63,257 bases of DNA from Gammaproteobacteria bacterium (GTDB taxonomy: Bacteria > Pseudomonadota > Gammaproteobacteria > UBA6429 > Thiohalophilaceae), in NCBI GenBank assembly GCA_022712915.1, contig JAFLJQ010000019.1:1-63257 (forward strand), read 5' to 3'. A program made the translations under genes and the position numbers. This document shows positions 1 to 63,257 of the stretch, in pieces. Every line of letters starts with the position of its first letter. The first letter of the stretch is position 1. The notes beneath the pieces are model-generated. The model had not been told where the DNA came from, searched no databases, and saw only the letters and a program-made list of their open reading frames with translations.

Positions 1-214
1 CGGTTTGCAGGGTTTTGCTCGAAAACCCATTGCGACTGTTATCGTTGTGGGTCTTTTCGTGTTTGGTGTAACCCAAATGGTCGTCAAGCTCAGCATTTAA
101 TGCGGCTTCAACCGTTATTTTGGTGAGCATCTGCCTGAATTTGTTTAAATCCGCTTCAGTCTTGATGGTTTTTGCCGCTTCTTGTGCGATGGCTTGGAGT
201 TCTTCTTTTTTCAT
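1..214 (-). CDS. IS256-family (mutator-type) transposase, N-terminal 71 residues
   Basis: This is the amino end of a DDE transposase. Translation from the ATG at 214-212 gives MKKEELQAIAQEAAK followed by a helical segment ending AALNAELDDHLGYTKHEK and NSRNGFSSKT. This AELDxHLGYxKxE plus RNGxxxKT pattern is characteristic of IS256-type transposase N-termini. A Shine-Dalgarno sequence (AAAGGA) lies about 9 nt upstream of the ATG. The catalytic DDE region is beyond the window, so activity cannot be judged. Nothing in the visible part is broken. Confidence 0.88.
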   Translation of the reverse strand, partial: MKKEELQAIAQEAAKTIKTEADLNKFRQMLTKITVEAALNAELDDHLGYTKHEKTHNDNSRNGFSSKTLQT

Positions 215-250
215 TGGTATCTATCCTTTCCCTTCGAGGGGTTAATGATA

Positions 251-280
251 GACAATTACACAGAAAAAATTACAGTCTCG
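251..280 (-). repeat. Probable left terminal inverted repeat of the IS256-family element
   Basis: This 30-bp segment sits just upstream of the transposase gene at the point where the element's sequence appears to end. Its minus-strand form starts CGAGACTGTAA and contains TTCTGTGTAATTG, similar in style to IS256-group termini. The matching right repeat is not in the window, so this is inferred from position and style. Confidence 0.6.
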
Positions 281-334
281 TAATATTCATTGCTCCCTAC
301 ACACCAGGATCAAACTATCTTAGTTTTTTTAACA

Positions 335-826
335 TCATGGCAAATAGAAGTGTTGTTTGCCTTTTCCATCAAGAATACGTACACCAATATCCGCTAATTT
401 TGGCATATCAAGCCACACGCAAGGATACGTTATAACAGCAGCATATAAACCATCCACATCAGGTTGTTTCCAGCGTAAATACAAAACCAGATCCTTTCCC
501 TCTCGCCCCAGTTTCTCATCCTGTAAGACAAGCTGATAACCCGCACTTGGCCTTTGTCCCATACTCACCAGTAATAAACGACGTTGCTTAAAATCAAATG
601 ATGGTAAATTGATGGTCTGACCGATAACACGTTTAGGAACACTATTAATCAATTGTTGTAGTGCCTCACTATCAGACACCCAGTGAGCTGATGCAGTGCT
701 CTCTTCCAAAGGACACTGCAAACCTCTAAATAATTTTACGAGCAATATATCATGGACATTCGATCCCGTTTTTGCCTGGCACGAGGCCAGAACAAAAAAA
801 GATAAAAAAATCAATATATATTTCAT
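335..826 (-). CDS. PrcB-family lipoprotein (protease complex subunit-like)
   Basis: A 163-residue lipoprotein. The signal peptide ends in lipobox LASC, so the mature protein should begin at that Cys and be membrane anchored. The second half (RRLLLVSMGQRPSAGYQL onward, with a later LYLRWKQPD and a C-terminal LPxLADIGVRI-like strand) resembles the PrcB C-terminal domain. PrcB is a subunit of the dentilisin protease complex of Treponema. The ATG at 826 is preferred over an in-frame TTG at 832 because a purine-rich AAGGA lies about 11 nt upstream. It starts 6 nt after the stop of the subtilisin gene, so the two are almost certainly co-transcribed, which supports a chaperone or accessory role for the protease. 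Function is inferred from domain and neighbour. Confidence 0.7.
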   Translation of the reverse strand: MKYILIFLSFFVLASCQAKTGSNVHDILLVKLFRGLQCPLEESTASAHWVSDSEALQQLINSVPKRVIGQTINLPSFDFKQRRLLLVSMGQRPSAGYQLVLQDEKLGREGKDLVLYLRWKQPDVDGLYAAVITYPCVWLDMPKLADIGVRILDGKGKQHFYLP

Positions 827-832
827 TGGCAA

Positions 833-3800
833 CTAATTCCTTGACCGAGCATTCACCAGCTTATCCGTAGTCACTGGTCTTGGATACGGCGGCGATAAAA
901 TCGATGTACTACGTAACTGGGCCACAATATTGGTTACATATCCTGTTATAAAGTCCAGCCCGGACATATCCTGTTGTACATCCAGTTCTATTGGTTGTGT
1001 TAATGTTAGATAGACACCACAAGATTCACCGCTATCACAAATAAAACCATCATTATTATTATTTGAACCAGAGATAATATAATATTTACCCGGCAATACC
1101 CCGGTAAAGTTATAAAGATACTGGCCATTAACAGCATCAACTGCCACGTGATATTTTAGCTCTTCAGTCAACGCATCGATTAACAAAATATATTGTCTCC
1201 CGGCATCAGCGCTTACCGCCAAGCTATCGACTTCCATAATAATGGGTATCACAAGAGTACTGGTATTTGCCGTTACAGTAATATTTGCCGTGTAGGTGCC
1301 ATCCGCTAGCCCAGAACGATCAATTATTACATCATAGAGACCTAGTCCATCCTCACCGACTAACGTAACCATTACCTGAAGCCATGCCGCATCGTCAATG
1401 ATACCACTGACTGTCAGTATGCCTGAACCGCCGTTGCTTAATTCCAGCACTCTATTAGTGATGAAGGATCCTATACTGATAGATGCTGGCGAGGCCACGA
1501 GTACAGGGTCAGCAGGCGCCGTATTTTGCGCAGCAATCACAGCCTTATAGGCATTGAGCAAACCATGACCAAACAAATCATCACGACCTACGGTGCCAAT
1601 ATCATCGGTTAGCTGTCCCGCACCAAGCATGCTATCAAACTGTATCGGGGTTATTGCACTATTAACTGATTTCATCAGCGCAACTACGCCCGCCACATGG
1701 GGTGAAGCCATCGAAGTTCCTTGCAGAAAACTGTAGTTCATTTGAATAGAACCACTCGCATCACTTGCATGTGTACTCAGTACGCCATCGGCAAAACCAT
1801 CACCATTGGCATCAACACTGTCTCCGCCTGGCGCGGCTATATCTACCACACTACCATAGTTAGAATACGGTGCACGCTTCTTGTTACTGTCTACCGCACT
1901 TACGGAGACCACCCCATGATAGGATGCAGGATAAAATAGCTGACTATTGTTATCATTACCCGCAGCGGCAACAACGATCACACCTTGAACACGGGCCTGA
2001 TTGTAAACATCCTGAGCGGCCTGTGAATAACCAGCCCCCCCCAGGCTCAAATTAATCACATCCGCCTTCTGCGCGGGTATCGTGCCCGAATCATTCGGCA
2101 GGCCAGCAGCAAATAGTACCGCTTGCTGAATATCGTAATCTGTACCACCCAACTTACCCAACACACGTAATGGCATGATCATGGCATTCCAGGCCACCCC
2201 GGCAACACCCACTCCATTAGCACTTGCCGCAGCAATCGTGCCCGCCACATGGGTACCATGGAATGATGAGCCCCCAAAACCCTGATCTCCAACATCATCT
2301 GGATTATTATCAATGCCGTCACCATCCAGGGCATTGGCAGGATTGCTGATGAAGTCATAGCCCGACAACAATTGGCCCTGTAAATCAGGATGTGCTAACA
2401 ACACGCCAGTATCGATTACCGCCACAATGCTACCAGTGCCCGTGGTAAGGTCCCAAGCCTGAGGCAGATTAATCAAGGGATAGTGCCACTGATGGATATA
2501 ATATGGATCATTTGGAATCGCCACCGCATGGCGAATATAGTTGGGTTCCGCATAGACAATATCGGCACGTTTACGAAGGGCCTTGATCTCAACCAGAGTA
2601 CGCCACTTCGCCAAACTAACCGATTGGCGTAAAAATTCAGGACGACTATCCCATTGCGATGCCGCCGCGGCACTCTTCTTACCTGAATGAGCAGGAGGGG
2701 CAGTGAATCGTGTTAATCTGGCGCGATTAGCTATTGAGATTGCAGGTCTGGACAAGCCCGAATTTAATTTTGATATGATCGGCCGGTCTTTTACAATCGC
2801 CTCCCCAATCACAAAATCACTTAATATATCGAGTGATGGCGTTGCGGCTGATTGTACACTTTGACCAATGGACAACACATAATTTGAGGCATTAAACGGG
2901 CTGGTACCAGCATCGTAATATGCTTGTACAACAACATAAAAGGTGCCTGACTCGGGAACGAGCAATGATTCAATATTTGTCACGCCTGCAGAACTTGCCT
3001 TAACAAAGCCCACATCATCAACTAAAAATAGATCCAAATCACCTGCGTCCGGGTCGGCAATAGATAGATAGATAATTTGCCCCGCTTGTAACGAAACTTT
3101 AAAGTGATCACGAAAATCGCCCACTTGTTGTGAGGGGCCTGAGGGGCCTGCACCAACGGTATTCACATAGCCCCCGATGGTAACCGGATTGCCCACGACC
3201 TGTGCCGTCGGTCGAGTGTCATTTGAGGCATAGCTTACTTGCGGGTCATTAACATCGCTGTCTGCCATCGTACCCGAGGCCGCCTTCACCGCACCACTTA
3301 CCTTCACCGGAAGCACAACCTTAACCGTACGTACCACCTCAACGGCTGCATTGCCTGCGGCATCACTTACGTTATAGGTAACGGTGTAATCACCTAAAGC
3401 GAAGGTGTTAACTAGATTAACCGTAACAATATCGGCTGTGATATTACCATCCGCATTGTCTGAAGCCGTAGCACCGGCATCGATGTAATTTTCACCGAAC
3501 AATACGCTGACAGGACTGGGGCCTACTAGAGAAATAACCGGAGCAACAATATCAGGTATGACACTAACCGTACGCACCATCTGAGCTGCCGCATTGCCTG
3601 CGGCATCACTTACGTTATAGGTAACGGTGTAGTCACCTGGAACTGAGGTGTCAACTGGATTAACAGTGACAATATTCGCTGTGATATTGCCATCTACATT
3701 GTCTGATGCCGTAGCACCTGCATCAATGTATGTCTTATCTAAAAATACAGTGGTCTGACTGGAACCTACTAGAGAAATAACCGGAGCAGTAACATCCGCT

Positions 3801-3886
3801 GTGCTACCACCACCGCCCCCACCACAAGCGGCTACAGCCATAAATAAAAGAAGAAGTGATATGAAACGGGTAACTATGTTTGACAT
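833..3886 (-). CDS. Subtilisin-like (S8) serine protease lipoprotein with Ig-like and PPC domains
   Basis: A 1017-residue exported protease. Lipobox VAAC (Cys21) is followed by a Gly-rich linker. Two Ig-like repeats (about residues 35-110 and 115-190, each with YIDAGATASDN and YTVTYNVSDAAGNAA) match the DUF5011/HYR style. A pre-peptidase C-terminal type domain (about 235-330) comes next. The catalytic domain carries all three S8 motifs: Asp492 (AVIDTGV), His543 (HGTHVAGT) and Ser725 (GTSMASPHVAG). About 200 residues of beta-rich C-terminal sequence follow. The start has a normal signal peptide. It is the first gene of a two-gene operon with the PrcB-like lipoprotein. Substrate is unknown; surface or periplasmic protein degradation is likely. 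Confidence 0.9.
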   Translation of the reverse strand: MSNIVTRFISLLLLFMAVAACGGGGGGSTADVTAPVISLVGSSQTTVFLDKTYIDAGATASDNVDGNITANIVTVNPVDTSVPGDYTVTYNVSDAAGNAAAQMVRTVSVIPDIVAPVISLVGPSPVSVLFGENYIDAGATASDNADGNITADIVTVNLVNTFALGDYTVTYNVSDAAGNAAVEVVRTVKVVLPVKVSGAVKAASGTMADSDVNDPQVSYASNDTRPTAQVVGNPVTIGGYVNTVGAGPSGPSQQVGDFRDHFKVSLQAGQIIYLSIADPDAGDLDLFLVDDVGFVKASSAGVTNIESLLVPESGTFYVVVQAYYDAGTSPFNASNYVLSIGQSVQSAATPSLDILSDFVIGEAIVKDRPIISKLNSGLSRPAISIANRARLTRFTAPPAHSGKKSAAAASQWDSRPEFLRQSVSLAKWRTLVEIKALRKRADIVYAEPNYIRHAVAIPNDPYYIHQWHYPLINLPQAWDLTTGTGSIVAVIDTGVLLAHPDLQGQLLSGYDFISNPANALDGDGIDNNPDDVGDQGFGGSSFHGTHVAGTIAAASANGVGVAGVAWNAMIMPLRVLGKLGGTDYDIQQAVLFAAGLPNDSGTIPAQKADVINLSLGGAGYSQAAQDVYNQARVQGVIVVAAAGNDNNSQLFYPASYHGVVSVSAVDSNKKRAPYSNYGSVVDIAAPGGDSVDANGDGFADGVLSTHASDASGSIQMNYSFLQGTSMASPHVAGVVALMKSVNSAITPIQFDSMLGAGQLTDDIGTVGRDDLFGHGLLNAYKAVIAAQNTAPADPVLVASPASISIGSFITNRVLELSNGGSGILTVSGIIDDAAWLQVMVTLVGEDGLGLYDVIIDRSGLADGTYTANITVTANTSTLVIPIIMEVDSLAVSADAGRQYILLIDALTEELKYHVAVDAVNGQYLYNFTGVLPGKYYIISGSNNNNDGFICDSGESCGVYLTLTQPIELDVQQDMSGLDFITGYVTNIVAQLRSTSILSPPYPRPVTTDKLVNARSRN

Positions 3887-4561
3887 TCCTTTATCCCCAA
3901 ATATGTTGTGTTAGTGGGATAATACCCAAAAACTCAGGTCATGGCTCAGGTTTTTCCAATAATTGGTTACCTATTAACACACATAAAGCCTCATCCATAA
4001 ATGACCACAACAACATTAACCTTTAAAATCATCCGGTTATACTGTTTTTATCAATAAAGGCATAGCGCTGCAAATACAGGGAGCATCAATAGATAGTGAC
4101 TTTTTCATGAGAACAAGGAAGCAGCGCGCGGACGACCGTATGCATGCAGGTGGTTGGATGAAGCACGGAGCATAGAGCCAGAATCCTAGAACCGCAGGAT
4201 TCTGGCACGGCACAGACATGAAAAAGTGCATTTTTGTCGATGTGCCCTACAAGCAAAACAGACTTTGGACACATTCACACCCCAGACTCAGGGGCCCGAA
4301 GGTGAATATCAGCCTGCCGCTCAACTCCACACCGGTTTGTGTGCACAACCAGCATCGTCATAACACCCTATTGAGCAAATACTTTAGGCTGTGTAATCAC
4401 ACGACTATTGTGCATGTGTAACGTTGCCATTCGATTGCTTATCGATCAAATAAGACACCGGCCTTTTTCCATCCACACACAAGTGTCATGCCTTAAAGAC
4501 CCGAATTGACAATCCGAAAATTTGTTTAAACATTTCTTCTCGTATTTGTCATGTTCAGTAT
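3887..4561. other. Non-coding gap of about 675 bp with nested inverted repeats
   Basis: It lies between the subtilisin start and the amidotransferase stop, both minus strand. No convincing gene was found: short ORFs on both strands have low-complexity or Cys/His-rich translations and no good start context. The upstream promoter of the protease must lie near 3890-4030. The middle (4099-4227) contains a nested hairpin described separately, and 4330-4425 has several short GTGTG/CACAC inversions. A structured RNA or a small degenerate element is possible. Confidence 0.5.
4177..4206. repeat. Perfect 11-bp inverted repeat with 8-nt loop
   Basis: GCCAGAATCCT (4177-4187) is followed by an 8-nt loop and its exact reverse complement AGGATTCTGGC (4196-4206). 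There is no T-run on either strand, so it is not a standard intrinsic terminator. An outer inverted pair ACTTTTTCATG (4099-4109) and CATGAAAAAGT (4217-4227) encloses it, which would close a larger fold of about 130 nt. Seen directly; role unknown. Confidence 0.65.
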
Positions 4562-5266
4562 TTACGACTCTCGAATAAAATTCAAAATCCACTCGGCGAT
4601 TACTTTATGATCGATGGCCTGTTGCAGGCTGGCCTTTGCCTGTTGATATTTTTGTTCACCAATTATTTCCCGCCGACCGTCCATTGACTGCCGTGCATAT
4701 TCAACACTGAATTCCGGGTGGCCCTGAAAGGTCAGAATGTGATTTTCGATCAAATAACTACTGTTAACACAAAAATCATTACCCGCAATACAGTCAGCAT
4801 TAGGGGGAAGTTTGATGACCTGATCCTGATGACTGACCAGTAATGAAAAAACATTTTGCTCAGGCGCCATCCACGGTTTAGTCAATAACAGCTTACTGGA
4901 CATAATGCCCGTGCCCCAGCCTTTGTCACTTTTCTCTACCCGACCACCCAGAGCCTGGGCAATAAGTTGATGGCCAAAACAAATACCAATGAGTTTTTTA
5001 CGTTGTTCTGACAAAAGTCTTATATAAGTTTCGAGCTGTCTTATCCAGGCTTCATCTCCATAAGCACTGGCCTTACTGCCGGTGATCAGATAGGCATCAC
5101 ATTCATGGATGTCTTGTGGATATTCACCATCAACTACCAACCAGGTTTGAAAAGAGAGTGAATTATCAACCGACATTAACAAACCTTGAGTCATGTCAGC
5201 ATAACTACCAAATTTTTGAATAGTGTCCGCTGTAAGTTGTTCCGCTTCAAGAATACCGATCTTCAC
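4562..5266 (-). CDS. Class I glutamine amidotransferase-like hydrolase (probable gamma-glutamyl amide hydrolase)
   Basis: A GATase1-fold protein of 234 residues. The nucleophile elbow is GICFGHQLIAQALGG (Cys), and the His/Glu pair is in FQGHPEFS. No synthetase domain is attached, so it resembles stand-alone hydrolases such as PuuD or IpuF rather than a GuaA subunit. Start choice: GTG at 5266 overlaps the preceding stop as GTGA and has AGGAG 7 nt upstream. The GTG at 5272 would leave only 1 nt of spacing. It is the last gene of a four-gene operon with an alcohol dehydrogenase, an aldehyde dehydrogenase and a GS-like ligase. In that context the likely job is removal of the gamma-glutamyl cap at the end of the pathway. 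Substrate is inferred. Confidence 0.72.
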   Translation of the reverse strand: MKIGILEAEQLTADTIQKFGSYADMTQGLLMSVDNSLSFQTWLVVDGEYPQDIHECDAYLITGSKASAYGDEAWIRQLETYIRLLSEQRKKLIGICFGHQLIAQALGGRVEKSDKGWGTGIMSSKLLLTKPWMAPEQNVFSLLVSHQDQVIKLPPNADCIAGNDFCVNSSYLIENHILTFQGHPEFSVEYARQSMDGRREIIGEQKYQQAKASLQQAIDHKVIAEWILNFIRES

Positions 5267-6456
5267 ACCCACTCTCCTGTAACAGCACGAACAAAGATTT
5301 GCTGATATTGCGCGGCCGTAAAAGCGATAGGATTACCCGCCGCAGACGGATCTTGTAGTGCAAGTTCCCCTATCTGTTTAGCCTGTTCGGTCGTAATGCC
5401 GATGGTTTGTAGATCATCAGGGATCTGTAGTGCCTGTCGGAAAGACATTAACCAACGGAAGAAGCCATCGAAGGAATATTCCTCCAGATCCAGACAACGT
5501 GCGACATGTGCCAGCTTATCCTCAATGGCCGGTCGATTCGACACTAATATATAGGGCAATAAAATAGCATTAAGCAAACCGTGATGGGCATCGAACAAGG
5601 CTCCAAGGGGATGGGCCAGGGCATGCACCGCACCCAAACCTTTTTGAAAGGCCGTCGCACCCATGGATGAGGCCACCAGCATATGACTACGCGCGACAAG
5701 ATCATCGCCATTCGCAAAGGCTCTGGGCAAATTTTCCTTTATGAGTCGCATCCCTTCCAGGGCTATACCCTCAGCCATGGGATGATAGCCCGGCACACAA
5801 TATGCCTCCAGACAATGCACAAAGGCATCCAGGCCGGTTGCCGCAGTAATGTGGGGTGGCAAGCCTGTTGTAAGTTGCGGATCGGCAATCACCACTTTGG
5901 GTAACATATCGGGGTGAAAAATGATCTTTTTACTATGTCGATCTTCATCAACAATCACTGAGGCACGGCCCACTTCCGAACCCGTACCCGCCGTCGTCGG
6001 AATGGCAACAGTGGGGGCCATACCAGCAGGATCGACCCTTAACCAGTTATCCCCTACATCTTCAAAGTCCCACAGTGGACGGCTTTGCCCCACCATCAAG
6101 GCAATGGCCTTGCCCGCATCCAGCGCACTGCCCCCTCCCAGGGCAACCACACCATCATGTTGCCCCTGTTGAAAGGCATTAACACCCTCATCCACATTTT
6201 TACCCGTCGGGTTAGGTTTCACATCGCTAAAAATTTTAATCGGCAATCCGGCGGCATGGGCTGTTTCAATGATCTCACGAACAAAGGGCAGTTTGACCAG
6301 ACCGGCATCGGTCACCAGCAAGGGCTTTGTGATCCGCAACAGTTGGCAAACCTCGGCCAATTCTGCAATACGCCCTACACCAAAGCGCATACTCGTTGGG
6401 TAATTCCAGTTACCGCGCAAGTTATCCCACAGCGAGTGATCCATTGTTTTTACCAT
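5263..6456 (-). CDS. Iron-containing (group III) alcohol dehydrogenase
   Basis: A 397-residue member of the Fe-ADH family, cytosolic and NAD(P)-linked. The dinucleotide-binding region contains GVVALGGGSALDAGKA (near residue 100) and PTTAGTGSEVG. Metal ligands fall in GLDAFVHCLEAY and in the His-rich GAVHALAHPLGALFDAHHG. Length is usual for the family. It starts 8 nt after the aldehyde dehydrogenase stop and its own stop overlaps the amidotransferase-like gene, so the genes are translationally coupled. Beside a gamma-glutamyl ligase and an aldehyde dehydrogenase, it probably oxidizes the hydroxyl of a gamma-glutamylated amino alcohol. A GHB-dehydrogenase-like role is the alternative. Confidence 0.85.
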   Translation of the reverse strand: MVKTMDHSLWDNLRGNWNYPTSMRFGVGRIAELAEVCQLLRITKPLLVTDAGLVKLPFVREIIETAHAAGLPIKIFSDVKPNPTGKNVDEGVNAFQQGQHDGVVALGGGSALDAGKAIALMVGQSRPLWDFEDVGDNWLRVDPAGMAPTVAIPTTAGTGSEVGRASVIVDEDRHSKKIIFHPDMLPKVVIADPQLTTGLPPHITAATGLDAFVHCLEAYCVPGYHPMAEGIALEGMRLIKENLPRAFANGDDLVARSHMLVASSMGATAFQKGLGAVHALAHPLGALFDAHHGLLNAILLPYILVSNRPAIEDKLAHVARCLDLEEYSFDGFFRWLMSFRQALQIPDDLQTIGITTEQAKQIGELALQDPSAAGNPIAFTAAQYQQIFVRAVTGEWV

Positions 6457-6463
6457 TCTGTTT

Positions 6464-7852
6464 TTAAACCTGGTTTTTAAGATGAAAGGACTTAGGCCGG
6501 GTCAACTGGGCATATCCCAATACAGACAAGGCACAACCACGACCGGATTGTTTGACCCCAACCCAGGCCAGGGCCGGATCCAGATAATCACAACGGTTCA
6601 TAAACACCGTACCCGTTTGTAATTCATCCCCCAGTGCCATCGCCTTTTCCCTATCGGCACTCCAGATAGAGGCGGTCAGGCCATAGCGACTGTCGTTCAT
6701 GAGTTCAATTGCCCGTTGATCATCATTAACAGGCATGATGCCCACTACCGGACCAAAACTTTCATCCTGCATCACCGCCATGTCATGGTTAACATCAACC
6801 AGCACCTGCGGTGCAAGATAAGGTGTACCGGGTTTATCCGCCGCAAATAGTTTACTGTCGATACAGGCCTTGGCACCCGCAGCAATGGCCTGCTTAATCT
6901 GTCCCCTCACCCTGTCGGCTGCCTGATGATTCACCATCGGCCCCAGGCTTGTTTCTGCGTGCAGAGGATTACCGAGTTTGTATTGCTTAACCATTTCAAC
7001 AAACTGATCAACAAACGTCTGATAATGCTTTTGATGAACATAAATGCGTTCGATACCACAACAGGATTGCCCCGAATTAAAATACGCCCCATCCACCAAC
7101 GTGGCCACGGCCTGTTGCAGATCGGCATCCTCACGCACATAGGCCGGATCTTTCCCGCCCAGTTCAAGCGCCATGCCTTTAAACAAACCGGCTGCGGTTT
7201 GTTCCATCTTAATGCCCCCCGCCACCGAGCCGGTAAAAGAAACAAAATCAATCCCTGGATTTTTAATCAATTCAGCCGTACCGGCATGATCAACAAACAC
7301 CGACTGAAAAACACCCTCAGGCAGACCAGCCTCATCAAAGGCCTGTTGAAATCGTTCCGCACAAAGCAAGGTCTGAGTAGAATGTTTGAGTAGCACCGCA
7401 TTGCCCGCCATCAAAGCTGGAATAATCGCATTCACGGCCGTAAGATAAGGATAGTTCCACGGTGCAATTGCCAACACCAAGCCAAGTGGTGTGCGACGAA
7501 TAAAACGCGTGATGTCGTTATGACTAATATCAATATCCGCCAGTTCTTTTTCGGCAATATCAATCATATAGCGACCACGTTCTTCAAGACCCCGCAATTC
7601 ACCCGGCGCATACTGTATCGGCCTACCCATTTGACGGGTGATCTCCTCAGCAATCACATCACTTTTGGCCAGTAAGCCATCAATGGCCCGATGACACATC
7701 ATCGCCTTCTCAGTGACAGGCGCCTTGCGCCAATCTTGCTGCGCGCGAACGGCCTTTTGCACCACCGTATCCAGCTCTTTTGTCGTGGTCAGGGTTCGTT
7801 CCGCCACCACACTGTCATCAATAGGCGAGATAATTGAAACCGTATTAGCCAT
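6464..7852 (-). CDS. NAD(P)-dependent aldehyde dehydrogenase
   Basis: A 462-residue ALDH superfamily enzyme. The APWNYPYL cofactor-entry motif is near residue 130. The general-base motif is LELGGKDP and the nucleophile lies in FNSGQSCCGIERIYV (adjacent cysteines, the usual position for the catalytic one). The C-terminal oligomerization strand is intact. It converts an aldehyde to a carboxylate. It is the second gene of the operon, 67 nt downstream of the GS-like ligase and 7 nt before the Fe-ADH. The ADH/ALDH pair implies two-step oxidation of an alcohol to an acid. Sequence alone does not distinguish succinate-semialdehyde, betaine-aldehyde and PuuC-type specificity. Confidence 0.88.
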   Translation of the reverse strand: MANTVSIISPIDDSVVAERTLTTTKELDTVVQKAVRAQQDWRKAPVTEKAMMCHRAIDGLLAKSDVIAEEITRQMGRPIQYAPGELRGLEERGRYMIDIAEKELADIDISHNDITRFIRRTPLGLVLAIAPWNYPYLTAVNAIIPALMAGNAVLLKHSTQTLLCAERFQQAFDEAGLPEGVFQSVFVDHAGTAELIKNPGIDFVSFTGSVAGGIKMEQTAAGLFKGMALELGGKDPAYVREDADLQQAVATLVDGAYFNSGQSCCGIERIYVHQKHYQTFVDQFVEMVKQYKLGNPLHAETSLGPMVNHQAADRVRGQIKQAIAAGAKACIDSKLFAADKPGTPYLAPQVLVDVNHDMAVMQDESFGPVVGIMPVNDDQRAIELMNDSRYGLTASIWSADREKAMALGDELQTGTVFMNRCDYLDPALAWVGVKQSGRGCALSVLGYAQLTRPKSFHLKNQV

Positions 7853-7919
7853 TAGGGTGCCTCTAAAAATAGTGATTTTTTATGTTAACTTAAATAAATT
7901 AAAATCGAATAATCTCAAA

Positions 7920-9290
7920 TCAGATGATCTCAAAGTAGCGCTCCAACTCCCACTGCGAAATATGTTTACGAAATTCACGCTCTTCCCATTCACGACTGGC
8001 CGCAAAGTGATCGACAAATTCATCCCCAAAATACGCCCGCGCCATACTCGAAGCCTTCAAGGCCTGGGCAGCATCCCACAGGGTAGCCGGTAATTGCAGG
8101 TGTGGCGGAAAGGTTTGATCATAGGCACTGCCCCCTTGCAACAGAGATTCAATCTCAATCTGATTTTCAACCCCCCACAGGCCAGAGGCAATCACCGCCG
8201 ACAGGATAATATAAGGATTGGCATCCGCCGCCGCAATACGGTATTCAAGTCGTTGCGATTTTTCACTTCCCTTGATAACACGAATGGCACAGGTACGATT
8301 ATCCACCCCCACACTGGCTTCAGTCGGTGCCCAAAAACCGGGAATCAAACGACGATAAGAATTAATCGTCGGTGCCACCATCGCCAACAACTCAGGCATG
8401 AGCCGCTGTTGCCCACCAATAAACCAGCGCATGGTCTGGCTCATATTATTTTCCTGTGAGCCATCATGAAACACCGCCTTGCCATCGGGATCCTTGATAG
8501 AGAGATGAATGTGACCACTTTGTCCCGGATAATCCGCCGACCACTTGGCCATAAAAGTAGCCATCTTGTTTTGTTTTTGCAGGGCAATCTTGCTAAAGGT
8601 CTTAAACAAGGCCGCTTTGTCCGCCGAGTTCATAGCCCGATCATAGGTAATGGCCGCTTCCAGCACCCCCGGCCCGGTTTCCTCATGCAAACCTTCCAGA
8701 CCAAAGTCCATATCATCCGCCAGTTTCAATAGACTAAGATAGGTTTCTGATTCAACGGTATTGCGAATGACTGAATAACCAAACTCGGCAGGGGCCAGCG
8801 GTTTGATATTCTGATAATTTTTTTCTCGAATACTGTGAGGGGTTTCATCAAACACAAAAAATTCATATTCAAAAGAGGAATAAATATCAAAACCCATATC
8901 ACTGGCCTTTTGAATCACCCGTTTTAAGGTTCCCCTCGGGCAAATAGCCTCCGCCTTATCCGAAAACTCCGCCAGGAAAAATAACATATTATCTTCCAGG
9001 GGTAATTCACGACAGCTTTCAGGGATAATCTGCACCGGGGCATCAGGATAACCCGTATGCCAACCCGTGTAGGTGACGTTGTCATAGAGTTGATCCTTCA
9101 TATCCCAACCTAACACCACATCACAAAAGCCAAAACCAGACTCCAGTGAGGACAGAAATTTTTCCTTTGACATGTATTTGCCACGCATGATCCCATCCAT
9201 GTCAAACACACCGACCTTGATATAGCGCAATCCCCGCTCTTCAACAATCTTACGGGCCTGCTCAATACTCTTTACCTCTCTTGCTTCCAT
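7920..9290 (-). CDS. Glutamine synthetase-family ligase (gamma-glutamyl-amine synthetase-like)
   Basis: A 456-residue GS-fold protein that would ligate glutamate to an amine using ATP. Key segments are the N-terminal VGVFDMDGIMRGKYMS, the metal-binding Glu region YEFFVFDE and HEETGPGVLEAAI, SGHIHLS (ATP/ammonium-site His), and VGVDNRTCAIRVI followed by EYRIAAADANPY. The adenylylation-type tail of GlnA is absent. This pattern fits PuuA/IpuC-type ligases more than biosynthetic GlnA. The ATG at 9290 has AAAGG 7 nt upstream and is preferred over an in-frame GTG at 9317. It leads the operon with the ALDH, Fe-ADH and amidotransferase-like hydrolase. Confidence 0.82.
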   Translation of the reverse strand: MEAREVKSIEQARKIVEERGLRYIKVGVFDMDGIMRGKYMSKEKFLSSLESGFGFCDVVLGWDMKDQLYDNVTYTGWHTGYPDAPVQIIPESCRELPLEDNMLFFLAEFSDKAEAICPRGTLKRVIQKASDMGFDIYSSFEYEFFVFDETPHSIREKNYQNIKPLAPAEFGYSVIRNTVESETYLSLLKLADDMDFGLEGLHEETGPGVLEAAITYDRAMNSADKAALFKTFSKIALQKQNKMATFMAKWSADYPGQSGHIHLSIKDPDGKAVFHDGSQENNMSQTMRWFIGGQQRLMPELLAMVAPTINSYRRLIPGFWAPTEASVGVDNRTCAIRVIKGSEKSQRLEYRIAAADANPYIILSAVIASGLWGVENQIEIESLLQGGSAYDQTFPPHLQLPATLWDAAQALKASSMARAYFGDEFVDHFAASREWEEREFRKHISQWELERYFEII

Positions 9291-9619
9291 TGCATCGCCT
9301 TTGATTCTGGTAAACACGTTATAAGTCTAGTCGAAATGCATGCAGCGTCGTGCAAAATCCGGGGTAAAGGCATGTCAGTACCCGATGGACGAAAAATATA
9401 AGGCGGTAAAATGTTAACAAGAAAAATTATCATGCCATTGAACACACCCATGGCCAGAAAGATCAAATCATGACAACAGAGATCTCCTCATTCATTAACC
9501 TTATTATTAGTATTAAATCATTCTATCAAAATTCCATCACAAAAATTGGACATAAATACCCAAGCAATCATATCGTGTACTAGGCTTAAAATAGTCAATC
9601 ACAAAGTGAGGGTATCATA
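9291..9619. other. Divergent intergenic region, no gene seen
   Basis: This roughly 330-bp spacer separates the minus-strand GS-like operon from the plus-strand membrane miniproteins. It must carry promoters for both. A weak sigma70-like TTGGAC (near 9547) is followed at 17 nt by CATATC, and a GAGGGTA Shine-Dalgarno precedes the ATG at 9620. I see no repeat, RNA gene or conserved small ORF. Confidence 0.4.
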
Positions 9620-9847
9620 ATGAAAATTAGCGATGCTTTGAATAAAGTTACCGATTCCCTTCATGGAATCATGGCTCTTGGTATGACCCTGGCAGTGGCC
9701 TTTCTGGTCGTTGATATGCTTTTCCCCGGTACCACAAACATAGTCGATAACGTGGCCATGTTGGTGAAAAGCTTTGTAGGGCATGGTCTGGTTGGTCTAA
9801 TAACATTGATCATCTTCATTACAATTTTCTCTCGTGACAAAGCTTAA
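9620..9847 (+). CDS. Small two-TM membrane protein, paralogue 1 of a tandem pair
   Basis: A 75-residue protein with a short amphipathic N-terminus, a first hydrophobic segment (about residues 18-36, GIMALGMTLAVAFLVVDMLF), a central PGTTNIVDN turn, and a second hydrophobic segment (about 57-71, GLVGLITLIIFITIF). It ends in a charged SRDKA tail. No known catalytic motif is present. The next gene shares the layout: hydrophobic segment, FPGTT, then FxxxGLVGLI. The pair therefore arose by duplication. A purine-rich site (GAGGG) precedes the ATG. I do not recognize the family; holin-like or membrane-stress peptides are possible but unsupported. Confidence 0.7.
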   Translation: MKISDALNKVTDSLHGIMALGMTLAVAFLVVDMLFPGTTNIVDNVAMLVKSFVGHGLVGLITLIIFITIFSRDKA

Positions 9848-9891
9848 CAAACTTTGTCCGCAGCGAAATATTGAACAAAGGAGTACATGTT

Positions 9892-10128
9892 ATGCCAACC
9901 GCTAAAGATAGTGTAAAAGACACCATGTCTACTATGAACGAGTGGTTGCGAACAGCAACCGAGCTGGGCCTGACACTGATTCTTGCTTTTGTCATTATCG
10001 ACGTATTGTTCCCTGGGACAACCGGTGTAGTCACCAACCTGGGCACCATCGTCGGTCAATTCTCAAAAGAAGGCTTAGTAGGTTTAATTGCCCTGTTAAT
10101 GTTCTTGATTGTCTTTAAAAACAAGTAA
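9892..10128 (+). CDS. Small two-TM membrane protein, paralogue 2 of a tandem pair
   Basis: A 78-residue relative of the preceding protein. It begins with a hydrophilic segment MPTAKDSVKDTMSTMNEW, then TM1 (LGLTLILAFVIIDVLF), the shared PGTTGVVTN turn, and TM2 (GLVGLIALLMFLIVF) ending KNK. The start is the ATG at 9892 with AAAGGAG at 9877-9883, rather than the upstream in-frame TTG. It lies 44 nt after paralogue 1 and before an intrinsic terminator, so the two form a bicistronic unit. Function unknown. Confidence 0.72.
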   Translation: MPTAKDSVKDTMSTMNEWLRTATELGLTLILAFVIIDVLFPGTTGVVTNLGTIVGQFSKEGLVGLIALLMFLIVFKNK

Positions 10129-10155
10129 ACCACCCCGGTCTTAACCAACCGATTC

Positions 10156-10181
10156 AACGGACTTGAAAGAGTCCGTTTTTT
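10156..10181 (+). terminator. Rho-independent terminator of the miniprotein pair
   Basis: AACGGACT (10156-10163) pairs with AGTCCGTT (10170-10177) around a 6-nt loop and runs into a T-tract. It lies 27 nt after the stop of the second miniprotein. Confidence 0.85.
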
Positions 10182-10270
10182 ATATATGTTCTTTAATACA
10201 GCCCATTAGACAAACTGAATGTGTCATTTTCAATGTAAAAGACGGGCCTATCACATCCCTGAGATCGATC

Positions 10271-10298
10271 TTGACATAGTACCATTATACGGTACTAT
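10271..10298 (+). promoter_or_regulatory. hicAB promoter (sigma70-like), predicted leaderless transcript
   Basis: A consensus -35 TTGACA (10271-10276) is followed at 16 nt by TACTAT (10293-10298) as -10. The expected start site about 7 nt downstream falls on or beside the hicA ATG at 10305. No Shine-Dalgarno sequence is present before that ATG, so hicA may be translated from a leaderless mRNA. Confidence 0.6.
10277..10297. promoter_or_regulatory. Inverted-repeat operator inside the hicAB promoter
   Basis: TAGTACC (10277-10283) and GGTACTA (10291-10297) are exact reverse complements separated by 7 nt. They occupy the spacer and -10 of the promoter. Known HicB antitoxins with ribbon-helix-helix domains autorepress by binding such palindromes, so this is the likely HicB or HicAB operator. 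Binding is inferred. Confidence 0.65.
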
Positions 10299-10304
10299 TA
10301 AATA

Positions 10305-10559
10305 ATGAAGCGAAAGCATCAGAAAACGCTAGAGAAAATCGACAAACAACCCACTAGTGGCAATATCCCATGGATGGATATTGAGGCCTTATTTAAGGCC
10401 CTGGATGCAGAGGTGTCAGAAAGAGCAGGATCACGAATTGCCGTAGTGCTTTTTGGCGAGGTTCGAGTATTTCACAGACCACACCCCTCGCCTAATACAG
10501 ACAAAGGCGCCGTTGCAAGTATTCGCAAGTGGCTAGAATTATATGAGGTAAAACCATGA
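10305..10559 (+). CDS. hicA: HicA-family mRNA interferase toxin
   Basis: An 84-residue protein of the HicA type: MKRKHQKTLEKIDKQP, then IPWMDIEALFKALDAEVSERAGSR and VFHRPHPSPNTDKGAVASIRKWLE. This variant has GSR where classical HicA has a GSHH catalytic His motif; the His residues sit instead in FHRPHP, as in a proteobacterial HicA subgroup. It overlaps the antitoxin gene by 4 nt (ATGA). HicA toxins cleave mRNAs and are neutralized by HicB. No Shine-Dalgarno sequence precedes the ATG. Family assignment is firm; activity is inferred. Confidence 0.88.
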   Translation: MKRKHQKTLEKIDKQPTSGNIPWMDIEALFKALDAEVSERAGSRIAVVLFGEVRVFHRPHPSPNTDKGAVASIRKWLELYEVKP

Positions 10560-10885
10560 ATATAATGGAAATTAAAGGCTATAAAGCAAAGATTGAATAT
10601 GACCCGGATATTGATCAGTTTCGAGGAGAAATTCTTGGACTGAATGGAAGTGCCGATTTTTATGGTAAAACACCAGCCAACCTCAGAAAAGAGTTTAAAA
10701 ATTCTTTAAAAATATTTCTAGAGGTTTGTGAAGAAAAGGGTATCAACCCAATTAAAGATTATTCAGGAAAATTTAATCTCCGAATTCCTTCCAGGTTGCA
10801 CCGTGAAATAGCGGCACGCGCAACATCGGAAAATAAAAGCATCAATCAATGGGTATCGGAAATTCTTAAACGCTCGGTAAGTTAG
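10556..10885 (+). CDS. hicB: HicB-family antitoxin
   Basis: A 109-residue antitoxin. The N-terminal half (IKGYKAKIEYDPDIDQFRGEI, GLNGSADFYGKTPANL) is the partially degraded RNase H-like HicB fold. The C-terminal half (KFNLRIPSRLHREIAARA, SINQWVSEILKRS) is a ribbon-helix-helix DNA-binding domain. The start overlaps hicA as ATGA; a second Met four codons in is an alternative. It neutralizes HicA and probably represses the promoter through the palindrome at 10277-10297. Confidence 0.9.
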   Translation: MNIMEIKGYKAKIEYDPDIDQFRGEILGLNGSADFYGKTPANLRKEFKNSLKIFLEVCEEKGINPIKDYSGKFNLRIPSRLHREIAARATSENKSINQWVSEILKRSVS

Positions 10886-10966
10886 CAAAACGACAAATAA
10901 CAAGCCATTCAAATACACCTACCACGCACCACAGACATAATTAATATCGCCACCTAAGCACGACCA

Positions 10967-11074
10967 TCAAGGGTCATCCAGCATCTGGCGCGCATCAATG
11001 ATATAAATAAAATCATCTAACATCTCCCAAATATTCAGGATGCTATGTGCGATTTGACCTTGCACATAACTCAT
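10967..11074 (-). CDS. Possible 35-residue small protein downstream of the PilZ gene
   Basis: Two nucleotides after the PilZ gene stop (TGATTATG) an ATG opens a 35-codon frame. It encodes an acidic, hydrophobic peptide (MSYVQGQIAHSILNIWEMLD, ending MLDDP). It could be translated by coupling, but no Shine-Dalgarno sequence is seen and no family is recognized. It may equally be chance. Confidence 0.3.
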   Translation of the reverse strand: MSYVQGQIAHSILNIWEMLDDFIYIIDARQMLDDP

Positions 11075-11076
11075 AA

Positions 11077-11739
11077 TCAACTTTGTTGTAATTCTCTATC
11101 ACGGTTTTTCAATAACTGCTTATATACAAAGCCTTGTACAAATATGATCTCATGCTCTGATGGATCCATAAACTCAACACCATAGCTATATTCCACTTTT
11201 CCGCTAAGTTCATTTTTGTTTATACGAACATTACGAATTAAGGCAACAAGGTGAATCTCCTTTTCAATTTCACCGATTTTAAGCTCGAAGAGTAGTTCGA
11301 GGTGTTCTCCCGCTTTACCAACTTCATCTTTAATAACCAACTGGGCCCCCCCGGCACTGAGGTCCCTAATCACTGACCAATATTTCTGCCCCATCACCAG
11401 AGCCTGTGCAGGTATTGAAATATTAATACGTTCTGCCTGGCGTATTTTAACTTTTTCAAGTTTAGTTGGAAATTCGAGATGTAGATGATAATAAGGTACT
11501 GTAGCCACATGCAGGATTTTAGTTTTAAAGGCGATAATATTCTTGCCCTTGAAATAGCGTACGATATATTCATCATGAGGAAATATTTTTACCAGGGCAC
11601 CACTTTCACGTGGCATGGTGACGAGAAAACTTTCACCTTTGAGATAACCGATGACCTGTACATCATGACGACGTTTTATTTTCCCAACCAATAGTTGCAT
11701 ATTGAGAACAGTACCGATATGAATATGCAAATCTTCCAT
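11077..11739 (-). CDS. PilZ-domain c-di-GMP receptor (YcgR-like)
   Basis: A 220-residue cytosolic protein. The N-terminal half (about 1-95) resembles the YcgR N-terminal / PilZN barrel: IGTVLNMQLL, GYLKGESFLVTMP. The C-terminal half is a PilZ domain with both c-di-GMP contact motifs, RQAER (100-104, RxxxR) and DLSAGG (126-131, D/NxSxxG). YcgR proteins act as flagellar brakes or as adaptors for c-di-GMP-controlled surface processes. It is transcribed divergently from bpt. A GGDEF protein elsewhere in the window (25.9 kb) carries a product-binding site, so the organism uses c-di-GMP. The target is not evident. Confidence 0.85.
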   Translation of the reverse strand: MEDLHIHIGTVLNMQLLVGKIKRRHDVQVIGYLKGESFLVTMPRESGALVKIFPHDEYIVRYFKGKNIIAFKTKILHVATVPYYHLHLEFPTKLEKVKIRQAERINISIPAQALVMGQKYWSVIRDLSAGGAQLVIKDEVGKAGEHLELLFELKIGEIEKEIHLVALIRNVRINKNELSGKVEYSYGVEFMDPSEHEIIFVQGFVYKQLLKNRDRELQQS

Positions 11740-11805
11740 AGCTATTTTTTATATTATGATAATTTCCTAGTTTAGCGACTCTAATGAGAAAGATATTTAG
11801 CCTAA

Positions 11806-12534
11806 ATGAAAAAAGAAAATGACACACTTAATGCGTTATTATCTCTAAGGTTTTTTGTTACCCCACTACATGCCTGCAGCTATTTTTCAGATCGCCAGGC
11901 TATCACGTTGGTACTTGACCCGGAAACTATGCTTGATACTAGACAATATTCTGAACTTTCATCCATAGGCTTCCGTCGCAGTGGTCGCCATGTTTATCGG
12001 CCTCATTGTCCCAATTGCCGGGACTGTATCCCAATTCGCATTGAAGTGGATAAATTCACAGCTAATCGCAGTCAAAGGCGTATCTGGCGCAAAAATAGAA
12101 ATATCGAGTTAATCAACAGGCCTGCTGATTTTTATGAAGAGCATTACACTCTGTATCGTCAATATATTCAAAACAGACACCCTGCCGGGGGAATGGATAC
12201 TGATGATCCTGATCAATATCGCCATTTCGTCCAAACAGACTCGTGCTCCACCTTATTACTTGAGCTGCGTGAGGCGGGGGAACTGTTGGCCGTGGCCGTT
12301 ACCGATGTACTTGAAAATGGCCTGTCAGCTGTTTACACCTTCTACGATCCATCAAAACTGAGCAGAAGTCTAGGAACCTGGGCCATATTGCGTCAGATTG
12401 AGGAGTGTCGCCAACAAAACCTCAAATGGCTCTATTTGGGCTACTGGATTCCGGATTCCGCCAAAATGCAGTACAAATCAAGCTTTCAGCCCTTCGAATA
12501 CTTTGATGGTTTGCGTTGGCGACTAAAAGAATAG
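11806..12534 (+). CDS. bpt: Aspartate/glutamate leucyltransferase
   Basis: A 242-residue Bpt/Ate protein. It transfers leucine from leucyl-tRNA to N-terminal Asp or Glu of substrate proteins, making them N-end-rule substrates for ClpS-ClpAP. Visible signatures are the Cys-rich N-terminus (HACSYFSDRQA, HCPNCRDCIPIRIEV) and GCN5-like core motifs (WIPDSAKMQYKSSFQPFE). Its neighbours are infA, clpA and clpS; linkage of the N-end-rule transferase to its protease adaptor is common in gammaproteobacteria. No leucyl/phenylalanyl transferase gene (aat) is next to it here. Confidence 0.93.
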   Translation: MKKENDTLNALLSLRFFVTPLHACSYFSDRQAITLVLDPETMLDTRQYSELSSIGFRRSGRHVYRPHCPNCRDCIPIRIEVDKFTANRSQRRIWRKNRNIELINRPADFYEEHYTLYRQYIQNRHPAGGMDTDDPDQYRHFVQTDSCSTLLLELREAGELLAVAVTDVLENGLSAVYTFYDPSKLSRSLGTWAILRQIEECRQQNLKWLYLGYWIPDSAKMQYKSSFQPFEYFDGLRWRLKE

Positions 12535-12626
12535 ATCCAGATCTTTGAATTCTTGGCCGATTTCAGGCATTATTCCGCAGCTGAAAATTTGAGCGCTGAC
12601 GTAAATCACAGAGAAACGAATTATAA

Positions 12627-12845
12627 ATGGCGAAAGAAGAACACATTGAGATGGAAGGCACGGTGATTGACACCCTGCCGAATACCATGTTCCGGGTCGA
12701 ATTGGAGAATGGTCACGTTGTTACAGCCCATATTTCGGGCAAAATGCGTAAGCACTATATACGCATTCTCACGGGCGACAAGGTAACCGTCCAGCTAACC
12801 CCCTATGATCTAAGCAAGGGGCGCATCGTTTTCCGCGGCCGTTAA
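12627..12845 (+). CDS. infA: Translation initiation factor IF-1
   Basis: The 72-residue product is full length. It is an OB-fold protein: [59 protein letters not shown]. It binds the ribosomal A site of the 30S subunit during initiation. It follows bpt and converges with clpA, the normal gammaproteobacterial arrangement. Confidence 0.98.
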
Positions 12846-12869
12846 TTCAGCAAACATTGGCCCAATGGG

Positions 12870-15131
12870 TCAATGTGCTGTCACCTCTTCTCTACTTTCA
12901 ATCTCAAGGCACAACTGGTCATTTTCAACCTTTATGGTGATATGCCCACCGTTCAGCAGCTTGCCAAACAGTAATTCTTCGGCGAGCGGTTTCTTGATAT
13001 TGTCATGTATTACTCGGGCCATTGGACGGGCACCCATCATGGGATCATAACCATTGATCGCCAACCAGGTGCGCGCATCATTATGCAAAGACAAGGTGAC
13101 GCCCTTGTCTTCCAGTTGAGCTTCAAATTCGAACAGGAATTTGTCAACCACCTGGGTAATGGTATCAGGAGTAAGTCCCTTGAATTGCACAATAGCGTCC
13201 AGACGATTACGGAATTCCGGTGAGAAAACCTTCTTGATTGCTTCCATGCCATCGGTAGAATGATCCTGGCTGGAAAAACCAATCGATGAACGATGCAGCT
13301 GTTCGGCACCGGCATTGGTCGTCATAATGATGACGACATTTCGAAAATCTGCTTTACGACCATTGTTGTCCGTCAGGGCACCATGATCCATCACCTGCAA
13401 TAACAAATTAAAGACATCGGGATGGGCCTTTTCGATCTCATCGAACAAGACTACGGCATGTGGATGTTTGTTAATAGCTTCTGTTAACAATCCACCCTGG
13501 TCAAAACCGACATAACCAGGAGGAGCACCGATCAGACGTGACACAGTATGGCGCTCCATGTACTCAGACATATCAAACCGAATCAGTTCAATACCCATGA
13601 TACGCGCTAACTGGCGAGTCACTTCAGTCTTACCAACACCTGTCGGCCCCGCCAGTAAGAAAGAACCAATCGGTTTTTGTTCATTGCCAAGACCAGCACG
13701 AGATAATTTAATCGCCGTTGACAGAATTTCCACTGCCTCATCCTGACCATAAATCACCAGTTTCAGATTTCTTTCCAGATTGCGCAGAGCTTCCTTGTCG
13801 CTGGACGAAACAGTTTTCGGCGGGATACGAGCTATCTTGGCAACAATCGCTTCGATCTCTTTTACGCCAATGGTCTTTTTTCGTTTAGACGGAGCTAACA
13901 AACGTTGGTTGGCTCCGGCTTCATCAATGACATCAATGGCTTTGTCAGGTAGATGACGTTCGTTAATGTAACGCTCAGCCAATTCTACCGCAGTACGAAT
14001 TGCCTGTTGAGTGTAACGAATCTGGTGATACTCTTCGAACTTGGGTTTTAACCCCATCAGGATCTGATAGCACTCTTCGGTGGTCGGCTCCTTAACATCT
14101 ATCTTCTGGAAGCGACGTGCCAAGGCACGGTCTTTTTCAAAAATACCGCGATATTCCTGATAAGTAGTTGAGCCAATGCACTTCAATTCGCCAGAGGCCA
14201 GCACCGGTTTTATCAGGTTAGAGGCGTCCATGGCCCCGCCCGAGGCGGCTCCGGCACCGATGATAGTATGGATCTCATCAATAAATAGCACCGAACCTTT
14301 TTCTTTTTTCAATTGTGCCAATACGGCCTTGAGACGCTTCTCAAAATCACCACGATATTTTGTACCGGCCAGGAGAGAACCCAAATCAAGTGAATAAATG
14401 GTGGCATCAGCCAACACATCGGGAACTTCACCATCGATGATCTTTTTTGCCAATCCTTCTGCCAGCGCCGTTTTACCTACCCCTGCTTCACCGACAAACA
14501 AAGGGTTGTTTTTACGACGACGACACAATATCTGGATAGTGCGTTCAACTTCGTGCTTGCGGCCAATCAGCGGATCAATCTTGCCTGCCAGGGCAAGTTT
14601 ATTCAGATTGGTGGCATACAATGTTAGTGGATTTTGTGAATTATTTTCATTCGATCCTTCTTCAGCCGCCGCATTACCTGTGGCCGGTTCATTTTCGCTG
14701 ACCTTGGAAATACCATGTGAAATAAAGTTCACCACCTCAAGACGACTGATATCCTGTTTTTTCAAGAAGTAAACAGCCTGGGACTCCTGTTCACTAAAAA
14801 TGGCAACCAGAACATTAGCGCCGGTAACTTCACGCTTACCAGAAGACTGCACATGAAATACGGCTCGTTGCAAGACCCGCTGAAAACCCAAGGTCGGTTG
14901 AGTCTCGCGTTCATCACTTGGTGGCAGTAAAGGTGTGGTTTCGCTTAGAAAACTTTTTAAATCTGTGCGCAATTTATCGAGGTTTGCACCACAGGCACGT
15001 AAAATTTCCAATGCAGTCGGATTCTCAGACAGGGCCAAGAGTAAATGCTCGACCGTCATAAACTCATGATGTTTGTCTCGAGCCTGTTTAAATGCTGTAT
15101 TAAGCGTATTTTCAAGTTCTTTATTTAACAT
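12870..15131 (-). CDS. clpA: ATP-dependent Clp protease ATP-binding subunit ClpA
   Basis: A 753-residue AAA+ unfoldase that feeds substrates to ClpP. The N-domain (MLNKELENTLNTAF, EHLLLALSENPTA) contacts ClpS. The first AAA module has Walker A GEAGVGKTALAEG and Walker B LFIDEIH. The second has GPTGVGKTEVTRQLA and VVLFDEIEKAH. The IGF-type ClpP loop is in the second module. The ATG at 15131 has AAGGGTG upstream; a longer in-frame extension to 15203 would read into the clpS region. It sits 14 nt after clpS, so clpSA is an operon. Confidence 0.97.
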   Translation of the reverse strand: MLNKELENTLNTAFKQARDKHHEFMTVEHLLLALSENPTALEILRACGANLDKLRTDLKSFLSETTPLLPPSDERETQPTLGFQRVLQRAVFHVQSSGKREVTGANVLVAIFSEQESQAVYFLKKQDISRLEVVNFISHGISKVSENEPATGNAAAEEGSNENNSQNPLTLYATNLNKLALAGKIDPLIGRKHEVERTIQILCRRRKNNPLFVGEAGVGKTALAEGLAKKIIDGEVPDVLADATIYSLDLGSLLAGTKYRGDFEKRLKAVLAQLKKEKGSVLFIDEIHTIIGAGAASGGAMDASNLIKPVLASGELKCIGSTTYQEYRGIFEKDRALARRFQKIDVKEPTTEECYQILMGLKPKFEEYHQIRYTQQAIRTAVELAERYINERHLPDKAIDVIDEAGANQRLLAPSKRKKTIGVKEIEAIVAKIARIPPKTVSSSDKEALRNLERNLKLVIYGQDEAVEILSTAIKLSRAGLGNEQKPIGSFLLAGPTGVGKTEVTRQLARIMGIELIRFDMSEYMERHTVSRLIGAPPGYVGFDQGGLLTEAINKHPHAVVLFDEIEKAHPDVFNLLLQVMDHGALTDNNGRKADFRNVVIIMTTNAGAEQLHRSSIGFSSQDHSTDGMEAIKKVFSPEFRNRLDAIVQFKGLTPDTITQVVDKFLFEFEAQLEDKGVTLSLHNDARTWLAINGYDPMMGARPMARVIHDNIKKPLAEELLFGKLLNGGHITIKVENDQLCLEIESREEVTAH

Positions 15132-15144
15132 AATAACACCCTTA

Positions 15145-15471
15145 TTAGTTATCTGCCTCCAAGGTACACAGCAGGGGATGGTCATGTTGTCGCGAGTAGT
15201 CATTGACCTGTACTACCTTGGTCTCTGCTATGTCACGGGTAAATATGCCGCAAAGACCTTTCCCTTGTGTGTGCACGTTCAACATAATATGGGTTGCTCT
15301 TTCACGATCCATGCCAAAAAAGGATTCAAGGATGTGAATGACAAATTCCATAGGAGTGTAATCGTCATTCAGGAGAATAACTTTATACATGGGTGGACGT
15401 TTTAATTTTGGCTTTGCTTCCGCAAGCCCAAGTCCATCATCATAAGGACCAATCTGTTGTTGTTTACTCAT
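15145..15471 (-). CDS. clpS: ATP-dependent Clp protease adaptor ClpS
   Basis: A 108-residue N-end-rule adaptor. The conserved core is [20 protein letters not shown], with [25 protein letters not shown] later. The ND-D-TP-M pocket recognizes N-terminal Leu, Phe, Tyr and Trp. It hands substrates to the ClpA N-domain. The start is the Met of MSKQQQIG at 15471. Its partner bpt, which creates such substrates, lies about 2.6 kb away. Confidence 0.97.
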
Positions 15472-15666
15472 ATCTAAATTTGCAAAAATTAACTTAGTAA
15501 TAGCCTGATTTTTTGTCAGTTCAACTTGTAACAATTCTAAAAAATATAGTCTATAGTTATAAGGCTGTGAACATCATCATACAAGTGTTCCCTTGTATAG
15601 AGTTATGATTTTCACATTATTTTGACGCATACGGTAAAAGATAGCTCTTAAGGAGGTTATAAAGGG

Positions 15667-15921
15667 ATGGCAACTGGAATTGTTAAGTGGTTCAGTAACT
15701 CTAAAGGTTATGGGTTTATTGCACCGGAACAAGGTGGTGCTGATATATTCGCCCATTTCTCTGCAATTTCTATGGATGGGTATAAGACATTAAAAAAGGG
15801 ACAAAAAGTAGAGTTTGAGTGTACGCAAGGTCCAAAAGGATTACATGCTACGGATATTTCACCTTTGAGTGGAATGGTAGTGAAAATGGAAACAGAATTG
15901 GAGACTGCAATCACACACTAG
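15667..15921 (+). CDS. cspD: Cold-shock domain protein (CspD-like)
   Basis: An 84-residue protein with a complete cold-shock fold ([23 protein letters not shown]1 KGYGFI, RNP2 DIFAHF). A roughly 17-residue tail follows the fold, longer than CspA. It lies divergent from clpS-clpA, the position of cspD in E. coli, where the product inhibits DNA replication in stationary phase. A strong AAGGAGG Shine-Dalgarno sequence is near 15650. Whether it works as CspD or as a general RNA chaperone cannot be told. Confidence 0.88.
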
Positions 15922-15934
15922 ACTATTAAAATCA

Positions 15935-15965
15935 AACAACCCCGCAATTGCGGGGTTGTTTTTTT
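15935..15965 (+). terminator. Rho-independent terminator after cspD
   Basis: A perfect 26-nt palindrome (arms AACAACCCCGCAA / TTGCGGGGTTGTT, 15935-15960) is followed by T residues to 15965. It sits between the convergent cspD and icd genes; the T-tract favours cspD. Confidence 0.93.
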
Positions 15966-15970
15966 CAGGT

Positions 15971-17230
15971 TTAATCCATATGACTGACAATGGCCTCGCC
16001 AAAGGCCGAGCAACTTAGCAACTTTGCCCCATTCATCAAGCGTTCCAGATCATAGGTCACGGTCTTGGCCTCAATAGCGCCTGACATCCCCTTAACAACC
16101 AAATCAGCGGCCTCTGTCCAACCCATATGACGTAACATCATCTCCGCTGAAAGAATGATTGAACCAGGATTGACCTGATCCTTACCCGCATACTTGGGAG
16201 CCGTGCCATGTGTAGCTTCAAACATAGCCACACTATCCGACAGGTTAGCACCCGGTGCGATACCGATACCGCCCACCTGAGCGGCAAGGGCATCAGAGAT
16301 ATAATCACCGTTCAAATTAAGAGTGGCGATGACATCATATTCTTCTGGACGCAGTAAAATTTGCTGTAAGAAGGCATCAGCAATGACATCTTTCACAACA
16401 ATTTCCTTACCCGTTTGTGGGTTTTTAAACTGACACCAAGGCCCACCATTAATCTCTTTGGCACCAAATTCTTTTTGAGCCAGTTCATAACCCCAGGCTT
16501 TAAACGCACCCTCGGTAAACTTCATGATATTACCCTTGTGTACCAGGGTCAGAGAAGAACGGTCATTATCGATAATATATTGAATAGCCTTGCGCACCAA
16601 ACGCTGTGTGCCCTCTTGCGAGACAGGTTTAATGCCAATGCCCGAGCTTTCAGGGAAACGGATCTTTGTTGTACCCATTTCTTTTTGCAAAAACTCAATA
16701 ATTTTTTTAACTTCCGGGGTACCCGCCGCCCATTCAATACCGGCATAAATATCTTCAGAATTTTCCCGGAAGATAATCATGTCCGTTTTTTCGGGTTCAC
16801 GTACAGGACTGGGTGTGCCGGTGTAGTAACGTACCGGTCTCAGGCAGACATATAGGTCAAGTTCCTGACGCAAAGTAACATTTAATGACCGAATCCCGCC
16901 ACCTACCGGGGTGGTTAAGGGCCCTTTAATAGCCACACCAAATTCACGTACCGCGTCCATTGTTTCTTTGGGCAACCAGACTTCCTTACCATAAATTTGA
17001 TTGGCCTTTTCGCCCGCATAGATTTCCATCCACTGAATGGCTTTTTGACCACCGTAGGCCTTTTCAACCGCAGCATTGGTCACACGTTGCATAACCGGAG
17101 TAATGTCCACCCCAATACCATCCCCTTCAATAAAGGGGATAATCGGTTTATCGGGGACATTAAGGGAGCCATCAGCATCGACAGTCACTTTTTGCCCATC
17201 GTTAGGCACAACAATCTTTTCGTATGGCAT
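15971..17230 (-). CDS. icd: Isocitrate dehydrogenase, NADP-dependent
   Basis: A 419-residue enzyme of the E. coli Icd type, converting isocitrate to 2-oxoglutarate with CO2 and NADPH. Signatures are [32 protein letters not shown] (with the regulatory Ser seen in E. coli-type IDH), [15 protein letters not shown], and [22 protein letters not shown]. The C-terminal half contains [14 protein letters not shown], with the Lys/Tyr pattern of NADP enzymes. It is transcribed away from rluE, as in E. coli. Confidence 0.96.
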
Positions 17231-17719
17231 AAATTTTACCTAGGTGGTGTATGAATAATCGAAATATTTTATCAGGTCTGTCTGACAGAAGAAAATGTCC
17301 GTTTAAATGAACTTTTCCCTGCATGAATTCTGTTTGGTATTATAGGTTAGTTTTAAGAAATCGGTTAAAAAACCACCATCAATGCCATGAAGCACGGATT
17401 TTAAATATTTGCTAACATCGCGTGCTATCGCTAGAAATAATCACCTACACGCGTTAATTAATATTTCAATTTGAAAACACAAAGACGACACAATTTACGC
17501 TTTTTGCCAAGCAACACAAAACAAGACCCACGAGGCCAATCCGCCACGTCTGACAATGTGATGGTTGATATTTAACCCCAATAATGCACTTCACTACGCG
17601 GGCCCTTTATTCCATGTTTAAAGCATGTTTATATAACGCTAATACATCATCAAATCAGAGTAAACTCATCCAAGATTATACTTTAAGAATAGAGTATAAT
17701 TTGTTGTTTGTAATAAAAA
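17231..17719. other. Divergent icd/rluE intergenic region, no gene seen
   Basis: The 489-bp AT-rich spacer carries the promoters of icd (minus) and of the rluE operon (plus). A TATAAT (17695-17700) lies 19 nt before the rluE ATG with no good -35. CTGTC-T-GACAG (near 17279) lies close to the icd start and could bind a regulator. CATGTTTA occurs twice near 17613-17632. No RNA gene or ORF is supported. Confidence 0.4.
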
Positions 17720-18361
17720 ATGTCTACAATAATCCTGTTTAACAAACCCTACGGCGTCCTAACTCAATTCCGTCAGGAAGAGGGGCAGATCAGCTTGGCT
17801 CAATACATTCAAATTCCAGGTGTCTACCCAGCAGGACGACTTGATAAAGATAGTGAAGGTCTGTTGATCCTCACCGATGATGGCCAACTACAACACCGTA
17901 TTGCCCATCCCAAACACAAATCAGCAAAAATCTACTGGGTACAAGTCGAAGGCATCCCTGATAATAATGCCCTTCAACAATTAGCCCTTGGCGTGGAGCT
18001 CAAAGACGGCATGACCCGACCGGCCACCGTAAAAATAATCCCCGAGCCTGATACCTGGCCACGAGATCCCCCCGTTCGTTATCGTGCTAATATCCCCACC
18101 TGCTGGTTGGAACTCACCATTACCGAAGGACGTAATCGACAGATTCGGCGCATGACCGCTGCCGTGGGATATCCGACACTCCGCCTGATCCGTCACCAAA
18201 TCGGCGACTGGTCTCTACAGGGTATTAACCCCGGAGAATGGAAACTTATCACCATTGCCGATACTATGCCGTCACGCAAACAAACCACAAAACACACAGA
18301 GAAAAAACACCTTGCAGGAAAACCTACACGTCACAGTCGCTGCAATCATCGAAAAAAATAA
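17720..18361 (+). CDS. rluE: 23S rRNA pseudouridine synthase, RluE/RsuA family
   Basis: A 213-residue protein. It begins [13 protein letters not shown] and carries the catalytic [17 protein letters not shown] (Asp nucleophile), then [14 protein letters not shown] and QIGDWSL. There is no N-terminal S4 domain, as in RluE, which modifies U2457 of 23S rRNA in E. coli. It heads rluE-nudJ-mnmA-hflD, the same gene set as in E. coli. The last ~35 residues are basic and lie beyond the conserved fold, overlapping the start of nudJ. No clear Shine-Dalgarno sequence precedes the ATG. Confidence 0.9.
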
Positions 18362-18758
18362 CCGTTTTTTACTGGTTGAGGAATCGATCCAGAGACAGAC
18401 CGTTTATAATCAGCCCGCCGGTCATCTGGAAGAGGATGAAACGCTGCTTGAAGCCGTGATTAGGGAGACGCTGGAGGAAACCGCCTGGCACTTTACACCA
18501 GAGTTGATTACGGGCCTTTATCAATGGGTCCAGCCTGAAAGTAGACAGACCTTTATACGGGTCTGTTTTACAGGTCAACCTCAAAAACACGATCAAGAGC
18601 GTCAACTGGATACGGGTATCATTCGTACTGTATGGTTAAGCCGCCAGGAAATTGCGGCCAAACAAGAGCAGCTACGCAGTCCACTGGTACTCACCTGTAT
18701 CGATGACTACTTGCAAGGCCAGCGCTTCCCTTTGGAATTGATTAAACACATTATTTAA
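18312..18758 (+). CDS. nudJ: Nudix hydrolase NudJ (phosphatase for HMP-PP / nucleoside triphosphates)
   Basis: A Nudix-fold protein with box [20 protein letters not shown] (GX5EX7REUXEEXGU pattern, with Ala-Trp replacing the usual Gly-X end). The family homology begins at [13 protein letters not shown] at 18312 places five residues before that point, matching E. coli NudJ. The product is then 148 residues and the gene overlaps rluE by 50 nt. A longer form from 18255 is less likely. The C-terminus is complete. It sits 15 nt before mnmA. Confidence 0.85.
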
Positions 18759-18773
18759 TTTGAATTTTTAAGC

Positions 18774-19889
18774 ATGAGCAAATCACAGACTACCCAAAAA
18801 AATATCATTGTCGGCATGTCCGGTGGTGTAGATTCCTCAGTGACCGCCTTATTAATACAGCAGCAGGGACATGATGTTCGCGGCGTCTTCATGAAAAACT
18901 GGGAAGACGATGACACCGATGACTATTGCTCCGCTAAAGTCGATCTTGCCGATGCGGCAAAGGTTTGCAAACAACTGAATATCCCCATAAATGGGGTCAA
19001 TTTTGCGGATCAATACTGGGATCGGGTTTTTAATTATTTTCTCGAAGAGTACAAAGCGGGCCGTACCCCTAACCCCGATGTATTATGTAACAAGGAAATC
19101 AAATTTACGGCCTTTCTCGATTACGCAATACAACAAGGTGCCGAGTACATTGCGACGGGTCACTATGCGCGTATCACAGAACAAGATGGTGAATATTTTT
19201 TACTGCGAGGCAAAGATAGCAGCAAAGATCAAAGCTATTTTCTATACATGCTGTCACAACAACAACTGTCACGCAGCCTGTTCCCCGTGGGGGAACTGGA
19301 AAAGACAAAAGTTCGTGAACTGGCCGAACAGCACAAACTGGTCACCTTTAACAAAAAAGACAGCACCGGTATTTGTTTTATCGGTGAACGGAATTTTAAA
19401 GATTTTTTACAACGCTACCTGCCCGCCCAACCCGGCATAATCCAAACCCCTGAGGGCGATACCGTAGGCAAACATGATGGGCTAATGTATTACACCCTGG
19501 GCCAACGTCAGGGACTCGGGATTGGTGGGTTAAAAGATTTTGACAACCAACCCTGGTATGTGGCCGATAAGGATTTGGATAATAATATTTTGATCATTGT
19601 ACAGGGGCATGATCACCCGCTGCTATATAGTCAGTGGCTGGATGCCATTGACCTGCACTGGATCTCTGGCCTGGCCCCTCAAATCCCCTTTCAATGCACA
19701 GCCAAAACCCGTTATCGACAACAGGATGCCACCTGCCGCATCGAGTCCATCGTAGAGGGCCAATGTCATGTCACGTTTGATCAACCACAGTGGGCCGTCA
19801 CACCCGGTCAATCCGTGGTGTTTTACCTGGATGAAAAATGTCTGGGAGGTGGTATCATCCAACAAGCCGAACGGCATAACCACATATAA
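18774..19889 (+). CDS. mnmA: tRNA-specific 2-thiouridylase MnmA
   Basis: A 371-residue PP-loop enzyme: [14 protein letters not shown] binds [13 protein letters not shown] holds the first catalytic Cys and [15 protein letters not shown] the second. It thiolates U34 of Lys, Glu and Gln tRNAs using persulfide sulfur relayed by the Tus proteins (TusBCD-TusE). TusE/DsrC and TusBCD/DsrEFH are the same families as the dsr genes later in the window. Operon position between nudJ and hflD is standard. Confidence 0.97.
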
Positions 19890-19904
19890 GTCCTCAAAAT
19901 AACT

Positions 19905-20522
19905 ATGGCATCACTTTCTGATAGAACCCTGGCCCTGGCAGGTCTTTTTCAAGCTGTCTCACTAGTACAGGATATTGCCACCACCGGCCATGCCGATAGC
20001 CATGATTTAGAGGTCTGCCTAAAAAGTATTTTGGAGCTAGAGCCTGATAACCTGAACACTATCTATGGTAATCATTCCAATCTTGCCACCGGCTTGCAAT
20101 TGATCATTAACCAACTGGGTACCGATAACAATCAACCCAATATCGACATCGCCCGCTATTCCATCAGCCTGTTGCACCTGGAGCATAAGTTGGCCAAACA
20201 GCCGCAAATGTTGGATCGTATCAGTGAGGGCGTAAACCGGGCCAAGGAGCAATTAGCGCACTTTCCCATCAGCCATGAAAACATTATCGCCAACCTGGCG
20301 GGGATCTATTCAGAGACCATTAGCTTGATGCCACCAAAAATCATGGTCGCAGGAGACAATCAATATCTGAACAATACCCATAATGCCAACCGTATACGCG
20401 CCTTACTATTATCAGGGATGCGTTCGGCAGTACTCTGGCGACAGCTCGGTGGCAGTCGCTGGCAATTATTGTTTCAACGCCACAAACTATGCAAAGAAGC
20501 AAAATGTATCCTGCAAAACTAA
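19905..20522 (+). CDS. hflD: High-frequency lysogenization protein HflD homologue
   Basis: The 205-residue protein is all-helical. Segments such as RTLALAGLFQAVSLVQDIA, SLLHLEHKLAKQ and LAGIYSETISLMPPKIMV are typical of HflD. The E. coli protein binds phage lambda CII at the membrane; its own housekeeping role is unclear. It follows mnmA by 15 nt. In E. coli the next gene is purB; here acnA intervenes. Confidence 0.92.
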   Translation: MASLSDRTLALAGLFQAVSLVQDIATTGHADSHDLEVCLKSILELEPDNLNTIYGNHSNLATGLQLIINQLGTDNNQPNIDIARYSISLLHLEHKLAKQPQMLDRISEGVNRAKEQLAHFPISHENIIANLAGIYSETISLMPPKIMVAGDNQYLNNTHNANRIRALLLSGMRSAVLWRQLGGSRWQLLFQRHKLCKEAKCILQN

Positions 20523-20610
20523 CAGGCCTTACCCGAAGCGGCCAAAATGTACATATAATAATAACGCCCCACTTTCGATTTAATGCAGAATAAGAACATT
20601 AGGAGAGCAC

Positions 20611-23274
20611 ATGGCTAACAGTTACAACGCACGCGCAACCTTATCCGTTAATGGCAAGAACCATGAAATCTACCGACTCGATGCCGTACCCGGTGCTGAG
20701 CAATTGCCTTTTTCACTCAAAATACTGTTAGAAAATCTGCTACGCCATGAAGATGATCTGAATGTTACCAAAGCAGATATCGAAGCCCTGGCCAACTGGA
20801 ACCCCAAAGCAGAACCCAGCAAGGAAATTGCCTTTACCCCTGCCCGTGTTTTGATGCAGGACTTTACCGGTGTTCCGGCCGTGGTCGATCTGGCCGCCAT
20901 GCGTGATGCCATGAAAAATCTCGGTGGCGACCCTAACAAAATTAACCCCCTGCAACCGGCTGAACTGGTTATCGACCACTCGGTTCAAGTCGATGCCTTC
21001 GGTAGTGCCGATGCCTTCGCCACCAATGAATCACTGGAATATCAGCGTAATCATGAGCGTTATAGCTTCCTGAAATGGGGCCAAAAAGCCTTCTCCAATT
21101 TCAAGGTCGTCCCTCCTGAAACCGGTATCGTGCATCAGGTCAATCTTGAATATCTGGCTCGCACCATCTTTGCCCAAGAAAACAACGGCGTCCTCCAGGC
21201 TTATCCCGATACGCTTGTCGGTACCGATTCGCATACCACCATGATCAACGGCCTTGGCGTGTTGGGCTGGGGTGTGGGCGGTATTGAGGCCGAGGCCGCC
21301 ATGCTGGGTCAGGCAATCTCTATGCTGATTCCACAAGTCGTGGGTTTTAAACTCAGTAGCAAACTACCAGAAGGCGCGACCGCCACCGACCTCGTGCTAA
21401 CCGTCGTCGAAATGCTGCGTAAGCACGGTGTCGTGGGTAAATTTGTCGAATTCTATGGCCCCGGTCTGGATCATCTGCCTCTGGCAGATCGTGCCACCCT
21501 GGCCAATATGGCACCGGAATACGGTGCCACCTGCGGTATCTTCCCCATCGATGATGAAACGTTGAACTACCTGCACCTGAGTGGCCGAGATGAAGAAAAT
21601 ATTGCCCTCATTGAAGCCTATAGCAAGGAACAAGGCCTATTCCGTACCGCAGAGCAGCCTGAAATCAAATACAGCTCAAGTCTGGAACTGGATATCTCCA
21701 CCGTAGTGCCTAGCCTGGCAGGCCCCAAGCGGCCTCAGGATCGCGTGCCGTTATCAAAATCCATGAGTATGTTCACTGATGCTTGCCAGGCCCTCAAAAA
21801 AGAGCGCAATGTTGCGGGTAAAGGTCCTATTAGTATCCATATCAACGGTCAATCCATTGAGTTGAATGATGGTGCCGTGGTCATTGCGGCCATTACTTCC
21901 TGCACAAATACCTCCAACCCCACGGTCATGTTAGCAGCAGGCCTGGTAGCGAAAAAGGCTGTAGAACTCGGCCTGTCAAGCCAACCCTGGGTCAAGACCT
22001 CACTCGGCCCAGGCTCTAAAGTGGTCACGGAATATCTGGAAAAAGCCAAGGTTATCGATCCTCTCAATCAGTTAGGTTTTAATGTCGTCGGTTACGGCTG
22101 TACCACCTGCATCGGTAACTCCGGCCCCCTGCCAAAGGAAGTCAGCAAGGCCATCGCCGATGGCGACTTGACCGTCTGTTCCGTGTTGTCCGGCAACCGT
22201 AACTTTGAAGGCCGAGTCCATGCCGAGGTTCGCATGAATTACCTCGCCTCACCGCCTCTGGTCGTGGCCTACGCCATTGCAGGTCGCATGGATATCGACC
22301 TGTATAAAGAACCGCTGGCCCAGGACAAAGACGGTCATGATGTTTACCTGAAAGACATCTGGCCGACCCAAAAAGAATTACAAGATATCGTTATGCAAAC
22401 CGTCACCCGCGAACAGTTTACATCCTCATATCAGGATGTCTTCGCCGGTAACAAACGCTGGCGTGAATTGAAGTCTCCAGCCGAACAACTCTTTACCTGG
22501 GATAAAGATTCCACCTATGTACAGAATCCACCCTACTTTGAAAACATGTCAAAAGACATCAGTGAAGTATCTGACATAAAGGCAGCCCGCTGCCTTGCTG
22601 TGTTGGGCGATTCGATCACCACCGACCACATATCACCCGCTGGGGCCATCAAGGCTGACGGCCCGGCAGGTAAATATCTGGTCGAACATGGTGTACAACC
22701 GGCCGATTTCAACTCCTACGGTTCACGCCGAGGTAATCATGAAATCATGATGCGCGGCACCTTCGCCAATATTCGCCTGCGTAATTTGCTAGCTCCCGGC
22801 ACGGAGGGTGGCATCACCTTGCACATACCCGATGGCGCACAAACCTCTATCTATGAGGCCGCCATGCAATACCGTGACGAAGGTATCGCCTCTATCATTC
22901 TCGCGGGTAAAGAATACGGCTCCGGTTCATCCCGTGACTGGGCAGCAAAAGGCCCCCGCCTATTGGGTGTACAGGCTGTAATTGCCGAAAGTTATGAACG
23001 TATCCATCGCACCAATCTAGTTTGTATGGGCATATTACCCCTGCAATTCATGGAAGGTGAGAGCGTAGCCTCACTGGGTCTTACCGGTCACGAAAGTTTT
23101 GATTTCACGGGCATTGATGATGGCTCAGCCAAGCAATTGGAGGTCACCGCCACGGCTAAGGATGGCAGCAGCAAAACTATCCAGGTTCGTGTGCGTATCG
23201 ATACCCCTGCCGAAGTGGAATATTATCGCCATGGCGGCATCCTGCATTACGTCTTGCGCCAACTGGCTGCATAA
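20611..23274 (+). CDS. acnA: Aconitate hydratase AcnA
   Basis: An 887-residue aconitase A, isomerizing citrate and isocitrate. The [4Fe-4S] cluster cysteines are in [10 protein letters not shown] and [13 protein letters not shown]. Substrate-site segments include [20 protein letters not shown] and [13 protein letters not shown], with the swivelling C-terminal domain intact. A good Shine-Dalgarno sequence (TTAGGAGA) precedes the ATG. It lies between hflD and purB, which are adjacent in E. coli. Together with icd it supplies two consecutive TCA steps in this window. Confidence 0.97.
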
Positions 23275-23302
23275 CCCATTTATACTTAAGCCTTTTTGCC
23301 CC

Positions 23303-23332
23303 ATCCCAAACCGTGATCAAACGGTTTGGGAT
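23303..23332. terminator. Strong hairpin downstream of acnA
   Basis: ATCCCAAACCGT (23303-23314) and ACGGTTTGGGAT (23321-23332) form a perfect 12-bp stem with a 6-nt loop, starting 29 nt after the acnA stop. No T-tract follows, so it may protect the 3' end of the mRNA or pause polymerase rather than terminate by itself. Confidence 0.6.
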
Positions 23333-23420
23333 ACATATCACCTTTCGCTTAAAAAAATTAAAGCACCTCCCTACCTAGCCGATAGATTTCAATGAGTCTT
23401 GCTATATTAATCTCGACATA

Positions 23421-23627
23421 ATGGGGAATCAAAACGTGAACAAAGAGAAATTCGGCCCGACCATCGGATCCCATCTGGGCAAACCAATCTACAAAACCAT
23501 CATCAATGAAGGCATTCAGTATATCTTCGACCGTATAGCAGAATGCGATCTTGATGGCTGCCCCTTGCAGCAACTTGATAAGAATGAAGTTATGTTAAAA
23601 TCAGGATTAATTTATAAGCAATTCTGA
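23421..23627 (+). CDS. Conserved-looking small hypothetical protein
   Basis: A 68-residue soluble protein (KFGPTIGSHLGKPIY, QYIFDRIAECDLDGCPLQQL, VMLKSGLIYKQF). The sequence looks like a real folded miniprotein, with two Cys and balanced charge. The ATG at 23421 lacks a Shine-Dalgarno sequence. A GTG at 23436, preceded by GGGGA at 8 nt, would give 63 residues and may be the true start. A terminator-like hairpin follows. I do not recognize the family. Confidence 0.6.
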   Translation: MGNQNVNKEKFGPTIGSHLGKPIYKTIINEGIQYIFDRIAECDLDGCPLQQLDKNEVMLKSGLIYKQF

Positions 23628-23648
23628 CTTTCAACTATCCATCCAAAT

Positions 23649-23683
23649 AAGGGTCGGAATAACGCCATCTCCGGCCCCTTTTT
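23649..23683 (+). terminator. Terminator-like hairpin after the small hypothetical gene
   Basis: AAGGGTCGGA and TCCGGCCCCTT pair with one bulge or mismatch around an 11-nt loop and end in TTTTT. It lies between convergent genes. Confidence 0.6.
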
Positions 23684-23705
23684 ATGGCTTTACGACTCAC
23701 TAAAA

Positions 23706-24278
23706 CTAGAGTTGTGCAATAATTAAAAAAACGATACTACTACCATCAACCACATGACTATCTTTTTTTGATTCATATTCAATAAGGGTCAACCTGATAC
23801 CCCACAAAAATCTTTTATTCTTTATAAAATCAATTTCCATTAACCCTCCAAGGGCATTATTATATTTTTCCCCGATATTTCCAGCATGACCTGAACCTTG
23901 AAGATTGGGTGATAAATGATACGTTACACCCATCCCAACTCGAATCCCGGTCATCCGATAAAATATTAAGCCATTTAATGGGTAGCGTACCCAACTGATG
24001 TTGACATCCTGATCGTATTTGGCATCTGATTTAATACCAAAAGTAAGTTGAGTTTCCCAGGATGAAGAGAGTTGATACAAACGACCAAAGCCAAATGAAA
24101 ACAATTCACCCGCCTTCATCGTGTCCTTGTCACCATTATCATATGATTCGTAAATCAGCTCATCGCCACCGAAATGGACACCCATTTCAATAATAGTATC
24201 CGCTGATACAGATTGTGGTGTTAACAGGTGCGCGGATATCACCATGACACTAACCAGAATGGCGTATTTATAATTCAT
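23706..24278 (-). CDS. Predicted outer-membrane beta-barrel protein
   Basis: A 190-residue exported protein with a cleavable signal peptide (cleavage after SVSA, before DTIIEMG). The mature part alternates polar and aromatic/hydrophobic residues in short strands (FSFGFGRLYQL, WETQLTFGI, RVGMGVTYHLSP, FLWGIRLTLIEYES, IVFLIIAQL). This suggests an eight-stranded barrel of the OmpW/OprF-N type. The C-terminus ends in Leu rather than the usual Phe. No motif allows a narrower name. Confidence 0.65.
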   Translation of the reverse strand: MNYKYAILVSVMVISAHLLTPQSVSADTIIEMGVHFGGDELIYESYDNGDKDTMKAGELFSFGFGRLYQLSSSWETQLTFGIKSDAKYDQDVNISWVRYPLNGLIFYRMTGIRVGMGVTYHLSPNLQGSGHAGNIGEKYNNALGGLMEIDFIKNKRFLWGIRLTLIEYESKKDSHVVDGSSIVFLIIAQL

Positions 24279-24504
24279 TATTTTCCTGCTAAGTTAATTC
24301 CATCATATTCTTAAATAACTATTCCAAACAGACTATCCACTCTACCGGTCAAAATCCAATGCTAAGTTCCTCAACTTAAGCCTTTATACTGATACAAGGC
24401 AATGGTAAGACTGAAATTATAAATGCATGATTTAGGTGAATCAAAGGGTCATCAGAGGACCTGAATTTATGCATATAGAGCAAGGGGGCCAAAATGGTAT
24501 ATGA

Positions 24505-25902
<1,398 letters not shown>

Positions 25903-25923
25903 CACTCTATATTCTCTATATTA

Positions 25924-26985
25924 ATGAACACAAATGCAGACATATTATTTTTCGACAAAGACTGTCCACTGGATGCTGTGGTCAGTCTTGCTGAACCGCG
26001 TGACGTCAGAGGCCTGAATGGTGCCTTCCTTTCTATCCTAAAAGAGCACATTCCTCATCGGGCTGTTAGAGTTTACGAAATCGTAAATGATTTTTATACT
26101 GCATCTGCACAGATTGACTCTGATGGTCAGATCCTCAAAGAAATTTTAAACACCCAAGAAAATAATTCTGCCGTTAAACTTGAATTTAATGAACCAGATG
26201 TGCAGCAATGTATCACTGAAAAGCTACCTATTACTGGCCAATCATCCAATAGCGGACTAGAACGTACCATTTTTCCTATACTCGGCTTGCCTAAACCATT
26301 GGGTTTACTGGTAATAGAAGGCAAAGTTGATGATAGTTGTAAAAACTTTCTCGATCCCCTGCTTCGAATTTATGCAAGTCATGCCTTCATCCTCAACAAA
26401 AATGAACATGATAGCCTTACTGGACTATTCAATCGCCATGTAATGGAAACCAAACTTAATCAAATCTATCATAGTCAGGAAAAGGGCAAGCGCAAAAGTG
26501 ATGTTCAGGAACAGACATGGTGTATTGGTTTACTTGATATCGATCACTTTAAGATGATCAATGATCAACATGGACACTTATTTGGTGATGAGGTGCTGAT
26601 CATATTTAGTCGTTTATTACAACGCTCTTTCCGTGATGATGACATGCTATTCCGCTATGGCGGTGAAGAGTTTCTGGTTGCTCTGAGAAATGTGGATCTG
26701 GATAAGGCTCAGATGACACTAAATCGATTTCGAGAATCGGTTGAGATAGCCACTTTCTCAAAAATTAAACAAGTCACCGTCAGTATCGGTTTTGCTGCTC
26801 TAGATACAACAGTGTCATTACAGACCATTATAGAGCATGCTGACCGTGCACTTTATTACTCTAAATATCAGGGGCGCAATCAAACCAATTGTTATGAGCA
26901 GCTACTGCAAAGAGGATTGGTTGAAGATAATGGCGTAATGAATGATAATATCAAGATTTTTCCACAACAAAAGAATATAAATTAG
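25924..26985 (+). CDS. Diguanylate cyclase (GGDEF domain) with an unidentified N-terminal domain
   Basis: A 353-residue protein making c-di-GMP from two GTP. The catalytic signature is GGEEF (246-250), with DIDHFKMINDQHGHLFGDE upstream. An RxxD product-inhibition site (RDDD, 237-240) lies five residues before the signature, so feedback control is expected. The N-terminal ~155 residues resemble a GAF-like sensory fold by alternation of strands, but I cannot assign it. No TM segment is present. It starts 21 nt after purB. Its product could act on the PilZ protein at 11.1 kb. Confidence 0.9.
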   Translation: MNTNADILFFDKDCPLDAVVSLAEPRDVRGLNGAFLSILKEHIPHRAVRVYEIVNDFYTASAQIDSDGQILKEILNTQENNSAVKLEFNEPDVQQCITEKLPITGQSSNSGLERTIFPILGLPKPLGLLVIEGKVDDSCKNFLDPLLRIYASHAFILNKNEHDSLTGLFNRHVMETKLNQIYHSQEKGKRKSDVQEQTWCIGLLDIDHFKMINDQHGHLFGDEVLIIFSRLLQRSFRDDDMLFRYGGEEFLVALRNVDLDKAQMTLNRFRESVEIATFSKIKQVTVSIGFAALDTTVSLQTIIEHADRALYYSKYQGRNQTNCYEQLLQRGLVEDNGVMNDNIKIFPQQKNIN

Positions 26986-27088
26986 TCTAGATTCAGCACA
27001 AAATGCCGTTTGCTATTATCCCCCCCCTGGATCGAACTTGTGGATTTCCCGGCTAGTCAAAAAGGCAGCCACTCTATAATTTACCCAA

Positions 27089-27601
27089 ATGGCTGATTTC
27101 AAAAAACTTGTACTGGGTGAACATGACCAGGATGTTGAGTTATCGACTTCTCAAGATAATGCCGATGCAACTCATGCGCTGATATCACAAGCCAGACGCA
27201 GTATTGATATTTATACACATGAACTGGATCCAAAGGTATACAATCAGTCTCGCTGCGTAGAGGCACTAAAATCGTTTATATTGAATAATACCTCAGCCCG
27301 AATCCGCATATTGATACGTAACCCAGATCGCACAATTAAATCAGAACATCGTCTCATTAACCTGGCTAGGCATTTAAGTAGCTATATTGCAATACGCGTC
27401 GTACATGAAGACTATACCAGCCTGACAGACGTATTTCTGCTGGTGGATCAACGTGGTATCCTTCACTTACTACAAGGTGATCGTTATGATGGCCGATGTA
27501 ATTTTAACAATCCACGCCAAGCTGTTAGACTCAATCATCGTTTTAGTGAGATCTGGAACCATAGTACGGAGATTGCCGATTTTCGGTATATTCATATTTA
27601 A
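27089..27601 (+). CDS. Phospholipase D-like fold protein of unknown function
   Basis: A 170-residue soluble protein. A beta-strand/turn pattern (SQARRSIDIYTHELDPKVYN, SARIRILIRNPDRTIKSEHR, FLLVDQRGILHLLQGDRYDG) resembles PLD-like proteins of unknown function in gammaproteobacteria. A full HKD motif is absent, so catalysis is doubtful. It ends one base before the ATG of the secretin-like protein, implying a shared operon. Confidence 0.55.
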   Translation: MADFKKLVLGEHDQDVELSTSQDNADATHALISQARRSIDIYTHELDPKVYNQSRCVEALKSFILNNTSARIRILIRNPDRTIKSEHRLINLARHLSSYIAIRVVHEDYTSLTDVFLLVDQRGILHLLQGDRYDGRCNFNNPRQAVRLNHRFSEIWNHSTEIADFRYIHI

Positions 27602-27602
27602 C

Positions 27603-28415
27603 ATGACGAAATCAATTAAACAGATTCTTTACCTGCTGCTATTAATCACTATTAGCACACAAACATTGGCAGAGCAGGAAACCCTATCTACTTATACTAT
27701 TCAACTTAATTCTCGCCAGGCAGAAGATGTTATACCCTTAATACAACCCTTCTTACATCCAGAGGGGGTAATAACAGGTGAGGGTTATAAAATACTGCTT
27801 AAAACATCAGACAAAAACTACCGTGATCTACTACAGTTTGTTGCCGAACTCGATGTGTCCTTGCGACAGTTACGTGTCTCGGTCACCGTTGATCGCGAAC
27901 TGGCCCTGACAGAAAACCGGGCACTAAGCACTACCACAAGCAAAACTGGTTCTGCAAATATTTTAACGAATTCTACAAGCAAACTCTATGGGACAGGCCG
28001 GCGTGACAAATCTGACTTGACCCAACAAGTACAGGTATTGGAAGGAAAATGGGCCAATGTCAATACAGGTGAATCAGTCCCTGTCGGACAACGAACCCGT
28101 AATCCTGATGGCACCATTACTGAAAGTGTTAGCTATAAATCTATTACTAGTGGTTTTCAGGTATTACCGAGAATCAATGGTGAACAGGTTAATCTGTTTA
28201 TTCTCCCACAACTGAATTCAAAAAGTAAAGAAGGTGGTGGTCGAGTCCAAACCCGTAGCGCCGAAACAACCGTCACAGGTAAACTTAACCAGTGGATTTT
28301 AATCGGAGGCACAGCCGAAGTAGTAATCAATCAGCCGGGTTCACGTATTTACGCCACTGAAAGGCGTAAAGAATCCCATAATCAAATATTTGTGAAAGTT
28401 GAAGTAATTCAATGA
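27603..28415 (+). CDS. Periplasmic secretin N-domain-like protein
   Basis: A 270-residue exported protein. The signal peptide (MTKSIKQILYLLLLITISTQ, cleaved after TLA) is followed by an N1-like fold (YTIQLNSRQAEDVIPLIQPF, GYKILLKTSDKNYRDLLQFV, AELDVSLRQLRVSVTV) typical of secretin subdomains that pack into rings. The rest is Ser/Thr-rich with a beta-strand pattern similar to the start of a secretin domain, but it lacks the full outer-membrane pore. It overlaps the M61 peptidase gene by 4 nt. A pilus or type II secretion accessory role is possible. Confidence 0.62.
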   Translation: MTKSIKQILYLLLLITISTQTLAEQETLSTYTIQLNSRQAEDVIPLIQPFLHPEGVITGEGYKILLKTSDKNYRDLLQFVAELDVSLRQLRVSVTVDRELALTENRALSTTTSKTGSANILTNSTSKLYGTGRRDKSDLTQQVQVLEGKWANVNTGESVPVGQRTRNPDGTITESVSYKSITSGFQVLPRINGEQVNLFILPQLNSKSKEGGGRVQTRSAETTVTGKLNQWILIGGTAEVVINQPGSRIYATERRKESHNQIFVKVEVIQ

Positions 28416-30274
28416 TAATTCCCTTTGATATTCAATACACGATCAAACCCTTTATGCCTGAAGCTCACCTTTATCAGGTCACTTGTAAGATAAATAAGCC
28501 CGATCCAACAGGTCAGGCCGTTTATATGCCCGCCTGGATCCCTGGCAGTTATATGATTCGTGATTTTGCGAAGAATATCGTACAGATCAGGGCTAGTGAT
28601 TCCAAAGGTCATGTTGATATGGAGAAACTGGATAAACAAACCTGGCTATGTGCTACCTGTTCAGGTTCTCTGACACTGGAATATGAAATCTATGCCTGGG
28701 ACCTGTCGGTACGAACGGCCCATCTGGATACGTCCCATGCTTACTACAATGGCAGTTCAGTATTTCTGGCGGTAAAAGATCAAGAACAACAAGCCTGTGC
28801 CATTGAAATTCGTCCACCCGAGGGGAAGCAATATAGTGATTGGAGAGTCGCCACCACCCTGCCCCGAAACGCCGCTAAACTTTATGGCTTCGGGGGCTAT
28901 CAGGCTAAAGACTATGATGAGTTGATCGACCATCCGGTTGAAATGGCGGACTTTACTTTGGCCAGTTTTGAGGCCGGCGGTATTCATCATGATATTATTA
29001 TCACCGGCAAGCACCGAACCGATATGGATCGCCTAAGTACTGATCTGCAAAAAATTTGCCAGACCCATATCAATATGTTCGGTGAGCTACCGCAACTGGA
29101 ACGATATATGTTTCTTACCATGGCCGTCGGTAGTGGCTATGGAGGCCTGGAACACCGTTCCTCAACCAGTCTTCTCTGTAGTCGAAATGATCTACCTTTA
29201 GAAAATCAAAACGAGTCTACAACCGAATATGTTACCTTCCTTGGCCTTTGCAGTCATGAATATTTTCATACCTGGAATATCAAGCAGATCAAACCTGCCG
29301 TATTTATGCCCTACAATCTACAACAGGAAAGCTACACCAAGCAATTGTGGGCTTTTGAAGGCTTTACCTCTTATTATGATGATCTTGGCCTGATTCGCAG
29401 TGGCCTGATTAAAACAGATCAATATCTGGAGCTACTAGGTCAGATGGCAACCCGTGTTTGGCGTGGCACAGGTCGCTTTAAACAAAGCACCGCCGAATCC
29501 AGTTTTGATGCCTGGACAAAGTTTTACAAGCAGGATGAAAATGCCCCCAATGCCATCACCAGTTATTATACCAAGGGTGCCTTGCTGGCCCTGGCGCTAG
29601 ATATGTTGATTCAAAAACATACAGCTTATGAAAAATCACTGGATGATCTGATGCGTCATCTCTGGCAGCATTATGGCAAACCACAAATCGGCGTGCCAGA
29701 AGCTGAGATTGAAAAAATCGCCAGCAAGATCGCTGGAGTGGATCTAACAGATTTTTTTGCACGACATTTATATGGTACAGAGGATATTCCTCTTTCTAAC
29801 TTGCTGGTCGACATGGGTCTCCAGTTTATATTACGACCAGCCGAGAACATGGAAGACAAAGGCGGTAAGGCAGCAAAAACAAACCAATCCCCGGTAAGTA
29901 TTGGGGCACGCTTTACCACCCACACCAATGGCGCATTGATCAGCAATGTGTTCGATAACAGCCCAGCACAATCTGCTGGTCTATCTGCTGACGATATCAT
30001 CATCGCCATCGATGGTCTCAAAGTTGATAAACTCAACATAGATAAAATCATTGCCTCCTACACTCCTGGTAGTAATATCATTGCCCATGCCTTTCGTCGC
30101 GATGAACTGATGGAGTTTTTGGTCATTCTGCAAGTCAGTGAAAATAACACCTGTGTCATCACAATTGATAATAATGCTTCCGAGGAACAAATCAGGCGGC
30201 GTGAGTCCTGGTTAAAATGCTCAAATAACCAAGGCACAGAGGATCAGAAAATAAAAATTCAGACTGTACATTAG
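28412..30274 (+). CDS. M61-family metallopeptidase with PDZ domain
   Basis: A 620-residue glycyl-aminopeptidase-like protein. The zinc motif HEYFH (282-286, in SHEYFHTWNIKQIKP) and the downstream Glu in FEGFTSYYDD are present. A beta-sandwich N-terminal domain precedes the catalytic part. A PDZ domain lies near 515-580 (ISNVFDNSPAQSAGLSADDI). No signal peptide is visible, so it should be cytosolic. The start is coupled (ATGA) to the preceding gene. Confidence 0.9.
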   Translation: MIIPFDIQYTIKPFMPEAHLYQVTCKINKPDPTGQAVYMPAWIPGSYMIRDFAKNIVQIRASDSKGHVDMEKLDKQTWLCATCSGSLTLEYEIYAWDLSVRTAHLDTSHAYYNGSSVFLAVKDQEQQACAIEIRPPEGKQYSDWRVATTLPRNAAKLYGFGGYQAKDYDELIDHPVEMADFTLASFEAGGIHHDIIITGKHRTDMDRLSTDLQKICQTHINMFGELPQLERYMFLTMAVGSGYGGLEHRSSTSLLCSRNDLPLENQNESTTEYVTFLGLCSHEYFHTWNIKQIKPAVFMPYNLQQESYTKQLWAFEGFTSYYDDLGLIRSGLIKTDQYLELLGQMATRVWRGTGRFKQSTAESSFDAWTKFYKQDENAPNAITSYYTKGALLALALDMLIQKHTAYEKSLDDLMRHLWQHYGKPQIGVPEAEIEKIASKIAGVDLTDFFARHLYGTEDIPLSNLLVDMGLQFILRPAENMEDKGGKAAKTNQSPVSIGARFTTHTNGALISNVFDNSPAQSAGLSADDIIIAIDGLKVDKLNIDKIIASYTPGSNIIAHAFRRDELMEFLVILQVSENNTCVITIDNNASEEQIRRRESWLKCSNNQGTEDQKIKIQTVH

Positions 30275-30275
30275 A

Positions 30276-30644
30276 ATGAGTAATACCAACCCCAATGGCA
30301 GCAGCGCATACAAACTCACCCACGTAGTTTATGCCTTGCAAGCCATATCCTTCTTTCTGGTTATCACATTAATCATTGCCGTCATTATCAACTATGTGAA
30401 ACGCAATGATGTCAAAGACAGTTGGTTGGAATCTCATTATCGCTGGCAAATCCGTAATTTCTGGTACAGTCTGCTGTGGCTATCACTTGGTGGTCTGAGC
30501 TTCAACCAGGGAATCGGGGCTTTTATTCTCTTTGCCTGGGCTATCTGGTTCATTTACCGCATTATCAAGGGCTGGATTTATTTAAATGATAAAAAACCTT
30601 TGTACGTCAAATCACCAAAAAATAATGCACACTATATAAAGTAG
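30276..30644 (+). CDS. Small integral membrane protein (DUF4870-like)
   Basis: A 122-residue protein with three hydrophobic segments (about 20-40, 63-80 and 82-98). The second topological loop contains SWLESHYRWQIRNFWYSLLW, the pattern SHxxWQxRTFW of a widespread small membrane-protein family near DUF4870. It starts one base after the M61 stop and ends the operon. Function unknown. Confidence 0.7.
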   Translation: MSNTNPNGSSAYKLTHVVYALQAISFFLVITLIIAVIINYVKRNDVKDSWLESHYRWQIRNFWYSLLWLSLGGLSFNQGIGAFILFAWAIWFIYRIIKGWIYLNDKKPLYVKSPKNNAHYIK

Positions 30645-31115
30645 ATTGTTACACTAACCCACTCTACATGATTAGAGAAAGATTCATTCACCATTCCAAA
30701 TTTAGTTGACCACAACAGATATCCCATAGACGTAATGTTTCAATATACCTAAGGGCTTGTGCCTTGGGTAGTTCGGTGAAGACATAGCGTATGACAACCC
30801 CACTCACGAGCACAATATTACAAGAATGTGGGGCTATTGGACTGTGAACTTGTGCATAACACTAATGACTTATTTAAGCGCCAAAAAACACTCGTAATTT
30901 TCTATAATAACATATAAATCAATATGTTATAAAGTATTATATTGAAAGGGTCTCATAGATTCTGCTGAAGAGTTAGAAACAATAACCTAGTATTTACAAG
31001 GCATATATTGTTGATATACTATACGGTGGCACAGTGCTAAATAACAACTATGCATTTACTCATTAACCGATTAAGTATCTCCCTGAGACAATATATTGAG
31101 GCATAAGGGTCATTG
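30645..31115. other. AT-rich promoter region upstream of the NRPS-PKS
   Basis: The 470-bp gap has no credible gene. It marks the shift to AT-rich DNA. It holds a 9-bp inverted repeat (30907-30930, listed separately) and several TATA-like hexamers near 30935 and 31015 without clear -35 partners. The NRPS-PKS start must be served from here. Confidence 0.45.
30907..30930. promoter_or_regulatory. Candidate operator: 9-bp inverted repeat
   Basis: ATAACATAT (30907-30915) and ATATGTTAT (30922-30930) are exact reverse complements with a 6-nt spacer, about 185 bp before the NRPS-PKS start. The size suits a dimeric repressor or activator. No regulator gene sits next to the cluster. Role inferred. Confidence 0.45.
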
Positions 31116-34100
31116 ATGGTTGATTCATACGACAATACTAATATACAAAATCACTGGAATGACACATTTGTGGATTATCCATTGGATAATTCACTGGTTT
31201 GGCATATTGAAAAACAGGTTTCAAAGACGCCTCACTTAACAGCGGTTATATCCGCTGATAAATCCCTCAACTACGAACAGTTGAATGAAAAAGCAAACCA
31301 ACTAGCCCATTATCTCATTGAATCAGGCATTAAAACGGATTCACTAGTGGGTCTATGTGTCGATCGCTCAATTGAAATGGTGATTGCGCTTCTGGGAATC
31401 CTCAAGGCAGGGGCCGCATATGTTCCCTTTGATCCAGAATATCCACAGAATCGACTTGATTTCATGGTTGAGGACTCAAGTATTTCAGTCCTTCTGAGTG
31501 AAAACAAACTCAAAAATAAATTTCCTGATCAGAAAATAAAGATCACCTGTCTGGATACAGATTGGGACGACATTGAAAAATGTAGTGTCACTAATCCTAA
31601 TTGTCCGATTAAGCCCGAAAACCTGGCATATATGATCTACACATCAGGATCAACGGGTAAACCAAAAGGAACCATGCTCTCTCATCGAGCCATCGTCAAT
31701 CGCCTTTTATGGATGCAAGATGAATATCATCTAACAGAGAATGACCGTGTGTTACAGAAAACACCGATGAGTTTTGATGTGTCGGTGTGGGAATTCTTTT
31801 GGCCTCTAATAACGGGGGCGCAGCTCGTTATGACACAGGCCGGTGGTCATCGAGATCCCGCCTATTTAGTTAATACGGTTATTGATAAAGAGATCACAAC
31901 GTTACATTTTGTACCGTCCATGCTGAATATATTTTTAACGGCATCCGGTCTTGAGAAAATCACGTCCCTCAGGCAGGTTTTCTGTAGTGGAGAAGCATTA
32001 CCATCTGAATTAGTTAAACGATTTTTTACAAAGTCAGATGCCCGATTACATAATTTATACGGTCCAACCGAAGCTGCTGTTGATGTTAGCTACTGGGAAT
32101 GCAAAAAAGACTCCGCTGAAAGTATTGTCCCCATCGGCAAGCCCATTGCTAATATTCAATTACATATATTAGATGAAAAACTTCAACCTGTTGCCATTGG
32201 CGAATCAGGAGAACTGCATATTGGTGGTGTCGGTCTGGCACGCGGTTATTTAAACCGAGAAGAACTAACCGCAGAAAAATTTATAGATAACCCATTCAAG
32301 GATAATACAAAATTATATAAAACCGGCGATTTGGCACGTTTTCTGCCTGATGGCAATATCGAATATCTTGGCCGAATTGATTTTCAGGTGAAAATTAGAG
32401 GCTTGAGAATAGAGCTTGGAGAAATAGAAAGCACCATTCTCAAACATGACGCCGTCTTAATGGCAACCGTTGTTGCTAGTGAAGAAGAATTGGGTGAAAA
32501 AAGGCTGCTTGCCTATCTGGTAGTGAATACCGACAAGCCACTTTCTATTAATGAATTAAGACACTTGTTAGGAAAAGAACTTCCGGAATATATGGTTCCA
32601 GCTGCCTTTATTTTTCTGGATGAAATGCCATTGACCCCAAATGGTAAAGTCGATAGAAACGCCCTTCCGAAAGAAAAATTAAAAAGACCTGAACTTGACC
32701 AAGTATACATCACACCTAAAACAAAAATAGAAAAAGTACTCTGTGAGATCTGGGAGGAATTACTTACCCTGGATCGTGTTGGTATTAACGATAATTTCTT
32801 TGATCTTGGTGGTAACTCATTATTAGCACTCATGAGCATCGTGCAGTTGGAAGAGCAAGAAAATATTGAGATACCTATGATCAGAATGTTTCAATATCCA
32901 TCGGTTCGCTCTCTCACATCAAGCCTTGAAGATAATAACAATGAACAGACAGAGATCGATAAAACGATAAACAGAATAAAGAAACAGCGTGAGTCGAAAG
33001 AAGACAATATTTATGCACAGGGTGGTGTTGCGATTATCGGCATGAGCGGTCGGTTTCCCGGCGCGTACGATGTCGATGAGTTGTGGTCAAATTTATGTAA
33101 TGGTCTTGAAACTGTCACCTTCTTTTCAAAAGAAGAATTGGGTCCCGGGCTTGATCCTGAAATAACCAATAACCCAAATTATGTTTTTGCCCGAGGCATT
33201 ATTCCGGATGGTGATAAGTTTGATGCCGCTTTTTTTGGTATTAATCCATCTGAAGCAAAAACGATGGATCCACAACAGCGCGTTTTTCTTGAGCTGGCGT
33301 GGGGCGCATTAGAAAATAGTGGTTACACATCTGAGTATTTTGATGGCCTTATCGGTGTGTATGCCGGTATGGGAAATAACTACTACTACCCCCTTAATGT
33401 CGATGGACATACCGATCTGGTCAAGATGGTGGGCCAATTTCCCATTATGATTGGAAATGAAAAAGATCACCTTGCAACGCGTGTTGCGAATAAACTGAAT
33501 TTAACAGGGCCGGCTGTCAGCGTACATACTGCATGCTCAACGGCTTTGACGGCTGTTGATAATGCATTTTTTAGTTTAATAACCCGACAATGTGATATGG
33601 CATTGGCCGGAGGCATTTCTTTGCAGACACCACAATATAGTGGGCAGTTATATGAGGATGGTGGTGTTTTTGCTATAGATGGCCATTGTCGTCCCTTTGA
33701 TGCAGATACAACAGGCACCATGTTTAGTGACAGTGCCGGCATTATTGTCATGAAAAGGCTGGATGACGCACTTCGAGATAACGATACCATTTACGCCGTC
33801 ATCAAGAGCACAGCACTAAATAATGATGGCTCTGAAAAGATCAGCTACCTTGCACCAAGCATCAACGGTCAAAAACAAGTGATTGCCATGGCCCTGGCAA
33901 GAGCAGGAATAGATGCAGGATCAATATCCTATATAGAAGCACATGGTACAGGCACCCCTATTGGTGACCCAATAGAAGTAGAAGCATTAACTCAGATATA
34001 TCGCCGCTATACTGATAAAAATCAGTTCTGTGGTATTGGCTCTATTAAAAGTAATTTGGGACACCCGACTATAGCCGCAGGGGTTACAGGTGTTATTAAG

Positions 34101-37100
34101 GTAGCGCTCTCACTAAAAAATGAAAAAATCCCAGCAACCATACATTATAAAAATCCAAATCCAAAAATTGATTTTGAACATAGCCCATTTTATGTCGTCG
34201 ATAAATTAACAGCCTGGCCAAAAGGTGAGGAAAAAAGACGAGGCGCAGTAAGCGCTTTCGGATTCGGCGGAACCAATGGCCATACCATTCTGGAAGAGGC
34301 ACCCGATACTAAGGAATCAGATCCATCTCGTTCTACTCAACTCATCGTATTATCCGCAAAAAATAAAGACGCGCTAGATATGATGACGAAAAATTTGGCC
34401 GATTATCTGGAAATTAATAACGACACCAATATTGCAGATGTGGCATTTACTTTACAAAATGGTAGAGTCTCTTTTAATCATCGTCGCTTTATAGTCTGCA
34501 AAAACAACGATGATGCAATAACTAATTTAAGAACGCTTAACCCACAATTTTCAAGCACACGATTAGTTGAAACAAAAAGTCCTGAAATAGTCTTTCTATT
34601 TCCAGGTCAGGGGTCACAGTATCTTAATATGGGTCGTGATTTATATGATTCTGAACCCTGTTTTAAAGAAGTTGTCGATTATTGTTCAGAGTTGCTTAAC
34701 ACTCATATTGGATGTGACTTGCGTGATATTTTATACCCAACAACAGATGATATTGAACAAGCCACAGAGACACTTAAAAATACTTATTATCAACAACCCG
34801 CCATCTTTGTCATTGAATATGCATTAGCTAAATTATGGGCATCTTGGGGCGTTACCCCAGACATTATGGTTGGCCATAGCATTGGGGAATTTGTCTGTGC
34901 TACCTTATCAGGCGTCTTTAAACTAGAGGATACGTTAGGGTTAATTGCCGCGCGTGGTCGCTTGATGAGTTCATTGCCAACAGGTTCAATGCTTTCTGTA
35001 CGACTCCCCGCAGAGGTCATTGAACAAAGACTGATGTCTGGATTATCCCTGGCGACATCAAATGGGCCTTCTCTTTGTGTTGTTGCAGGGCCAGATGACA
35101 TTATTGAGGAATTTCAAAAAGAACTTGAAAAAGAAGATATAGCCTGCACCCTCCTTCACACCTCACATGCCTTCCACTCAGAAATGATGGAACCCGCTGT
35201 TGCACCTTTTACGGAACTGGTCAGTAAGGTTGAACGCACTTCTCCTGTCATACCTTTTATATCCACCCTAACGAATAAATGGGTGACACAAAATGAAATT
35301 ACTGACCCAGCATATTGGGGTAAACATTTGCGCTCACCGGTCAGGTTTGCAGAAGCGATAGGAAAGATATGGGAGGAACCCGAACGAATTTTACTTGAGG
35401 TGGGCCCGAGAGCAGTCACGTCAACATTAGCACGACAACAGGCTAAGGATCTAAAAAAACAGATCGCAATCGCATCATTATCTGATAATGCAGATAATAA
35501 TATGGAACAGTTCTCAATGTTGAAAGCACTTGGAAGCTTATGGCTCGCAGGTGTTGATATCAATAGAGAAAAATTTTGGGCCAACGAAAAAAGAAGGCGA
35601 ATTACGCTTCCTACCTATCCATTTGCAAGAAAACGAGTTTGGCTTGACCCCGTTGCAGGTTTAAATAAATTTGATAAAAGCAACACACAACCTGTAGAAA
35701 CCGAACTGTCTGCTGAAGTTTTAGATGTAATACAACATACATCAGGCACAGTGGAATATAAACAGAAAACAGCAAAGGATCAGCTAATTGAAATACTGGA
35801 AGAGATATCCGGCATTGAGTTTGGAGAAGACCTTGACGTAACAAGAACCTTTGCTGAAATGGGGCTAGATTCATTATTCTTGACACAGATAGCCTTTAAA
35901 CTGAAAAGCGATTTCAATCTTGAGGTCAGTTTCAGACAGTTAACAAATGATTATTCAACTATTGAAAGACTGTCGCAATATATACAGGAAGAAATATCTG
36001 AACTCACAGATAAATCATCTGACAATAGCATTGTCGAAGAAAGTTCAGATTCAGAGCTCTCTTTGACACACGACTCAGATGTGAATTCAGTACAATCTAC
36101 CAGTTTTCAAAAAGAAATATTTGAACTCATCCAACAAGATGGAGATAGTGCTTCATGTTCATTTAATGAATCAATCACCATTACATTAAAGGGGAATGAA
36201 TTCAATCAAGAAAAAATGCGTGAGGCATTACATGAGTTAGTTAAACGTCATGAGGCATTGCGCTATACCTTCTCACATGATGGAAAGTATCTGATTCCAC
36301 ATAAAAATGTCAATATCAACATTTCAGTTGAAGACATATCTCTTATTTCCGACAAACTAATTAATGAAAAAATCACTGACATATTAAAACAGGATTTCTG
36401 CAAGCCTTTTAATCTTGAAAGTGGCCCACTATTTCGATCGACCATTATAAAAGTCGATGAAAACATACATAAAGTTATTATCACTTCACACCTTGCAGTT
36501 TGTGATGGCTGGTCTCTTGATGTGCTTGTTCGTGACCTAGGAATAATATATTCATCTAGTGTTATGGACATGGACGCTAAGTTAAATTTAGATATTGCCG
36601 ACAAATTTAGTGACTACTTACTCGGGACAACGACATTTGAGAAAACGGACGCCTACAAACAAATGCGTTCCTTCTGGAAGAAAAAACTCGCGACGCCTAT
36701 ATCATGCCTTGATTACCCGATAAAACAGGATTTACCTGCACAAAGAAGTTATAACGGTTCCAGGTGTGATTTATCGATAGACAAACCCACTGTACGTGCC
36801 CTGAAGTCATTATCATCTCGTATTGGATGCAGTTATTTTACAATACTTTTAGCGGGTTATAAGTTACTTTTATTAGGCTTAACACAACAAAAACGTTTAG
36901 TTGTAGGAATGCCTGTTGCCGGTCAAGCTATAGTCAACAAAAAATTTCTAGTGGGGAATTGCCTTAACTACATCCCACTGGTCAGTGAAGTTAGTCCTCA
37001 GCAAAGCGTTGAAGAATTCATAGGTACACTAAAATCCACAATATTAGATGCCATTGAAAATGGTAAATATTCATTTAATGAAATAACGGATCAACCACTC

Positions 37101-38297
37101 AAGTCAGTACATCCGGCTCGCGTTCCATTTATCCAAACATGCCTTAACATGAGTCCAAAAATGGAGGGCAATCAACTTTCTTATGCAAATCTTGAAGTTG
37201 AATATGATGTGAACCCGCGATATTTTGAGAGCTTTGAGATTTTCATTAATGCTGTTACAGAAAAAGATGATGTATTATTATTTGAGTTCCAATATAATTC
37301 TAACTTATTTTCTGAAAACACCATCAGAACCTGGCAAACTATATTACATGATATTTTAAGAGATCTAGATAACAGATCTGATTTTGAAATATCAAACTTT
37401 CTTAATAAATACTTTTTTGAAAACAAACGAGAACACACGCAAAAAAATAGCACTTTAAACGAAAACTCATCATCCGACTTACAACAGCCGGGAGACGCTT
37501 CATTTTATTTTAGCGAGGCATCTGACTTATATGGCATTTGTAATATCCCAAAGACTAAGCAACTTAATACAGGCGTTATTTTTTGTTACCCATTAGCCCA
37601 GGAATATATACTCTCTCACTGGTCATTCCGACTACTGGCAAAATCTTTACTGGCAGAAGGTTTTCCCGTATTGAAATTTGACTATTTTGGTACAGGAGAT
37701 TCACTTGGCGATACAAATGATTGGAATCTGGATAGATGGATATTAGATATTCAAGCAGCCGCGAATGAGCTTAAATTAAGGTCCGGGGTTGAAAATATTT
37801 CTGTTGTAACCCTGCGCTTTGGCTCAATATTAGCAGCCTCTGCCATTGAGAAAGGTTTAAAGGTTGATAGGCTTATATTATGGGAGCCTGTATTTTCTGG
37901 TGCTGAGTATTTATCTGGGCTAAAAAATATGCAGAATGATTTCCTTAAATCAGTCAAAAACAATTACCCATATCCTGACGACAAAGATTTAGAAGTGCAT
38001 CCAGATGAAATATTAGGTTTTATTTTTGAAAAAAATCTCCAGAAAGATATTGTAAGCAGTCAATTAAGGAATTTTTCATTCACTAACTGCAAAAATGTAG
38101 ATTTTGTTTGCACAAATAACCTTAACAAATATAACAATCTTATTGCTGCGTCAAAAACTAAAATGAATAATGTAAAATTACATAAAACAAATGACAGTAC
38201 ATCCTGGGATGATCACACACAGTTTGATATTGCAATCCTTCCTAGTAATACCATAGTTAAAATCACCGCATTGTTAAAAGGATTGAACGATGAGTGA
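31116..38297 (+). CDS. Hybrid NRPS-PKS: A(Ser)-T-KS-AT(malonyl)-ACP-C-hydrolase-like
   Basis: A 2393-residue megasynthase. Adenylation domain 30-515 (YTSGSTGKPKG 175-185) has the pocket D-V-W-H-F-S-L-V-D, which matches the serine code of EntF. PCP about 530-600 (Ser568). KS about 636-1060 (Cys807 in TACSTAL, His943, His983). AT about 1155-1440 (Ser1255 in GHSIGE; HAFH 1351-1354, the malonyl type). ACP about 1545-1625 (Ser1586). C domain about 1670-2100 (SHLAVCDG, catalytic His1792). A hydrolase-like domain covers 2150-2393 (FDYFGTGDS; RFGS at the elbow instead of GxSxG). No KR, DH, ER or standard thioesterase is present. There is no upstream C domain, so seryl-PCP acts as starter. Expected product: a short Ser-malonyl beta-keto unit passed to an unknown acceptor. 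Confidence 0.93.
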   Translation: MVDSYDNTNIQNHWNDTFVDYPLDNSLVWHIEKQVSKTPHLTAVISADKSLNYEQLNEKANQLAHYLIESGIKTDSLVGLCVDRSIEMVIALLGILKAGAAYVPFDPEYPQNRLDFMVEDSSISVLLSENKLKNKFPDQKIKITCLDTDWDDIEKCSVTNPNCPIKPENLAYMIYTSGSTGKPKGTMLSHRAIVNRLLWMQDEYHLTENDRVLQKTPMSFDVSVWEFFWPLITGAQLVMTQAGGHRDPAYLVNTVIDKEITTLHFVPSMLNIFLTASGLEKITSLRQVFCSGEALPSELVKRFFTKSDARLHNLYGPTEAAVDVSYWECKKDSAESIVPIGKPIANIQLHILDEKLQPVAIGESGELHIGGVGLARGYLNREELTAEKFIDNPFKDNTKLYKTGDLARFLPDGNIEYLGRIDFQVKIRGLRIELGEIESTILKHDAVLMATVVASEEELGEKRLLAYLVVNTDKPLSINELRHLLGKELPEYMVPAAFIFLDEMPLTPNGKVDRNALPKEKLKRPELDQVYITPKTKIEKVLCEIWEELLTLDRVGINDNFFDLGGNSLLALMSIVQLEEQENIEIPMIRMFQYPSVRSLTSSLEDNNNEQTEIDKTINRIKKQRESKEDNIYAQGGVAIIGMSGRFPGAYDVDELWSNLCNGLETVTFFSKEELGPGLDPEITNNPNYVFARGIIPDGDKFDAAFFGINPSEAKTMDPQQRVFLELAWGALENSGYTSEYFDGLIGVYAGMGNNYYYPLNVDGHTDLVKMVGQFPIMIGNEKDHLATRVANKLNLTGPAVSVHTACSTALTAVDNAFFSLITRQCDMALAGGISLQTPQYSGQLYEDGGVFAIDGHCRPFDADTTGTMFSDSAGIIVMKRLDDALRDNDTIYAVIKSTALNNDGSEKISYLAPSINGQKQVIAMALARAGIDAGSISYIEAHGTGTPIGDPIEVEALTQIYRRYTDKNQFCGIGSIKSNLGHPTIAAGVTGVIKVALSLKNEKIPATIHYKNPNPKIDFEHSPFYVVDKLTAWPKGEEKRRGAVSAFGFGGTNGHTILEEAPDTKESDPSRSTQLIVLSAKNKDALDMMTKNLADYLEINNDTNIADVAFTLQNGRVSFNHRRFIVCKNNDDAITNLRTLNPQFSSTRLVETKSPEIVFLFPGQGSQYLNMGRDLYDSEPCFKEVVDYCSELLNTHIGCDLRDILYPTTDDIEQATETLKNTYYQQPAIFVIEYALAKLWASWGVTPDIMVGHSIGEFVCATLSGVFKLEDTLGLIAARGRLMSSLPTGSMLSVRLPAEVIEQRLMSGLSLATSNGPSLCVVAGPDDIIEEFQKELEKEDIACTLLHTSHAFHSEMMEPAVAPFTELVSKVERTSPVIPFISTLTNKWVTQNEITDPAYWGKHLRSPVRFAEAIGKIWEEPERILLEVGPRAVTSTLARQQAKDLKKQIAIASLSDNADNNMEQFSMLKALGSLWLAGVDINREKFWANEKRRRITLPTYPFARKRVWLDPVAGLNKFDKSNTQPVETELSAEVLDVIQHTSGTVEYKQKTAKDQLIEILEEISGIEFGEDLDVTRTFAEMGLDSLFLTQIAFKLKSDFNLEVSFRQLTNDYSTIERLSQYIQEEISELTDKSSDNSIVEESSDSELSLTHDSDVNSVQSTSFQKEIFELIQQDGDSASCSFNESITITLKGNEFNQEKMREALHELVKRHEALRYTFSHDGKYLIPHKNVNINISVEDISLISDKLINEKITDILKQDFCKPFNLESGPLFRSTIIKVDENIHKVIITSHLAVCDGWSLDVLVRDLGIIYSSSVMDMDAKLNLDIADKFSDYLLGTTTFEKTDAYKQMRSFWKKKLATPISCLDYPIKQDLPAQRSYNGSRCDLSIDKPTVRALKSLSSRIGCSYFTILLAGYKLLLLGLTQQKRLVVGMPVAGQAIVNKKFLVGNCLNYIPLVSEVSPQQSVEEFIGTLKSTILDAIENGKYSFNEITDQPLKSVHPARVPFIQTCLNMSPKMEGNQLSYANLEVEYDVNPRYFESFEIFINAVTEKDDVLLFEFQYNSNLFSENTIRTWQTILHDILRDLDNRSDFEISNFLNKYFFENKREHTQKNSTLNENSSSDLQQPGDASFYFSEASDLYGICNIPKTKQLNTGVIFCYPLAQEYILSHWSFRLLAKSLLAEGFPVLKFDYFGTGDSLGDTNDWNLDRWILDIQAAANELKLRSGVENISVVTLRFGSILAASAIEKGLKVDRLILWEPVFSGAEYLSGLKNMQNDFLKSVKNNYPYPDDKDLEVHPDEILGFIFEKNLQKDIVSSQLRNFSFTNCKNVDFVCTNNLNKYNNLIAASKTKMNNVKLHKTNDSTSWDDHTQFDIAILPSNTIVKITALLKGLNDE

Positions 38298-39111
38298 GAA
38301 AGCTATATCTTTCGGATTCAATAATGGTTTTATGGGTGTTATATCTGAGCCAGAAGGAAATGCAATTATAGATGCACCCATTATGATTATTTTAAATACC
38401 GGGATAGGACATAAAGCGGGCGGCTCATTTAGAATCTCAGTAGATATCGCGAGATCCGTACAAAAAGAAGGATTTACTTGCTTAAGATTTGACCTGTCAG
38501 GACTGGGTGACAGTAAAATGCGAATCAGCAATGGGAAAGAGGATTTGCCGGTTACCGATGTAATAATCGCAATGGATTACCTCTGTGAAAAATATGGCAC
38601 ATCAAAATTTGTTCTGATGGGACTTTGTTCTGGATCCGATAATTCACATAGAACAGCAGTAGCTGATGACCGTGTTATTGGTACAATCAATCTTGATGGT
38701 TACGGCTATCGTAATAATAAATATTATATAAATCATTATGGAAAAAGATTGTCGTCATTAAAATATATAAATCAAAAACTAAAAAATAAGCTCAGAAAAA
38801 AAGAAAACGTTAAGATTGAATCAAACCAAGCTGACGCGTATGTTAGAAAATTTCCCCCTTTTGAACAGTCACGCACAGAATTTTCTGCTTTATCCCATCG
38901 AAATGTTAAAATGCTATATATGTTCACAGGTGGTGTAGGTGATTATTACAACTATAAAAATCAATTCCGTGACGTTTTTAACATGGTCGATTTTAAAAAT
39001 AATCTTGAGTTAGAATATTATATACATGCCAATCACAGTTTTTCATGGGTTTACAGTAGACAGAGAATAGTCAATAAAATCCTTAATTGGATGGTTCTTC
39101 AATTTAAATAA
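38290..39111 (+). CDS. Alpha/beta hydrolase with Cys-containing nucleophile elbow
   Basis: A 273-residue hydrolase-fold protein. LRFDLSGLGDS is the oxyanion strand region and GLCSGSDN the elbow, placing Cys at the usual Ser position (GxCxG). The last ~35 residues hold the expected C-terminal His region (HANHSFSWV). It is related to hydrolases associated with exosortase or NRPS loci. It overlaps the megasynthase by 8 nt, so the two are translated together; it may release or transfer the assembled acyl chain. The Cys nucleophile suggests acyltransfer as much as hydrolysis. Confidence 0.72.
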   Translation: MSEKAISFGFNNGFMGVISEPEGNAIIDAPIMIILNTGIGHKAGGSFRISVDIARSVQKEGFTCLRFDLSGLGDSKMRISNGKEDLPVTDVIIAMDYLCEKYGTSKFVLMGLCSGSDNSHRTAVADDRVIGTINLDGYGYRNNKYYINHYGKRLSSLKYINQKLKNKLRKKENVKIESNQADAYVRKFPPFEQSRTEFSALSHRNVKMLYMFTGGVGDYYNYKNQFRDVFNMVDFKNNLELEYYIHANHSFSWVYSRQRIVNKILNWMVLQFK

Positions 39112-39120
39112 TTGCTATAC

Positions 39121-40161
39121 ATGAAACACAAAACAAACATAAAAAACAAAAAATGGATTTTATTAAATTTTAGCAATTTGCTTGTTTTTATATTTCTTTC
39201 AACGACAGGCATACTCCTGTACGCAACCCCATACAATTCATTCATATCAGGCATTCATATTTGGCTAGCTATTTGTTTTGTTTTAGTCATTATGTTTCAT
39301 ATAAAATCACACGCTGAAAGCATCATTACCTATTTTAAAACAAAAACAGCAAAATGGGTCATCACATCGTGTCTAATTTTTATTGTAATACTATCCACCA
39401 GCATTTATTACAGGCTAACGCCACTGTCAACAGTTTTAAATTTTAGCGATAAACTAAAAAGAACGGTAACTATAGAAGAAGGTGAATATCAAGTTATCCG
39501 AACAAAAAAAAATATAAATGAGAAAAAAATAACCATAGATGTAAAAGCAGGAAAATATTACCGAGACCATTCAGTTCCGTTTTTTTTCGGCCTAAGTACA
39601 ACAAGCACACCACAAATGGCATTTTGGTTAGAAGATATGAATGGAAATCTCATTAAAACTTTATACACGACAAGAAAAACATCATACCCAGCAATATATT
39701 CAGATTCCTCATCTCGAAGTGACACGATACAACGCCCAGAGGCTTTGCCCTATTGGATTCATAAGAAACAGAGTGTTAATAAAAAAACCTCTATAGTGCT
39801 CGACGCCATATCAGGAGCAACCCCTCATGGACATTATGAAATACAGTCCTCTTTTCCTAACAGCTTGCACAGATTCAAACTATTGGCAGAGGTTAATCGT
39901 TCATTTGATTTTAATAATTATTATACAAAAGAAAAATATCCAGACGATCTAGTATATAGTGGCGATGGATATCCAGGGCAGCCTTCTGTAATTTATGCTG
40001 CGGAAATTAATCTTGAGTCAAACACTAATGTGTATGTAATGAAACCTATTGGACATGGGCATTATTCTGGTGCTGATGGAAAACTCTACCAGGATATGGT
40101 TGGTATCGACACAGCTCTTCAGATTATTCAAAGAATAATAGTTGAAGTTAATGAGCCGTAA
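39121..40161 (+). CDS. Membrane protein with periplasmic DUF2271-like domain
   Basis: A 346-residue protein with three N-terminal hydrophobic segments (about 12-35, 41-60 and 76-95; two His in the second region, FHIKSHAES). A roughly 240-residue periplasmic part follows, containing QMAFWLEDMNGNLIKTLY, similar to DUF2271 proteins. Near the end are DAISGATPHG and DGYPGQPSVIYAAEI. The ATG at 39121 is preferred to TTG at 39112. No clear Shine-Dalgarno sequence. It follows the alpha/beta hydrolase by 9 nt. His residues in the membrane part could bind heme, but this is uncertain. A link to the NRPS-PKS product is suggested only by operon position. Confidence 0.62.
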   Translation: MKHKTNIKNKKWILLNFSNLLVFIFLSTTGILLYATPYNSFISGIHIWLAICFVLVIMFHIKSHAESIITYFKTKTAKWVITSCLIFIVILSTSIYYRLTPLSTVLNFSDKLKRTVTIEEGEYQVIRTKKNINEKKITIDVKAGKYYRDHSVPFFFGLSTTSTPQMAFWLEDMNGNLIKTLYTTRKTSYPAIYSDSSSRSDTIQRPEALPYWIHKKQSVNKKTSIVLDAISGATPHGHYEIQSSFPNSLHRFKLLAEVNRSFDFNNYYTKEKYPDDLVYSGDGYPGQPSVIYAAEINLESNTNVYVMKPIGHGHYSGADGKLYQDMVGIDTALQIIQRIIVEVNEP

Positions 40162-40328
40162 GTACAAAATCAACTTCATCAAACAAATATGATTAACCTG
40201 AACTCAGGATAAAAAGGAACTAAACGCCTGAACACCGATTAGAATATTTGATTAAAATGAGTTAGCAGAAAGGTAAGCAGGCATGGGTAAATTGACGTTT
40301 ACAACTATCCGCAAAGCATATTTGCCTG

Positions 40329-40964
40329 TTAGGAATATGACTGAATATCGGCATAAAGTTGTTTCAAATACTCAGTTGGGTCAGACGATTTTTTCAAAGT
40401 CCTAATTGCAAGCTGTCTTGCGATAATGCGGTCTTTTTTATAATCACGGGATATTAATGCTGCCAAGGTATCAATATGCGCATTATCACAACGTAATTGG
40501 CATTGTTGTTTGATTACATTATAATAGCTCATAACATAATTCATTAAATCAGTGCTCGAATTTTTATCCAGATGACTATTATTTTTAAATTTATTGGACT
40601 CTTTTTTCTGCAAATCCGCAAAATAGGCATTAGGGTAATATTCAAACATTGCCCCAGTCATGGCATCCGTTGTGTGGGCCGTAACGAAAACAAGATTTAA
40701 TATCACGATCTTGTCTATTTTTGTTTGTAAATTAATAATTTTATCATGGTAGCCCAGTTTACTAATTCGTATTTCCTTGAATTCATCTTTGCGTAGTAGC
40801 AATTCTAGTGGTGTCGTGCCCTTAGCAAGACCATCAAAATAGACAATTGCACCTTCCGGGTTACTTTTAAATATCATTTTTTGATCTGTACCCGAAAAAA
40901 CACTAGCGCAGCCTGAAAGGAACGATAATAGGATAAGGGCAGAAAGAAATGTGCTCAATCGCAT
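40329..40964 (-). CDS. PEGA-domain lipoprotein
   Basis: A 211-residue lipoprotein: signal peptide with lipobox LSGC, then a PEGA-type segment (SNPEGAIVYFDGLAKGTTPL, then LELLLRKDEFKEIRISKLGY). A Lys/Asn-rich helical C-terminus with two Cys (KQQCQLRCD) follows. PEGA domains are surface-associated beta modules. It is transcribed convergently toward the NRPS-PKS genes and divergently from the DUF4105 gene. Codon use is AT-rich like its neighbours. Confidence 0.78.
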   Translation of the reverse strand: MRLSTFLSALILLSFLSGCASVFSGTDQKMIFKSNPEGAIVYFDGLAKGTTPLELLLRKDEFKEIRISKLGYHDKIINLQTKIDKIVILNLVFVTAHTTDAMTGAMFEYYPNAYFADLQKKESNKFKNNSHLDKNSSTDLMNYVMSYYNVIKQQCQLRCDNAHIDTLAALISRDYKKDRIIARQLAIRTLKKSSDPTEYLKQLYADIQSYS

Positions 40965-41317
40965 ATATTACACCTAAAATAAAATTTGTTATTCAATTGT
41001 TTATGCTTCGCTACGTAATTATTGTGTCTAAAATTTCTCAACAATACCGATTAAACAATAGTGAAAATTCATGTAAATACAATAACTTGGGCTATGTCCG
41101 TTTGCATTATCTAACTTATCCGCATGGCACCCACTGACAATCGTATTTAATTGGGTATTGAGCATTATCACTTAAACACTCAATACATGAGGAAATATAG
41201 TATAAATACTAAGACGTTACAATTACATTTTTTACTAAGCTAATTTATCAACAATAAATGACAATCTCTCTAGTAGAATACACACACTCTCTCTAAATAT
41301 GGTTACAAAACATACAA
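40965..41317. other. AT-rich divergent intergenic region, no gene seen
   Basis: About 350 bp between the PEGA lipoprotein and the DUF4105 gene. It includes a short frame (40949-41137) with no supporting start context. I see no repeat or terminator of note. Confidence 0.35.
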
Positions 41318-43024
41318 TTGAAACATATTTCATTTATATTGCTTCTCTCTGCGTCAATTAATTTGATGATTTTCTCTGCTATAAAGGCAGAAGAGTTAAT
41401 GTATTGGAAAAAATTGCTGCACTTTGGTGATAAATCAAGCCGTGTCATTTCAAAAGATTTTTTTTTGTCTCCGACAGGTAATACAAATTATATAACTGAA
41501 CTTAATAAAACTATTAAGCTTCTGAATTCAAAAAATGGAAAACAGATAGCTTGCAACTTTCCTGCCCGATATACATGGATAAAACAATCAGGAAAAATTG
41601 TTCCCGACTTTAATATCAATGAATGTACAGAATTAACGGCATTTAAAAAAGACTTTCAAAAACAAACATTAAGTATCGTTTTTGCGACTGAATATCTTGA
41701 TGCACCAGTTTCTTCCTTTGGACACACAATGCTGGTGTTCCATGACCAAAATCTTCCCTTATTGTCGGCTGAAGCAATTCATTTTGCCGCCAAGACTGAC
41801 CATAGAGATGGGTTTGTTGCCTATACATGGAAAGGTGTTACAGGTGGATATCAAGGCTATTTCTTTCGAGATCCATTTTTCATAAAACAATATCAATACA
41901 ACATCATTGAACAACGTTATCTACACATGTATACACTCGACTTCAGTGATAAACAGATAAAAACAATTATTCATCACTTATTTGAACTAAGAAAGGCGAC
42001 TTATAATTATTACTTTATCAACGAGAACTGTGCTTTTCAAATAGGCGCGCTATTAGATATTGCAAGCAACAAAAATCACTTTCCTGATGATAGTTTTATT
42101 TTACCCATCGAAATAATAAAAGCCTACAAAGATGATTTAAAGGGAAAAACCATTCTTCATCCAACAACAGCAATTATCCGTTTTCTGCTTGATAAGATGA
42201 ATGATGATGAAATCAATCAATTTGAAGCTATCCTCATGGGGGAACTGCAACCAAATAATTCACTTTCTGACAAAGTAAAATATGCCCTTACAACTTACTA
42301 TGAATACAGCTTCAGAAAAAACAATATTGCCAACCCAAATTACATAAAGGTTATGCAGCTTAACTACAACAAACCAGAATTGGCGATCAAAATATCGGAC
42401 CCCCTAGACAGGCAAGGCGTTAGCCGGGTAACAGCCAGTTACATAAAGAACGGTCATAGTGAAAGCCTATTAATGTCCTATCGGCCTTTCTTATCAGATT
42501 TGTTTGACATTCAACAAAAAAATCAACAAATATCAGAGCTATCGATATTCAATTCAACTTTTAAAATCAACAATCAGTCAACGACTTTATTTCAATTGGA
42601 TCTCGTCAATATCAAATCATTGCCGGCTCGCAGTCGCTTTTTCAAACCCGTATCCTGGCAGTTCTACACTGGTTTTAATCGAGGAAACCCGACAGAAAAT
42701 TTGGATTATGAAACTGAATTTGGACTAGGTATAACAAACAATATGTCATTCCTGACCGTTAACTATGGCATTAATGCGGGTGTTGATTTCACCACGGGTG
42801 ACTATTATTACAAACCCAATGCCATTATCCTTGCCAGGTTAAGTGATCATTTAAAGATTGGATTCAATGCACATGAAAAACATTATAAAGACAAAACATA
42901 TGTAGAACGAAATACCTTTGCCAGTTTAAGTTTTAACTCTTATGCCTTGAACACCCGTTATATATCTAAATCATCAAACAATAAAAAAACAGTAATGTTA
43001 TCATTGCATTATTATTTTGATTGA
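41318..43024 (+). CDS. DUF4105 (Lnb-like periplasmic) protein
   Basis: A 568-residue exported protein. The signal peptide ends near IKAEE. The DUF4105 core (about 100-240) contains TEYLDAPVSSFGHTMLVF and a later YYFINENCAFQIGALLDIA, with the conserved Ser, His and Asn-Cys positions of this family. The C-terminal 200 residues look like beta-strands. The only start that leaves an intact signal peptide is TTG at 41318; the ATG at 41299 is out of frame. In Bacteroidetes and related proteins this domain sits beside outer-membrane barrels, which fits the strands here. No enzymatic activity can be claimed. Confidence 0.72.
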   Translation: MKHISFILLLSASINLMIFSAIKAEELMYWKKLLHFGDKSSRVISKDFFLSPTGNTNYITELNKTIKLLNSKNGKQIACNFPARYTWIKQSGKIVPDFNINECTELTAFKKDFQKQTLSIVFATEYLDAPVSSFGHTMLVFHDQNLPLLSAEAIHFAAKTDHRDGFVAYTWKGVTGGYQGYFFRDPFFIKQYQYNIIEQRYLHMYTLDFSDKQIKTIIHHLFELRKATYNYYFINENCAFQIGALLDIASNKNHFPDDSFILPIEIIKAYKDDLKGKTILHPTTAIIRFLLDKMNDDEINQFEAILMGELQPNNSLSDKVKYALTTYYEYSFRKNNIANPNYIKVMQLNYNKPELAIKISDPLDRQGVSRVTASYIKNGHSESLLMSYRPFLSDLFDIQQKNQQISELSIFNSTFKINNQSTTLFQLDLVNIKSLPARSRFFKPVSWQFYTGFNRGNPTENLDYETEFGLGITNNMSFLTVNYGINAGVDFTTGDYYYKPNAIILARLSDHLKIGFNAHEKHYKDKTYVERNTFASLSFNSYALNTRYISKSSNNKKTVMLSLHYYFD

Positions 43025-43077
43025 TCTTGGGAAAACCAATGCTGCTTAAGTGGATTTTTAGAAGTGCCCTTTATTGA

Positions 43078-43620
43078 TTACAACCAATATTCTGGGTAGT
43101 GTCGGCCTTTTGCCAGATTATTCACGACCAAAGCAACCATCAGCATAATAATCGCCCCCAAACCAATGGGGATGATAACGTAGAGATAACCTAAATGATG
43201 AATAGAATCTCCACCTATAATGGCAATTAATGCCGTTGCTCCACCCGGTGGGTGTAATGTGCGAGTAAGATGCATCAAACCAACTGAAAAACCAACAGCA
43301 AAAGCCGCAGCAAATACCAGTTGCTCCGGAAACAGAAAATATAAACTTACACCGGTCATCGCTGATATCACATGGCCACCAATAAGATTACGCGGCTGGG
43401 CAAAAGGACTCAGAGGAATACCATATAGCAACACAGCAGAGGCACCAAAGGACCCCACTAAAAACAAACTACTTTCCAATTGCAAACCTTGAATTTGCCC
43501 TATCAAATAAATGGCTGCAATACCCAAAACACTACCGATAGTTGACCAAATAATTTCTGATACCGGCGCACGTGGTGGACAGCGTTTTCCACCTTTCATT
43601 TTATTAAAGAACGAATTCAT
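43078..43620 (-). CDS. HPP-family integral membrane protein
   Basis: A 180-residue protein with four to five TM segments and the HPP signature LTRTLHPPGGATALIAIIGG. The N-terminus (MKGGKRCPPRAP) is cytoplasmic and basic. In cyanobacteria and plants HPP proteins act in nitrite transport; the role here is unknown. It follows the 106-residue protein by 44 nt on the same strand, after the terminator of the Cas6-like cluster. Confidence 0.88.
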   Translation of the reverse strand: MNSFFNKMKGGKRCPPRAPVSEIIWSTIGSVLGIAAIYLIGQIQGLQLESSLFLVGSFGASAVLLYGIPLSPFAQPRNLIGGHVISAMTGVSLYFLFPEQLVFAAAFAVGFSVGLMHLTRTLHPPGGATALIAIIGGDSIHHLGYLYVIIPIGLGAIIMLMVALVVNNLAKGRHYPEYWL

Positions 43621-43664
43621 GCATAATCCATTTATTGATAATTAATCGATGTGCCGATAGGTCA

Positions 43665-43985
43665 TCAAATTTCCAATTCCGTAGCCGTTATATCACCTTC
43701 CATATCAATATAAATAATTTTCACATCGGGTATTTTATAGAGGATATAACCGGCCATCATCAACTTCATTTTTTCATTTTCATTTTCTATCGCAGTTAAC
43801 AATTTATCAGCCACAACCTGACAACGCTGGACATCACTCAGTTTATCAACCCAGATCCGACTCATCTGCCAGCCCTGTTCCATATCCTTATCCATTTTTG
43901 TAAACAAATCTATTGCATCCGAGATCAAAAATTCAGGAACATCAATTTGCACCGGTTGTTCACCTATGACCACATTTAATATCAT
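43665..43985 (-). CDS. Small conserved-looking protein next to HPP
   Basis: A 106-residue soluble protein (MILNVVIGEQPVQIDVPEFL, MEQGWQMSRIWVDKLSD, CQVVADKLLTAIENENEKMK, PDVKIIYIDMEGDI). The start at 43985 has AAAGGA 8 nt upstream, better than the upstream in-frame Met at 44042. Strand/helix alternation suggests a small alpha/beta fold. I do not recognize a family. It lies between the terminator at 44094-44119 and the HPP gene, forming a two-gene unit. Confidence 0.65.
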   Translation of the reverse strand: MILNVVIGEQPVQIDVPEFLISDAIDLFTKMDKDMEQGWQMSRIWVDKLSDVQRCQVVADKLLTAIENENEKMKLMMAGYILYKIPDVKIIYIDMEGDITATELEI

Positions 43986-44093
43986 CAAACGATCCTTTAA
44001 ATTGCAAATAAATATGCCGACATCTGGTTCATATAACGTCATACACGGTAAACTATGCCATCATCAAAATTATAGTCCAGTGATTTCCGACAT

Positions 44094-44119
44094 AAAAAAA
44101 CCCGCATGAAACGCGGGTT
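44094..44119 (-). terminator. Rho-independent terminator (minus strand) ending the Cas6-like cluster
   Basis: On the minus strand AACCCGC pairs with GCGGGTT around 7 nt and runs into T7. It follows the 71-residue protein gene by about 29 nt. Confidence 0.88.
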
Positions 44120-44147
44120 ATTAATATAGATCTAATATATATCAATA

Positions 44148-44363
44148 TTACATATTACGCTGTGAGCCCTTTTCAGCGTGAGCCATATCAATAACTTTCG
44201 TGGCCAATTCAGCATATTTCTGACGATATTCATTCAACGGATGGCTGGCACCGGCGTTATCGGTAAAATATTCAACCGCTTCAACACCATTTTTCTGCTC
44301 ATATTCAATAAATTTTTTCTGCATTTTCAGCATTTCCTGGATCAACTTCTGTTTATCACTCAT
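44148..44363 (-). CDS. 71-residue helical protein in the Cas6-like cluster
   Basis: A charged, mostly helical miniprotein: MSDKQKLIQEMLKMQKKFIE, EYFTDNAGASHPLNEYRQKY, ATKVIDMAHAEKGSQ. AGAGG lies upstream of the ATG and a terminator follows it, so the gene looks real. It is downstream of the broken DsrC-like gene and probably shares its promoter. I cannot name the family. Confidence 0.72.
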   Translation of the reverse strand: MSDKQKLIQEMLKMQKKFIEYEQKNGVEAVEYFTDNAGASHPLNEYRQKYAELATKVIDMAHAEKGSQRNM

Positions 44364-44473
44364 GATAATATGCCTCTGTAAGTACTTGATTTTACTAATT
44401 TCAATAGAGAGATTTCAAATTCATTAGTTAAAATATAGCACATCAATCTAAACGTCCCTATATCCATTTTGGC

Positions 44474-44812
44474 TTAGTAACCACCTTTACGCATACTTTC
44501 TGGTAGCCCTGCAATGCGACCTCCTTGTTTGCTTAGGTTACCCGGAAACAGATCGTACATAGATTTGGAATCAATCTTCTCACCCCACAGCTTTCCCATG
44601 TCTTTCAAAATAGCTCGGTTATTAGGCTGATTGGCATTGTTGTTAATATATTCATCACGCAGGTATTTAATAAAACCCTAGTGACGTTCCGTTAAATCAA
44701 CACCTTCTTCAGTAGCAATAACTTTGGCGACATCTTCATTCCAGTCTTCAAGGTTAATCAGAAAACCGGTTCCCGTTGTTTCGATAGTATTACCATTAAC
44801 TTCAATTAACAT
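44474..44812 (-). pseudogene. DsrC/TusE-family paralogue with in-frame TAG at a conserved Trp
   Basis: A 112-codon frame aligning end to end with the intact DsrC at 50821: MLIEVNGNTIETTGTGFLIN against MGIEVNGKVFETDEEGYLSN. Codon 45 is TAG (minus strand, 44680-44678) exactly where DsrC has Trp45 (SESHW against TERH-stop). The frame then continues without further damage (GFIKYLRDEYINNN, MYDLFPGNLSKQGGRIAGLP) to TAA. The C-terminus ends RKGGY and lacks both redox Cys of DsrC, so it belongs to the cysteine-less DsrC-like proteins. AGAGGAA and a promoter precede it. One-base nonsense mutation, readthrough and sequencing error are all open. Confidence 0.85.
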
Positions 44813-44900
44813 AATTTTTTCCTCTCTTAATCATACGCATACAAAATCGTACAGATTGAAAAAAACAAATACTAAAACAGATCTATCTGAACAAAACTTA

Positions 44901-44910
44901 CCCATATGGG
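44901..44910. promoter_or_regulatory. CCCATATGGG palindrome near the start site
   Basis: A perfect 10-bp palindrome lies immediately downstream of the predicted -10 of the promoter below, where a repressor could act. Binding protein unknown. Confidence 0.4.
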
Positions 44911-44937
44911 ATATATAGGCCATATCCGTTATGTCAA
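44910..44937 (-). promoter_or_regulatory. Sigma70-like promoter for the DsrC-like gene
   Basis: On the minus strand, consensus TTGACA (44937-44932) is followed at 16 nt by TATATC (44915-44910). It lies in the 140-bp gap between the Cas6-like gene and the DsrC-like pseudogene, giving the latter and the 71-residue gene their own promoter. Confidence 0.6.
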
Positions 44938-44952
44938 TTTAATTTGAATTCA

Positions 44953-45639
44953 TCAGGAAACATCCTTCACAGGTTTGATGCCCTTTTGAGGTAAAAATAT
45001 CCCACAACCCAAATGCCGTCCCAACCCAATACCACGTTGTTGTAAACGAATAGAATGAGCCTTATCCAGTTCAGCAACCATCAGACTACGTGTATAAAAA
45101 TCTACGTCAGGTGTTTTGATAACATTCTGTTTGCCGGCCATCATTTTTTTTACTGGGATGTCCATAGCCTGTAATTGCTCCGCAACAATGTTCAGAAATT
45201 GCTCTTCATTCAGTGCAACATCACAAATGACATAACGAGAAAATAATGGTGACAGTTCACTCAAATACTTGATGTCAACATCACCAATAGCCAGGCTGTA
45301 ACCATCGATATCCAAAGTCTGCCCTACCAACTGCTTTGCATCTTCAATACGTTCCTTGGGGACACGTAAACTCATTCGAGTCCGACGCGACAGATGCAAT
45401 ACCTCATTGATCGGATCCTCTGGTCGCATCCAGCCATTACCCGATTCTGCAACGTGTATCTGATGAATCCCAGCCAGCTCTTCTATTTCTATCCAGTCCA
45501 GAACAGACTTAATGGCTTGAGATAAAGCATAGGCATGCTCAATGGGTAACATTTTACAACCGAGTTTAAAAACCAGATCGACCACATCATCCGAGATAAT
45601 AAATTCTTCTTTACTGTTTTTTTCTTCTGTCCAGAACAT
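44953..45639 (-). CDS. Cas6/Cmx6-like (type I-MYXAN Cas6) RAMP protein, no CRISPR array nearby
   Basis: A 228-residue protein with the layout of Cmx6-type Cas6. It has an N-terminal strand DDVVDLVFKLGCKMLPIEHA (with His35), then LSRRTRMSLRVP (83-94) and a C-terminal glycine-rich loop GIGLGRHLGCGIFLPQKG (203-220). Cas6 proteins cut CRISPR precursor RNA. Here there is no array, no cas1/2/3 and no effector gene in the window. It lies 11 nt after a 63-residue protein and downstream of a TauD-like gene, divergent from dsrA. It may process another RNA or have lost catalysis. The family call is by motif memory and should be checked. Confidence 0.72.
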   Translation of the reverse strand: MFWTEEKNSKEEFIISDDVVDLVFKLGCKMLPIEHAYALSQAIKSVLDWIEIEELAGIHQIHVAESGNGWMRPEDPINEVLHLSRRTRMSLRVPKERIEDAKQLVGQTLDIDGYSLAIGDVDIKYLSELSPLFSRYVICDVALNEEQFLNIVAEQLQAMDIPVKKMMAGKQNVIKTPDVDFYTRSLMVAELDKAHSIRLQQRGIGLGRHLGCGIFLPQKGIKPVKDVS

Positions 45640-45650
45640 AATGTTTTTTC

Positions 45651-45842
45651 CTAACGCCCAGCTGAAGTAAAAACGGATTCAAGTTTTTCTTCCCAGTTTT
45701 CGGGTGTATCACTGAAAGATGGTTTCACATCCATTCGAAAAAACATCTCACCCTTCATGGCCTTTTCCATAATACGTTTCTCCAATTCTGCGAAACTTTC
45801 CATATCATGTCCTTCCATCAGCACTTCACTTAACCATAACAT
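45651..45842 (-). CDS. Small acidic protein between TauD-like and Cas6-like genes
   Basis: A 63-residue soluble protein (ESFAELEKRIMEKAMKGEMF, DVKPSFSDTPENWEEKLESV). Two starts are possible: ATG at 45842 with AGGGGGA upstream, or ATG at 45803 preceded by GAAGGA, giving 50 residues. It starts 17 nt after the TauD-like stop and ends 11 nt before the Cas6-like start, so it is translationally tied to both. No family recognized. Confidence 0.68.
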   Translation of the reverse strand: MLWLSEVLMEGHDMESFAELEKRIMEKAMKGEMFFRMDVKPSFSDTPENWEEKLESVFTSAGR

Positions 45843-45859
45843 CGATATCCCCCTAGAAT

Positions 45860-46789
45860 TTAAACTGTCAACAATACATCTGTATCCTTAATGCGATCAA
45901 AATATCGGGCCCGATAGAGTAAGCGATGTTGACTTTCATTATCATCAAAGGCCGTACGATTATGCAACACATTGTTGGCCAAATAACCCTCGCCTGGCTG
46001 TAAACTATGACGAAAAATATAAGGACTATCGCTTGCCAAAAATGTATTTAAACAGGCTACAGCTTCCTGAGTCAGAGCATCATCATGCCAAATGATATTC
46101 CGTCCACGTGCCGTATAACGCATATGCAGATTACCTTGTGGGTCAATGGAAAATACCGGGCCGCTCTGCTCTGCGCGAATTTCTTTGCCTCCTTCAAAAT
46201 TAGCTGGAATATTCATGGCCTGAGGATGCATTAATGCGGTGACATAGTCAGGATGACAATCTCTCAAATGTATATAGGCAATTTCAGGGTCTAACAACAG
46301 GTTAGCCCCCCCTTTAGAGGCATTCTGCACGCAATGCAGAACCATGCCACGGATCTGTTCTTTAAGTTTGTTGTAGTAACCATCGGTGTGCCAGCTAATG
46401 GGACGGTTACTATAGGGAATGTATCCAGCATGACGACCTGTCGACATAACCTGCAATGAAGTAATCGCGTCCTCATCAGCACAGAGATTATTATCAAGTC
46501 GCTCAAGCCCAAAGCACTGTCCCAATTTGCGAATAGTTTGCTTCGCCTCATAATTATTCTGGGTTATCCGATATACGGCCATATTTGTTTTCTTACAGCG
46601 TTGCAATAGGGCCTGATATTCAAACTCGGTTAAACAAGTGGCATCTTCTATCTCTACCAAAAGTGCCGTGGCGGTTTGTGGGTAGTCCTGTAATTTTTCT
46701 TCACGCCAATGTTGATAAAGCGACACATTATTTAACAGAAAGGGACTCTGATTGACATTCCGTGCGTTCGATACAGTACGTAGTGGCAT
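45860..46789 (-). CDS. TauD/TfdA-family Fe(II)/2-oxoglutarate dioxygenase-like protein
   Basis: A 309-residue protein of the TauD fold. The metal motif HxD is in ISWHTDGYYN, and the distal His and 2-OG Arg are in HNRTAFDDNESQHRLLYRARY. The middle (MRYTARGRNIIWHDD) is typical of a conserved TauD-like subgroup. The enzyme would hydroxylate or desaturate an unknown substrate; taurine itself is only one option. It is the first gene of the minus-strand cluster, divergent from dsrA by 440 bp. Confidence 0.85.
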   Translation of the reverse strand: MPLRTVSNARNVNQSPFLLNNVSLYQHWREEKLQDYPQTATALLVEIEDATCLTEFEYQALLQRCKKTNMAVYRITQNNYEAKQTIRKLGQCFGLERLDNNLCADEDAITSLQVMSTGRHAGYIPYSNRPISWHTDGYYNKLKEQIRGMVLHCVQNASKGGANLLLDPEIAYIHLRDCHPDYVTALMHPQAMNIPANFEGGKEIRAEQSGPVFSIDPQGNLHMRYTARGRNIIWHDDALTQEAVACLNTFLASDSPYIFRHSLQPGEGYLANNVLHNRTAFDDNESQHRLLYRARYFDRIKDTDVLLTV

Positions 46790-47229
46790 TAATATCTCTC
46801 TACTAAAATTAGGTAAGGGGTATACATGGTAATTATTTTAATACAGTCCATGCTTAATATAAGTCAGTGAGATTGATTTTCTATACACGTTAAGATTAAA
46901 GGGCTCTATATTGCCGTGTCATAATCACACGCAAACGCAGGTAACTTATTGTTTGTATAGAAAATATTATGAGTGCAGAAAATATAACAACGGCATACTA
47001 GCGTCAGGTTGAAGAATAGAGGGTTGTGCATATACCCCTTTGTGGGTATCAAAGGATAAGTAATTCACCCCATTAGTAAGGTTCTCCTCGGCCTCTTATC
47101 CACCTAAACTTCATCGTAGATGACGACTATAAATATGGTTTATCTACTCACAGCTATACTGCGAGTTAGTATTTTAAAATACACGTCATTAACCAACACA
47201 AACTGGTTATATTCTCAAAGGAGAACACC
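46790..47229. other. Divergent control region between the TauD-like cluster and dsrA
   Basis: The 440-bp region contains the start signals of both units. Notable elements are an 11-bp inverted pair ATTTTCTATAC (46876-46886) / GTATAGAAAAT (46955-46965), a 7-2-7 NarL-like site (47033-47048), a GTATTTTAAAATAC palindrome (47169-47182) and AAAGGAG before dsrA. No clear consensus -35/-10 pair for dsrA was found. No gene is supported; a frame from 47120 merely overlaps dsrA. Confidence 0.6.
47033..47048. promoter_or_regulatory. 7-2-7 inverted heptamer matching the NarL/NarP consensus
   Basis: TACCCCT (47033-47039), a 2-nt spacer, then GTGGGTA (47042-47048). The NarL half-site is TACYYMT and its inverse AKRRGTA; the first arm fits fully and the second differs only at its first base. 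The site lies 182 bp before dsrA. A NarL-family regulator is encoded near the end of the same operon (61489-62157). Binding is inferred. Confidence 0.6.
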
Positions 47230-48489
47230 ATGGATAAATCCAAAATTCATTCTACTCCAATGCTCGATGTGCTGGAGGAAGGCCCTTGGCCGAGTTTTGT
47301 TTCTGGTTTCAAACGGATGCGTGATCAGCACCCTAGCCAGACAATCAATGAAATGGCCAACTCGCTGTTGGGGCAATTAGAACATTCTTATGAAACACGT
47401 AAGGGCTACTGGAAAGGTGGCACAGTGTCCGTATTCGGTTATGGCGGCGGTATCATTCCCCGTTTCTCAGAAGTAGGTAAAGCTTTTCCAGAATCAAAAG
47501 AATTCCATACCCTGCGTGTTCAGCCCGCACCGGCCAATTACTATACCACTGACATGCTGAACCAACTGGCAGATAGTTGGGAAAAATACGGCTCAGGCAT
47601 GATCACATTCCATGGTCAAACGGGGAACATCATGTTCATCGGAACGACCACAGAAAATACTCAGCACTTCTTTGATGAAATCAATGAATATGGTTGGGAT
47701 CTTGGTGGTGCCGGTCCATGTGTACGTACGGCCATGTCTTGTGTCGGTGCAGCCCGTTGCGAGCAATCGTGTGCCAACGAACACGCCATACAGCGCCACT
47801 TGGTCAACACCTTTACGGATGACGTTCATCGTCCTGCCCTGCCTTATAAATTCAAGTTCAAAGTTTCAGGTTGCCCAAATGATTGCCAGAACTCTATCGA
47901 GCGATCCGATTTTTCAGTGATTGGTACCTGGCGAGATGAAATAAAGGTCGATCAGGCTGAAGTTAAAGCCTTCATTAAAGCAAAAAGTCGTGACTATGTA
48001 ATTGACAACGTAACATCACGTTGTCCCACTAACTGCATGACTCTGAAAGATGACAACACCCTTGATATAGACAACCATAACTGTGTACGTTGCATGCACT
48101 GCCTGAACGTCATGACCAAGGCCCTGTCACCGGGTGATGACAAAGGTGTAACTATTCTGATTGGCGGAAAACGTACACTGAAAATTGGCGATATGATGGG
48201 CACCGTTGTTGTTCCATTCATAAAGCTGGATACTGCCGAAGATTATGCAAAACTGGTTGGATTGGCCTCTGAAATTATCGATTTCTTTGCTGAAAATGCT
48301 CTAGAACATGAGCGTACTGGTGAAATGATTGAGCGTATTGGCCTGGTTAATTTTTTAGAAGGCGTTGGTGTTGAAGTTGACCCAAATATGATCAGTAGTC
48401 CACGCCAAAGTTCCTACGTACGAATGGATGGTTGGGACGAAGAAGCCGAAAAATGGTTTAATCGCAAAGTCGAACAGGCTGCAGGTTAA
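47230..48489 (+). CDS. dsrA: Dissimilatory sulfite reductase alpha subunit (oxidative type)
   Basis: A 419-residue subunit of the siroheme enzyme that in sulfur oxidizers runs in reverse, turning DsrC-bound sulfur into sulfite. Siroheme-[4Fe-4S] cysteines are at 171, 177, 215 and 219 (CVGAARCEQSC, GCPNDCQN). An inserted ferredoxin domain has CVRCMHCLNVM. The order and partners (reverse-type dsrEFH, dsrL) show oxidative use. AAAGGAG precedes the ATG. First gene of the dsr operon. Confidence 0.97.
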   Translation: MDKSKIHSTPMLDVLEEGPWPSFVSGFKRMRDQHPSQTINEMANSLLGQLEHSYETRKGYWKGGTVSVFGYGGGIIPRFSEVGKAFPESKEFHTLRVQPAPANYYTTDMLNQLADSWEKYGSGMITFHGQTGNIMFIGTTTENTQHFFDEINEYGWDLGGAGPCVRTAMSCVGAARCEQSCANEHAIQRHLVNTFTDDVHRPALPYKFKFKVSGCPNDCQNSIERSDFSVIGTWRDEIKVDQAEVKAFIKAKSRDYVIDNVTSRCPTNCMTLKDDNTLDIDNHNCVRCMHCLNVMTKALSPGDDKGVTILIGGKRTLKIGDMMGTVVVPFIKLDTAEDYAKLVGLASEIIDFFAENALEHERTGEMIERIGLVNFLEGVGVEVDPNMISSPRQSSYVRMDGWDEEAEKWFNRKVEQAAG

Positions 48490-48535
48490 TCACAGGATAT
48501 TAACAAGATAACAAAAATTTAGTTAGGAGATTAAA

Positions 48536-49612
48536 ATGGCACAACCTCAAATGCGTCATCCTATTGAATCTGGCTGCCCAGATGGCTTCCAGTACATGCA
48601 TCCTGTGATGCGCCGTAATTATGGTCAGTGGAAATTCCATGAACATCCCCGTCCTGGTGTTCTGCGTCATGTTGCTAAAAGTGGCGATGAAATCTGGACC
48701 GTAAAGTGTGGAACGCAACGTATTCTTGACGTTTTCACACTGCGTAAGCTGACTGAGATCGGTGACAAATTTGCTGATGGTTTTATTCGTTTCACCATCC
48801 GCAGTAACGTTGAATACATGGTGTCTGGTCAAACCAAAGTTGATGCACTGATCACGGCTCTGGAAGATGCTGGCTTTGTCGTCGGCGGTACGGCTAACTC
48901 TGTTGCCATGATTTCACACACACAGGGTTGGTTGCACTGTGATATCCCAGGTACTGATGCCTCTGGTGTGGTTAAATCAATGATGGATGAATTGATTGAT
49001 GAGTTCAAAAACTGCAACATGCCTAACCGTGTTCATATCACCACTTCATGCTGTCAGATCAACTGTGGTGGACAGGGAGATATCGCCATCAACGTACAAC
49101 ATACTAAACCACCTAAGATCAATCATGATCTGGTCGCCAATGTTTGTGAACGTCCTACTGTTGTGGCCCGCTGTCCCGTTGCAGCCATTCGTCCTGCCAT
49201 GGTTAACGGCAAACCTTCATTGGAAGTTGATGAGAAAAAATGTATCTGTTGTGGTGCCTGTTTCCCACCTTGCCCTCCCATGCAAATCAATGATGCCGAA
49301 GAAACCAAGCTGGCTATCTGGGTAGGGGGTAACCACTCCAATGCCCGTAGTAAACCAAGTTTCCAGAAACTGGTGGCGGCGGGTATACCAAACAACCCAC
49401 CACGTTGGCCAGAAGCAACCGCTATTGTTAAACGCATCCTCAAGGAATACAAAGCAGGTGCAAAAGATTGGGAACGTATTAATGACTGGATTGACCGCAT
49501 TGGCTGGCCCCGTTTCTTTGAAGTTACTGGCCTGCCGTTTACCAAATATCACATTGATAACTGGACGGGTGCGCGCCATAGTTTAAATGCTTCTACGCAT
49601 ATTCGCTTCTAA
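48536..49612 (+). CDS. dsrB: Dissimilatory sulfite reductase beta subunit
   Basis: The 358-residue partner of DsrA. Cluster and siroheme motifs are in TSCCQINCGGQGDIAI, and the ferredoxin insert has CICCGACFPPCPPMQI. It starts 46 nt after dsrA with a TTAGGAG site. The alpha2-beta2 enzyme binds DsrC at its active-site channel. Confidence 0.97.
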   Translation: MAQPQMRHPIESGCPDGFQYMHPVMRRNYGQWKFHEHPRPGVLRHVAKSGDEIWTVKCGTQRILDVFTLRKLTEIGDKFADGFIRFTIRSNVEYMVSGQTKVDALITALEDAGFVVGGTANSVAMISHTQGWLHCDIPGTDASGVVKSMMDELIDEFKNCNMPNRVHITTSCCQINCGGQGDIAINVQHTKPPKINHDLVANVCERPTVVARCPVAAIRPAMVNGKPSLEVDEKKCICCGACFPPCPPMQINDAEETKLAIWVGGNHSNARSKPSFQKLVAAGIPNNPPRWPEATAIVKRILKEYKAGAKDWERINDWIDRIGWPRFFEVTGLPFTKYHIDNWTGARHSLNASTHIRF

Positions 49613-49637
49613 TCTTGAATTATTGTAGGGAGTCGAA

Positions 49638-50030
49638 ATGAAATTTGCTATTCAGGTAAATGAAGGCCCATATAACCATGAAGCCTCCGTGTCGGCCTTG
49701 AATTTCACCAAGGCCGCACTGGAAGCAGGTCATGAGATCTTCCGTGTATTTTTTTATCACGATGGTGTCAATAACGGTACACGCTTCACATCTCCTCCCC
49801 AGGACGATATTAATATAGCCGGTAGCTGGAGTGAGTTAGCTGACCAACATGGTATTGATCTGGTTATATGTGTAGCTGCAGCCCAACGTCGCGGTATCGT
49901 GGATGAAGGGGAACAGGAACGCCAGGGTAAAGACGGCAATAATATCGCTTCAGGCTTTCGTATCTCTGGCCTTGGCCAACTGGTTGAAGCCGGAATTCAG
50001 AGCGAACGCCTGATTGTATTTGGCGATTAA
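49638..50030 (+). CDS. dsrE: Sulfurtransferase subunit DsrE
   Basis: The 130-residue protein carries the catalytic Cys78 (DLVICVAAAQRRG), the same position as the sulfur-carrying Cys of Allochromatium DsrE. It assembles with DsrF and DsrH into a hexamer that passes sulfane sulfur to DsrC. The fold is that of TusD. Operon spacing is tight. Confidence 0.96.
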   Translation: MKFAIQVNEGPYNHEASVSALNFTKAALEAGHEIFRVFFYHDGVNNGTRFTSPPQDDINIAGSWSELADQHGIDLVICVAAAQRRGIVDEGEQERQGKDGNNIASGFRISGLGQLVEAGIQSERLIVFGD

Positions 50031-50043
50031 TCGAGGAAAGCAC

Positions 50044-50451
50044 ATGTCAGATATTAAAAAATTCATGTATGTCAACCGCAAGGCTCCTTACGGTACGATT
50101 TATGCCTGGGAATCTCTGGAGGTTGTCTTGATTGGTGCCGCTTTCGAACAAGACGTAAGCGTGGCATTCGTTGATGATGGCGTCTATCAATTGATTAAAG
50201 GTCAGGACACCACCGAACTAGGCATTAAAAACTTCTCAGCCACCTATAAAGCCCTAGGTGATTATGATGTTAATAAGTTGTATATTGAAAAAGAATCACT
50301 CGATGCCCGTGGTCTGACTCTGGACGACCTTATGCCTTTAACGTATGAGGATGAAAATGACAACTGGGCTGAAAAAAATTCAATTCGTGTTGTCAGTTCA
50401 CAAGAGTTAGCTGAGCTTTTTGAGCATAGCGATGTCTTGTTTAACTTCTAA
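50044..50451 (+). CDS. dsrF: DsrF, subunit of the DsrEFH sulfurtransferase
   Basis: A 135-residue TusC-like protein (KKFMYVNRKAPYGTIYAWES, VAFVDDGVYQLIKGQ). No Cys is visible, so it is structural in the DsrEFH complex. The start is the ATG at 50044 with GAGGAAA upstream; a longer reading into dsrE is unlikely. Confidence 0.95.
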   Translation: MSDIKKFMYVNRKAPYGTIYAWESLEVVLIGAAFEQDVSVAFVDDGVYQLIKGQDTTELGIKNFSATYKALGDYDVNKLYIEKESLDARGLTLDDLMPLTYEDENDNWAEKNSIRVVSSQELAELFEHSDVLFNF

Positions 50452-50470
50452 CGGGATGAGGTAATTTTAA

Positions 50471-50779
50471 ATGTCTATTTTGCATACCGTTAACAAATCA
50501 CCTTTTGATCGCAATTCGCTCGATGCTTGTATTCGTCTTGCGGTAAAAGGCGGCTCTGTCCTGCTAATTGAGGATGGTGTTTATGGTGCTATGAAAGGAA
50601 CAAATAAATCCGACATGGTTACCCATGCGATGAAAGACTTAAGTTTCTACGTATTAGGTCCGGATCTAAAAGCCCGGGGTATAGACGAAGAAAAACTTAT
50701 TGATGGTATTAAAGTCGTTGATTACAGCGGCTTTGTAACCCTCACAGTAGAAAACGATAAGGCCCAGGCCTGGCTCTGA
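50471..50779 (+). CDS. dsrH: DsrH, subunit of the DsrEFH sulfurtransferase
   Basis: The 102-residue TusB-like protein has Cys20 in SLDACIRLA, the residue equivalent to the Cys of A. vinosum DsrH. GGSVLLIEDGVYGAMKG follows. It completes the EFH hexamer. Start 19 nt after dsrF. Confidence 0.96.
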   Translation: MSILHTVNKSPFDRNSLDACIRLAVKGGSVLLIEDGVYGAMKGTNKSDMVTHAMKDLSFYVLGPDLKARGIDEEKLIDGIKVVDYSGFVTLTVENDKAQAWL

Positions 50780-50820
50780 ACTTTACGTTTCTATTTAACC
50801 AGCACTTAGGAGAAAATACC

Positions 50821-51153
50821 ATGGGTATTGAAGTAAATGGCAAGGTTTTTGAAACCGACGAAGAAGGTTATCTTTCTAACCTGAATGAATGGACACCTGA
50901 GGTGGCAACGGCCATGGCAAAGGATGAGGATGTCGATCTAAGCGAAAGCCACTGGCAAGTTATCAATTTTTTGCGCGAATACTATGAAGAGTATCAAATT
51001 GCGCCTGCCGTACGTGTTCTGACCAAGGCCATTGGTAAAAAACTCGGGCCAGATAAGGGCAACAGTAAATATCTATACGAACTGTTTCCGTACGGCCCAG
51101 GTAAACAAGCCTGTAAATATGCAGGCCTACCCAAACCAACGGGCTGTGTATAA
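50821..51153 (+). CDS. dsrC: DsrC sulfur carrier
   Basis: A 110-residue protein with the flexible C-terminal arm and both redox cysteines, Cys98 and penultimate Cys109 (QACKYAGLPKPTGCV). It receives sulfur from DsrEFH and carries it to DsrAB; the trisulfide and disulfide forms are handled by DsrK. Trp45 (SESHW) is intact, in contrast to the paralogue at 44474-44812. TTAGGAG precedes the ATG. Confidence 0.97.
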   Translation: MGIEVNGKVFETDEEGYLSNLNEWTPEVATAMAKDEDVDLSESHWQVINFLREYYEEYQIAPAVRVLTKAIGKKLGPDKGNSKYLYELFPYGPGKQACKYAGLPKPTGCV

Positions 51154-51240
51154 AAAACGGATGTAATAGAGGGGAGTTAGGGTAGCCTTCCCCTCTTCCA
51201 CTTATCATTCAAAATAATTAGATTGAAAAGGATTAGTGGC

Positions 51241-52008
51241 ATGACGGCATTGTCGATATTTTTTGCGCTTTTATTCTATGCTGCGATGGCTGTTTTTGTA
51301 GTAGGTTTAGTGTGCAAAATCATACAGTATTCACGTACCCCTGCCCCCTTAAAAATCCCGACCACACCTGCGCCCGTTACACAGACAGGTGTAGTGTTAC
51401 GTATGGCCAGTGAAGTCATACTCTTTGCCAGTCTTTTCAAATCCAGCAAATGGACCTGGATCTTCGGTTGGATGTTCCATCTGGCCCTGTTACTGGCCTT
51501 CTTTCGCCATCTACGTTATGCCATGACACCAGACAGTATGCTATGGCCTTTGGTCAACCTGAAACTCATTCAGGCCGCTGGCCAATATGGTGCCTATGTC
51601 ATGTTAATAGGCCTGCTCGGTCTGTTTGTCCGTCGTATTTTTGTCGACCGTGTGCGTTATATCTCGGCCCCCTCTGACTACCTGATGCTGATATTAATTT
51701 TAACCATTGCTGGTAGCGGTACGCTTATGTCGTTTGTTGCTCACACAGATATAGTGCAGCTCAAAGCCTTCATACTTGGTTTGATCTATTTCGATTGGCA
51801 GACTCTGCCTGCCGATGGGCTGGTGATAACCCATCTTGGACTGGTTGCCTTATTGATGTTTATTTTCCCCATCAGCAAACTATTGCATGCACCAGGCATG
51901 TTCTTTAGCCCGACACGTAACCAGATCGATAACCCACGCGAGAAACGTCATATTTCTGCCTGGGGCAAAGCTATCGACGATGCTGAAGCAAAAATGACGG
52001 TAGATTGA
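51241..52008 (+). CDS. dsrM: DsrM, membrane cytochrome b subunit of DsrMKJOP
   Basis: A 255-residue NarI-like integral membrane protein with five or six TM segments (first 3-27) and several conserved His (MFHLALLLAFFRHLRY, SFVAHTD, THLGLVAL) suited to two b-type hemes. It exchanges electrons between DsrK and quinone. The start is the ATG at 51241 with AAAGGA at 9 nt, not the TTG at 51223. Confidence 0.95.
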   Translation: MTALSIFFALLFYAAMAVFVVGLVCKIIQYSRTPAPLKIPTTPAPVTQTGVVLRMASEVILFASLFKSSKWTWIFGWMFHLALLLAFFRHLRYAMTPDSMLWPLVNLKLIQAAGQYGAYVMLIGLLGLFVRRIFVDRVRYISAPSDYLMLILILTIAGSGTLMSFVAHTDIVQLKAFILGLIYFDWQTLPADGLVITHLGLVALLMFIFPISKLLHAPGMFFSPTRNQIDNPREKRHISAWGKAIDDAEAKMTVD

Positions 52009-52018
52009 GGATAATAAC

Positions 52019-53524
52019 GTGGCTGATTTTGAAGTCCCAGAATTACAAGAGATACCGCTCGTCCCTCATATCAAAGAAGGGGCGATGGCGCACAGCCAAC
52101 CGTATATCGCCAAAGCCCCCTTCCAGGAAGCACTTGGTTTCCCCGGTGAGTTAGTCGAAAACTGGGAAGAAAAGGTCTATGAAAAAATGGATGACCTGCG
52201 TAAGCGCTATCGTTCATTTCAGGTCTATCTTGACTCTTGCGTAAAATGTGGTGCCTGTACCGATAAATGTCATTACTTTCTTGGCACGGCTGATCCCAAA
52301 AATATGCCCGTGGCACGACAGGATTTGCTGCGTAAAGTCTATCGTAGCAAATTTACCTTTGCAGGTAAGTTCTGGACAAAACTCGGTATGCCATGGATGG
52401 TCGGCGCACAAAAAATGGATAAAGGAGTACTGGACGAATGGTACAGCTATTTCCATCAGTGCTCACAGTGCCGTCGTTGTTCTGTCTATTGCCCTTATGG
52501 CATTGATACCGCTGAAATCTCCATGGCCGCACGTGAAATTATGGACTCCATCGGTGTTGGACAAAAATACTGTAATGAAATTCTAGGCAAGGTTTTCAAA
52601 ATTGGTAACAACCTTGGCCTGCCTCAACCTGCTCTACTCAATACCCTGGAAGGACTGGAAGAAGAGGTTGAAGAGGATACCGGCGTCGCTGTTAAATTCC
52701 CGCTGGATGTCAAAGGTGCCGATATTCTGCTGGTCACCCCTTCTGCCGACTTTTTTGCCGAGCCTCACGTTGATGGCCTGATCGGTTATGCAAAGGTTTT
52801 CCATGAATCTGGCATTAGCTGGACCATAAGTTCCTATGCCTCAGAAGCCGGTAACTTCGGCATGTTTATCGGCTCCTACGAAACTATGCGCAAAGCTGCT
52901 CAACGTATTCGCAAGGCTGCCCTCGACCTGGGCGTCAAGCGCATTGTGTTTGGCGAATGTGGCCATGCCTGGCGTGTTGCCTATAGCTTCCTCAATACTC
53001 TGGCTGGCCCATGGGACTTCCTTGATCCCAATTACCCTGTACCACAACACATTTGTGAATTTACACACGATCTGATTCAACGGGACAAACTAACTTTTGA
53101 CAAATCTGCCAATGACCACCGTGTCATGACCTACCACGATTCGTGTAACGTGGCACGCGGCTCCCGTATGGGTGATAAGCCTGGTGGTCAAATGGAGATC
53201 CCTCGTGCCGTCATCAAGGCCTGTTGCAACAATTTCCATGATATGCCGCCAGAAACCATCGGCGAAGCGACCTTCTGCTGCGGTGGCGGCGGCGGGATAC
53301 TGACAGACGACCTGATGGAGATTCGTGTCAAAGGTGCCCAGCCTAGAGCAGAAGCCCTGAAACAGGTAACAGAGAATAACGGTGTCACACACATGGCCGC
53401 CATCTGCGCCATTTGTAAGAGCCAGTTTACCAAAGTACTGCCCTACTACGGCTTTACGATGGATCAAATTGTCAGCGTCCACCAATTGGTAAGTGATGCA
53501 ATTGTATTAACCAAAAAAGATTAA
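52019..53524 (+). CDS. dsrK: DsrK, HdrD-like iron-sulfur subunit
   Basis: A 501-residue HdrD/CCG-type protein. The two ferredoxin sites are CVKCGACTDKCHYF and CSQCRRCSVYCPYG. CCG-domain cysteines are seen in FGECGHAW, HDSCNVAR and CCGGGGGILTDDL, with CAICKSQF near the end. It should handle the DsrC disulfide or trisulfide at the membrane. Start is GTG at 52019 with GAGGA upstream. Confidence 0.96.
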   Translation: MADFEVPELQEIPLVPHIKEGAMAHSQPYIAKAPFQEALGFPGELVENWEEKVYEKMDDLRKRYRSFQVYLDSCVKCGACTDKCHYFLGTADPKNMPVARQDLLRKVYRSKFTFAGKFWTKLGMPWMVGAQKMDKGVLDEWYSYFHQCSQCRRCSVYCPYGIDTAEISMAAREIMDSIGVGQKYCNEILGKVFKIGNNLGLPQPALLNTLEGLEEEVEEDTGVAVKFPLDVKGADILLVTPSADFFAEPHVDGLIGYAKVFHESGISWTISSYASEAGNFGMFIGSYETMRKAAQRIRKAALDLGVKRIVFGECGHAWRVAYSFLNTLAGPWDFLDPNYPVPQHICEFTHDLIQRDKLTFDKSANDHRVMTYHDSCNVARGSRMGDKPGGQMEIPRAVIKACCNNFHDMPPETIGEATFCCGGGGGILTDDLMEIRVKGAQPRAEALKQVTENNGVTHMAAICAICKSQFTKVLPYYGFTMDQIVSVHQLVSDAIVLTKKD

Positions 53525-53553
53525 ACCGAATAGTTTAGCTCAGGAGAACTGGC

Positions 53554-55503
53554 ATGGCTACATCCCGCGATGATATGCAAAATGAGAAATTGAACTTCCG
53601 TAAATATAAGGATGGTGATGACAAATGGCGTTCTATGACGGCCCAAATTTTTAAGGGTGACACCTCTCATAAATGTCCAACGTATGTACACCGGACGCCA
53701 CCTTGTCAGGGCAGTTGTCCTTCAGGTGAAGATATCCGTGGCTGGTTGAATATCATCCGCGGTATTGAAAAACCCGCAGGTGACATGAGCATGCAGGAAT
53801 ACGCCTTCCACCGTTCAACTACTGCCAACCCCTTTCCATCCATTATGGGACGTGTTTGTCCGGCCCCTTGCCAGGATGGTTGTAACCGTAATCAGGTTGA
53901 AGACTTCGTTGGCATCAACGCAATTGAACAATTCATTGGTGATTCCGCGCTAGAGAACAATTTCAAATTTTCATCTGGTGCTGAGACAGGTAAAAAGATT
54001 GCGATCATTGGTGGTGGCCCAGCGGGTCTGGCTGCGGCCTACCAACTACGCCGCATCGGCCATGGTGCAACCATCTTTGATACTCATAAAGAATTGGGTG
54101 GCATGATGCGCTATGGTATTCCCGGTTATCGAACACCACGTGATGTCCTCGACGGTGAAATCAAGCGTATTATCGACATGGGCGTTGAACTCAAAATGGA
54201 AACCAAGGTCGGTGTTGATGTTACCGTTAAACAGCTAGAAAAAGATTACGATGCCATCCTCTGGGCTTTGGGTGCACAAGCCGGTCGTAAAATACCCGTA
54301 CCCAACGCCGACAAGGCCAGCAACTGCCTAACCGGTGTTGACTTCCTTGAAGCCTTTAATGATGGTCGTCTACAACTTGTATCTGAAAAGGTCGTGGTCA
54401 TTGGTGGGGGAGACACCTCCATTGATGTGGCTTCCGTTGCTCGCCGTCTGGGGCATATCACTGAAACCCATGAAAATGATCGTCCGGAAAGTATTATTCT
54501 GGGGCACACGGCCCATGATGTAGCCTCTTCTGCCAAACGTCTGGGGGCAATGGTGACACTGATTAGTCGTTCACCAATTGAAAAAATGAACGCTGCCCAA
54601 CATGAAATCGATGATGCGCTGCGTGAAGGTGTCAATGTGCGAGGTCAAATACGCCCACTAGAAGTTATCATGGGTGCGGATGGACGTGCCACGGCATTAA
54701 AAGTGGCCGAACTGGAAGACGATGGCAAAACAATCATTGCAGGCTCTGAATTTGAAATCGAAGCTGATCTAATTGTCTCCGCCATCGGTCAGGGTGGTGA
54801 CATGACCGGCATCGAAGACTTCGGTAATGAGCGCGGCCTGATGGATGCCGATCAGCATTATCAAGTACCCGGTAAAGAAGGTCACTTCGTAGCAGGTGAT
54901 ATTGTTCGCCCTCATCTGTTAACGACGGCCATTGGTCAGGCTTCTATCGCGGTTGAAAGTATTGACCACTACCTGAAACACGACGAAATGAAAAAACGTC
55001 CAAAGGTAGACAAGAACCACTTCAATCTGTTGGACAAACTTCGTGAAACGGGTTTGGAACCAACAAGCTTTGATGCCACTGTTGGTGACCAACGTGGTAC
55101 TGACAGCACCCACTATGCTGTTCACAACTACGAAGATCGTTCACATGCTGAAATCATTCCAGCAGACCGACTGTATCTTGGGCATTTTGGATACACCCCC
55201 CGAGTCAAACGTACAGAAGACGTGCCCGATTCTGATGAGGTCCTGGGTCACTTTCAGGAACGCATGAATGGCTTGAGCACAGAACAGGCCGTTGAAGAGG
55301 CAGGGCGCTGCATGAGCTGTGGAATGTGCTTTGAGTGTGATAACTGCGTTATCTTCTGTCCACAAGATGCGATTTATCGTGTCCCGAAAAAAGAAGCCAC
55401 CATGGGCCGTTATGTTGCAACCGACTACTCAAAATGTGTTGGCTGCCATATTTGCCAGGATGTATGTCCAACGGGCTATATCGACATGGGTATGGGCGAA
55501 TAA
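53554..55503 (+). CDS. dsrL: DsrL, FAD/iron-sulfur NAD(P)H:acceptor oxidoreductase
   Basis: The 649-residue protein resembles the small subunit of glutamate synthase. N-terminal cysteines (PPCQGSCPSGEDI, VCPAPCQDGCNR) bind iron-sulfur clusters. FAD- and NAD-binding GGGPAGLAAAYQL and VIGGGDTSIDVASVA follow. The C-terminal ferredoxin part has CMSCGMCFECDNCVIFCP and CVGCHICQDVCPTGY. DsrL links DsrAB to NAD(P)+ in sulfur oxidizers and is absent from most sulfate reducers, supporting oxidative metabolism here. Confidence 0.96.
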   Translation: MATSRDDMQNEKLNFRKYKDGDDKWRSMTAQIFKGDTSHKCPTYVHRTPPCQGSCPSGEDIRGWLNIIRGIEKPAGDMSMQEYAFHRSTTANPFPSIMGRVCPAPCQDGCNRNQVEDFVGINAIEQFIGDSALENNFKFSSGAETGKKIAIIGGGPAGLAAAYQLRRIGHGATIFDTHKELGGMMRYGIPGYRTPRDVLDGEIKRIIDMGVELKMETKVGVDVTVKQLEKDYDAILWALGAQAGRKIPVPNADKASNCLTGVDFLEAFNDGRLQLVSEKVVVIGGGDTSIDVASVARRLGHITETHENDRPESIILGHTAHDVASSAKRLGAMVTLISRSPIEKMNAAQHEIDDALREGVNVRGQIRPLEVIMGADGRATALKVAELEDDGKTIIAGSEFEIEADLIVSAIGQGGDMTGIEDFGNERGLMDADQHYQVPGKEGHFVAGDIVRPHLLTTAIGQASIAVESIDHYLKHDEMKKRPKVDKNHFNLLDKLRETGLEPTSFDATVGDQRGTDSTHYAVHNYEDRSHAEIIPADRLYLGHFGYTPRVKRTEDVPDSDEVLGHFQERMNGLSTEQAVEEAGRCMSCGMCFECDNCVIFCPQDAIYRVPKKEATMGRYVATDYSKCVGCHICQDVCPTGYIDMGMGE

Positions 55504-55524
55504 TCATAAAGTTTGGGGCTACGC

Positions 55525-55938
55525 ATGGTGTTTTTTTGTAAATATATGCACAAACTTGTCACTCTGGCCGGGGTCAGCCTGTTGTTGCCCCTGACAAGCC
55601 AGGCGGTTGATCTTATGCCGGTCATTCCAAAGGCAAAGGGACAGCAATGTGTCGAATCAACGGACAAAATGCGTCGAAATCACATGGAGTACATACTCCA
55701 TCAACGTAACGATACGCTGCGTAAAGGCATCCGCACCCCAAAATACAGTCTTAAAAAATGTATCGAGTGTCACAATGCTCCCGATAAAGATAACAGAGTT
55801 GCCCATATCAGCAGCAAGCAAGACCATTTCTGTAGCAGTTGTCACACCTATGTGGCCGTAAAAATAGACTGCTTTGAATGCCATGCCGACAAACCGAAAA
55901 AGACTCAATACCATCCCACATCCAGAGAGGGCCACTAA
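55525..55938 (+). CDS. dsrJ: DsrJ, periplasmic triheme cytochrome c
   Basis: A 137-residue exported protein with three c-heme sites: CIECH (79-83), CSSCH (103-107) and CFECH (116-120). Cys42 (GQQCVES) corresponds to the unusual His/Cys heme ligand of A. vinosum DsrJ. The N-terminal hydrophobic segment (about 10-27) may stay as an anchor. The ATG at 55525 is used over TTG at 55513. It is part of the DsrMKJOP complex. Confidence 0.95.
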   Translation: MVFFCKYMHKLVTLAGVSLLLPLTSQAVDLMPVIPKAKGQQCVESTDKMRRNHMEYILHQRNDTLRKGIRTPKYSLKKCIECHNAPDKDNRVAHISSKQDHFCSSCHTYVAVKIDCFECHADKPKKTQYHPTSREGH

Positions 55939-56682
55939 ATGAAACAAGATACCGATATGAACCGCCGCCGGTTTCTTGGCCAAACAGCCGGTGTTGCCGG
56001 TCTGACAATTGTCCCCGGTGTGATGTTATATGAAGTACAGGCCCGCCCAGCCGATCAAGCTGCGTCCAGCTCGGTTCGCTGGGGTATGTTGATCGATACC
56101 CGCCAATGTGACACTGGCTGTACCGATTGTGTCACGGCCTGCAAAACAGAAAATGGTTGGGGCAGTACCGAAACAAAATCCAGCCCAGAACAACAGGCGC
56201 AATGGATCCGCAAGGTCAAGCTAACCGACAAACAAACAGGCCATGTGCAATCACTCCCTTTGATGTGTCAGCACTGTGAAACACCGCCTTGTGTAGACGT
56301 CTGCCCAACCGGTGCTTCCATGAAGCGAGCCGATGGTATTGTGCTGGTCGATAAACACATCTGTATTGGTTGCCGTTATTGCATGATGGCCTGCCCTTAC
56401 AAGGCTCGTTCCTTTATTCACGAACCTTTGACTGATCAGAAACCCCATGCACCACGCGGTGTGGGAACGGTTGAAAGCTGCACACTGTGTGTCCACCGTA
56501 TTGATAAAGACGGCACACCGGCCTGTGTTGAGGCCTGTAACGCAGAAGGTCACAAGGCCATGTACTTTGGTAATTTAAATGATCCAGATAGCGACATATC
56601 CAAACACCTCAAACAACACGGCGGTGAGCAAATTCGCGCCGATCTCGGTTTGAACACCGGTGTCCGCTATCAAGGGCTTTAA
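55939..56682 (+). CDS. dsrO: DsrO, periplasmic Tat-exported ferredoxin subunit
   Basis: A 247-residue protein with a twin-arginine signal (MNRRRFLGQTAGVAG), so it is folded before export. Iron-sulfur motifs are CDTGCTDCVTAC, CQHCETPPCVDVCPTGA, CIGCRYCMMACPYKA and CTLCVHRIDKDG. It connects DsrJ with the membrane subunit DsrP. Confidence 0.96.
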   Translation: MKQDTDMNRRRFLGQTAGVAGLTIVPGVMLYEVQARPADQAASSSVRWGMLIDTRQCDTGCTDCVTACKTENGWGSTETKSSPEQQAQWIRKVKLTDKQTGHVQSLPLMCQHCETPPCVDVCPTGASMKRADGIVLVDKHICIGCRYCMMACPYKARSFIHEPLTDQKPHAPRGVGTVESCTLCVHRIDKDGTPACVEACNAEGHKAMYFGNLNDPDSDISKHLKQHGGEQIRADLGLNTGVRYQGL

Positions 56683-56715
56683 TACTAAAATGATAAAATC
56701 AGGTTGGCGGAAACG

Positions 56716-57918
56716 ATGAAAGCAATCAGATATCTCCAAATCGAAGGCCGTAGCGTTGGTTACTATGCATTACTGGGTATTCTGGGATTGATAGTTGCCG
56801 CAGGTGGGCTGGCGGCACTCTACATGGAACATAACGGCCATTATGTCACCGGAATGAACAACCAGATCGTCTGGGGCATACCACATGTCTTTGCCGTATT
56901 TCTGATCATAGCCGCCTCCGGCGCCCTCAATGTCGCCTCAATCTCATCCGTCTTTAACAAAAAGGCCTACAAACCCCTGGCACTGCTTTCAGCCTTTTTA
57001 TCAGTTTGTCTGTTATTGGGTGGTTTGACCGTACTGGTGCTGGATCTTGGTCAACCCGATCGACTCATCATCGCCATGACCCTCTATAACTTCAAATCCA
57101 TCTTTGCCTGGAACATGATTCTGTATAACGGATTCATTGCTGTTGTCGCTGTGTATATCTGGTTCATGATGGAAAAGCGTATGAACAAGTACAGCCGATA
57201 CGCGGGCTTCACCGCCTTCTTCTGGCGTTTGATGCTCACCACTGGTACTGGATCTATCTTTGGTTTTATTGTTGCTCGTCAGGCCTATGATGCCGCCATC
57301 ATGGCACCAATGTTTGTCATTATGTCCCTTTCTTATGGCCTCGCTATTTTCATCCTGGTGATGATGGCATCCTACCACTGGTCTGAGCGTGAACTAGGCG
57401 ATGCGACAGTGCGCCGCATGACAAACTTGCTGGGTGTTTTCATCGCCGCTGTACTCTACTTTACCCTAACCTATCATCTGACAAATCTGTATGTCACTGA
57501 GAATCATGGTGTCGAAGCTTTTATTCTGCGTGACGGCGGTCTGTATACACAACTATTCTGGATAGGCACAATTCTCATTGGCGGCCTATTGCCTCTGTTC
57601 CTGATATATTTCCCAGCTACCGCCAAAAATCGCAAAATGATCAGTGCCGCCTGTGTCATGGTCATCCTCGGTGGTCTGGCAACACTCTACGTCATCATCA
57701 TTGGCGGTCAGGCTTACCCACTAGAAATGTTCCCCGGCAAGATTGTGGAAAGTTCATTCTTCGATGGCGGTATCAAGGCCTACACCCCCACTCTGGCCGA
57801 AATACTACTGGGTACAGGTGGTTTTGCCCTATCTCTGATAATGGTTGCACTGGTTGTGAAGATCCTGCGTGTCTTACCCGACAACATGGCCGATGCCAAC
57901 GTCGATCCTCACTACTAG
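56716..57918 (+). CDS. dsrP: DsrP, NrfD-family membrane subunit
   Basis: A 400-residue polytopic protein with about ten TM segments and the NrfD/PsrC pattern (GNVxx-style loops, e.g. LDLGQPDRLIIAMTLYNFKS, IVARQAYDAAIMAP). It passes electrons or protons between DsrO and quinone. The start is the ATG at 56716; a TTG at 56704 is in frame but less likely. Confidence 0.95.
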   Translation: MKAIRYLQIEGRSVGYYALLGILGLIVAAGGLAALYMEHNGHYVTGMNNQIVWGIPHVFAVFLIIAASGALNVASISSVFNKKAYKPLALLSAFLSVCLLLGGLTVLVLDLGQPDRLIIAMTLYNFKSIFAWNMILYNGFIAVVAVYIWFMMEKRMNKYSRYAGFTAFFWRLMLTTGTGSIFGFIVARQAYDAAIMAPMFVIMSLSYGLAIFILVMMASYHWSERELGDATVRRMTNLLGVFIAAVLYFTLTYHLTNLYVTENHGVEAFILRDGGLYTQLFWIGTILIGGLLPLFLIYFPATAKNRKMISAACVMVILGGLATLYVIIIGGQAYPLEMFPGKIVESSFFDGGIKAYTPTLAEILLGTGGFALSLIMVALVVKILRVLPDNMADANVDPHY

Positions 57919-58014
57919 CCAAATAGATAGCATTTTGTTATTTTCAGCCCTATCTGCCCCATGCAGACACAGTTTTAAACATTACATTCTGGATCACCAA
58001 AAGGTCGAATATAC

Positions 58015-59400
58015 ATGGATCGTCTGCTTATCTCTGCGGCACATAAATCTTCCGGTAAAACCACGCTCAGTATTGGTCTGTGTCATGCCTTAAATCAGGC
58101 CGGGCATATTGTTCAGCCCTTTAAAAAAGGCCCGGACTATATCGACCCCATGTGGCTCAGCCGAGCCACTGGACGTCCCTGTATTAATCTCGATTTTTAT
58201 ACCATGCAAAACGAAGAGATCTTGCAGCGCGTTAATCACTACGCCGTGGGTGCTGACATTAGCCTGATCGAAGGTAACAAGGGCCTATATGATGGCCTGG
58301 ATCTCGATGGCTCAAACAGTAATGCCGCTCTTGCAGAACTTTTACAGACCCCGGTTGTGCTGGTGATTGATGTGCGTGGTGTCACCCGTGGTATCGCCCC
58401 GCTATTACTGGGCTACCAGAATTTTTGCACCGACATTCATATCGCCGGGGTTATCTTCAACCAAGTCGGTGGCCGCCGACATGAATCAAAACTACGCGCC
58501 GTCATCGAACACTATACTGACATAGCCGTCATCGGCGCTGTCTACAATGATCCCGCCATGGAGATTGACGAACGTCATCTGGGTCTAATCCCCAGTAATG
58601 AAGCACCCGGGGTCAATAAAAAGATCGACATTATTAGTAAACGGGTTGCTGATCAGGTTGATCTCGACAAACTAAGACAACTTGCTCACAACGTTCCCCC
58701 TCTTGCCACAGTTCCCTGCCCAACGCCCACAAAACCAAGCCCCGACATTAAGATTGCTGTCGCCCGTGATGCGGCCTTTGGCTTTTATTATCATGATGAT
58801 TTTGATGCGCTGAAACAGGCCGGGGCCGAGCTGATCTTTTTCGATACCCTGCAAGACAAAAAATTACCCGAAGTGGATGGCCTGTTCATCGGAGGAGGAT
58901 TTCCAGAATCCTTCCTGTCGCAACTCAGTGCCAATCAATCCATGCGACAGTCCATTTACACAGCAATAGAACAGGGCCTACCCACCTATGCCGAATGCGG
59001 CGGCCTGATGTACTTAACAAAGAGCATTAACAAAGACCAGCAACACTATGAAATGGTAGGCATTATCCCAGCCGATGTAAAAATGCATCACAAACCTCAG
59101 GGTCGGGGTTATATTCGTCTCAAAGAAAGTACAAATCACCCTTGGTCCAGTGATGAGCATTCGACAGACAAAGAAATTGTTGGCCATGAATTCCATTATT
59201 CCGGTCTCAAAAACCTGGATCCCAGCATCCAGTTTGTTTATCAGGTTTTACGCGGCTATGGGATTGATGGCCAGCAAGATGGCCTTATATATAAAAATCT
59301 GCTGGCCTGTTATGCCCATCTACGAGACACAGGGCAAAATCACTGGACAAGCCGTTTTATCCACTTTGTCCGTCAATGCAACATAACGAAGCGGAGATAA
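58015..59400 (+). CDS. dsrN: DsrN, cobyrinic acid a,c-diamide synthase-like amidase for siroheme
   Basis: A 461-residue CobB/CbiA relative. The N-terminal P-loop-like domain has SAAHKSSGKTTLSIGLCHAL and LIEGNKGLYDGLDLDGS. The C-terminal class I amidotransferase-type domain has GGGFPESF and YAECGGLMYLTK with the Cys nucleophile. In dsr operons it converts siroheme to the amide form used by DsrAB. Gap to dsrP is 96 bp. Confidence 0.95.
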   Translation: MDRLLISAAHKSSGKTTLSIGLCHALNQAGHIVQPFKKGPDYIDPMWLSRATGRPCINLDFYTMQNEEILQRVNHYAVGADISLIEGNKGLYDGLDLDGSNSNAALAELLQTPVVLVIDVRGVTRGIAPLLLGYQNFCTDIHIAGVIFNQVGGRRHESKLRAVIEHYTDIAVIGAVYNDPAMEIDERHLGLIPSNEAPGVNKKIDIISKRVADQVDLDKLRQLAHNVPPLATVPCPTPTKPSPDIKIAVARDAAFGFYYHDDFDALKQAGAELIFFDTLQDKKLPEVDGLFIGGGFPESFLSQLSANQSMRQSIYTAIEQGLPTYAECGGLMYLTKSINKDQQHYEMVGIIPADVKMHHKPQGRGYIRLKESTNHPWSSDEHSTDKEIVGHEFHYSGLKNLDPSIQFVYQVLRGYGIDGQQDGLIYKNLLACYAHLRDTGQNHWTSRFIHFVRQCNITKRR

Positions 59401-59403
59401 ATC

Positions 59404-59724
59404 ATGATTACAGTGACACCGGCAGCCGCCCAACAAATCAAGCATTCAGCCAAACAAACTCAGGCCGAAAACATGCCCCTACGCATCGCAGCAACCCGCA
59501 AAGCCGATGGCAGTATCCATTATGCGATGGGTTTTGCTGATGAAAAGGATGAAAAAGCAGATCAGGATCTAAGCTACATTTCAGAAGGTGTCACCCTTGT
59601 CGTTTCCGCTATCAGCCTCGATCTGCTGAATAAAACCGAAATTGATTTTATTGAACTGGATAATGGCGAAAAAAACTTCGTTTTCAAGAATCCCAATGAC
59701 CCTAATTACAAACCGGCTCAATAG
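59404..59724 (+). CDS. dsrR: DsrR, A-type scaffold-like protein without cysteines
   Basis: A 106-residue IscA/HesB-fold protein. The metal-binding Cys of A-type scaffolds are absent, as in A. vinosum DsrR, which acts in post-transcriptional control of dsr. Sequence: ITVTPAAAQQIKHSAKQTQA, then SYISEGVTLVVSAISLDLLN. It follows dsrN by 3 nt. A 7-bp inverted repeat (GGGATTT / AAATCCC, 59724-59754) follows its stop. A dsrS gene is not found after it. Confidence 0.9.
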   Translation: MITVTPAAAQQIKHSAKQTQAENMPLRIAATRKADGSIHYAMGFADEKDEKADQDLSYISEGVTLVVSAISLDLLNKTEIDFIELDNGEKNFVFKNPNDPNYKPAQ

Positions 59725-59818
59725 GGATTTAAACGATAAATCATGTAAAATCCCATCAGGGGTTGATGAGAATCTGTTAACATCTAAAGACTTGCCATGA
59801 GCAGCTACCAGTAAACAT

Positions 59819-61492
59819 ATGAGTCGTTCCTCCTCTGAACATCCTCAAAAATCAGTTCTGTCCGGGGCCTCTCTATCCCTGGAGGAACAATCCACACGCC
59901 TACATAACAAGCTATTTTGTGGCCTGTGGCGCAGCCATTTATGTATGCTGTTCTTGGCCCTGTGCAGCACCGTACTGAGTCTCGGGCTGTTTAGTCTATG
60001 GGGCGCATACAAGATTGAACCCATTTATTATTACTCGACCATCACCGCCCTGACCATTATGGCGTTTGGCTTACTGGGACTGATATTCTATCGTATCAAA
60101 AACCACCTGCTTGCACCCTTGACCCACTTACGTAACTGGGCACTTGAGATGCATTCCGGCAATCTGTCCGCTCGACTCACCTCCAACTATTCCGGTGAAT
60201 TTGCTGCCCTGGCTAAAGATATCAATGAATTTGGTGATACCCTGCAAGGCCTGTCTGAAGACATGCAAAGCCAGGTAAATAAACAGACACGCCATCTCGA
60301 ACAAAAAACCCGTTCACTAGAAATTATTTATGATGTGGCTGCCAGCATTAATGTCTCCCGAGATCTGGAAGACCTGCTAACACGCTTTCTGCATACCCTG
60401 AAGGATGTTGTATATGCACGTGCCGCACTGGTCCGATTGGTCACGGATGATGGTCAAATGCGCCTGGTCTCCAGTATCGGGCTGGATGATGACCTGATAG
60501 CCCGTGAACAACTCATTCCATCTGAAAGTTGTCTGTGTGGCCAAGCCTATACTGAGGGCAAAGTGCTGTTTCAACGCGACATCAAGGAATGTGACAAAAT
60601 CATTGGCCGGGCCTTTTTCGGTAAAGAAGATATTGGAATGGTAGCCGTGCCCTTGCAGTACCGCGATCGCACACTGGGTGTATACAACCTGTTTGTTTAT
60701 CGTGAAGATTACTTCGACTCCAAAGAGGTAGAAGACTTATTGACCAACATCGGACGTCACCTGGGGATGGCTATCGATAAATCCCGTTCCGATGATGCCT
60801 TCAACCGATTCTCCATTATGGAAGAACGAACCCGTATTGCCCACGAATTGCACGACTCCCTGGCCCAAACTATGGCCAGTCTACGTTTCCAGGTTCGCGT
60901 ACTCGATGAAACCTTACGCCAGGGCCAGGAACAAGCCATCTGGCATCAACTAGAACAGATCGAAAACAATCTCGACGAGGCTTATGCCGAACTACGCGAA
61001 CTGATTACCCATTTCCGTGCGCCTATCGATCACCGTGGTCTAGTACCTGCCGTAGAACACCTGGTCGACCGCTTCCGCAAAAGAACCGGTATTCATATCT
61101 TCCTTCAAAGAGAATGGAATCTAGTATATATGTCAGCCAATGTCGAAGTACAGGCACTACGTATTATTCAAGAAGCATTGAACAATATTCATAAACACAG
61201 TGAAGCAAAAAATGTACGCATCCTGTTGCGCAGCAACCCAAGCGGAAATTGCATGATCATGATCGAAGATGATGGTATCGGCATTGCAACTGAATCAGGT
61301 GATGATAAAAACGACCACTATGGTTTAAATATCATGTCTGAACGAGCTAAACAAATCGGTGGTGAAATTCGCATCGATAGCGAACCCGGTGAAGGCACTC
61401 AAATATTCCTGCAGTTTAAATATCAAACATCACCGGGTTATCAGAATATACCCGTAGAATTCACCTCCCCCATTAAACGAGTTATCCCATGA
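59819..61492 (+). CDS. NarX/NarQ-type sensor histidine kinase with GAF domain
   Basis: A 557-residue kinase. TM segments 41-60 and 70-92 enclose only a short periplasmic loop, so no large sensor domain is present. HAMP 93-150, coiled coil, GAF 180-320, HisKA_3 with ERTRIAHELHDSLAQTM (likely phospho-His345) and HATPase about 440-535 (NNIHKHSEAKN, DDGIGI). The GAF domain carries Cys238, Cys240 and Cys258 (SCLCGQAY, KECDK), which could sense redox state or bind a metal cluster. It overlaps the regulator gene by 4 nt (ATGA). The ligand is unknown; a sulfur or redox signal fits the dsr context. Confidence 0.9.
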   Translation: MSRSSSEHPQKSVLSGASLSLEEQSTRLHNKLFCGLWRSHLCMLFLALCSTVLSLGLFSLWGAYKIEPIYYYSTITALTIMAFGLLGLIFYRIKNHLLAPLTHLRNWALEMHSGNLSARLTSNYSGEFAALAKDINEFGDTLQGLSEDMQSQVNKQTRHLEQKTRSLEIIYDVAASINVSRDLEDLLTRFLHTLKDVVYARAALVRLVTDDGQMRLVSSIGLDDDLIAREQLIPSESCLCGQAYTEGKVLFQRDIKECDKIIGRAFFGKEDIGMVAVPLQYRDRTLGVYNLFVYREDYFDSKEVEDLLTNIGRHLGMAIDKSRSDDAFNRFSIMEERTRIAHELHDSLAQTMASLRFQVRVLDETLRQGQEQAIWHQLEQIENNLDEAYAELRELITHFRAPIDHRGLVPAVEHLVDRFRKRTGIHIFLQREWNLVYMSANVEVQALRIIQEALNNIHKHSEAKNVRILLRSNPSGNCMIMIEDDGIGIATESGDDKNDHYGLNIMSERAKQIGGEIRIDSEPGEGTQIFLQFKYQTSPGYQNIPVEFTSPIKRVIP

Positions 61493-62157
61493 GTCTACGC
61501 GTATTATTAATTGATGATCACACCCTGTTCCGTGTCGGACTGGAAGGTCTGCTTACGAGTCGAGGTATTGATGTTGTCGCCTCAGTTAACAATGGAAAAG
61601 AATGCTTAGCATTAATTGAAGAGCTCAAACCGGATGTCGTCCTGCTCGATATGCGTATGCCCGGTATTGATGGATTGGGCGTACTCAAGATGTTGCGTGA
61701 AAAAGGCCTGGAAATGCCGATTGCCATGCTCACCACAAGTAGTGAAGAATCTGATCTGGTGGAGTCCCTGCGTGCAGGAGCTCAGGGCTACCTGTTAAAA
61801 GACATGGAGCCTGACGATCTGGTACTGGCACTACGTGATATCGTGGCCGGTAAAACGGTTGTCGCACCTGATCTGGCTCCCATCCTGGCCAGGGCAGTGC
61901 AAGGCAAAAGTGACCCAAAGAAAACCGAACATATCACACCCTTCTCCCATCTCACACCACGTGAAACCGAAATACTAGGTTTGTTAGCAGAAGGCCAAAG
62001 TAACAAGGTCATTGCACGTAATCTTGGTATCTCAGATGGAACCGTCAAGCTACATGTCAAGGCAATCCTGCGTAAACTCAACGTTCATTCCCGTGTTGAA
62101 GCCGCGGTAATGGCGGTCGAATACGGATTACAACGCTCCTCAATTTTGCCGTCTTAA
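61489..62157 (+). CDS. NarL/FixJ-family response regulator
   Basis: A 222-residue regulator: receiver domain with phospho-acceptor Asp54 (VVLLDMRMPG) and Thr/Lys switch region (MLTTSSEE, GYLLKD), then a LuxR-type HTH (LTPRETEILGLLAEGQSNKV, DGTVKLHVKAILRKLNVHSR). It is coupled to the kinase gene. Its likely DNA target type is the TACYYMT heptamer; a 7-2-7 copy is found upstream of dsrA. This suggests feedback on the dsr operon, to be tested. Confidence 0.93.
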   Translation: MSLRVLLIDDHTLFRVGLEGLLTSRGIDVVASVNNGKECLALIEELKPDVVLLDMRMPGIDGLGVLKMLREKGLEMPIAMLTTSSEESDLVESLRAGAQGYLLKDMEPDDLVLALRDIVAGKTVVAPDLAPILARAVQGKSDPKKTEHITPFSHLTPRETEILGLLAEGQSNKVIARNLGISDGTVKLHVKAILRKLNVHSRVEAAVMAVEYGLQRSSILPS

Positions 62158-62178
62158 TAATCACATTCAGGTTTTACA

Positions 62179-62640
62179 ATGAAAACATTTACCCAACTCG
62201 TTGATGAATGTCTGCAACATATTCAAGAAATTTTCCCCTGGGACCTGGCCGAAAAACAACAAGAAACTAAATCTCTGATTATCGACGTACGCGAGCCTTA
62301 TGAGTTTGATGCTATGCACATAGAAGGTTCTATTAATGTCCCACGCGGCATTCTGGAAAGTGCGATTGAATTCGATTATGAAGAAACCATTCCGGAACTG
62401 GCCCAGGCAAGAAATAAAGAAGTGATCATCGTCTGTCGCTCCGGACGCCGCAGCGCCCTCGCCGCCCTCGTCATGCAAGAAATGGGCTACGGCAAAGTCA
62501 TCTCACTTAAAACAGGCCTGCGCGGCTGGAATGAATTTGAACAGGCGCTGATCGATAAAAATGGTAATGCAATCGACATAGATAATGCCGATGAATACTT
62601 CACCGCAAAACTACGACCAGAACAACTTTCACCTAAATAA
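62179..62640 (+). CDS. Rhodanese-like sulfurtransferase
   Basis: A 153-residue single-domain rhodanese. SLIIDVREPYEFDAMHIEGS and active-site loop CRSGRRSALAAL (Cys86) are intact, followed by GYGKVISLKTGLRGWNEFEQ. An N-terminal helical extension of ~30 residues precedes the domain. The positively charged loop (two Arg) is typical of thiosulfate or persulfide handling. It follows the regulator by 21 nt, so it probably belongs to the dsr transcript. A role feeding sulfane sulfur to DsrEFH is plausible. Confidence 0.9.
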   Translation: MKTFTQLVDECLQHIQEIFPWDLAEKQQETKSLIIDVREPYEFDAMHIEGSINVPRGILESAIEFDYEETIPELAQARNKEVIIVCRSGRRSALAALVMQEMGYGKVISLKTGLRGWNEFEQALIDKNGNAIDIDNADEYFTAKLRPEQLSPK

Positions 62641-62654
62641 GATGTATTAGTGTC

Positions 62655-62691
62655 ATTACCAAGGGAAACTGGCGGACTAATTACCAAGGGA
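62655..62691. repeat. Two direct copies of ATTACCAAGGGA at the composition break
   Basis: ATTACCAAGGGA occurs at 62655-62666 and 62680-62691 (25-bp period) with AACTGGCGGACT between them, flanked by TGTCA (62651) and TGTCAC (62695). The style recalls repeated binding sites at the ends of some insertion sequences. No transposase follows. It sits exactly between the dsr-type DNA and the citrate synthase fragment. Confidence 0.6.
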
Positions 62692-62699
62692 CTTTGTCA

Positions 62700-63257
62700 C
62701 AGTGCCGCGCCCTTCCACAACCAGTCGTCGAGTTCCTCAAGACCTCCGGCGATCTCGTAAACAATCAATACGCAGTCCCGATGGACATCCTCCGCACCGC
62801 GGTCTCTATCCAGTCCCATGTCGATCCAGACTGCCAGGACAACTCGCATGAAGCGAACCTCAACAAGGCCAAACGCCTCCTGGCCATGATCCCGACCATG
62901 ATCGGCCACATGCAGAACTCAATCGAAGGCAAAGCATTCGTTGCCCCAAACCCGAATCTTTCCCACTCGGCAAATCTCCTCTACATGATGACAGGTTCAG
63001 AACCAACCCCAGAGGCCGAGAAGGTCATGGATGTCTCGCTGGTCCTCTACGCCGAGCACGACTACAACGCTTCCACTTTCACCTCACGTGTTATCACTGG
63101 TACTCTCGCCGACATGCACGGCGGGGTCACCGGGGCCATCGCCGCACTCAAAGGCAAACTCCACGGCGGCGCAAATGAAGCCGCCATGGACATGCTCTCG
63201 GACATCCGCAAAGACATCGGCCCAGAAAACGACACCGCAAAAATCACCGACTGGATG
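62700..63257 (+). CDS. Citrate synthase, 5'-truncated fragment running off the window
   Basis: An open frame with no start: homology begins abruptly near LPQPVVEFLKTSGDL, at about residue 95 of a normal citrate synthase. It continues through YAVPMDILRTAVSI, AKRLLAMIPTMIG, LYAEHDYNASTFTSRVITG (catalytic His region) and GKLHGGANEAAMDML (second His) to the edge. Both catalytic His are present, but the N-terminal third is missing. Codons end mostly in C or G, unlike the neighbouring genes. It may come from another organism or contig, or be a recombination remnant. Citrate versus 2-methylcitrate synthase cannot be decided. Confidence 0.75.

Follow-up and report, generated by a model that had tools for sequence, protein, structure and literature searches.

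The window, by which we mean the whole 63,257-nucleotide stretch of DNA that was analysed, carries on its plus strand a gene for a 2394-residue megasynthase, a separate α/β-hydrolase (h1) and a putative membrane protein, in that order:

31113–38297, + strand, megasynthase open reading frame, 2394 residues, A-T-KS-AT-ACP-C-h2, likely start ATG at 31116 (Pfam and sequence)
31209–32648, + strand, adenylation (A) domain, pocket code DVWHFSLVDK, serine (Pfam, pocket code)
32736–32918, + strand, carrier (T) domain, GGNS motif (Pfam, sequence)
33027–34148, + strand, ketosynthase (KS), motifs TACST, HGTGT and KSNLGH (Pfam, sequence)
34590–35522, + strand, acyltransferase (AT), GHSIGE and HAFH, malonyl type (Pfam, sequence)
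35778–36017, + strand, acyl carrier domain (ACP), GLDSL motif (Pfam)
36144–37367, + strand, condensation (C) domain, degenerate, TSHLAVCDG at 36483–36509 with Leu for the second His (Pfam, alignments)
37500–38294, + strand, h2, C-terminal α/β-hydrolase domain with Arg in the nucleophile elbow, relative of TIGR03101 hydr2_PEP (profile, fold)
38290–39111, + strand, h1, α/β-hydrolase with a Cys elbow (GLCSG, C113) and H249, relative of TIGR03100 hydr1_PEP (profile, fold)
39112–40161, + strand, putative membrane protein directly after h1, weak DUF4405 and DUF2271 (sub-threshold Pfam)

The megasynthase frame opens with a TTG at 31113, and the in-frame ATG at 31116 is the start given in the original prediction. 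Its Pfam matches run in the order AMP-binding (residues 33–380, with the C-terminal part extending to 512), PP-binding (542–602), N- and C-terminal ketoacyl-synt (639–1012), Acyl_transf_1 (1160–1470), a second PP-binding and Condensation (1678–2085), with E values of 1e-23 or better for all except the short AMP-binding_C. The A, carrier, KS, AT and second carrier domains thus lie in one protein with their active-site motifs intact, as in a type I NRPS–PKS hybrid; conserved columns are retained at 99% in A, 92% in KS, 88% in AT, 82% in ACP and 73% in C. Pfam gave no match to a KR, DH or ER domain or to a thioesterase (TE) in the megasynthase. There is no C domain N-terminal to the A domain; no open remnant of one is present in the 468 bp upstream, and the N-terminus falls within a linker of the C–A type. 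The original prediction had described the A-T-KS-AT-ACP-C-hydrolase order, the lack of an upstream C domain, of any reductive domain and of an ordinary thioesterase, and a Cys-elbow hydrolase downstream, all of which agree with the Pfam matches, with the Arg at the C-terminal elbow and with the G-L-C-S-G motif of the 38290–39111 frame. It had missed that the C-terminal ∼260 residues of the megasynthase are a second α/β-hydrolase, h2.

The substrates proposed originally, a seryl starter and a malonyl extender, are likewise in accord with the motifs. The AT carries HAFH, which we read as malonyl type. The ten-residue code of the A domain, DVWHFSLVDK, is that of the characterised serine domain of Escherichia coli EntF at all ten positions, and Ser domains have been reported with this code (PMC3795760). 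In overall organization the two proteins differ, EntF being an iterating C-A-T-TE protein, whereas the megasynthase is A-T-KS-AT-ACP-C-h2 and has no TE.

The C domain departs from the pattern of an active condensation domain. In place of HHxxxDG it reads S-H-L-A-V-C-D-G (codons CAC CTT), with the first His (H1793) and D1798 kept and the catalytic second His replaced by Leu. Of 79 aligned C domains, 73 have the second His, and the HH pair stands in all seven near homologues whose motifs were inspected singly. A one-residue insertion, considered as an alternative to loss of the second His, was rejected because near homologues reading SSHHLVCDG and TAHHVVCDG align free of gaps. At an 80% conservation cut the domain keeps 63% of the columns (third lowest of 74) and at an 85% cut 73% (ninth lowest of 75), against a median of 93% in each case. 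The Leu codon differs from a His codon by one base and is seen in one copy in a draft genome, and that residue alone may be a sequence error; the other lost C positions and the absence of an A-T module are independent of it and are therefore unaffected. Aligned with eight C-A-T-h2 relatives, the megasynthase passes from C to h2 with the A-T stretch wholly missing. A search of the organism's own genome found no other NRPS-type A domain above the cut-off and no other C domain, which led us to reject a trans-acting A-T or C module encoded elsewhere in it. The original prediction had the chain transferred by the C domain to an unspecified acceptor; this did not hold up and is unlikely, because the catalytic second His has been lost and the A-T module between C and h2 is absent. 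Judged from its motif and conservation, the C domain has probably lost its activity.

The h2 domain (residues ∼2130–2394) matches the NCBIfam profile TIGR03101 (hydr2_PEP) with 96.8 bits against a curated cut-off of 202.75, and its AF2 model (pLDDT 89.5) gives Foldseek matches to esterases and lipases. The nucleophile-elbow position, which is Ser or Cys in a hydrolase, is occupied by R2235, and Arg is found there in 81 of 82 aligned homologues. With this Arg and no Pfam thioesterase, the megasynthase does not end in a TE with a GxSxG nucleophile. The h1 frame overlaps the megasynthase stop by 8 nt, and its product, with the elbow G-L-C-S-G, matches TIGR03100 (hydr1_PEP) with 55.8 bits against a cut-off of 168.45 (NCBIfam); the predicted model (pLDDT 92) has an α/β-hydrolase fold like that of h2, with DcsB among the Foldseek matches. 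The Cys occurs in 86 of 86 and the His in 85 of 85 aligned h1 homologues, although the scan patterns partly selected for the Cys; the six h1 neighbours to which h2 or C matches had led have the Cys as well. An Arg-elbow h2 directly followed by an h1 with Cys elbow and His is thus the arrangement at this locus.

TIGR03100 and TIGR03101 describe hydrolases 1 and 2 of exosortase A loci, and the window pair is homologous to them, with the order h2–h1, the Cys elbow in h1 and the Arg elbow in h2 in common. It differs from them in scoring far under the equivalog cut-offs, in the fusion of h2 to an NRPS–PKS and in its neighbourhood, where Pfam scans of the window frames found no exosortase family beside the cluster; it is accordingly not classed with either equivalog. 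The main text of the exosortase paper (Haft, 2006) does not mention the hydrolases.

To place the pair in a wider context, an h1 alignment was scanned against genome contigs, and the best 80 of 148 confirmed relatives were compared as loci. Their hosts are Gammaproteobacteria, Myxococcota (about ten Corallococcus, which are redundant), Pirellulaceae, Gemmatimonadota, Oligoflexia, KSB1 and others. NRPS/PKS domains lie beside the pair in 67 of these 80 loci (h2 fused in 18, separate in 49), a share that is biased upwards for the h1 family as a whole since the scan was seeded with NRPS-linked h1 sequences, with one exception (G343), and the loci are the best 80 of 148. Nine of the remaining loci have h2 without an NRPS/PKS domain and four have no h2 in reach. 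Domains were assigned by BLAST with the window's own domains, by which TE and other domains may be under-counted; the count of synthetases ending in a carrier and a short tail is independent of that assignment. Among the 42 unfused loci of this set with an upstream NRPS on the same strand, 38 synthetases end in a carrier with a tail of <70 residues and no TE, and h2 lies <300 bp from the NRPS in 38; in all 18 fusions a carrier directly precedes h2. Carrier-ended, TE-less synthetases immediately before h2 indicate that the pair occupies the position of a TE. A natural h2–h1 fusion behind A-T was also seen (L134). The terminal A domains before the pair mostly have the glycine-type code DILQLGxxWK, a DILQ-type code being present in 40 of 48 of them versus 21 of 37 other A domains in the same loci (best 80 of 148). 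The code DILQLGMIWK has been described as glycine-activating (PMC12283262).

Fusion of h2 is therefore not unique to the window, whereas a C domain directly before h2, where the 18 fusions have a carrier, is unique among the loci seen. No other single-piece match to C plus h2 appeared among the matches listed for relatives, class and phylum (∼900 genomes, partly overlapping); the class and phylum searches used strict cut-offs of 1e-20 and 1e-40, at which such arrangements may be missed. The fused C-A-T-h2 of one relative (G228) was found by inspecting its locus. The nearest parallels are uncharacterised Granulosicoccaceae clusters (L087/L065, CALCKW010000024.1; L116, CALDUO010000175.1), which read A-T-KS-AT-ACP, C-A-T-h2 and then a Cys-elbow h1, with h2 fused as in the window. 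They differ in being split over two proteins, in having a second A-T (glycine-type code) and an intact HHxxxDG, both missing from the window, and in a first A domain that is not serine-type. Some relatives that share the front end have a class III aminotransferase after the ACP; L065 has an aminotransferase domain there, and the window has none. In four loci (L029, L075, L096, L109) an insertion splits the A domain of the loading module, the insert in L029 resembling, by eye, a luciferase-like monooxygenase.

No close match to a characterised cluster emerged in what was searched, in keeping with the earlier statement that no characterised product was known with this exact layout. A link to corramycin, the product of a characterised Corallococcus NRPS–PKS, was rejected, the published assembly line being annotated with a TE domain. 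No paper describing the h2/h1 pair as an NRPS off-loader was found in the open-access papers searched, which is not proof that there is none. Distant profile relatives of h1 are DcsB and GrgF (6lzh, E = 1e-7; 7d78, E = 0.0027), which we take to be trans-acting Cys α/β-hydrolases that off-load fungal polyketides. They work in a fungal PKS context and are not known to have a pseudo-hydrolase partner. Cys-based off-loading by these enzymes, together with their distant relationship to h1, makes the chemistry proposed below for h1 plausible.

We consider the chances slightly better than even that the locus encodes a pared-down NRPS–PKS line that is off-loaded by a two-component α/β-hydrolase unit in place of a TE. 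From the genomic association of the pair with TE-less lines we infer that h2/h1 is a dedicated trans-acting release (or transfer) unit. L-Ser would be loaded by the A domain and condensed by the KS with one malonyl unit supplied by the AT, and domain logic suggests that a β-keto aminoacyl thioester would then stay on the ACP, its keto group retained because a KR is absent. The C domain would no longer condense, since its catalytic His and the downstream A-T acceptor module have been lost, and may persist in a structural, bridging role. The pseudo-hydrolase h2, which is fused to the line, could dock the Cys enzyme h1 there, whereupon C113 of h1 would take over the acyl chain and h1 would release it; as the carrier usual before h2 is absent here, h1 could get to the ACP only by spanning the C domain. 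With a free Ser amine, the tetramic acid 5-hydroxymethyl-pyrrolidine-2,4-dione would be the simplest product, although we put this forward as a doubtful suggestion; alternatively, the chain could be hydrolysed and decarboxylated to an amino-ketone, or transferred to a saccharide.

The last of these leads to a different account of the pair, in which h2/h1 acts as an acyltransferase, handing the carrier-bound chain to a sugar, polysaccharide or lipid, and no free product is made. Homologous pairs adjoin polysaccharide genes in Variovorax, and also in related genomes, others lie with ACP and amino acid–[ACP] ligase genes and a GH2-family gene, and the h1 and h2 families take their names from exosortase A loci; since aminoacyl-carrier, glycoside-hydrolase and polysaccharide loci hold relatives of the pair as well, its native reaction could be a transfer. 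Against this, the Pfam-scanned frames of the window include no polysaccharide or glycosyltransferase family, and most Corallococcus and Pirellulaceae loci have no obvious acceptor genes within 10 kb, and we regard the account as unlikely for the window. An active C domain that tolerates the variant motif and joins the chain to a free amine, as in the original proposal and in VibH-like releases by a terminal C domain, would fit its alignment over the full length and the retained H1793 and D1798, but with Leu for the catalytic His and its conservation among the lowest of the domains compared, we find this very improbable.

It is also conceivable that the cluster is decaying, a recent relic that makes nothing after losing the A-T module and the catalytic His. 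The A-T module and several conserved C positions are indeed gone, and the locus is isolated, at a site that is different in a same-genus relative. However, the 2394-residue frame is intact, the A, KS, AT and carrier domains retain their motifs at the conservation given above, and h1 overlaps the synthetase stop and retains its Cys and His; decay therefore seems improbable to us, and release by h2/h1 remains our preferred reading.

More broadly, a Cys hydrolase with an Arg-elbow pseudo-hydrolase may constitute a separate class of NRPS/PKS release (or transfer) system, spread across several phyla and shared with exosortase and aminoacyl-carrier loci, of which the window would be a pared-down form with a lone Ser–malonyl line behind a dead C domain; we place this a little short of even. 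The window would then hold a one-per-genome version that makes a Ser-C2 β-keto product. Off-loading determines whether an assembly line yields an acid, a ring or a conjugate, and, if this proposal is right, many TE-less orphan clusters gain a testable release step and product class, and the pair would link NRPS/PKS lines to its unexplained relatives in exosortase/polysaccharide and aminoacyl-carrier loci. The window system, with one protein plus h1, is small and convenient for reconstitution. Apart from L134, h2–h1 fusions of ∼610 residues or more occur at L004, L005, L032, L060 and L063, several of which adjoin a GH2-family gene. The two plasmid loci among them also carry ACP, acyl-CoA dehydrogenase, amino acid–[ACP] ligase and DUF1839 genes, and the pair would there serve an apparent single-aminoacyl carrier system.

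The membrane protein expected after the hydrolase is present as a putative one, with three hydrophobic N-terminal stretches in a frame adjoining h1, and is not recurrent: no match to it was found in 57 other genomes, the plasmids or the 80 related loci, and it was rejected as a fixed part of the system. The organism's own genome, a draft of 4.24 Mb in 274 contigs, contains a single NRPS-type A domain above the cut-off, a single C domain and a single h1, with two PPTase-family genes elsewhere. Upstream of the cluster, an M61 peptidase gene and a 122-residue gene are conserved in a same-genus genome, and the sequence that follows them differs there, which makes the cluster lineage-specific within what was compared. 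A same-genus genome with no C domain match has an h2/h1 pair of its own (L031, G001:C23, 583–2272), which is not the orthologous cluster. Further along the window lie a Cas6-family gene (PF09559; 44953–45639), with no CRISPR-like repeat array in 43500–45000, and a dissimilatory sulfite reductase island (47230–59397) that comprises two NIR_SIR subunits, DsrM/K-like genes, a DsrL-like pyridine nucleotide oxidoreductase with 4Fe-4S, and NrfD and CbiA-like genes.
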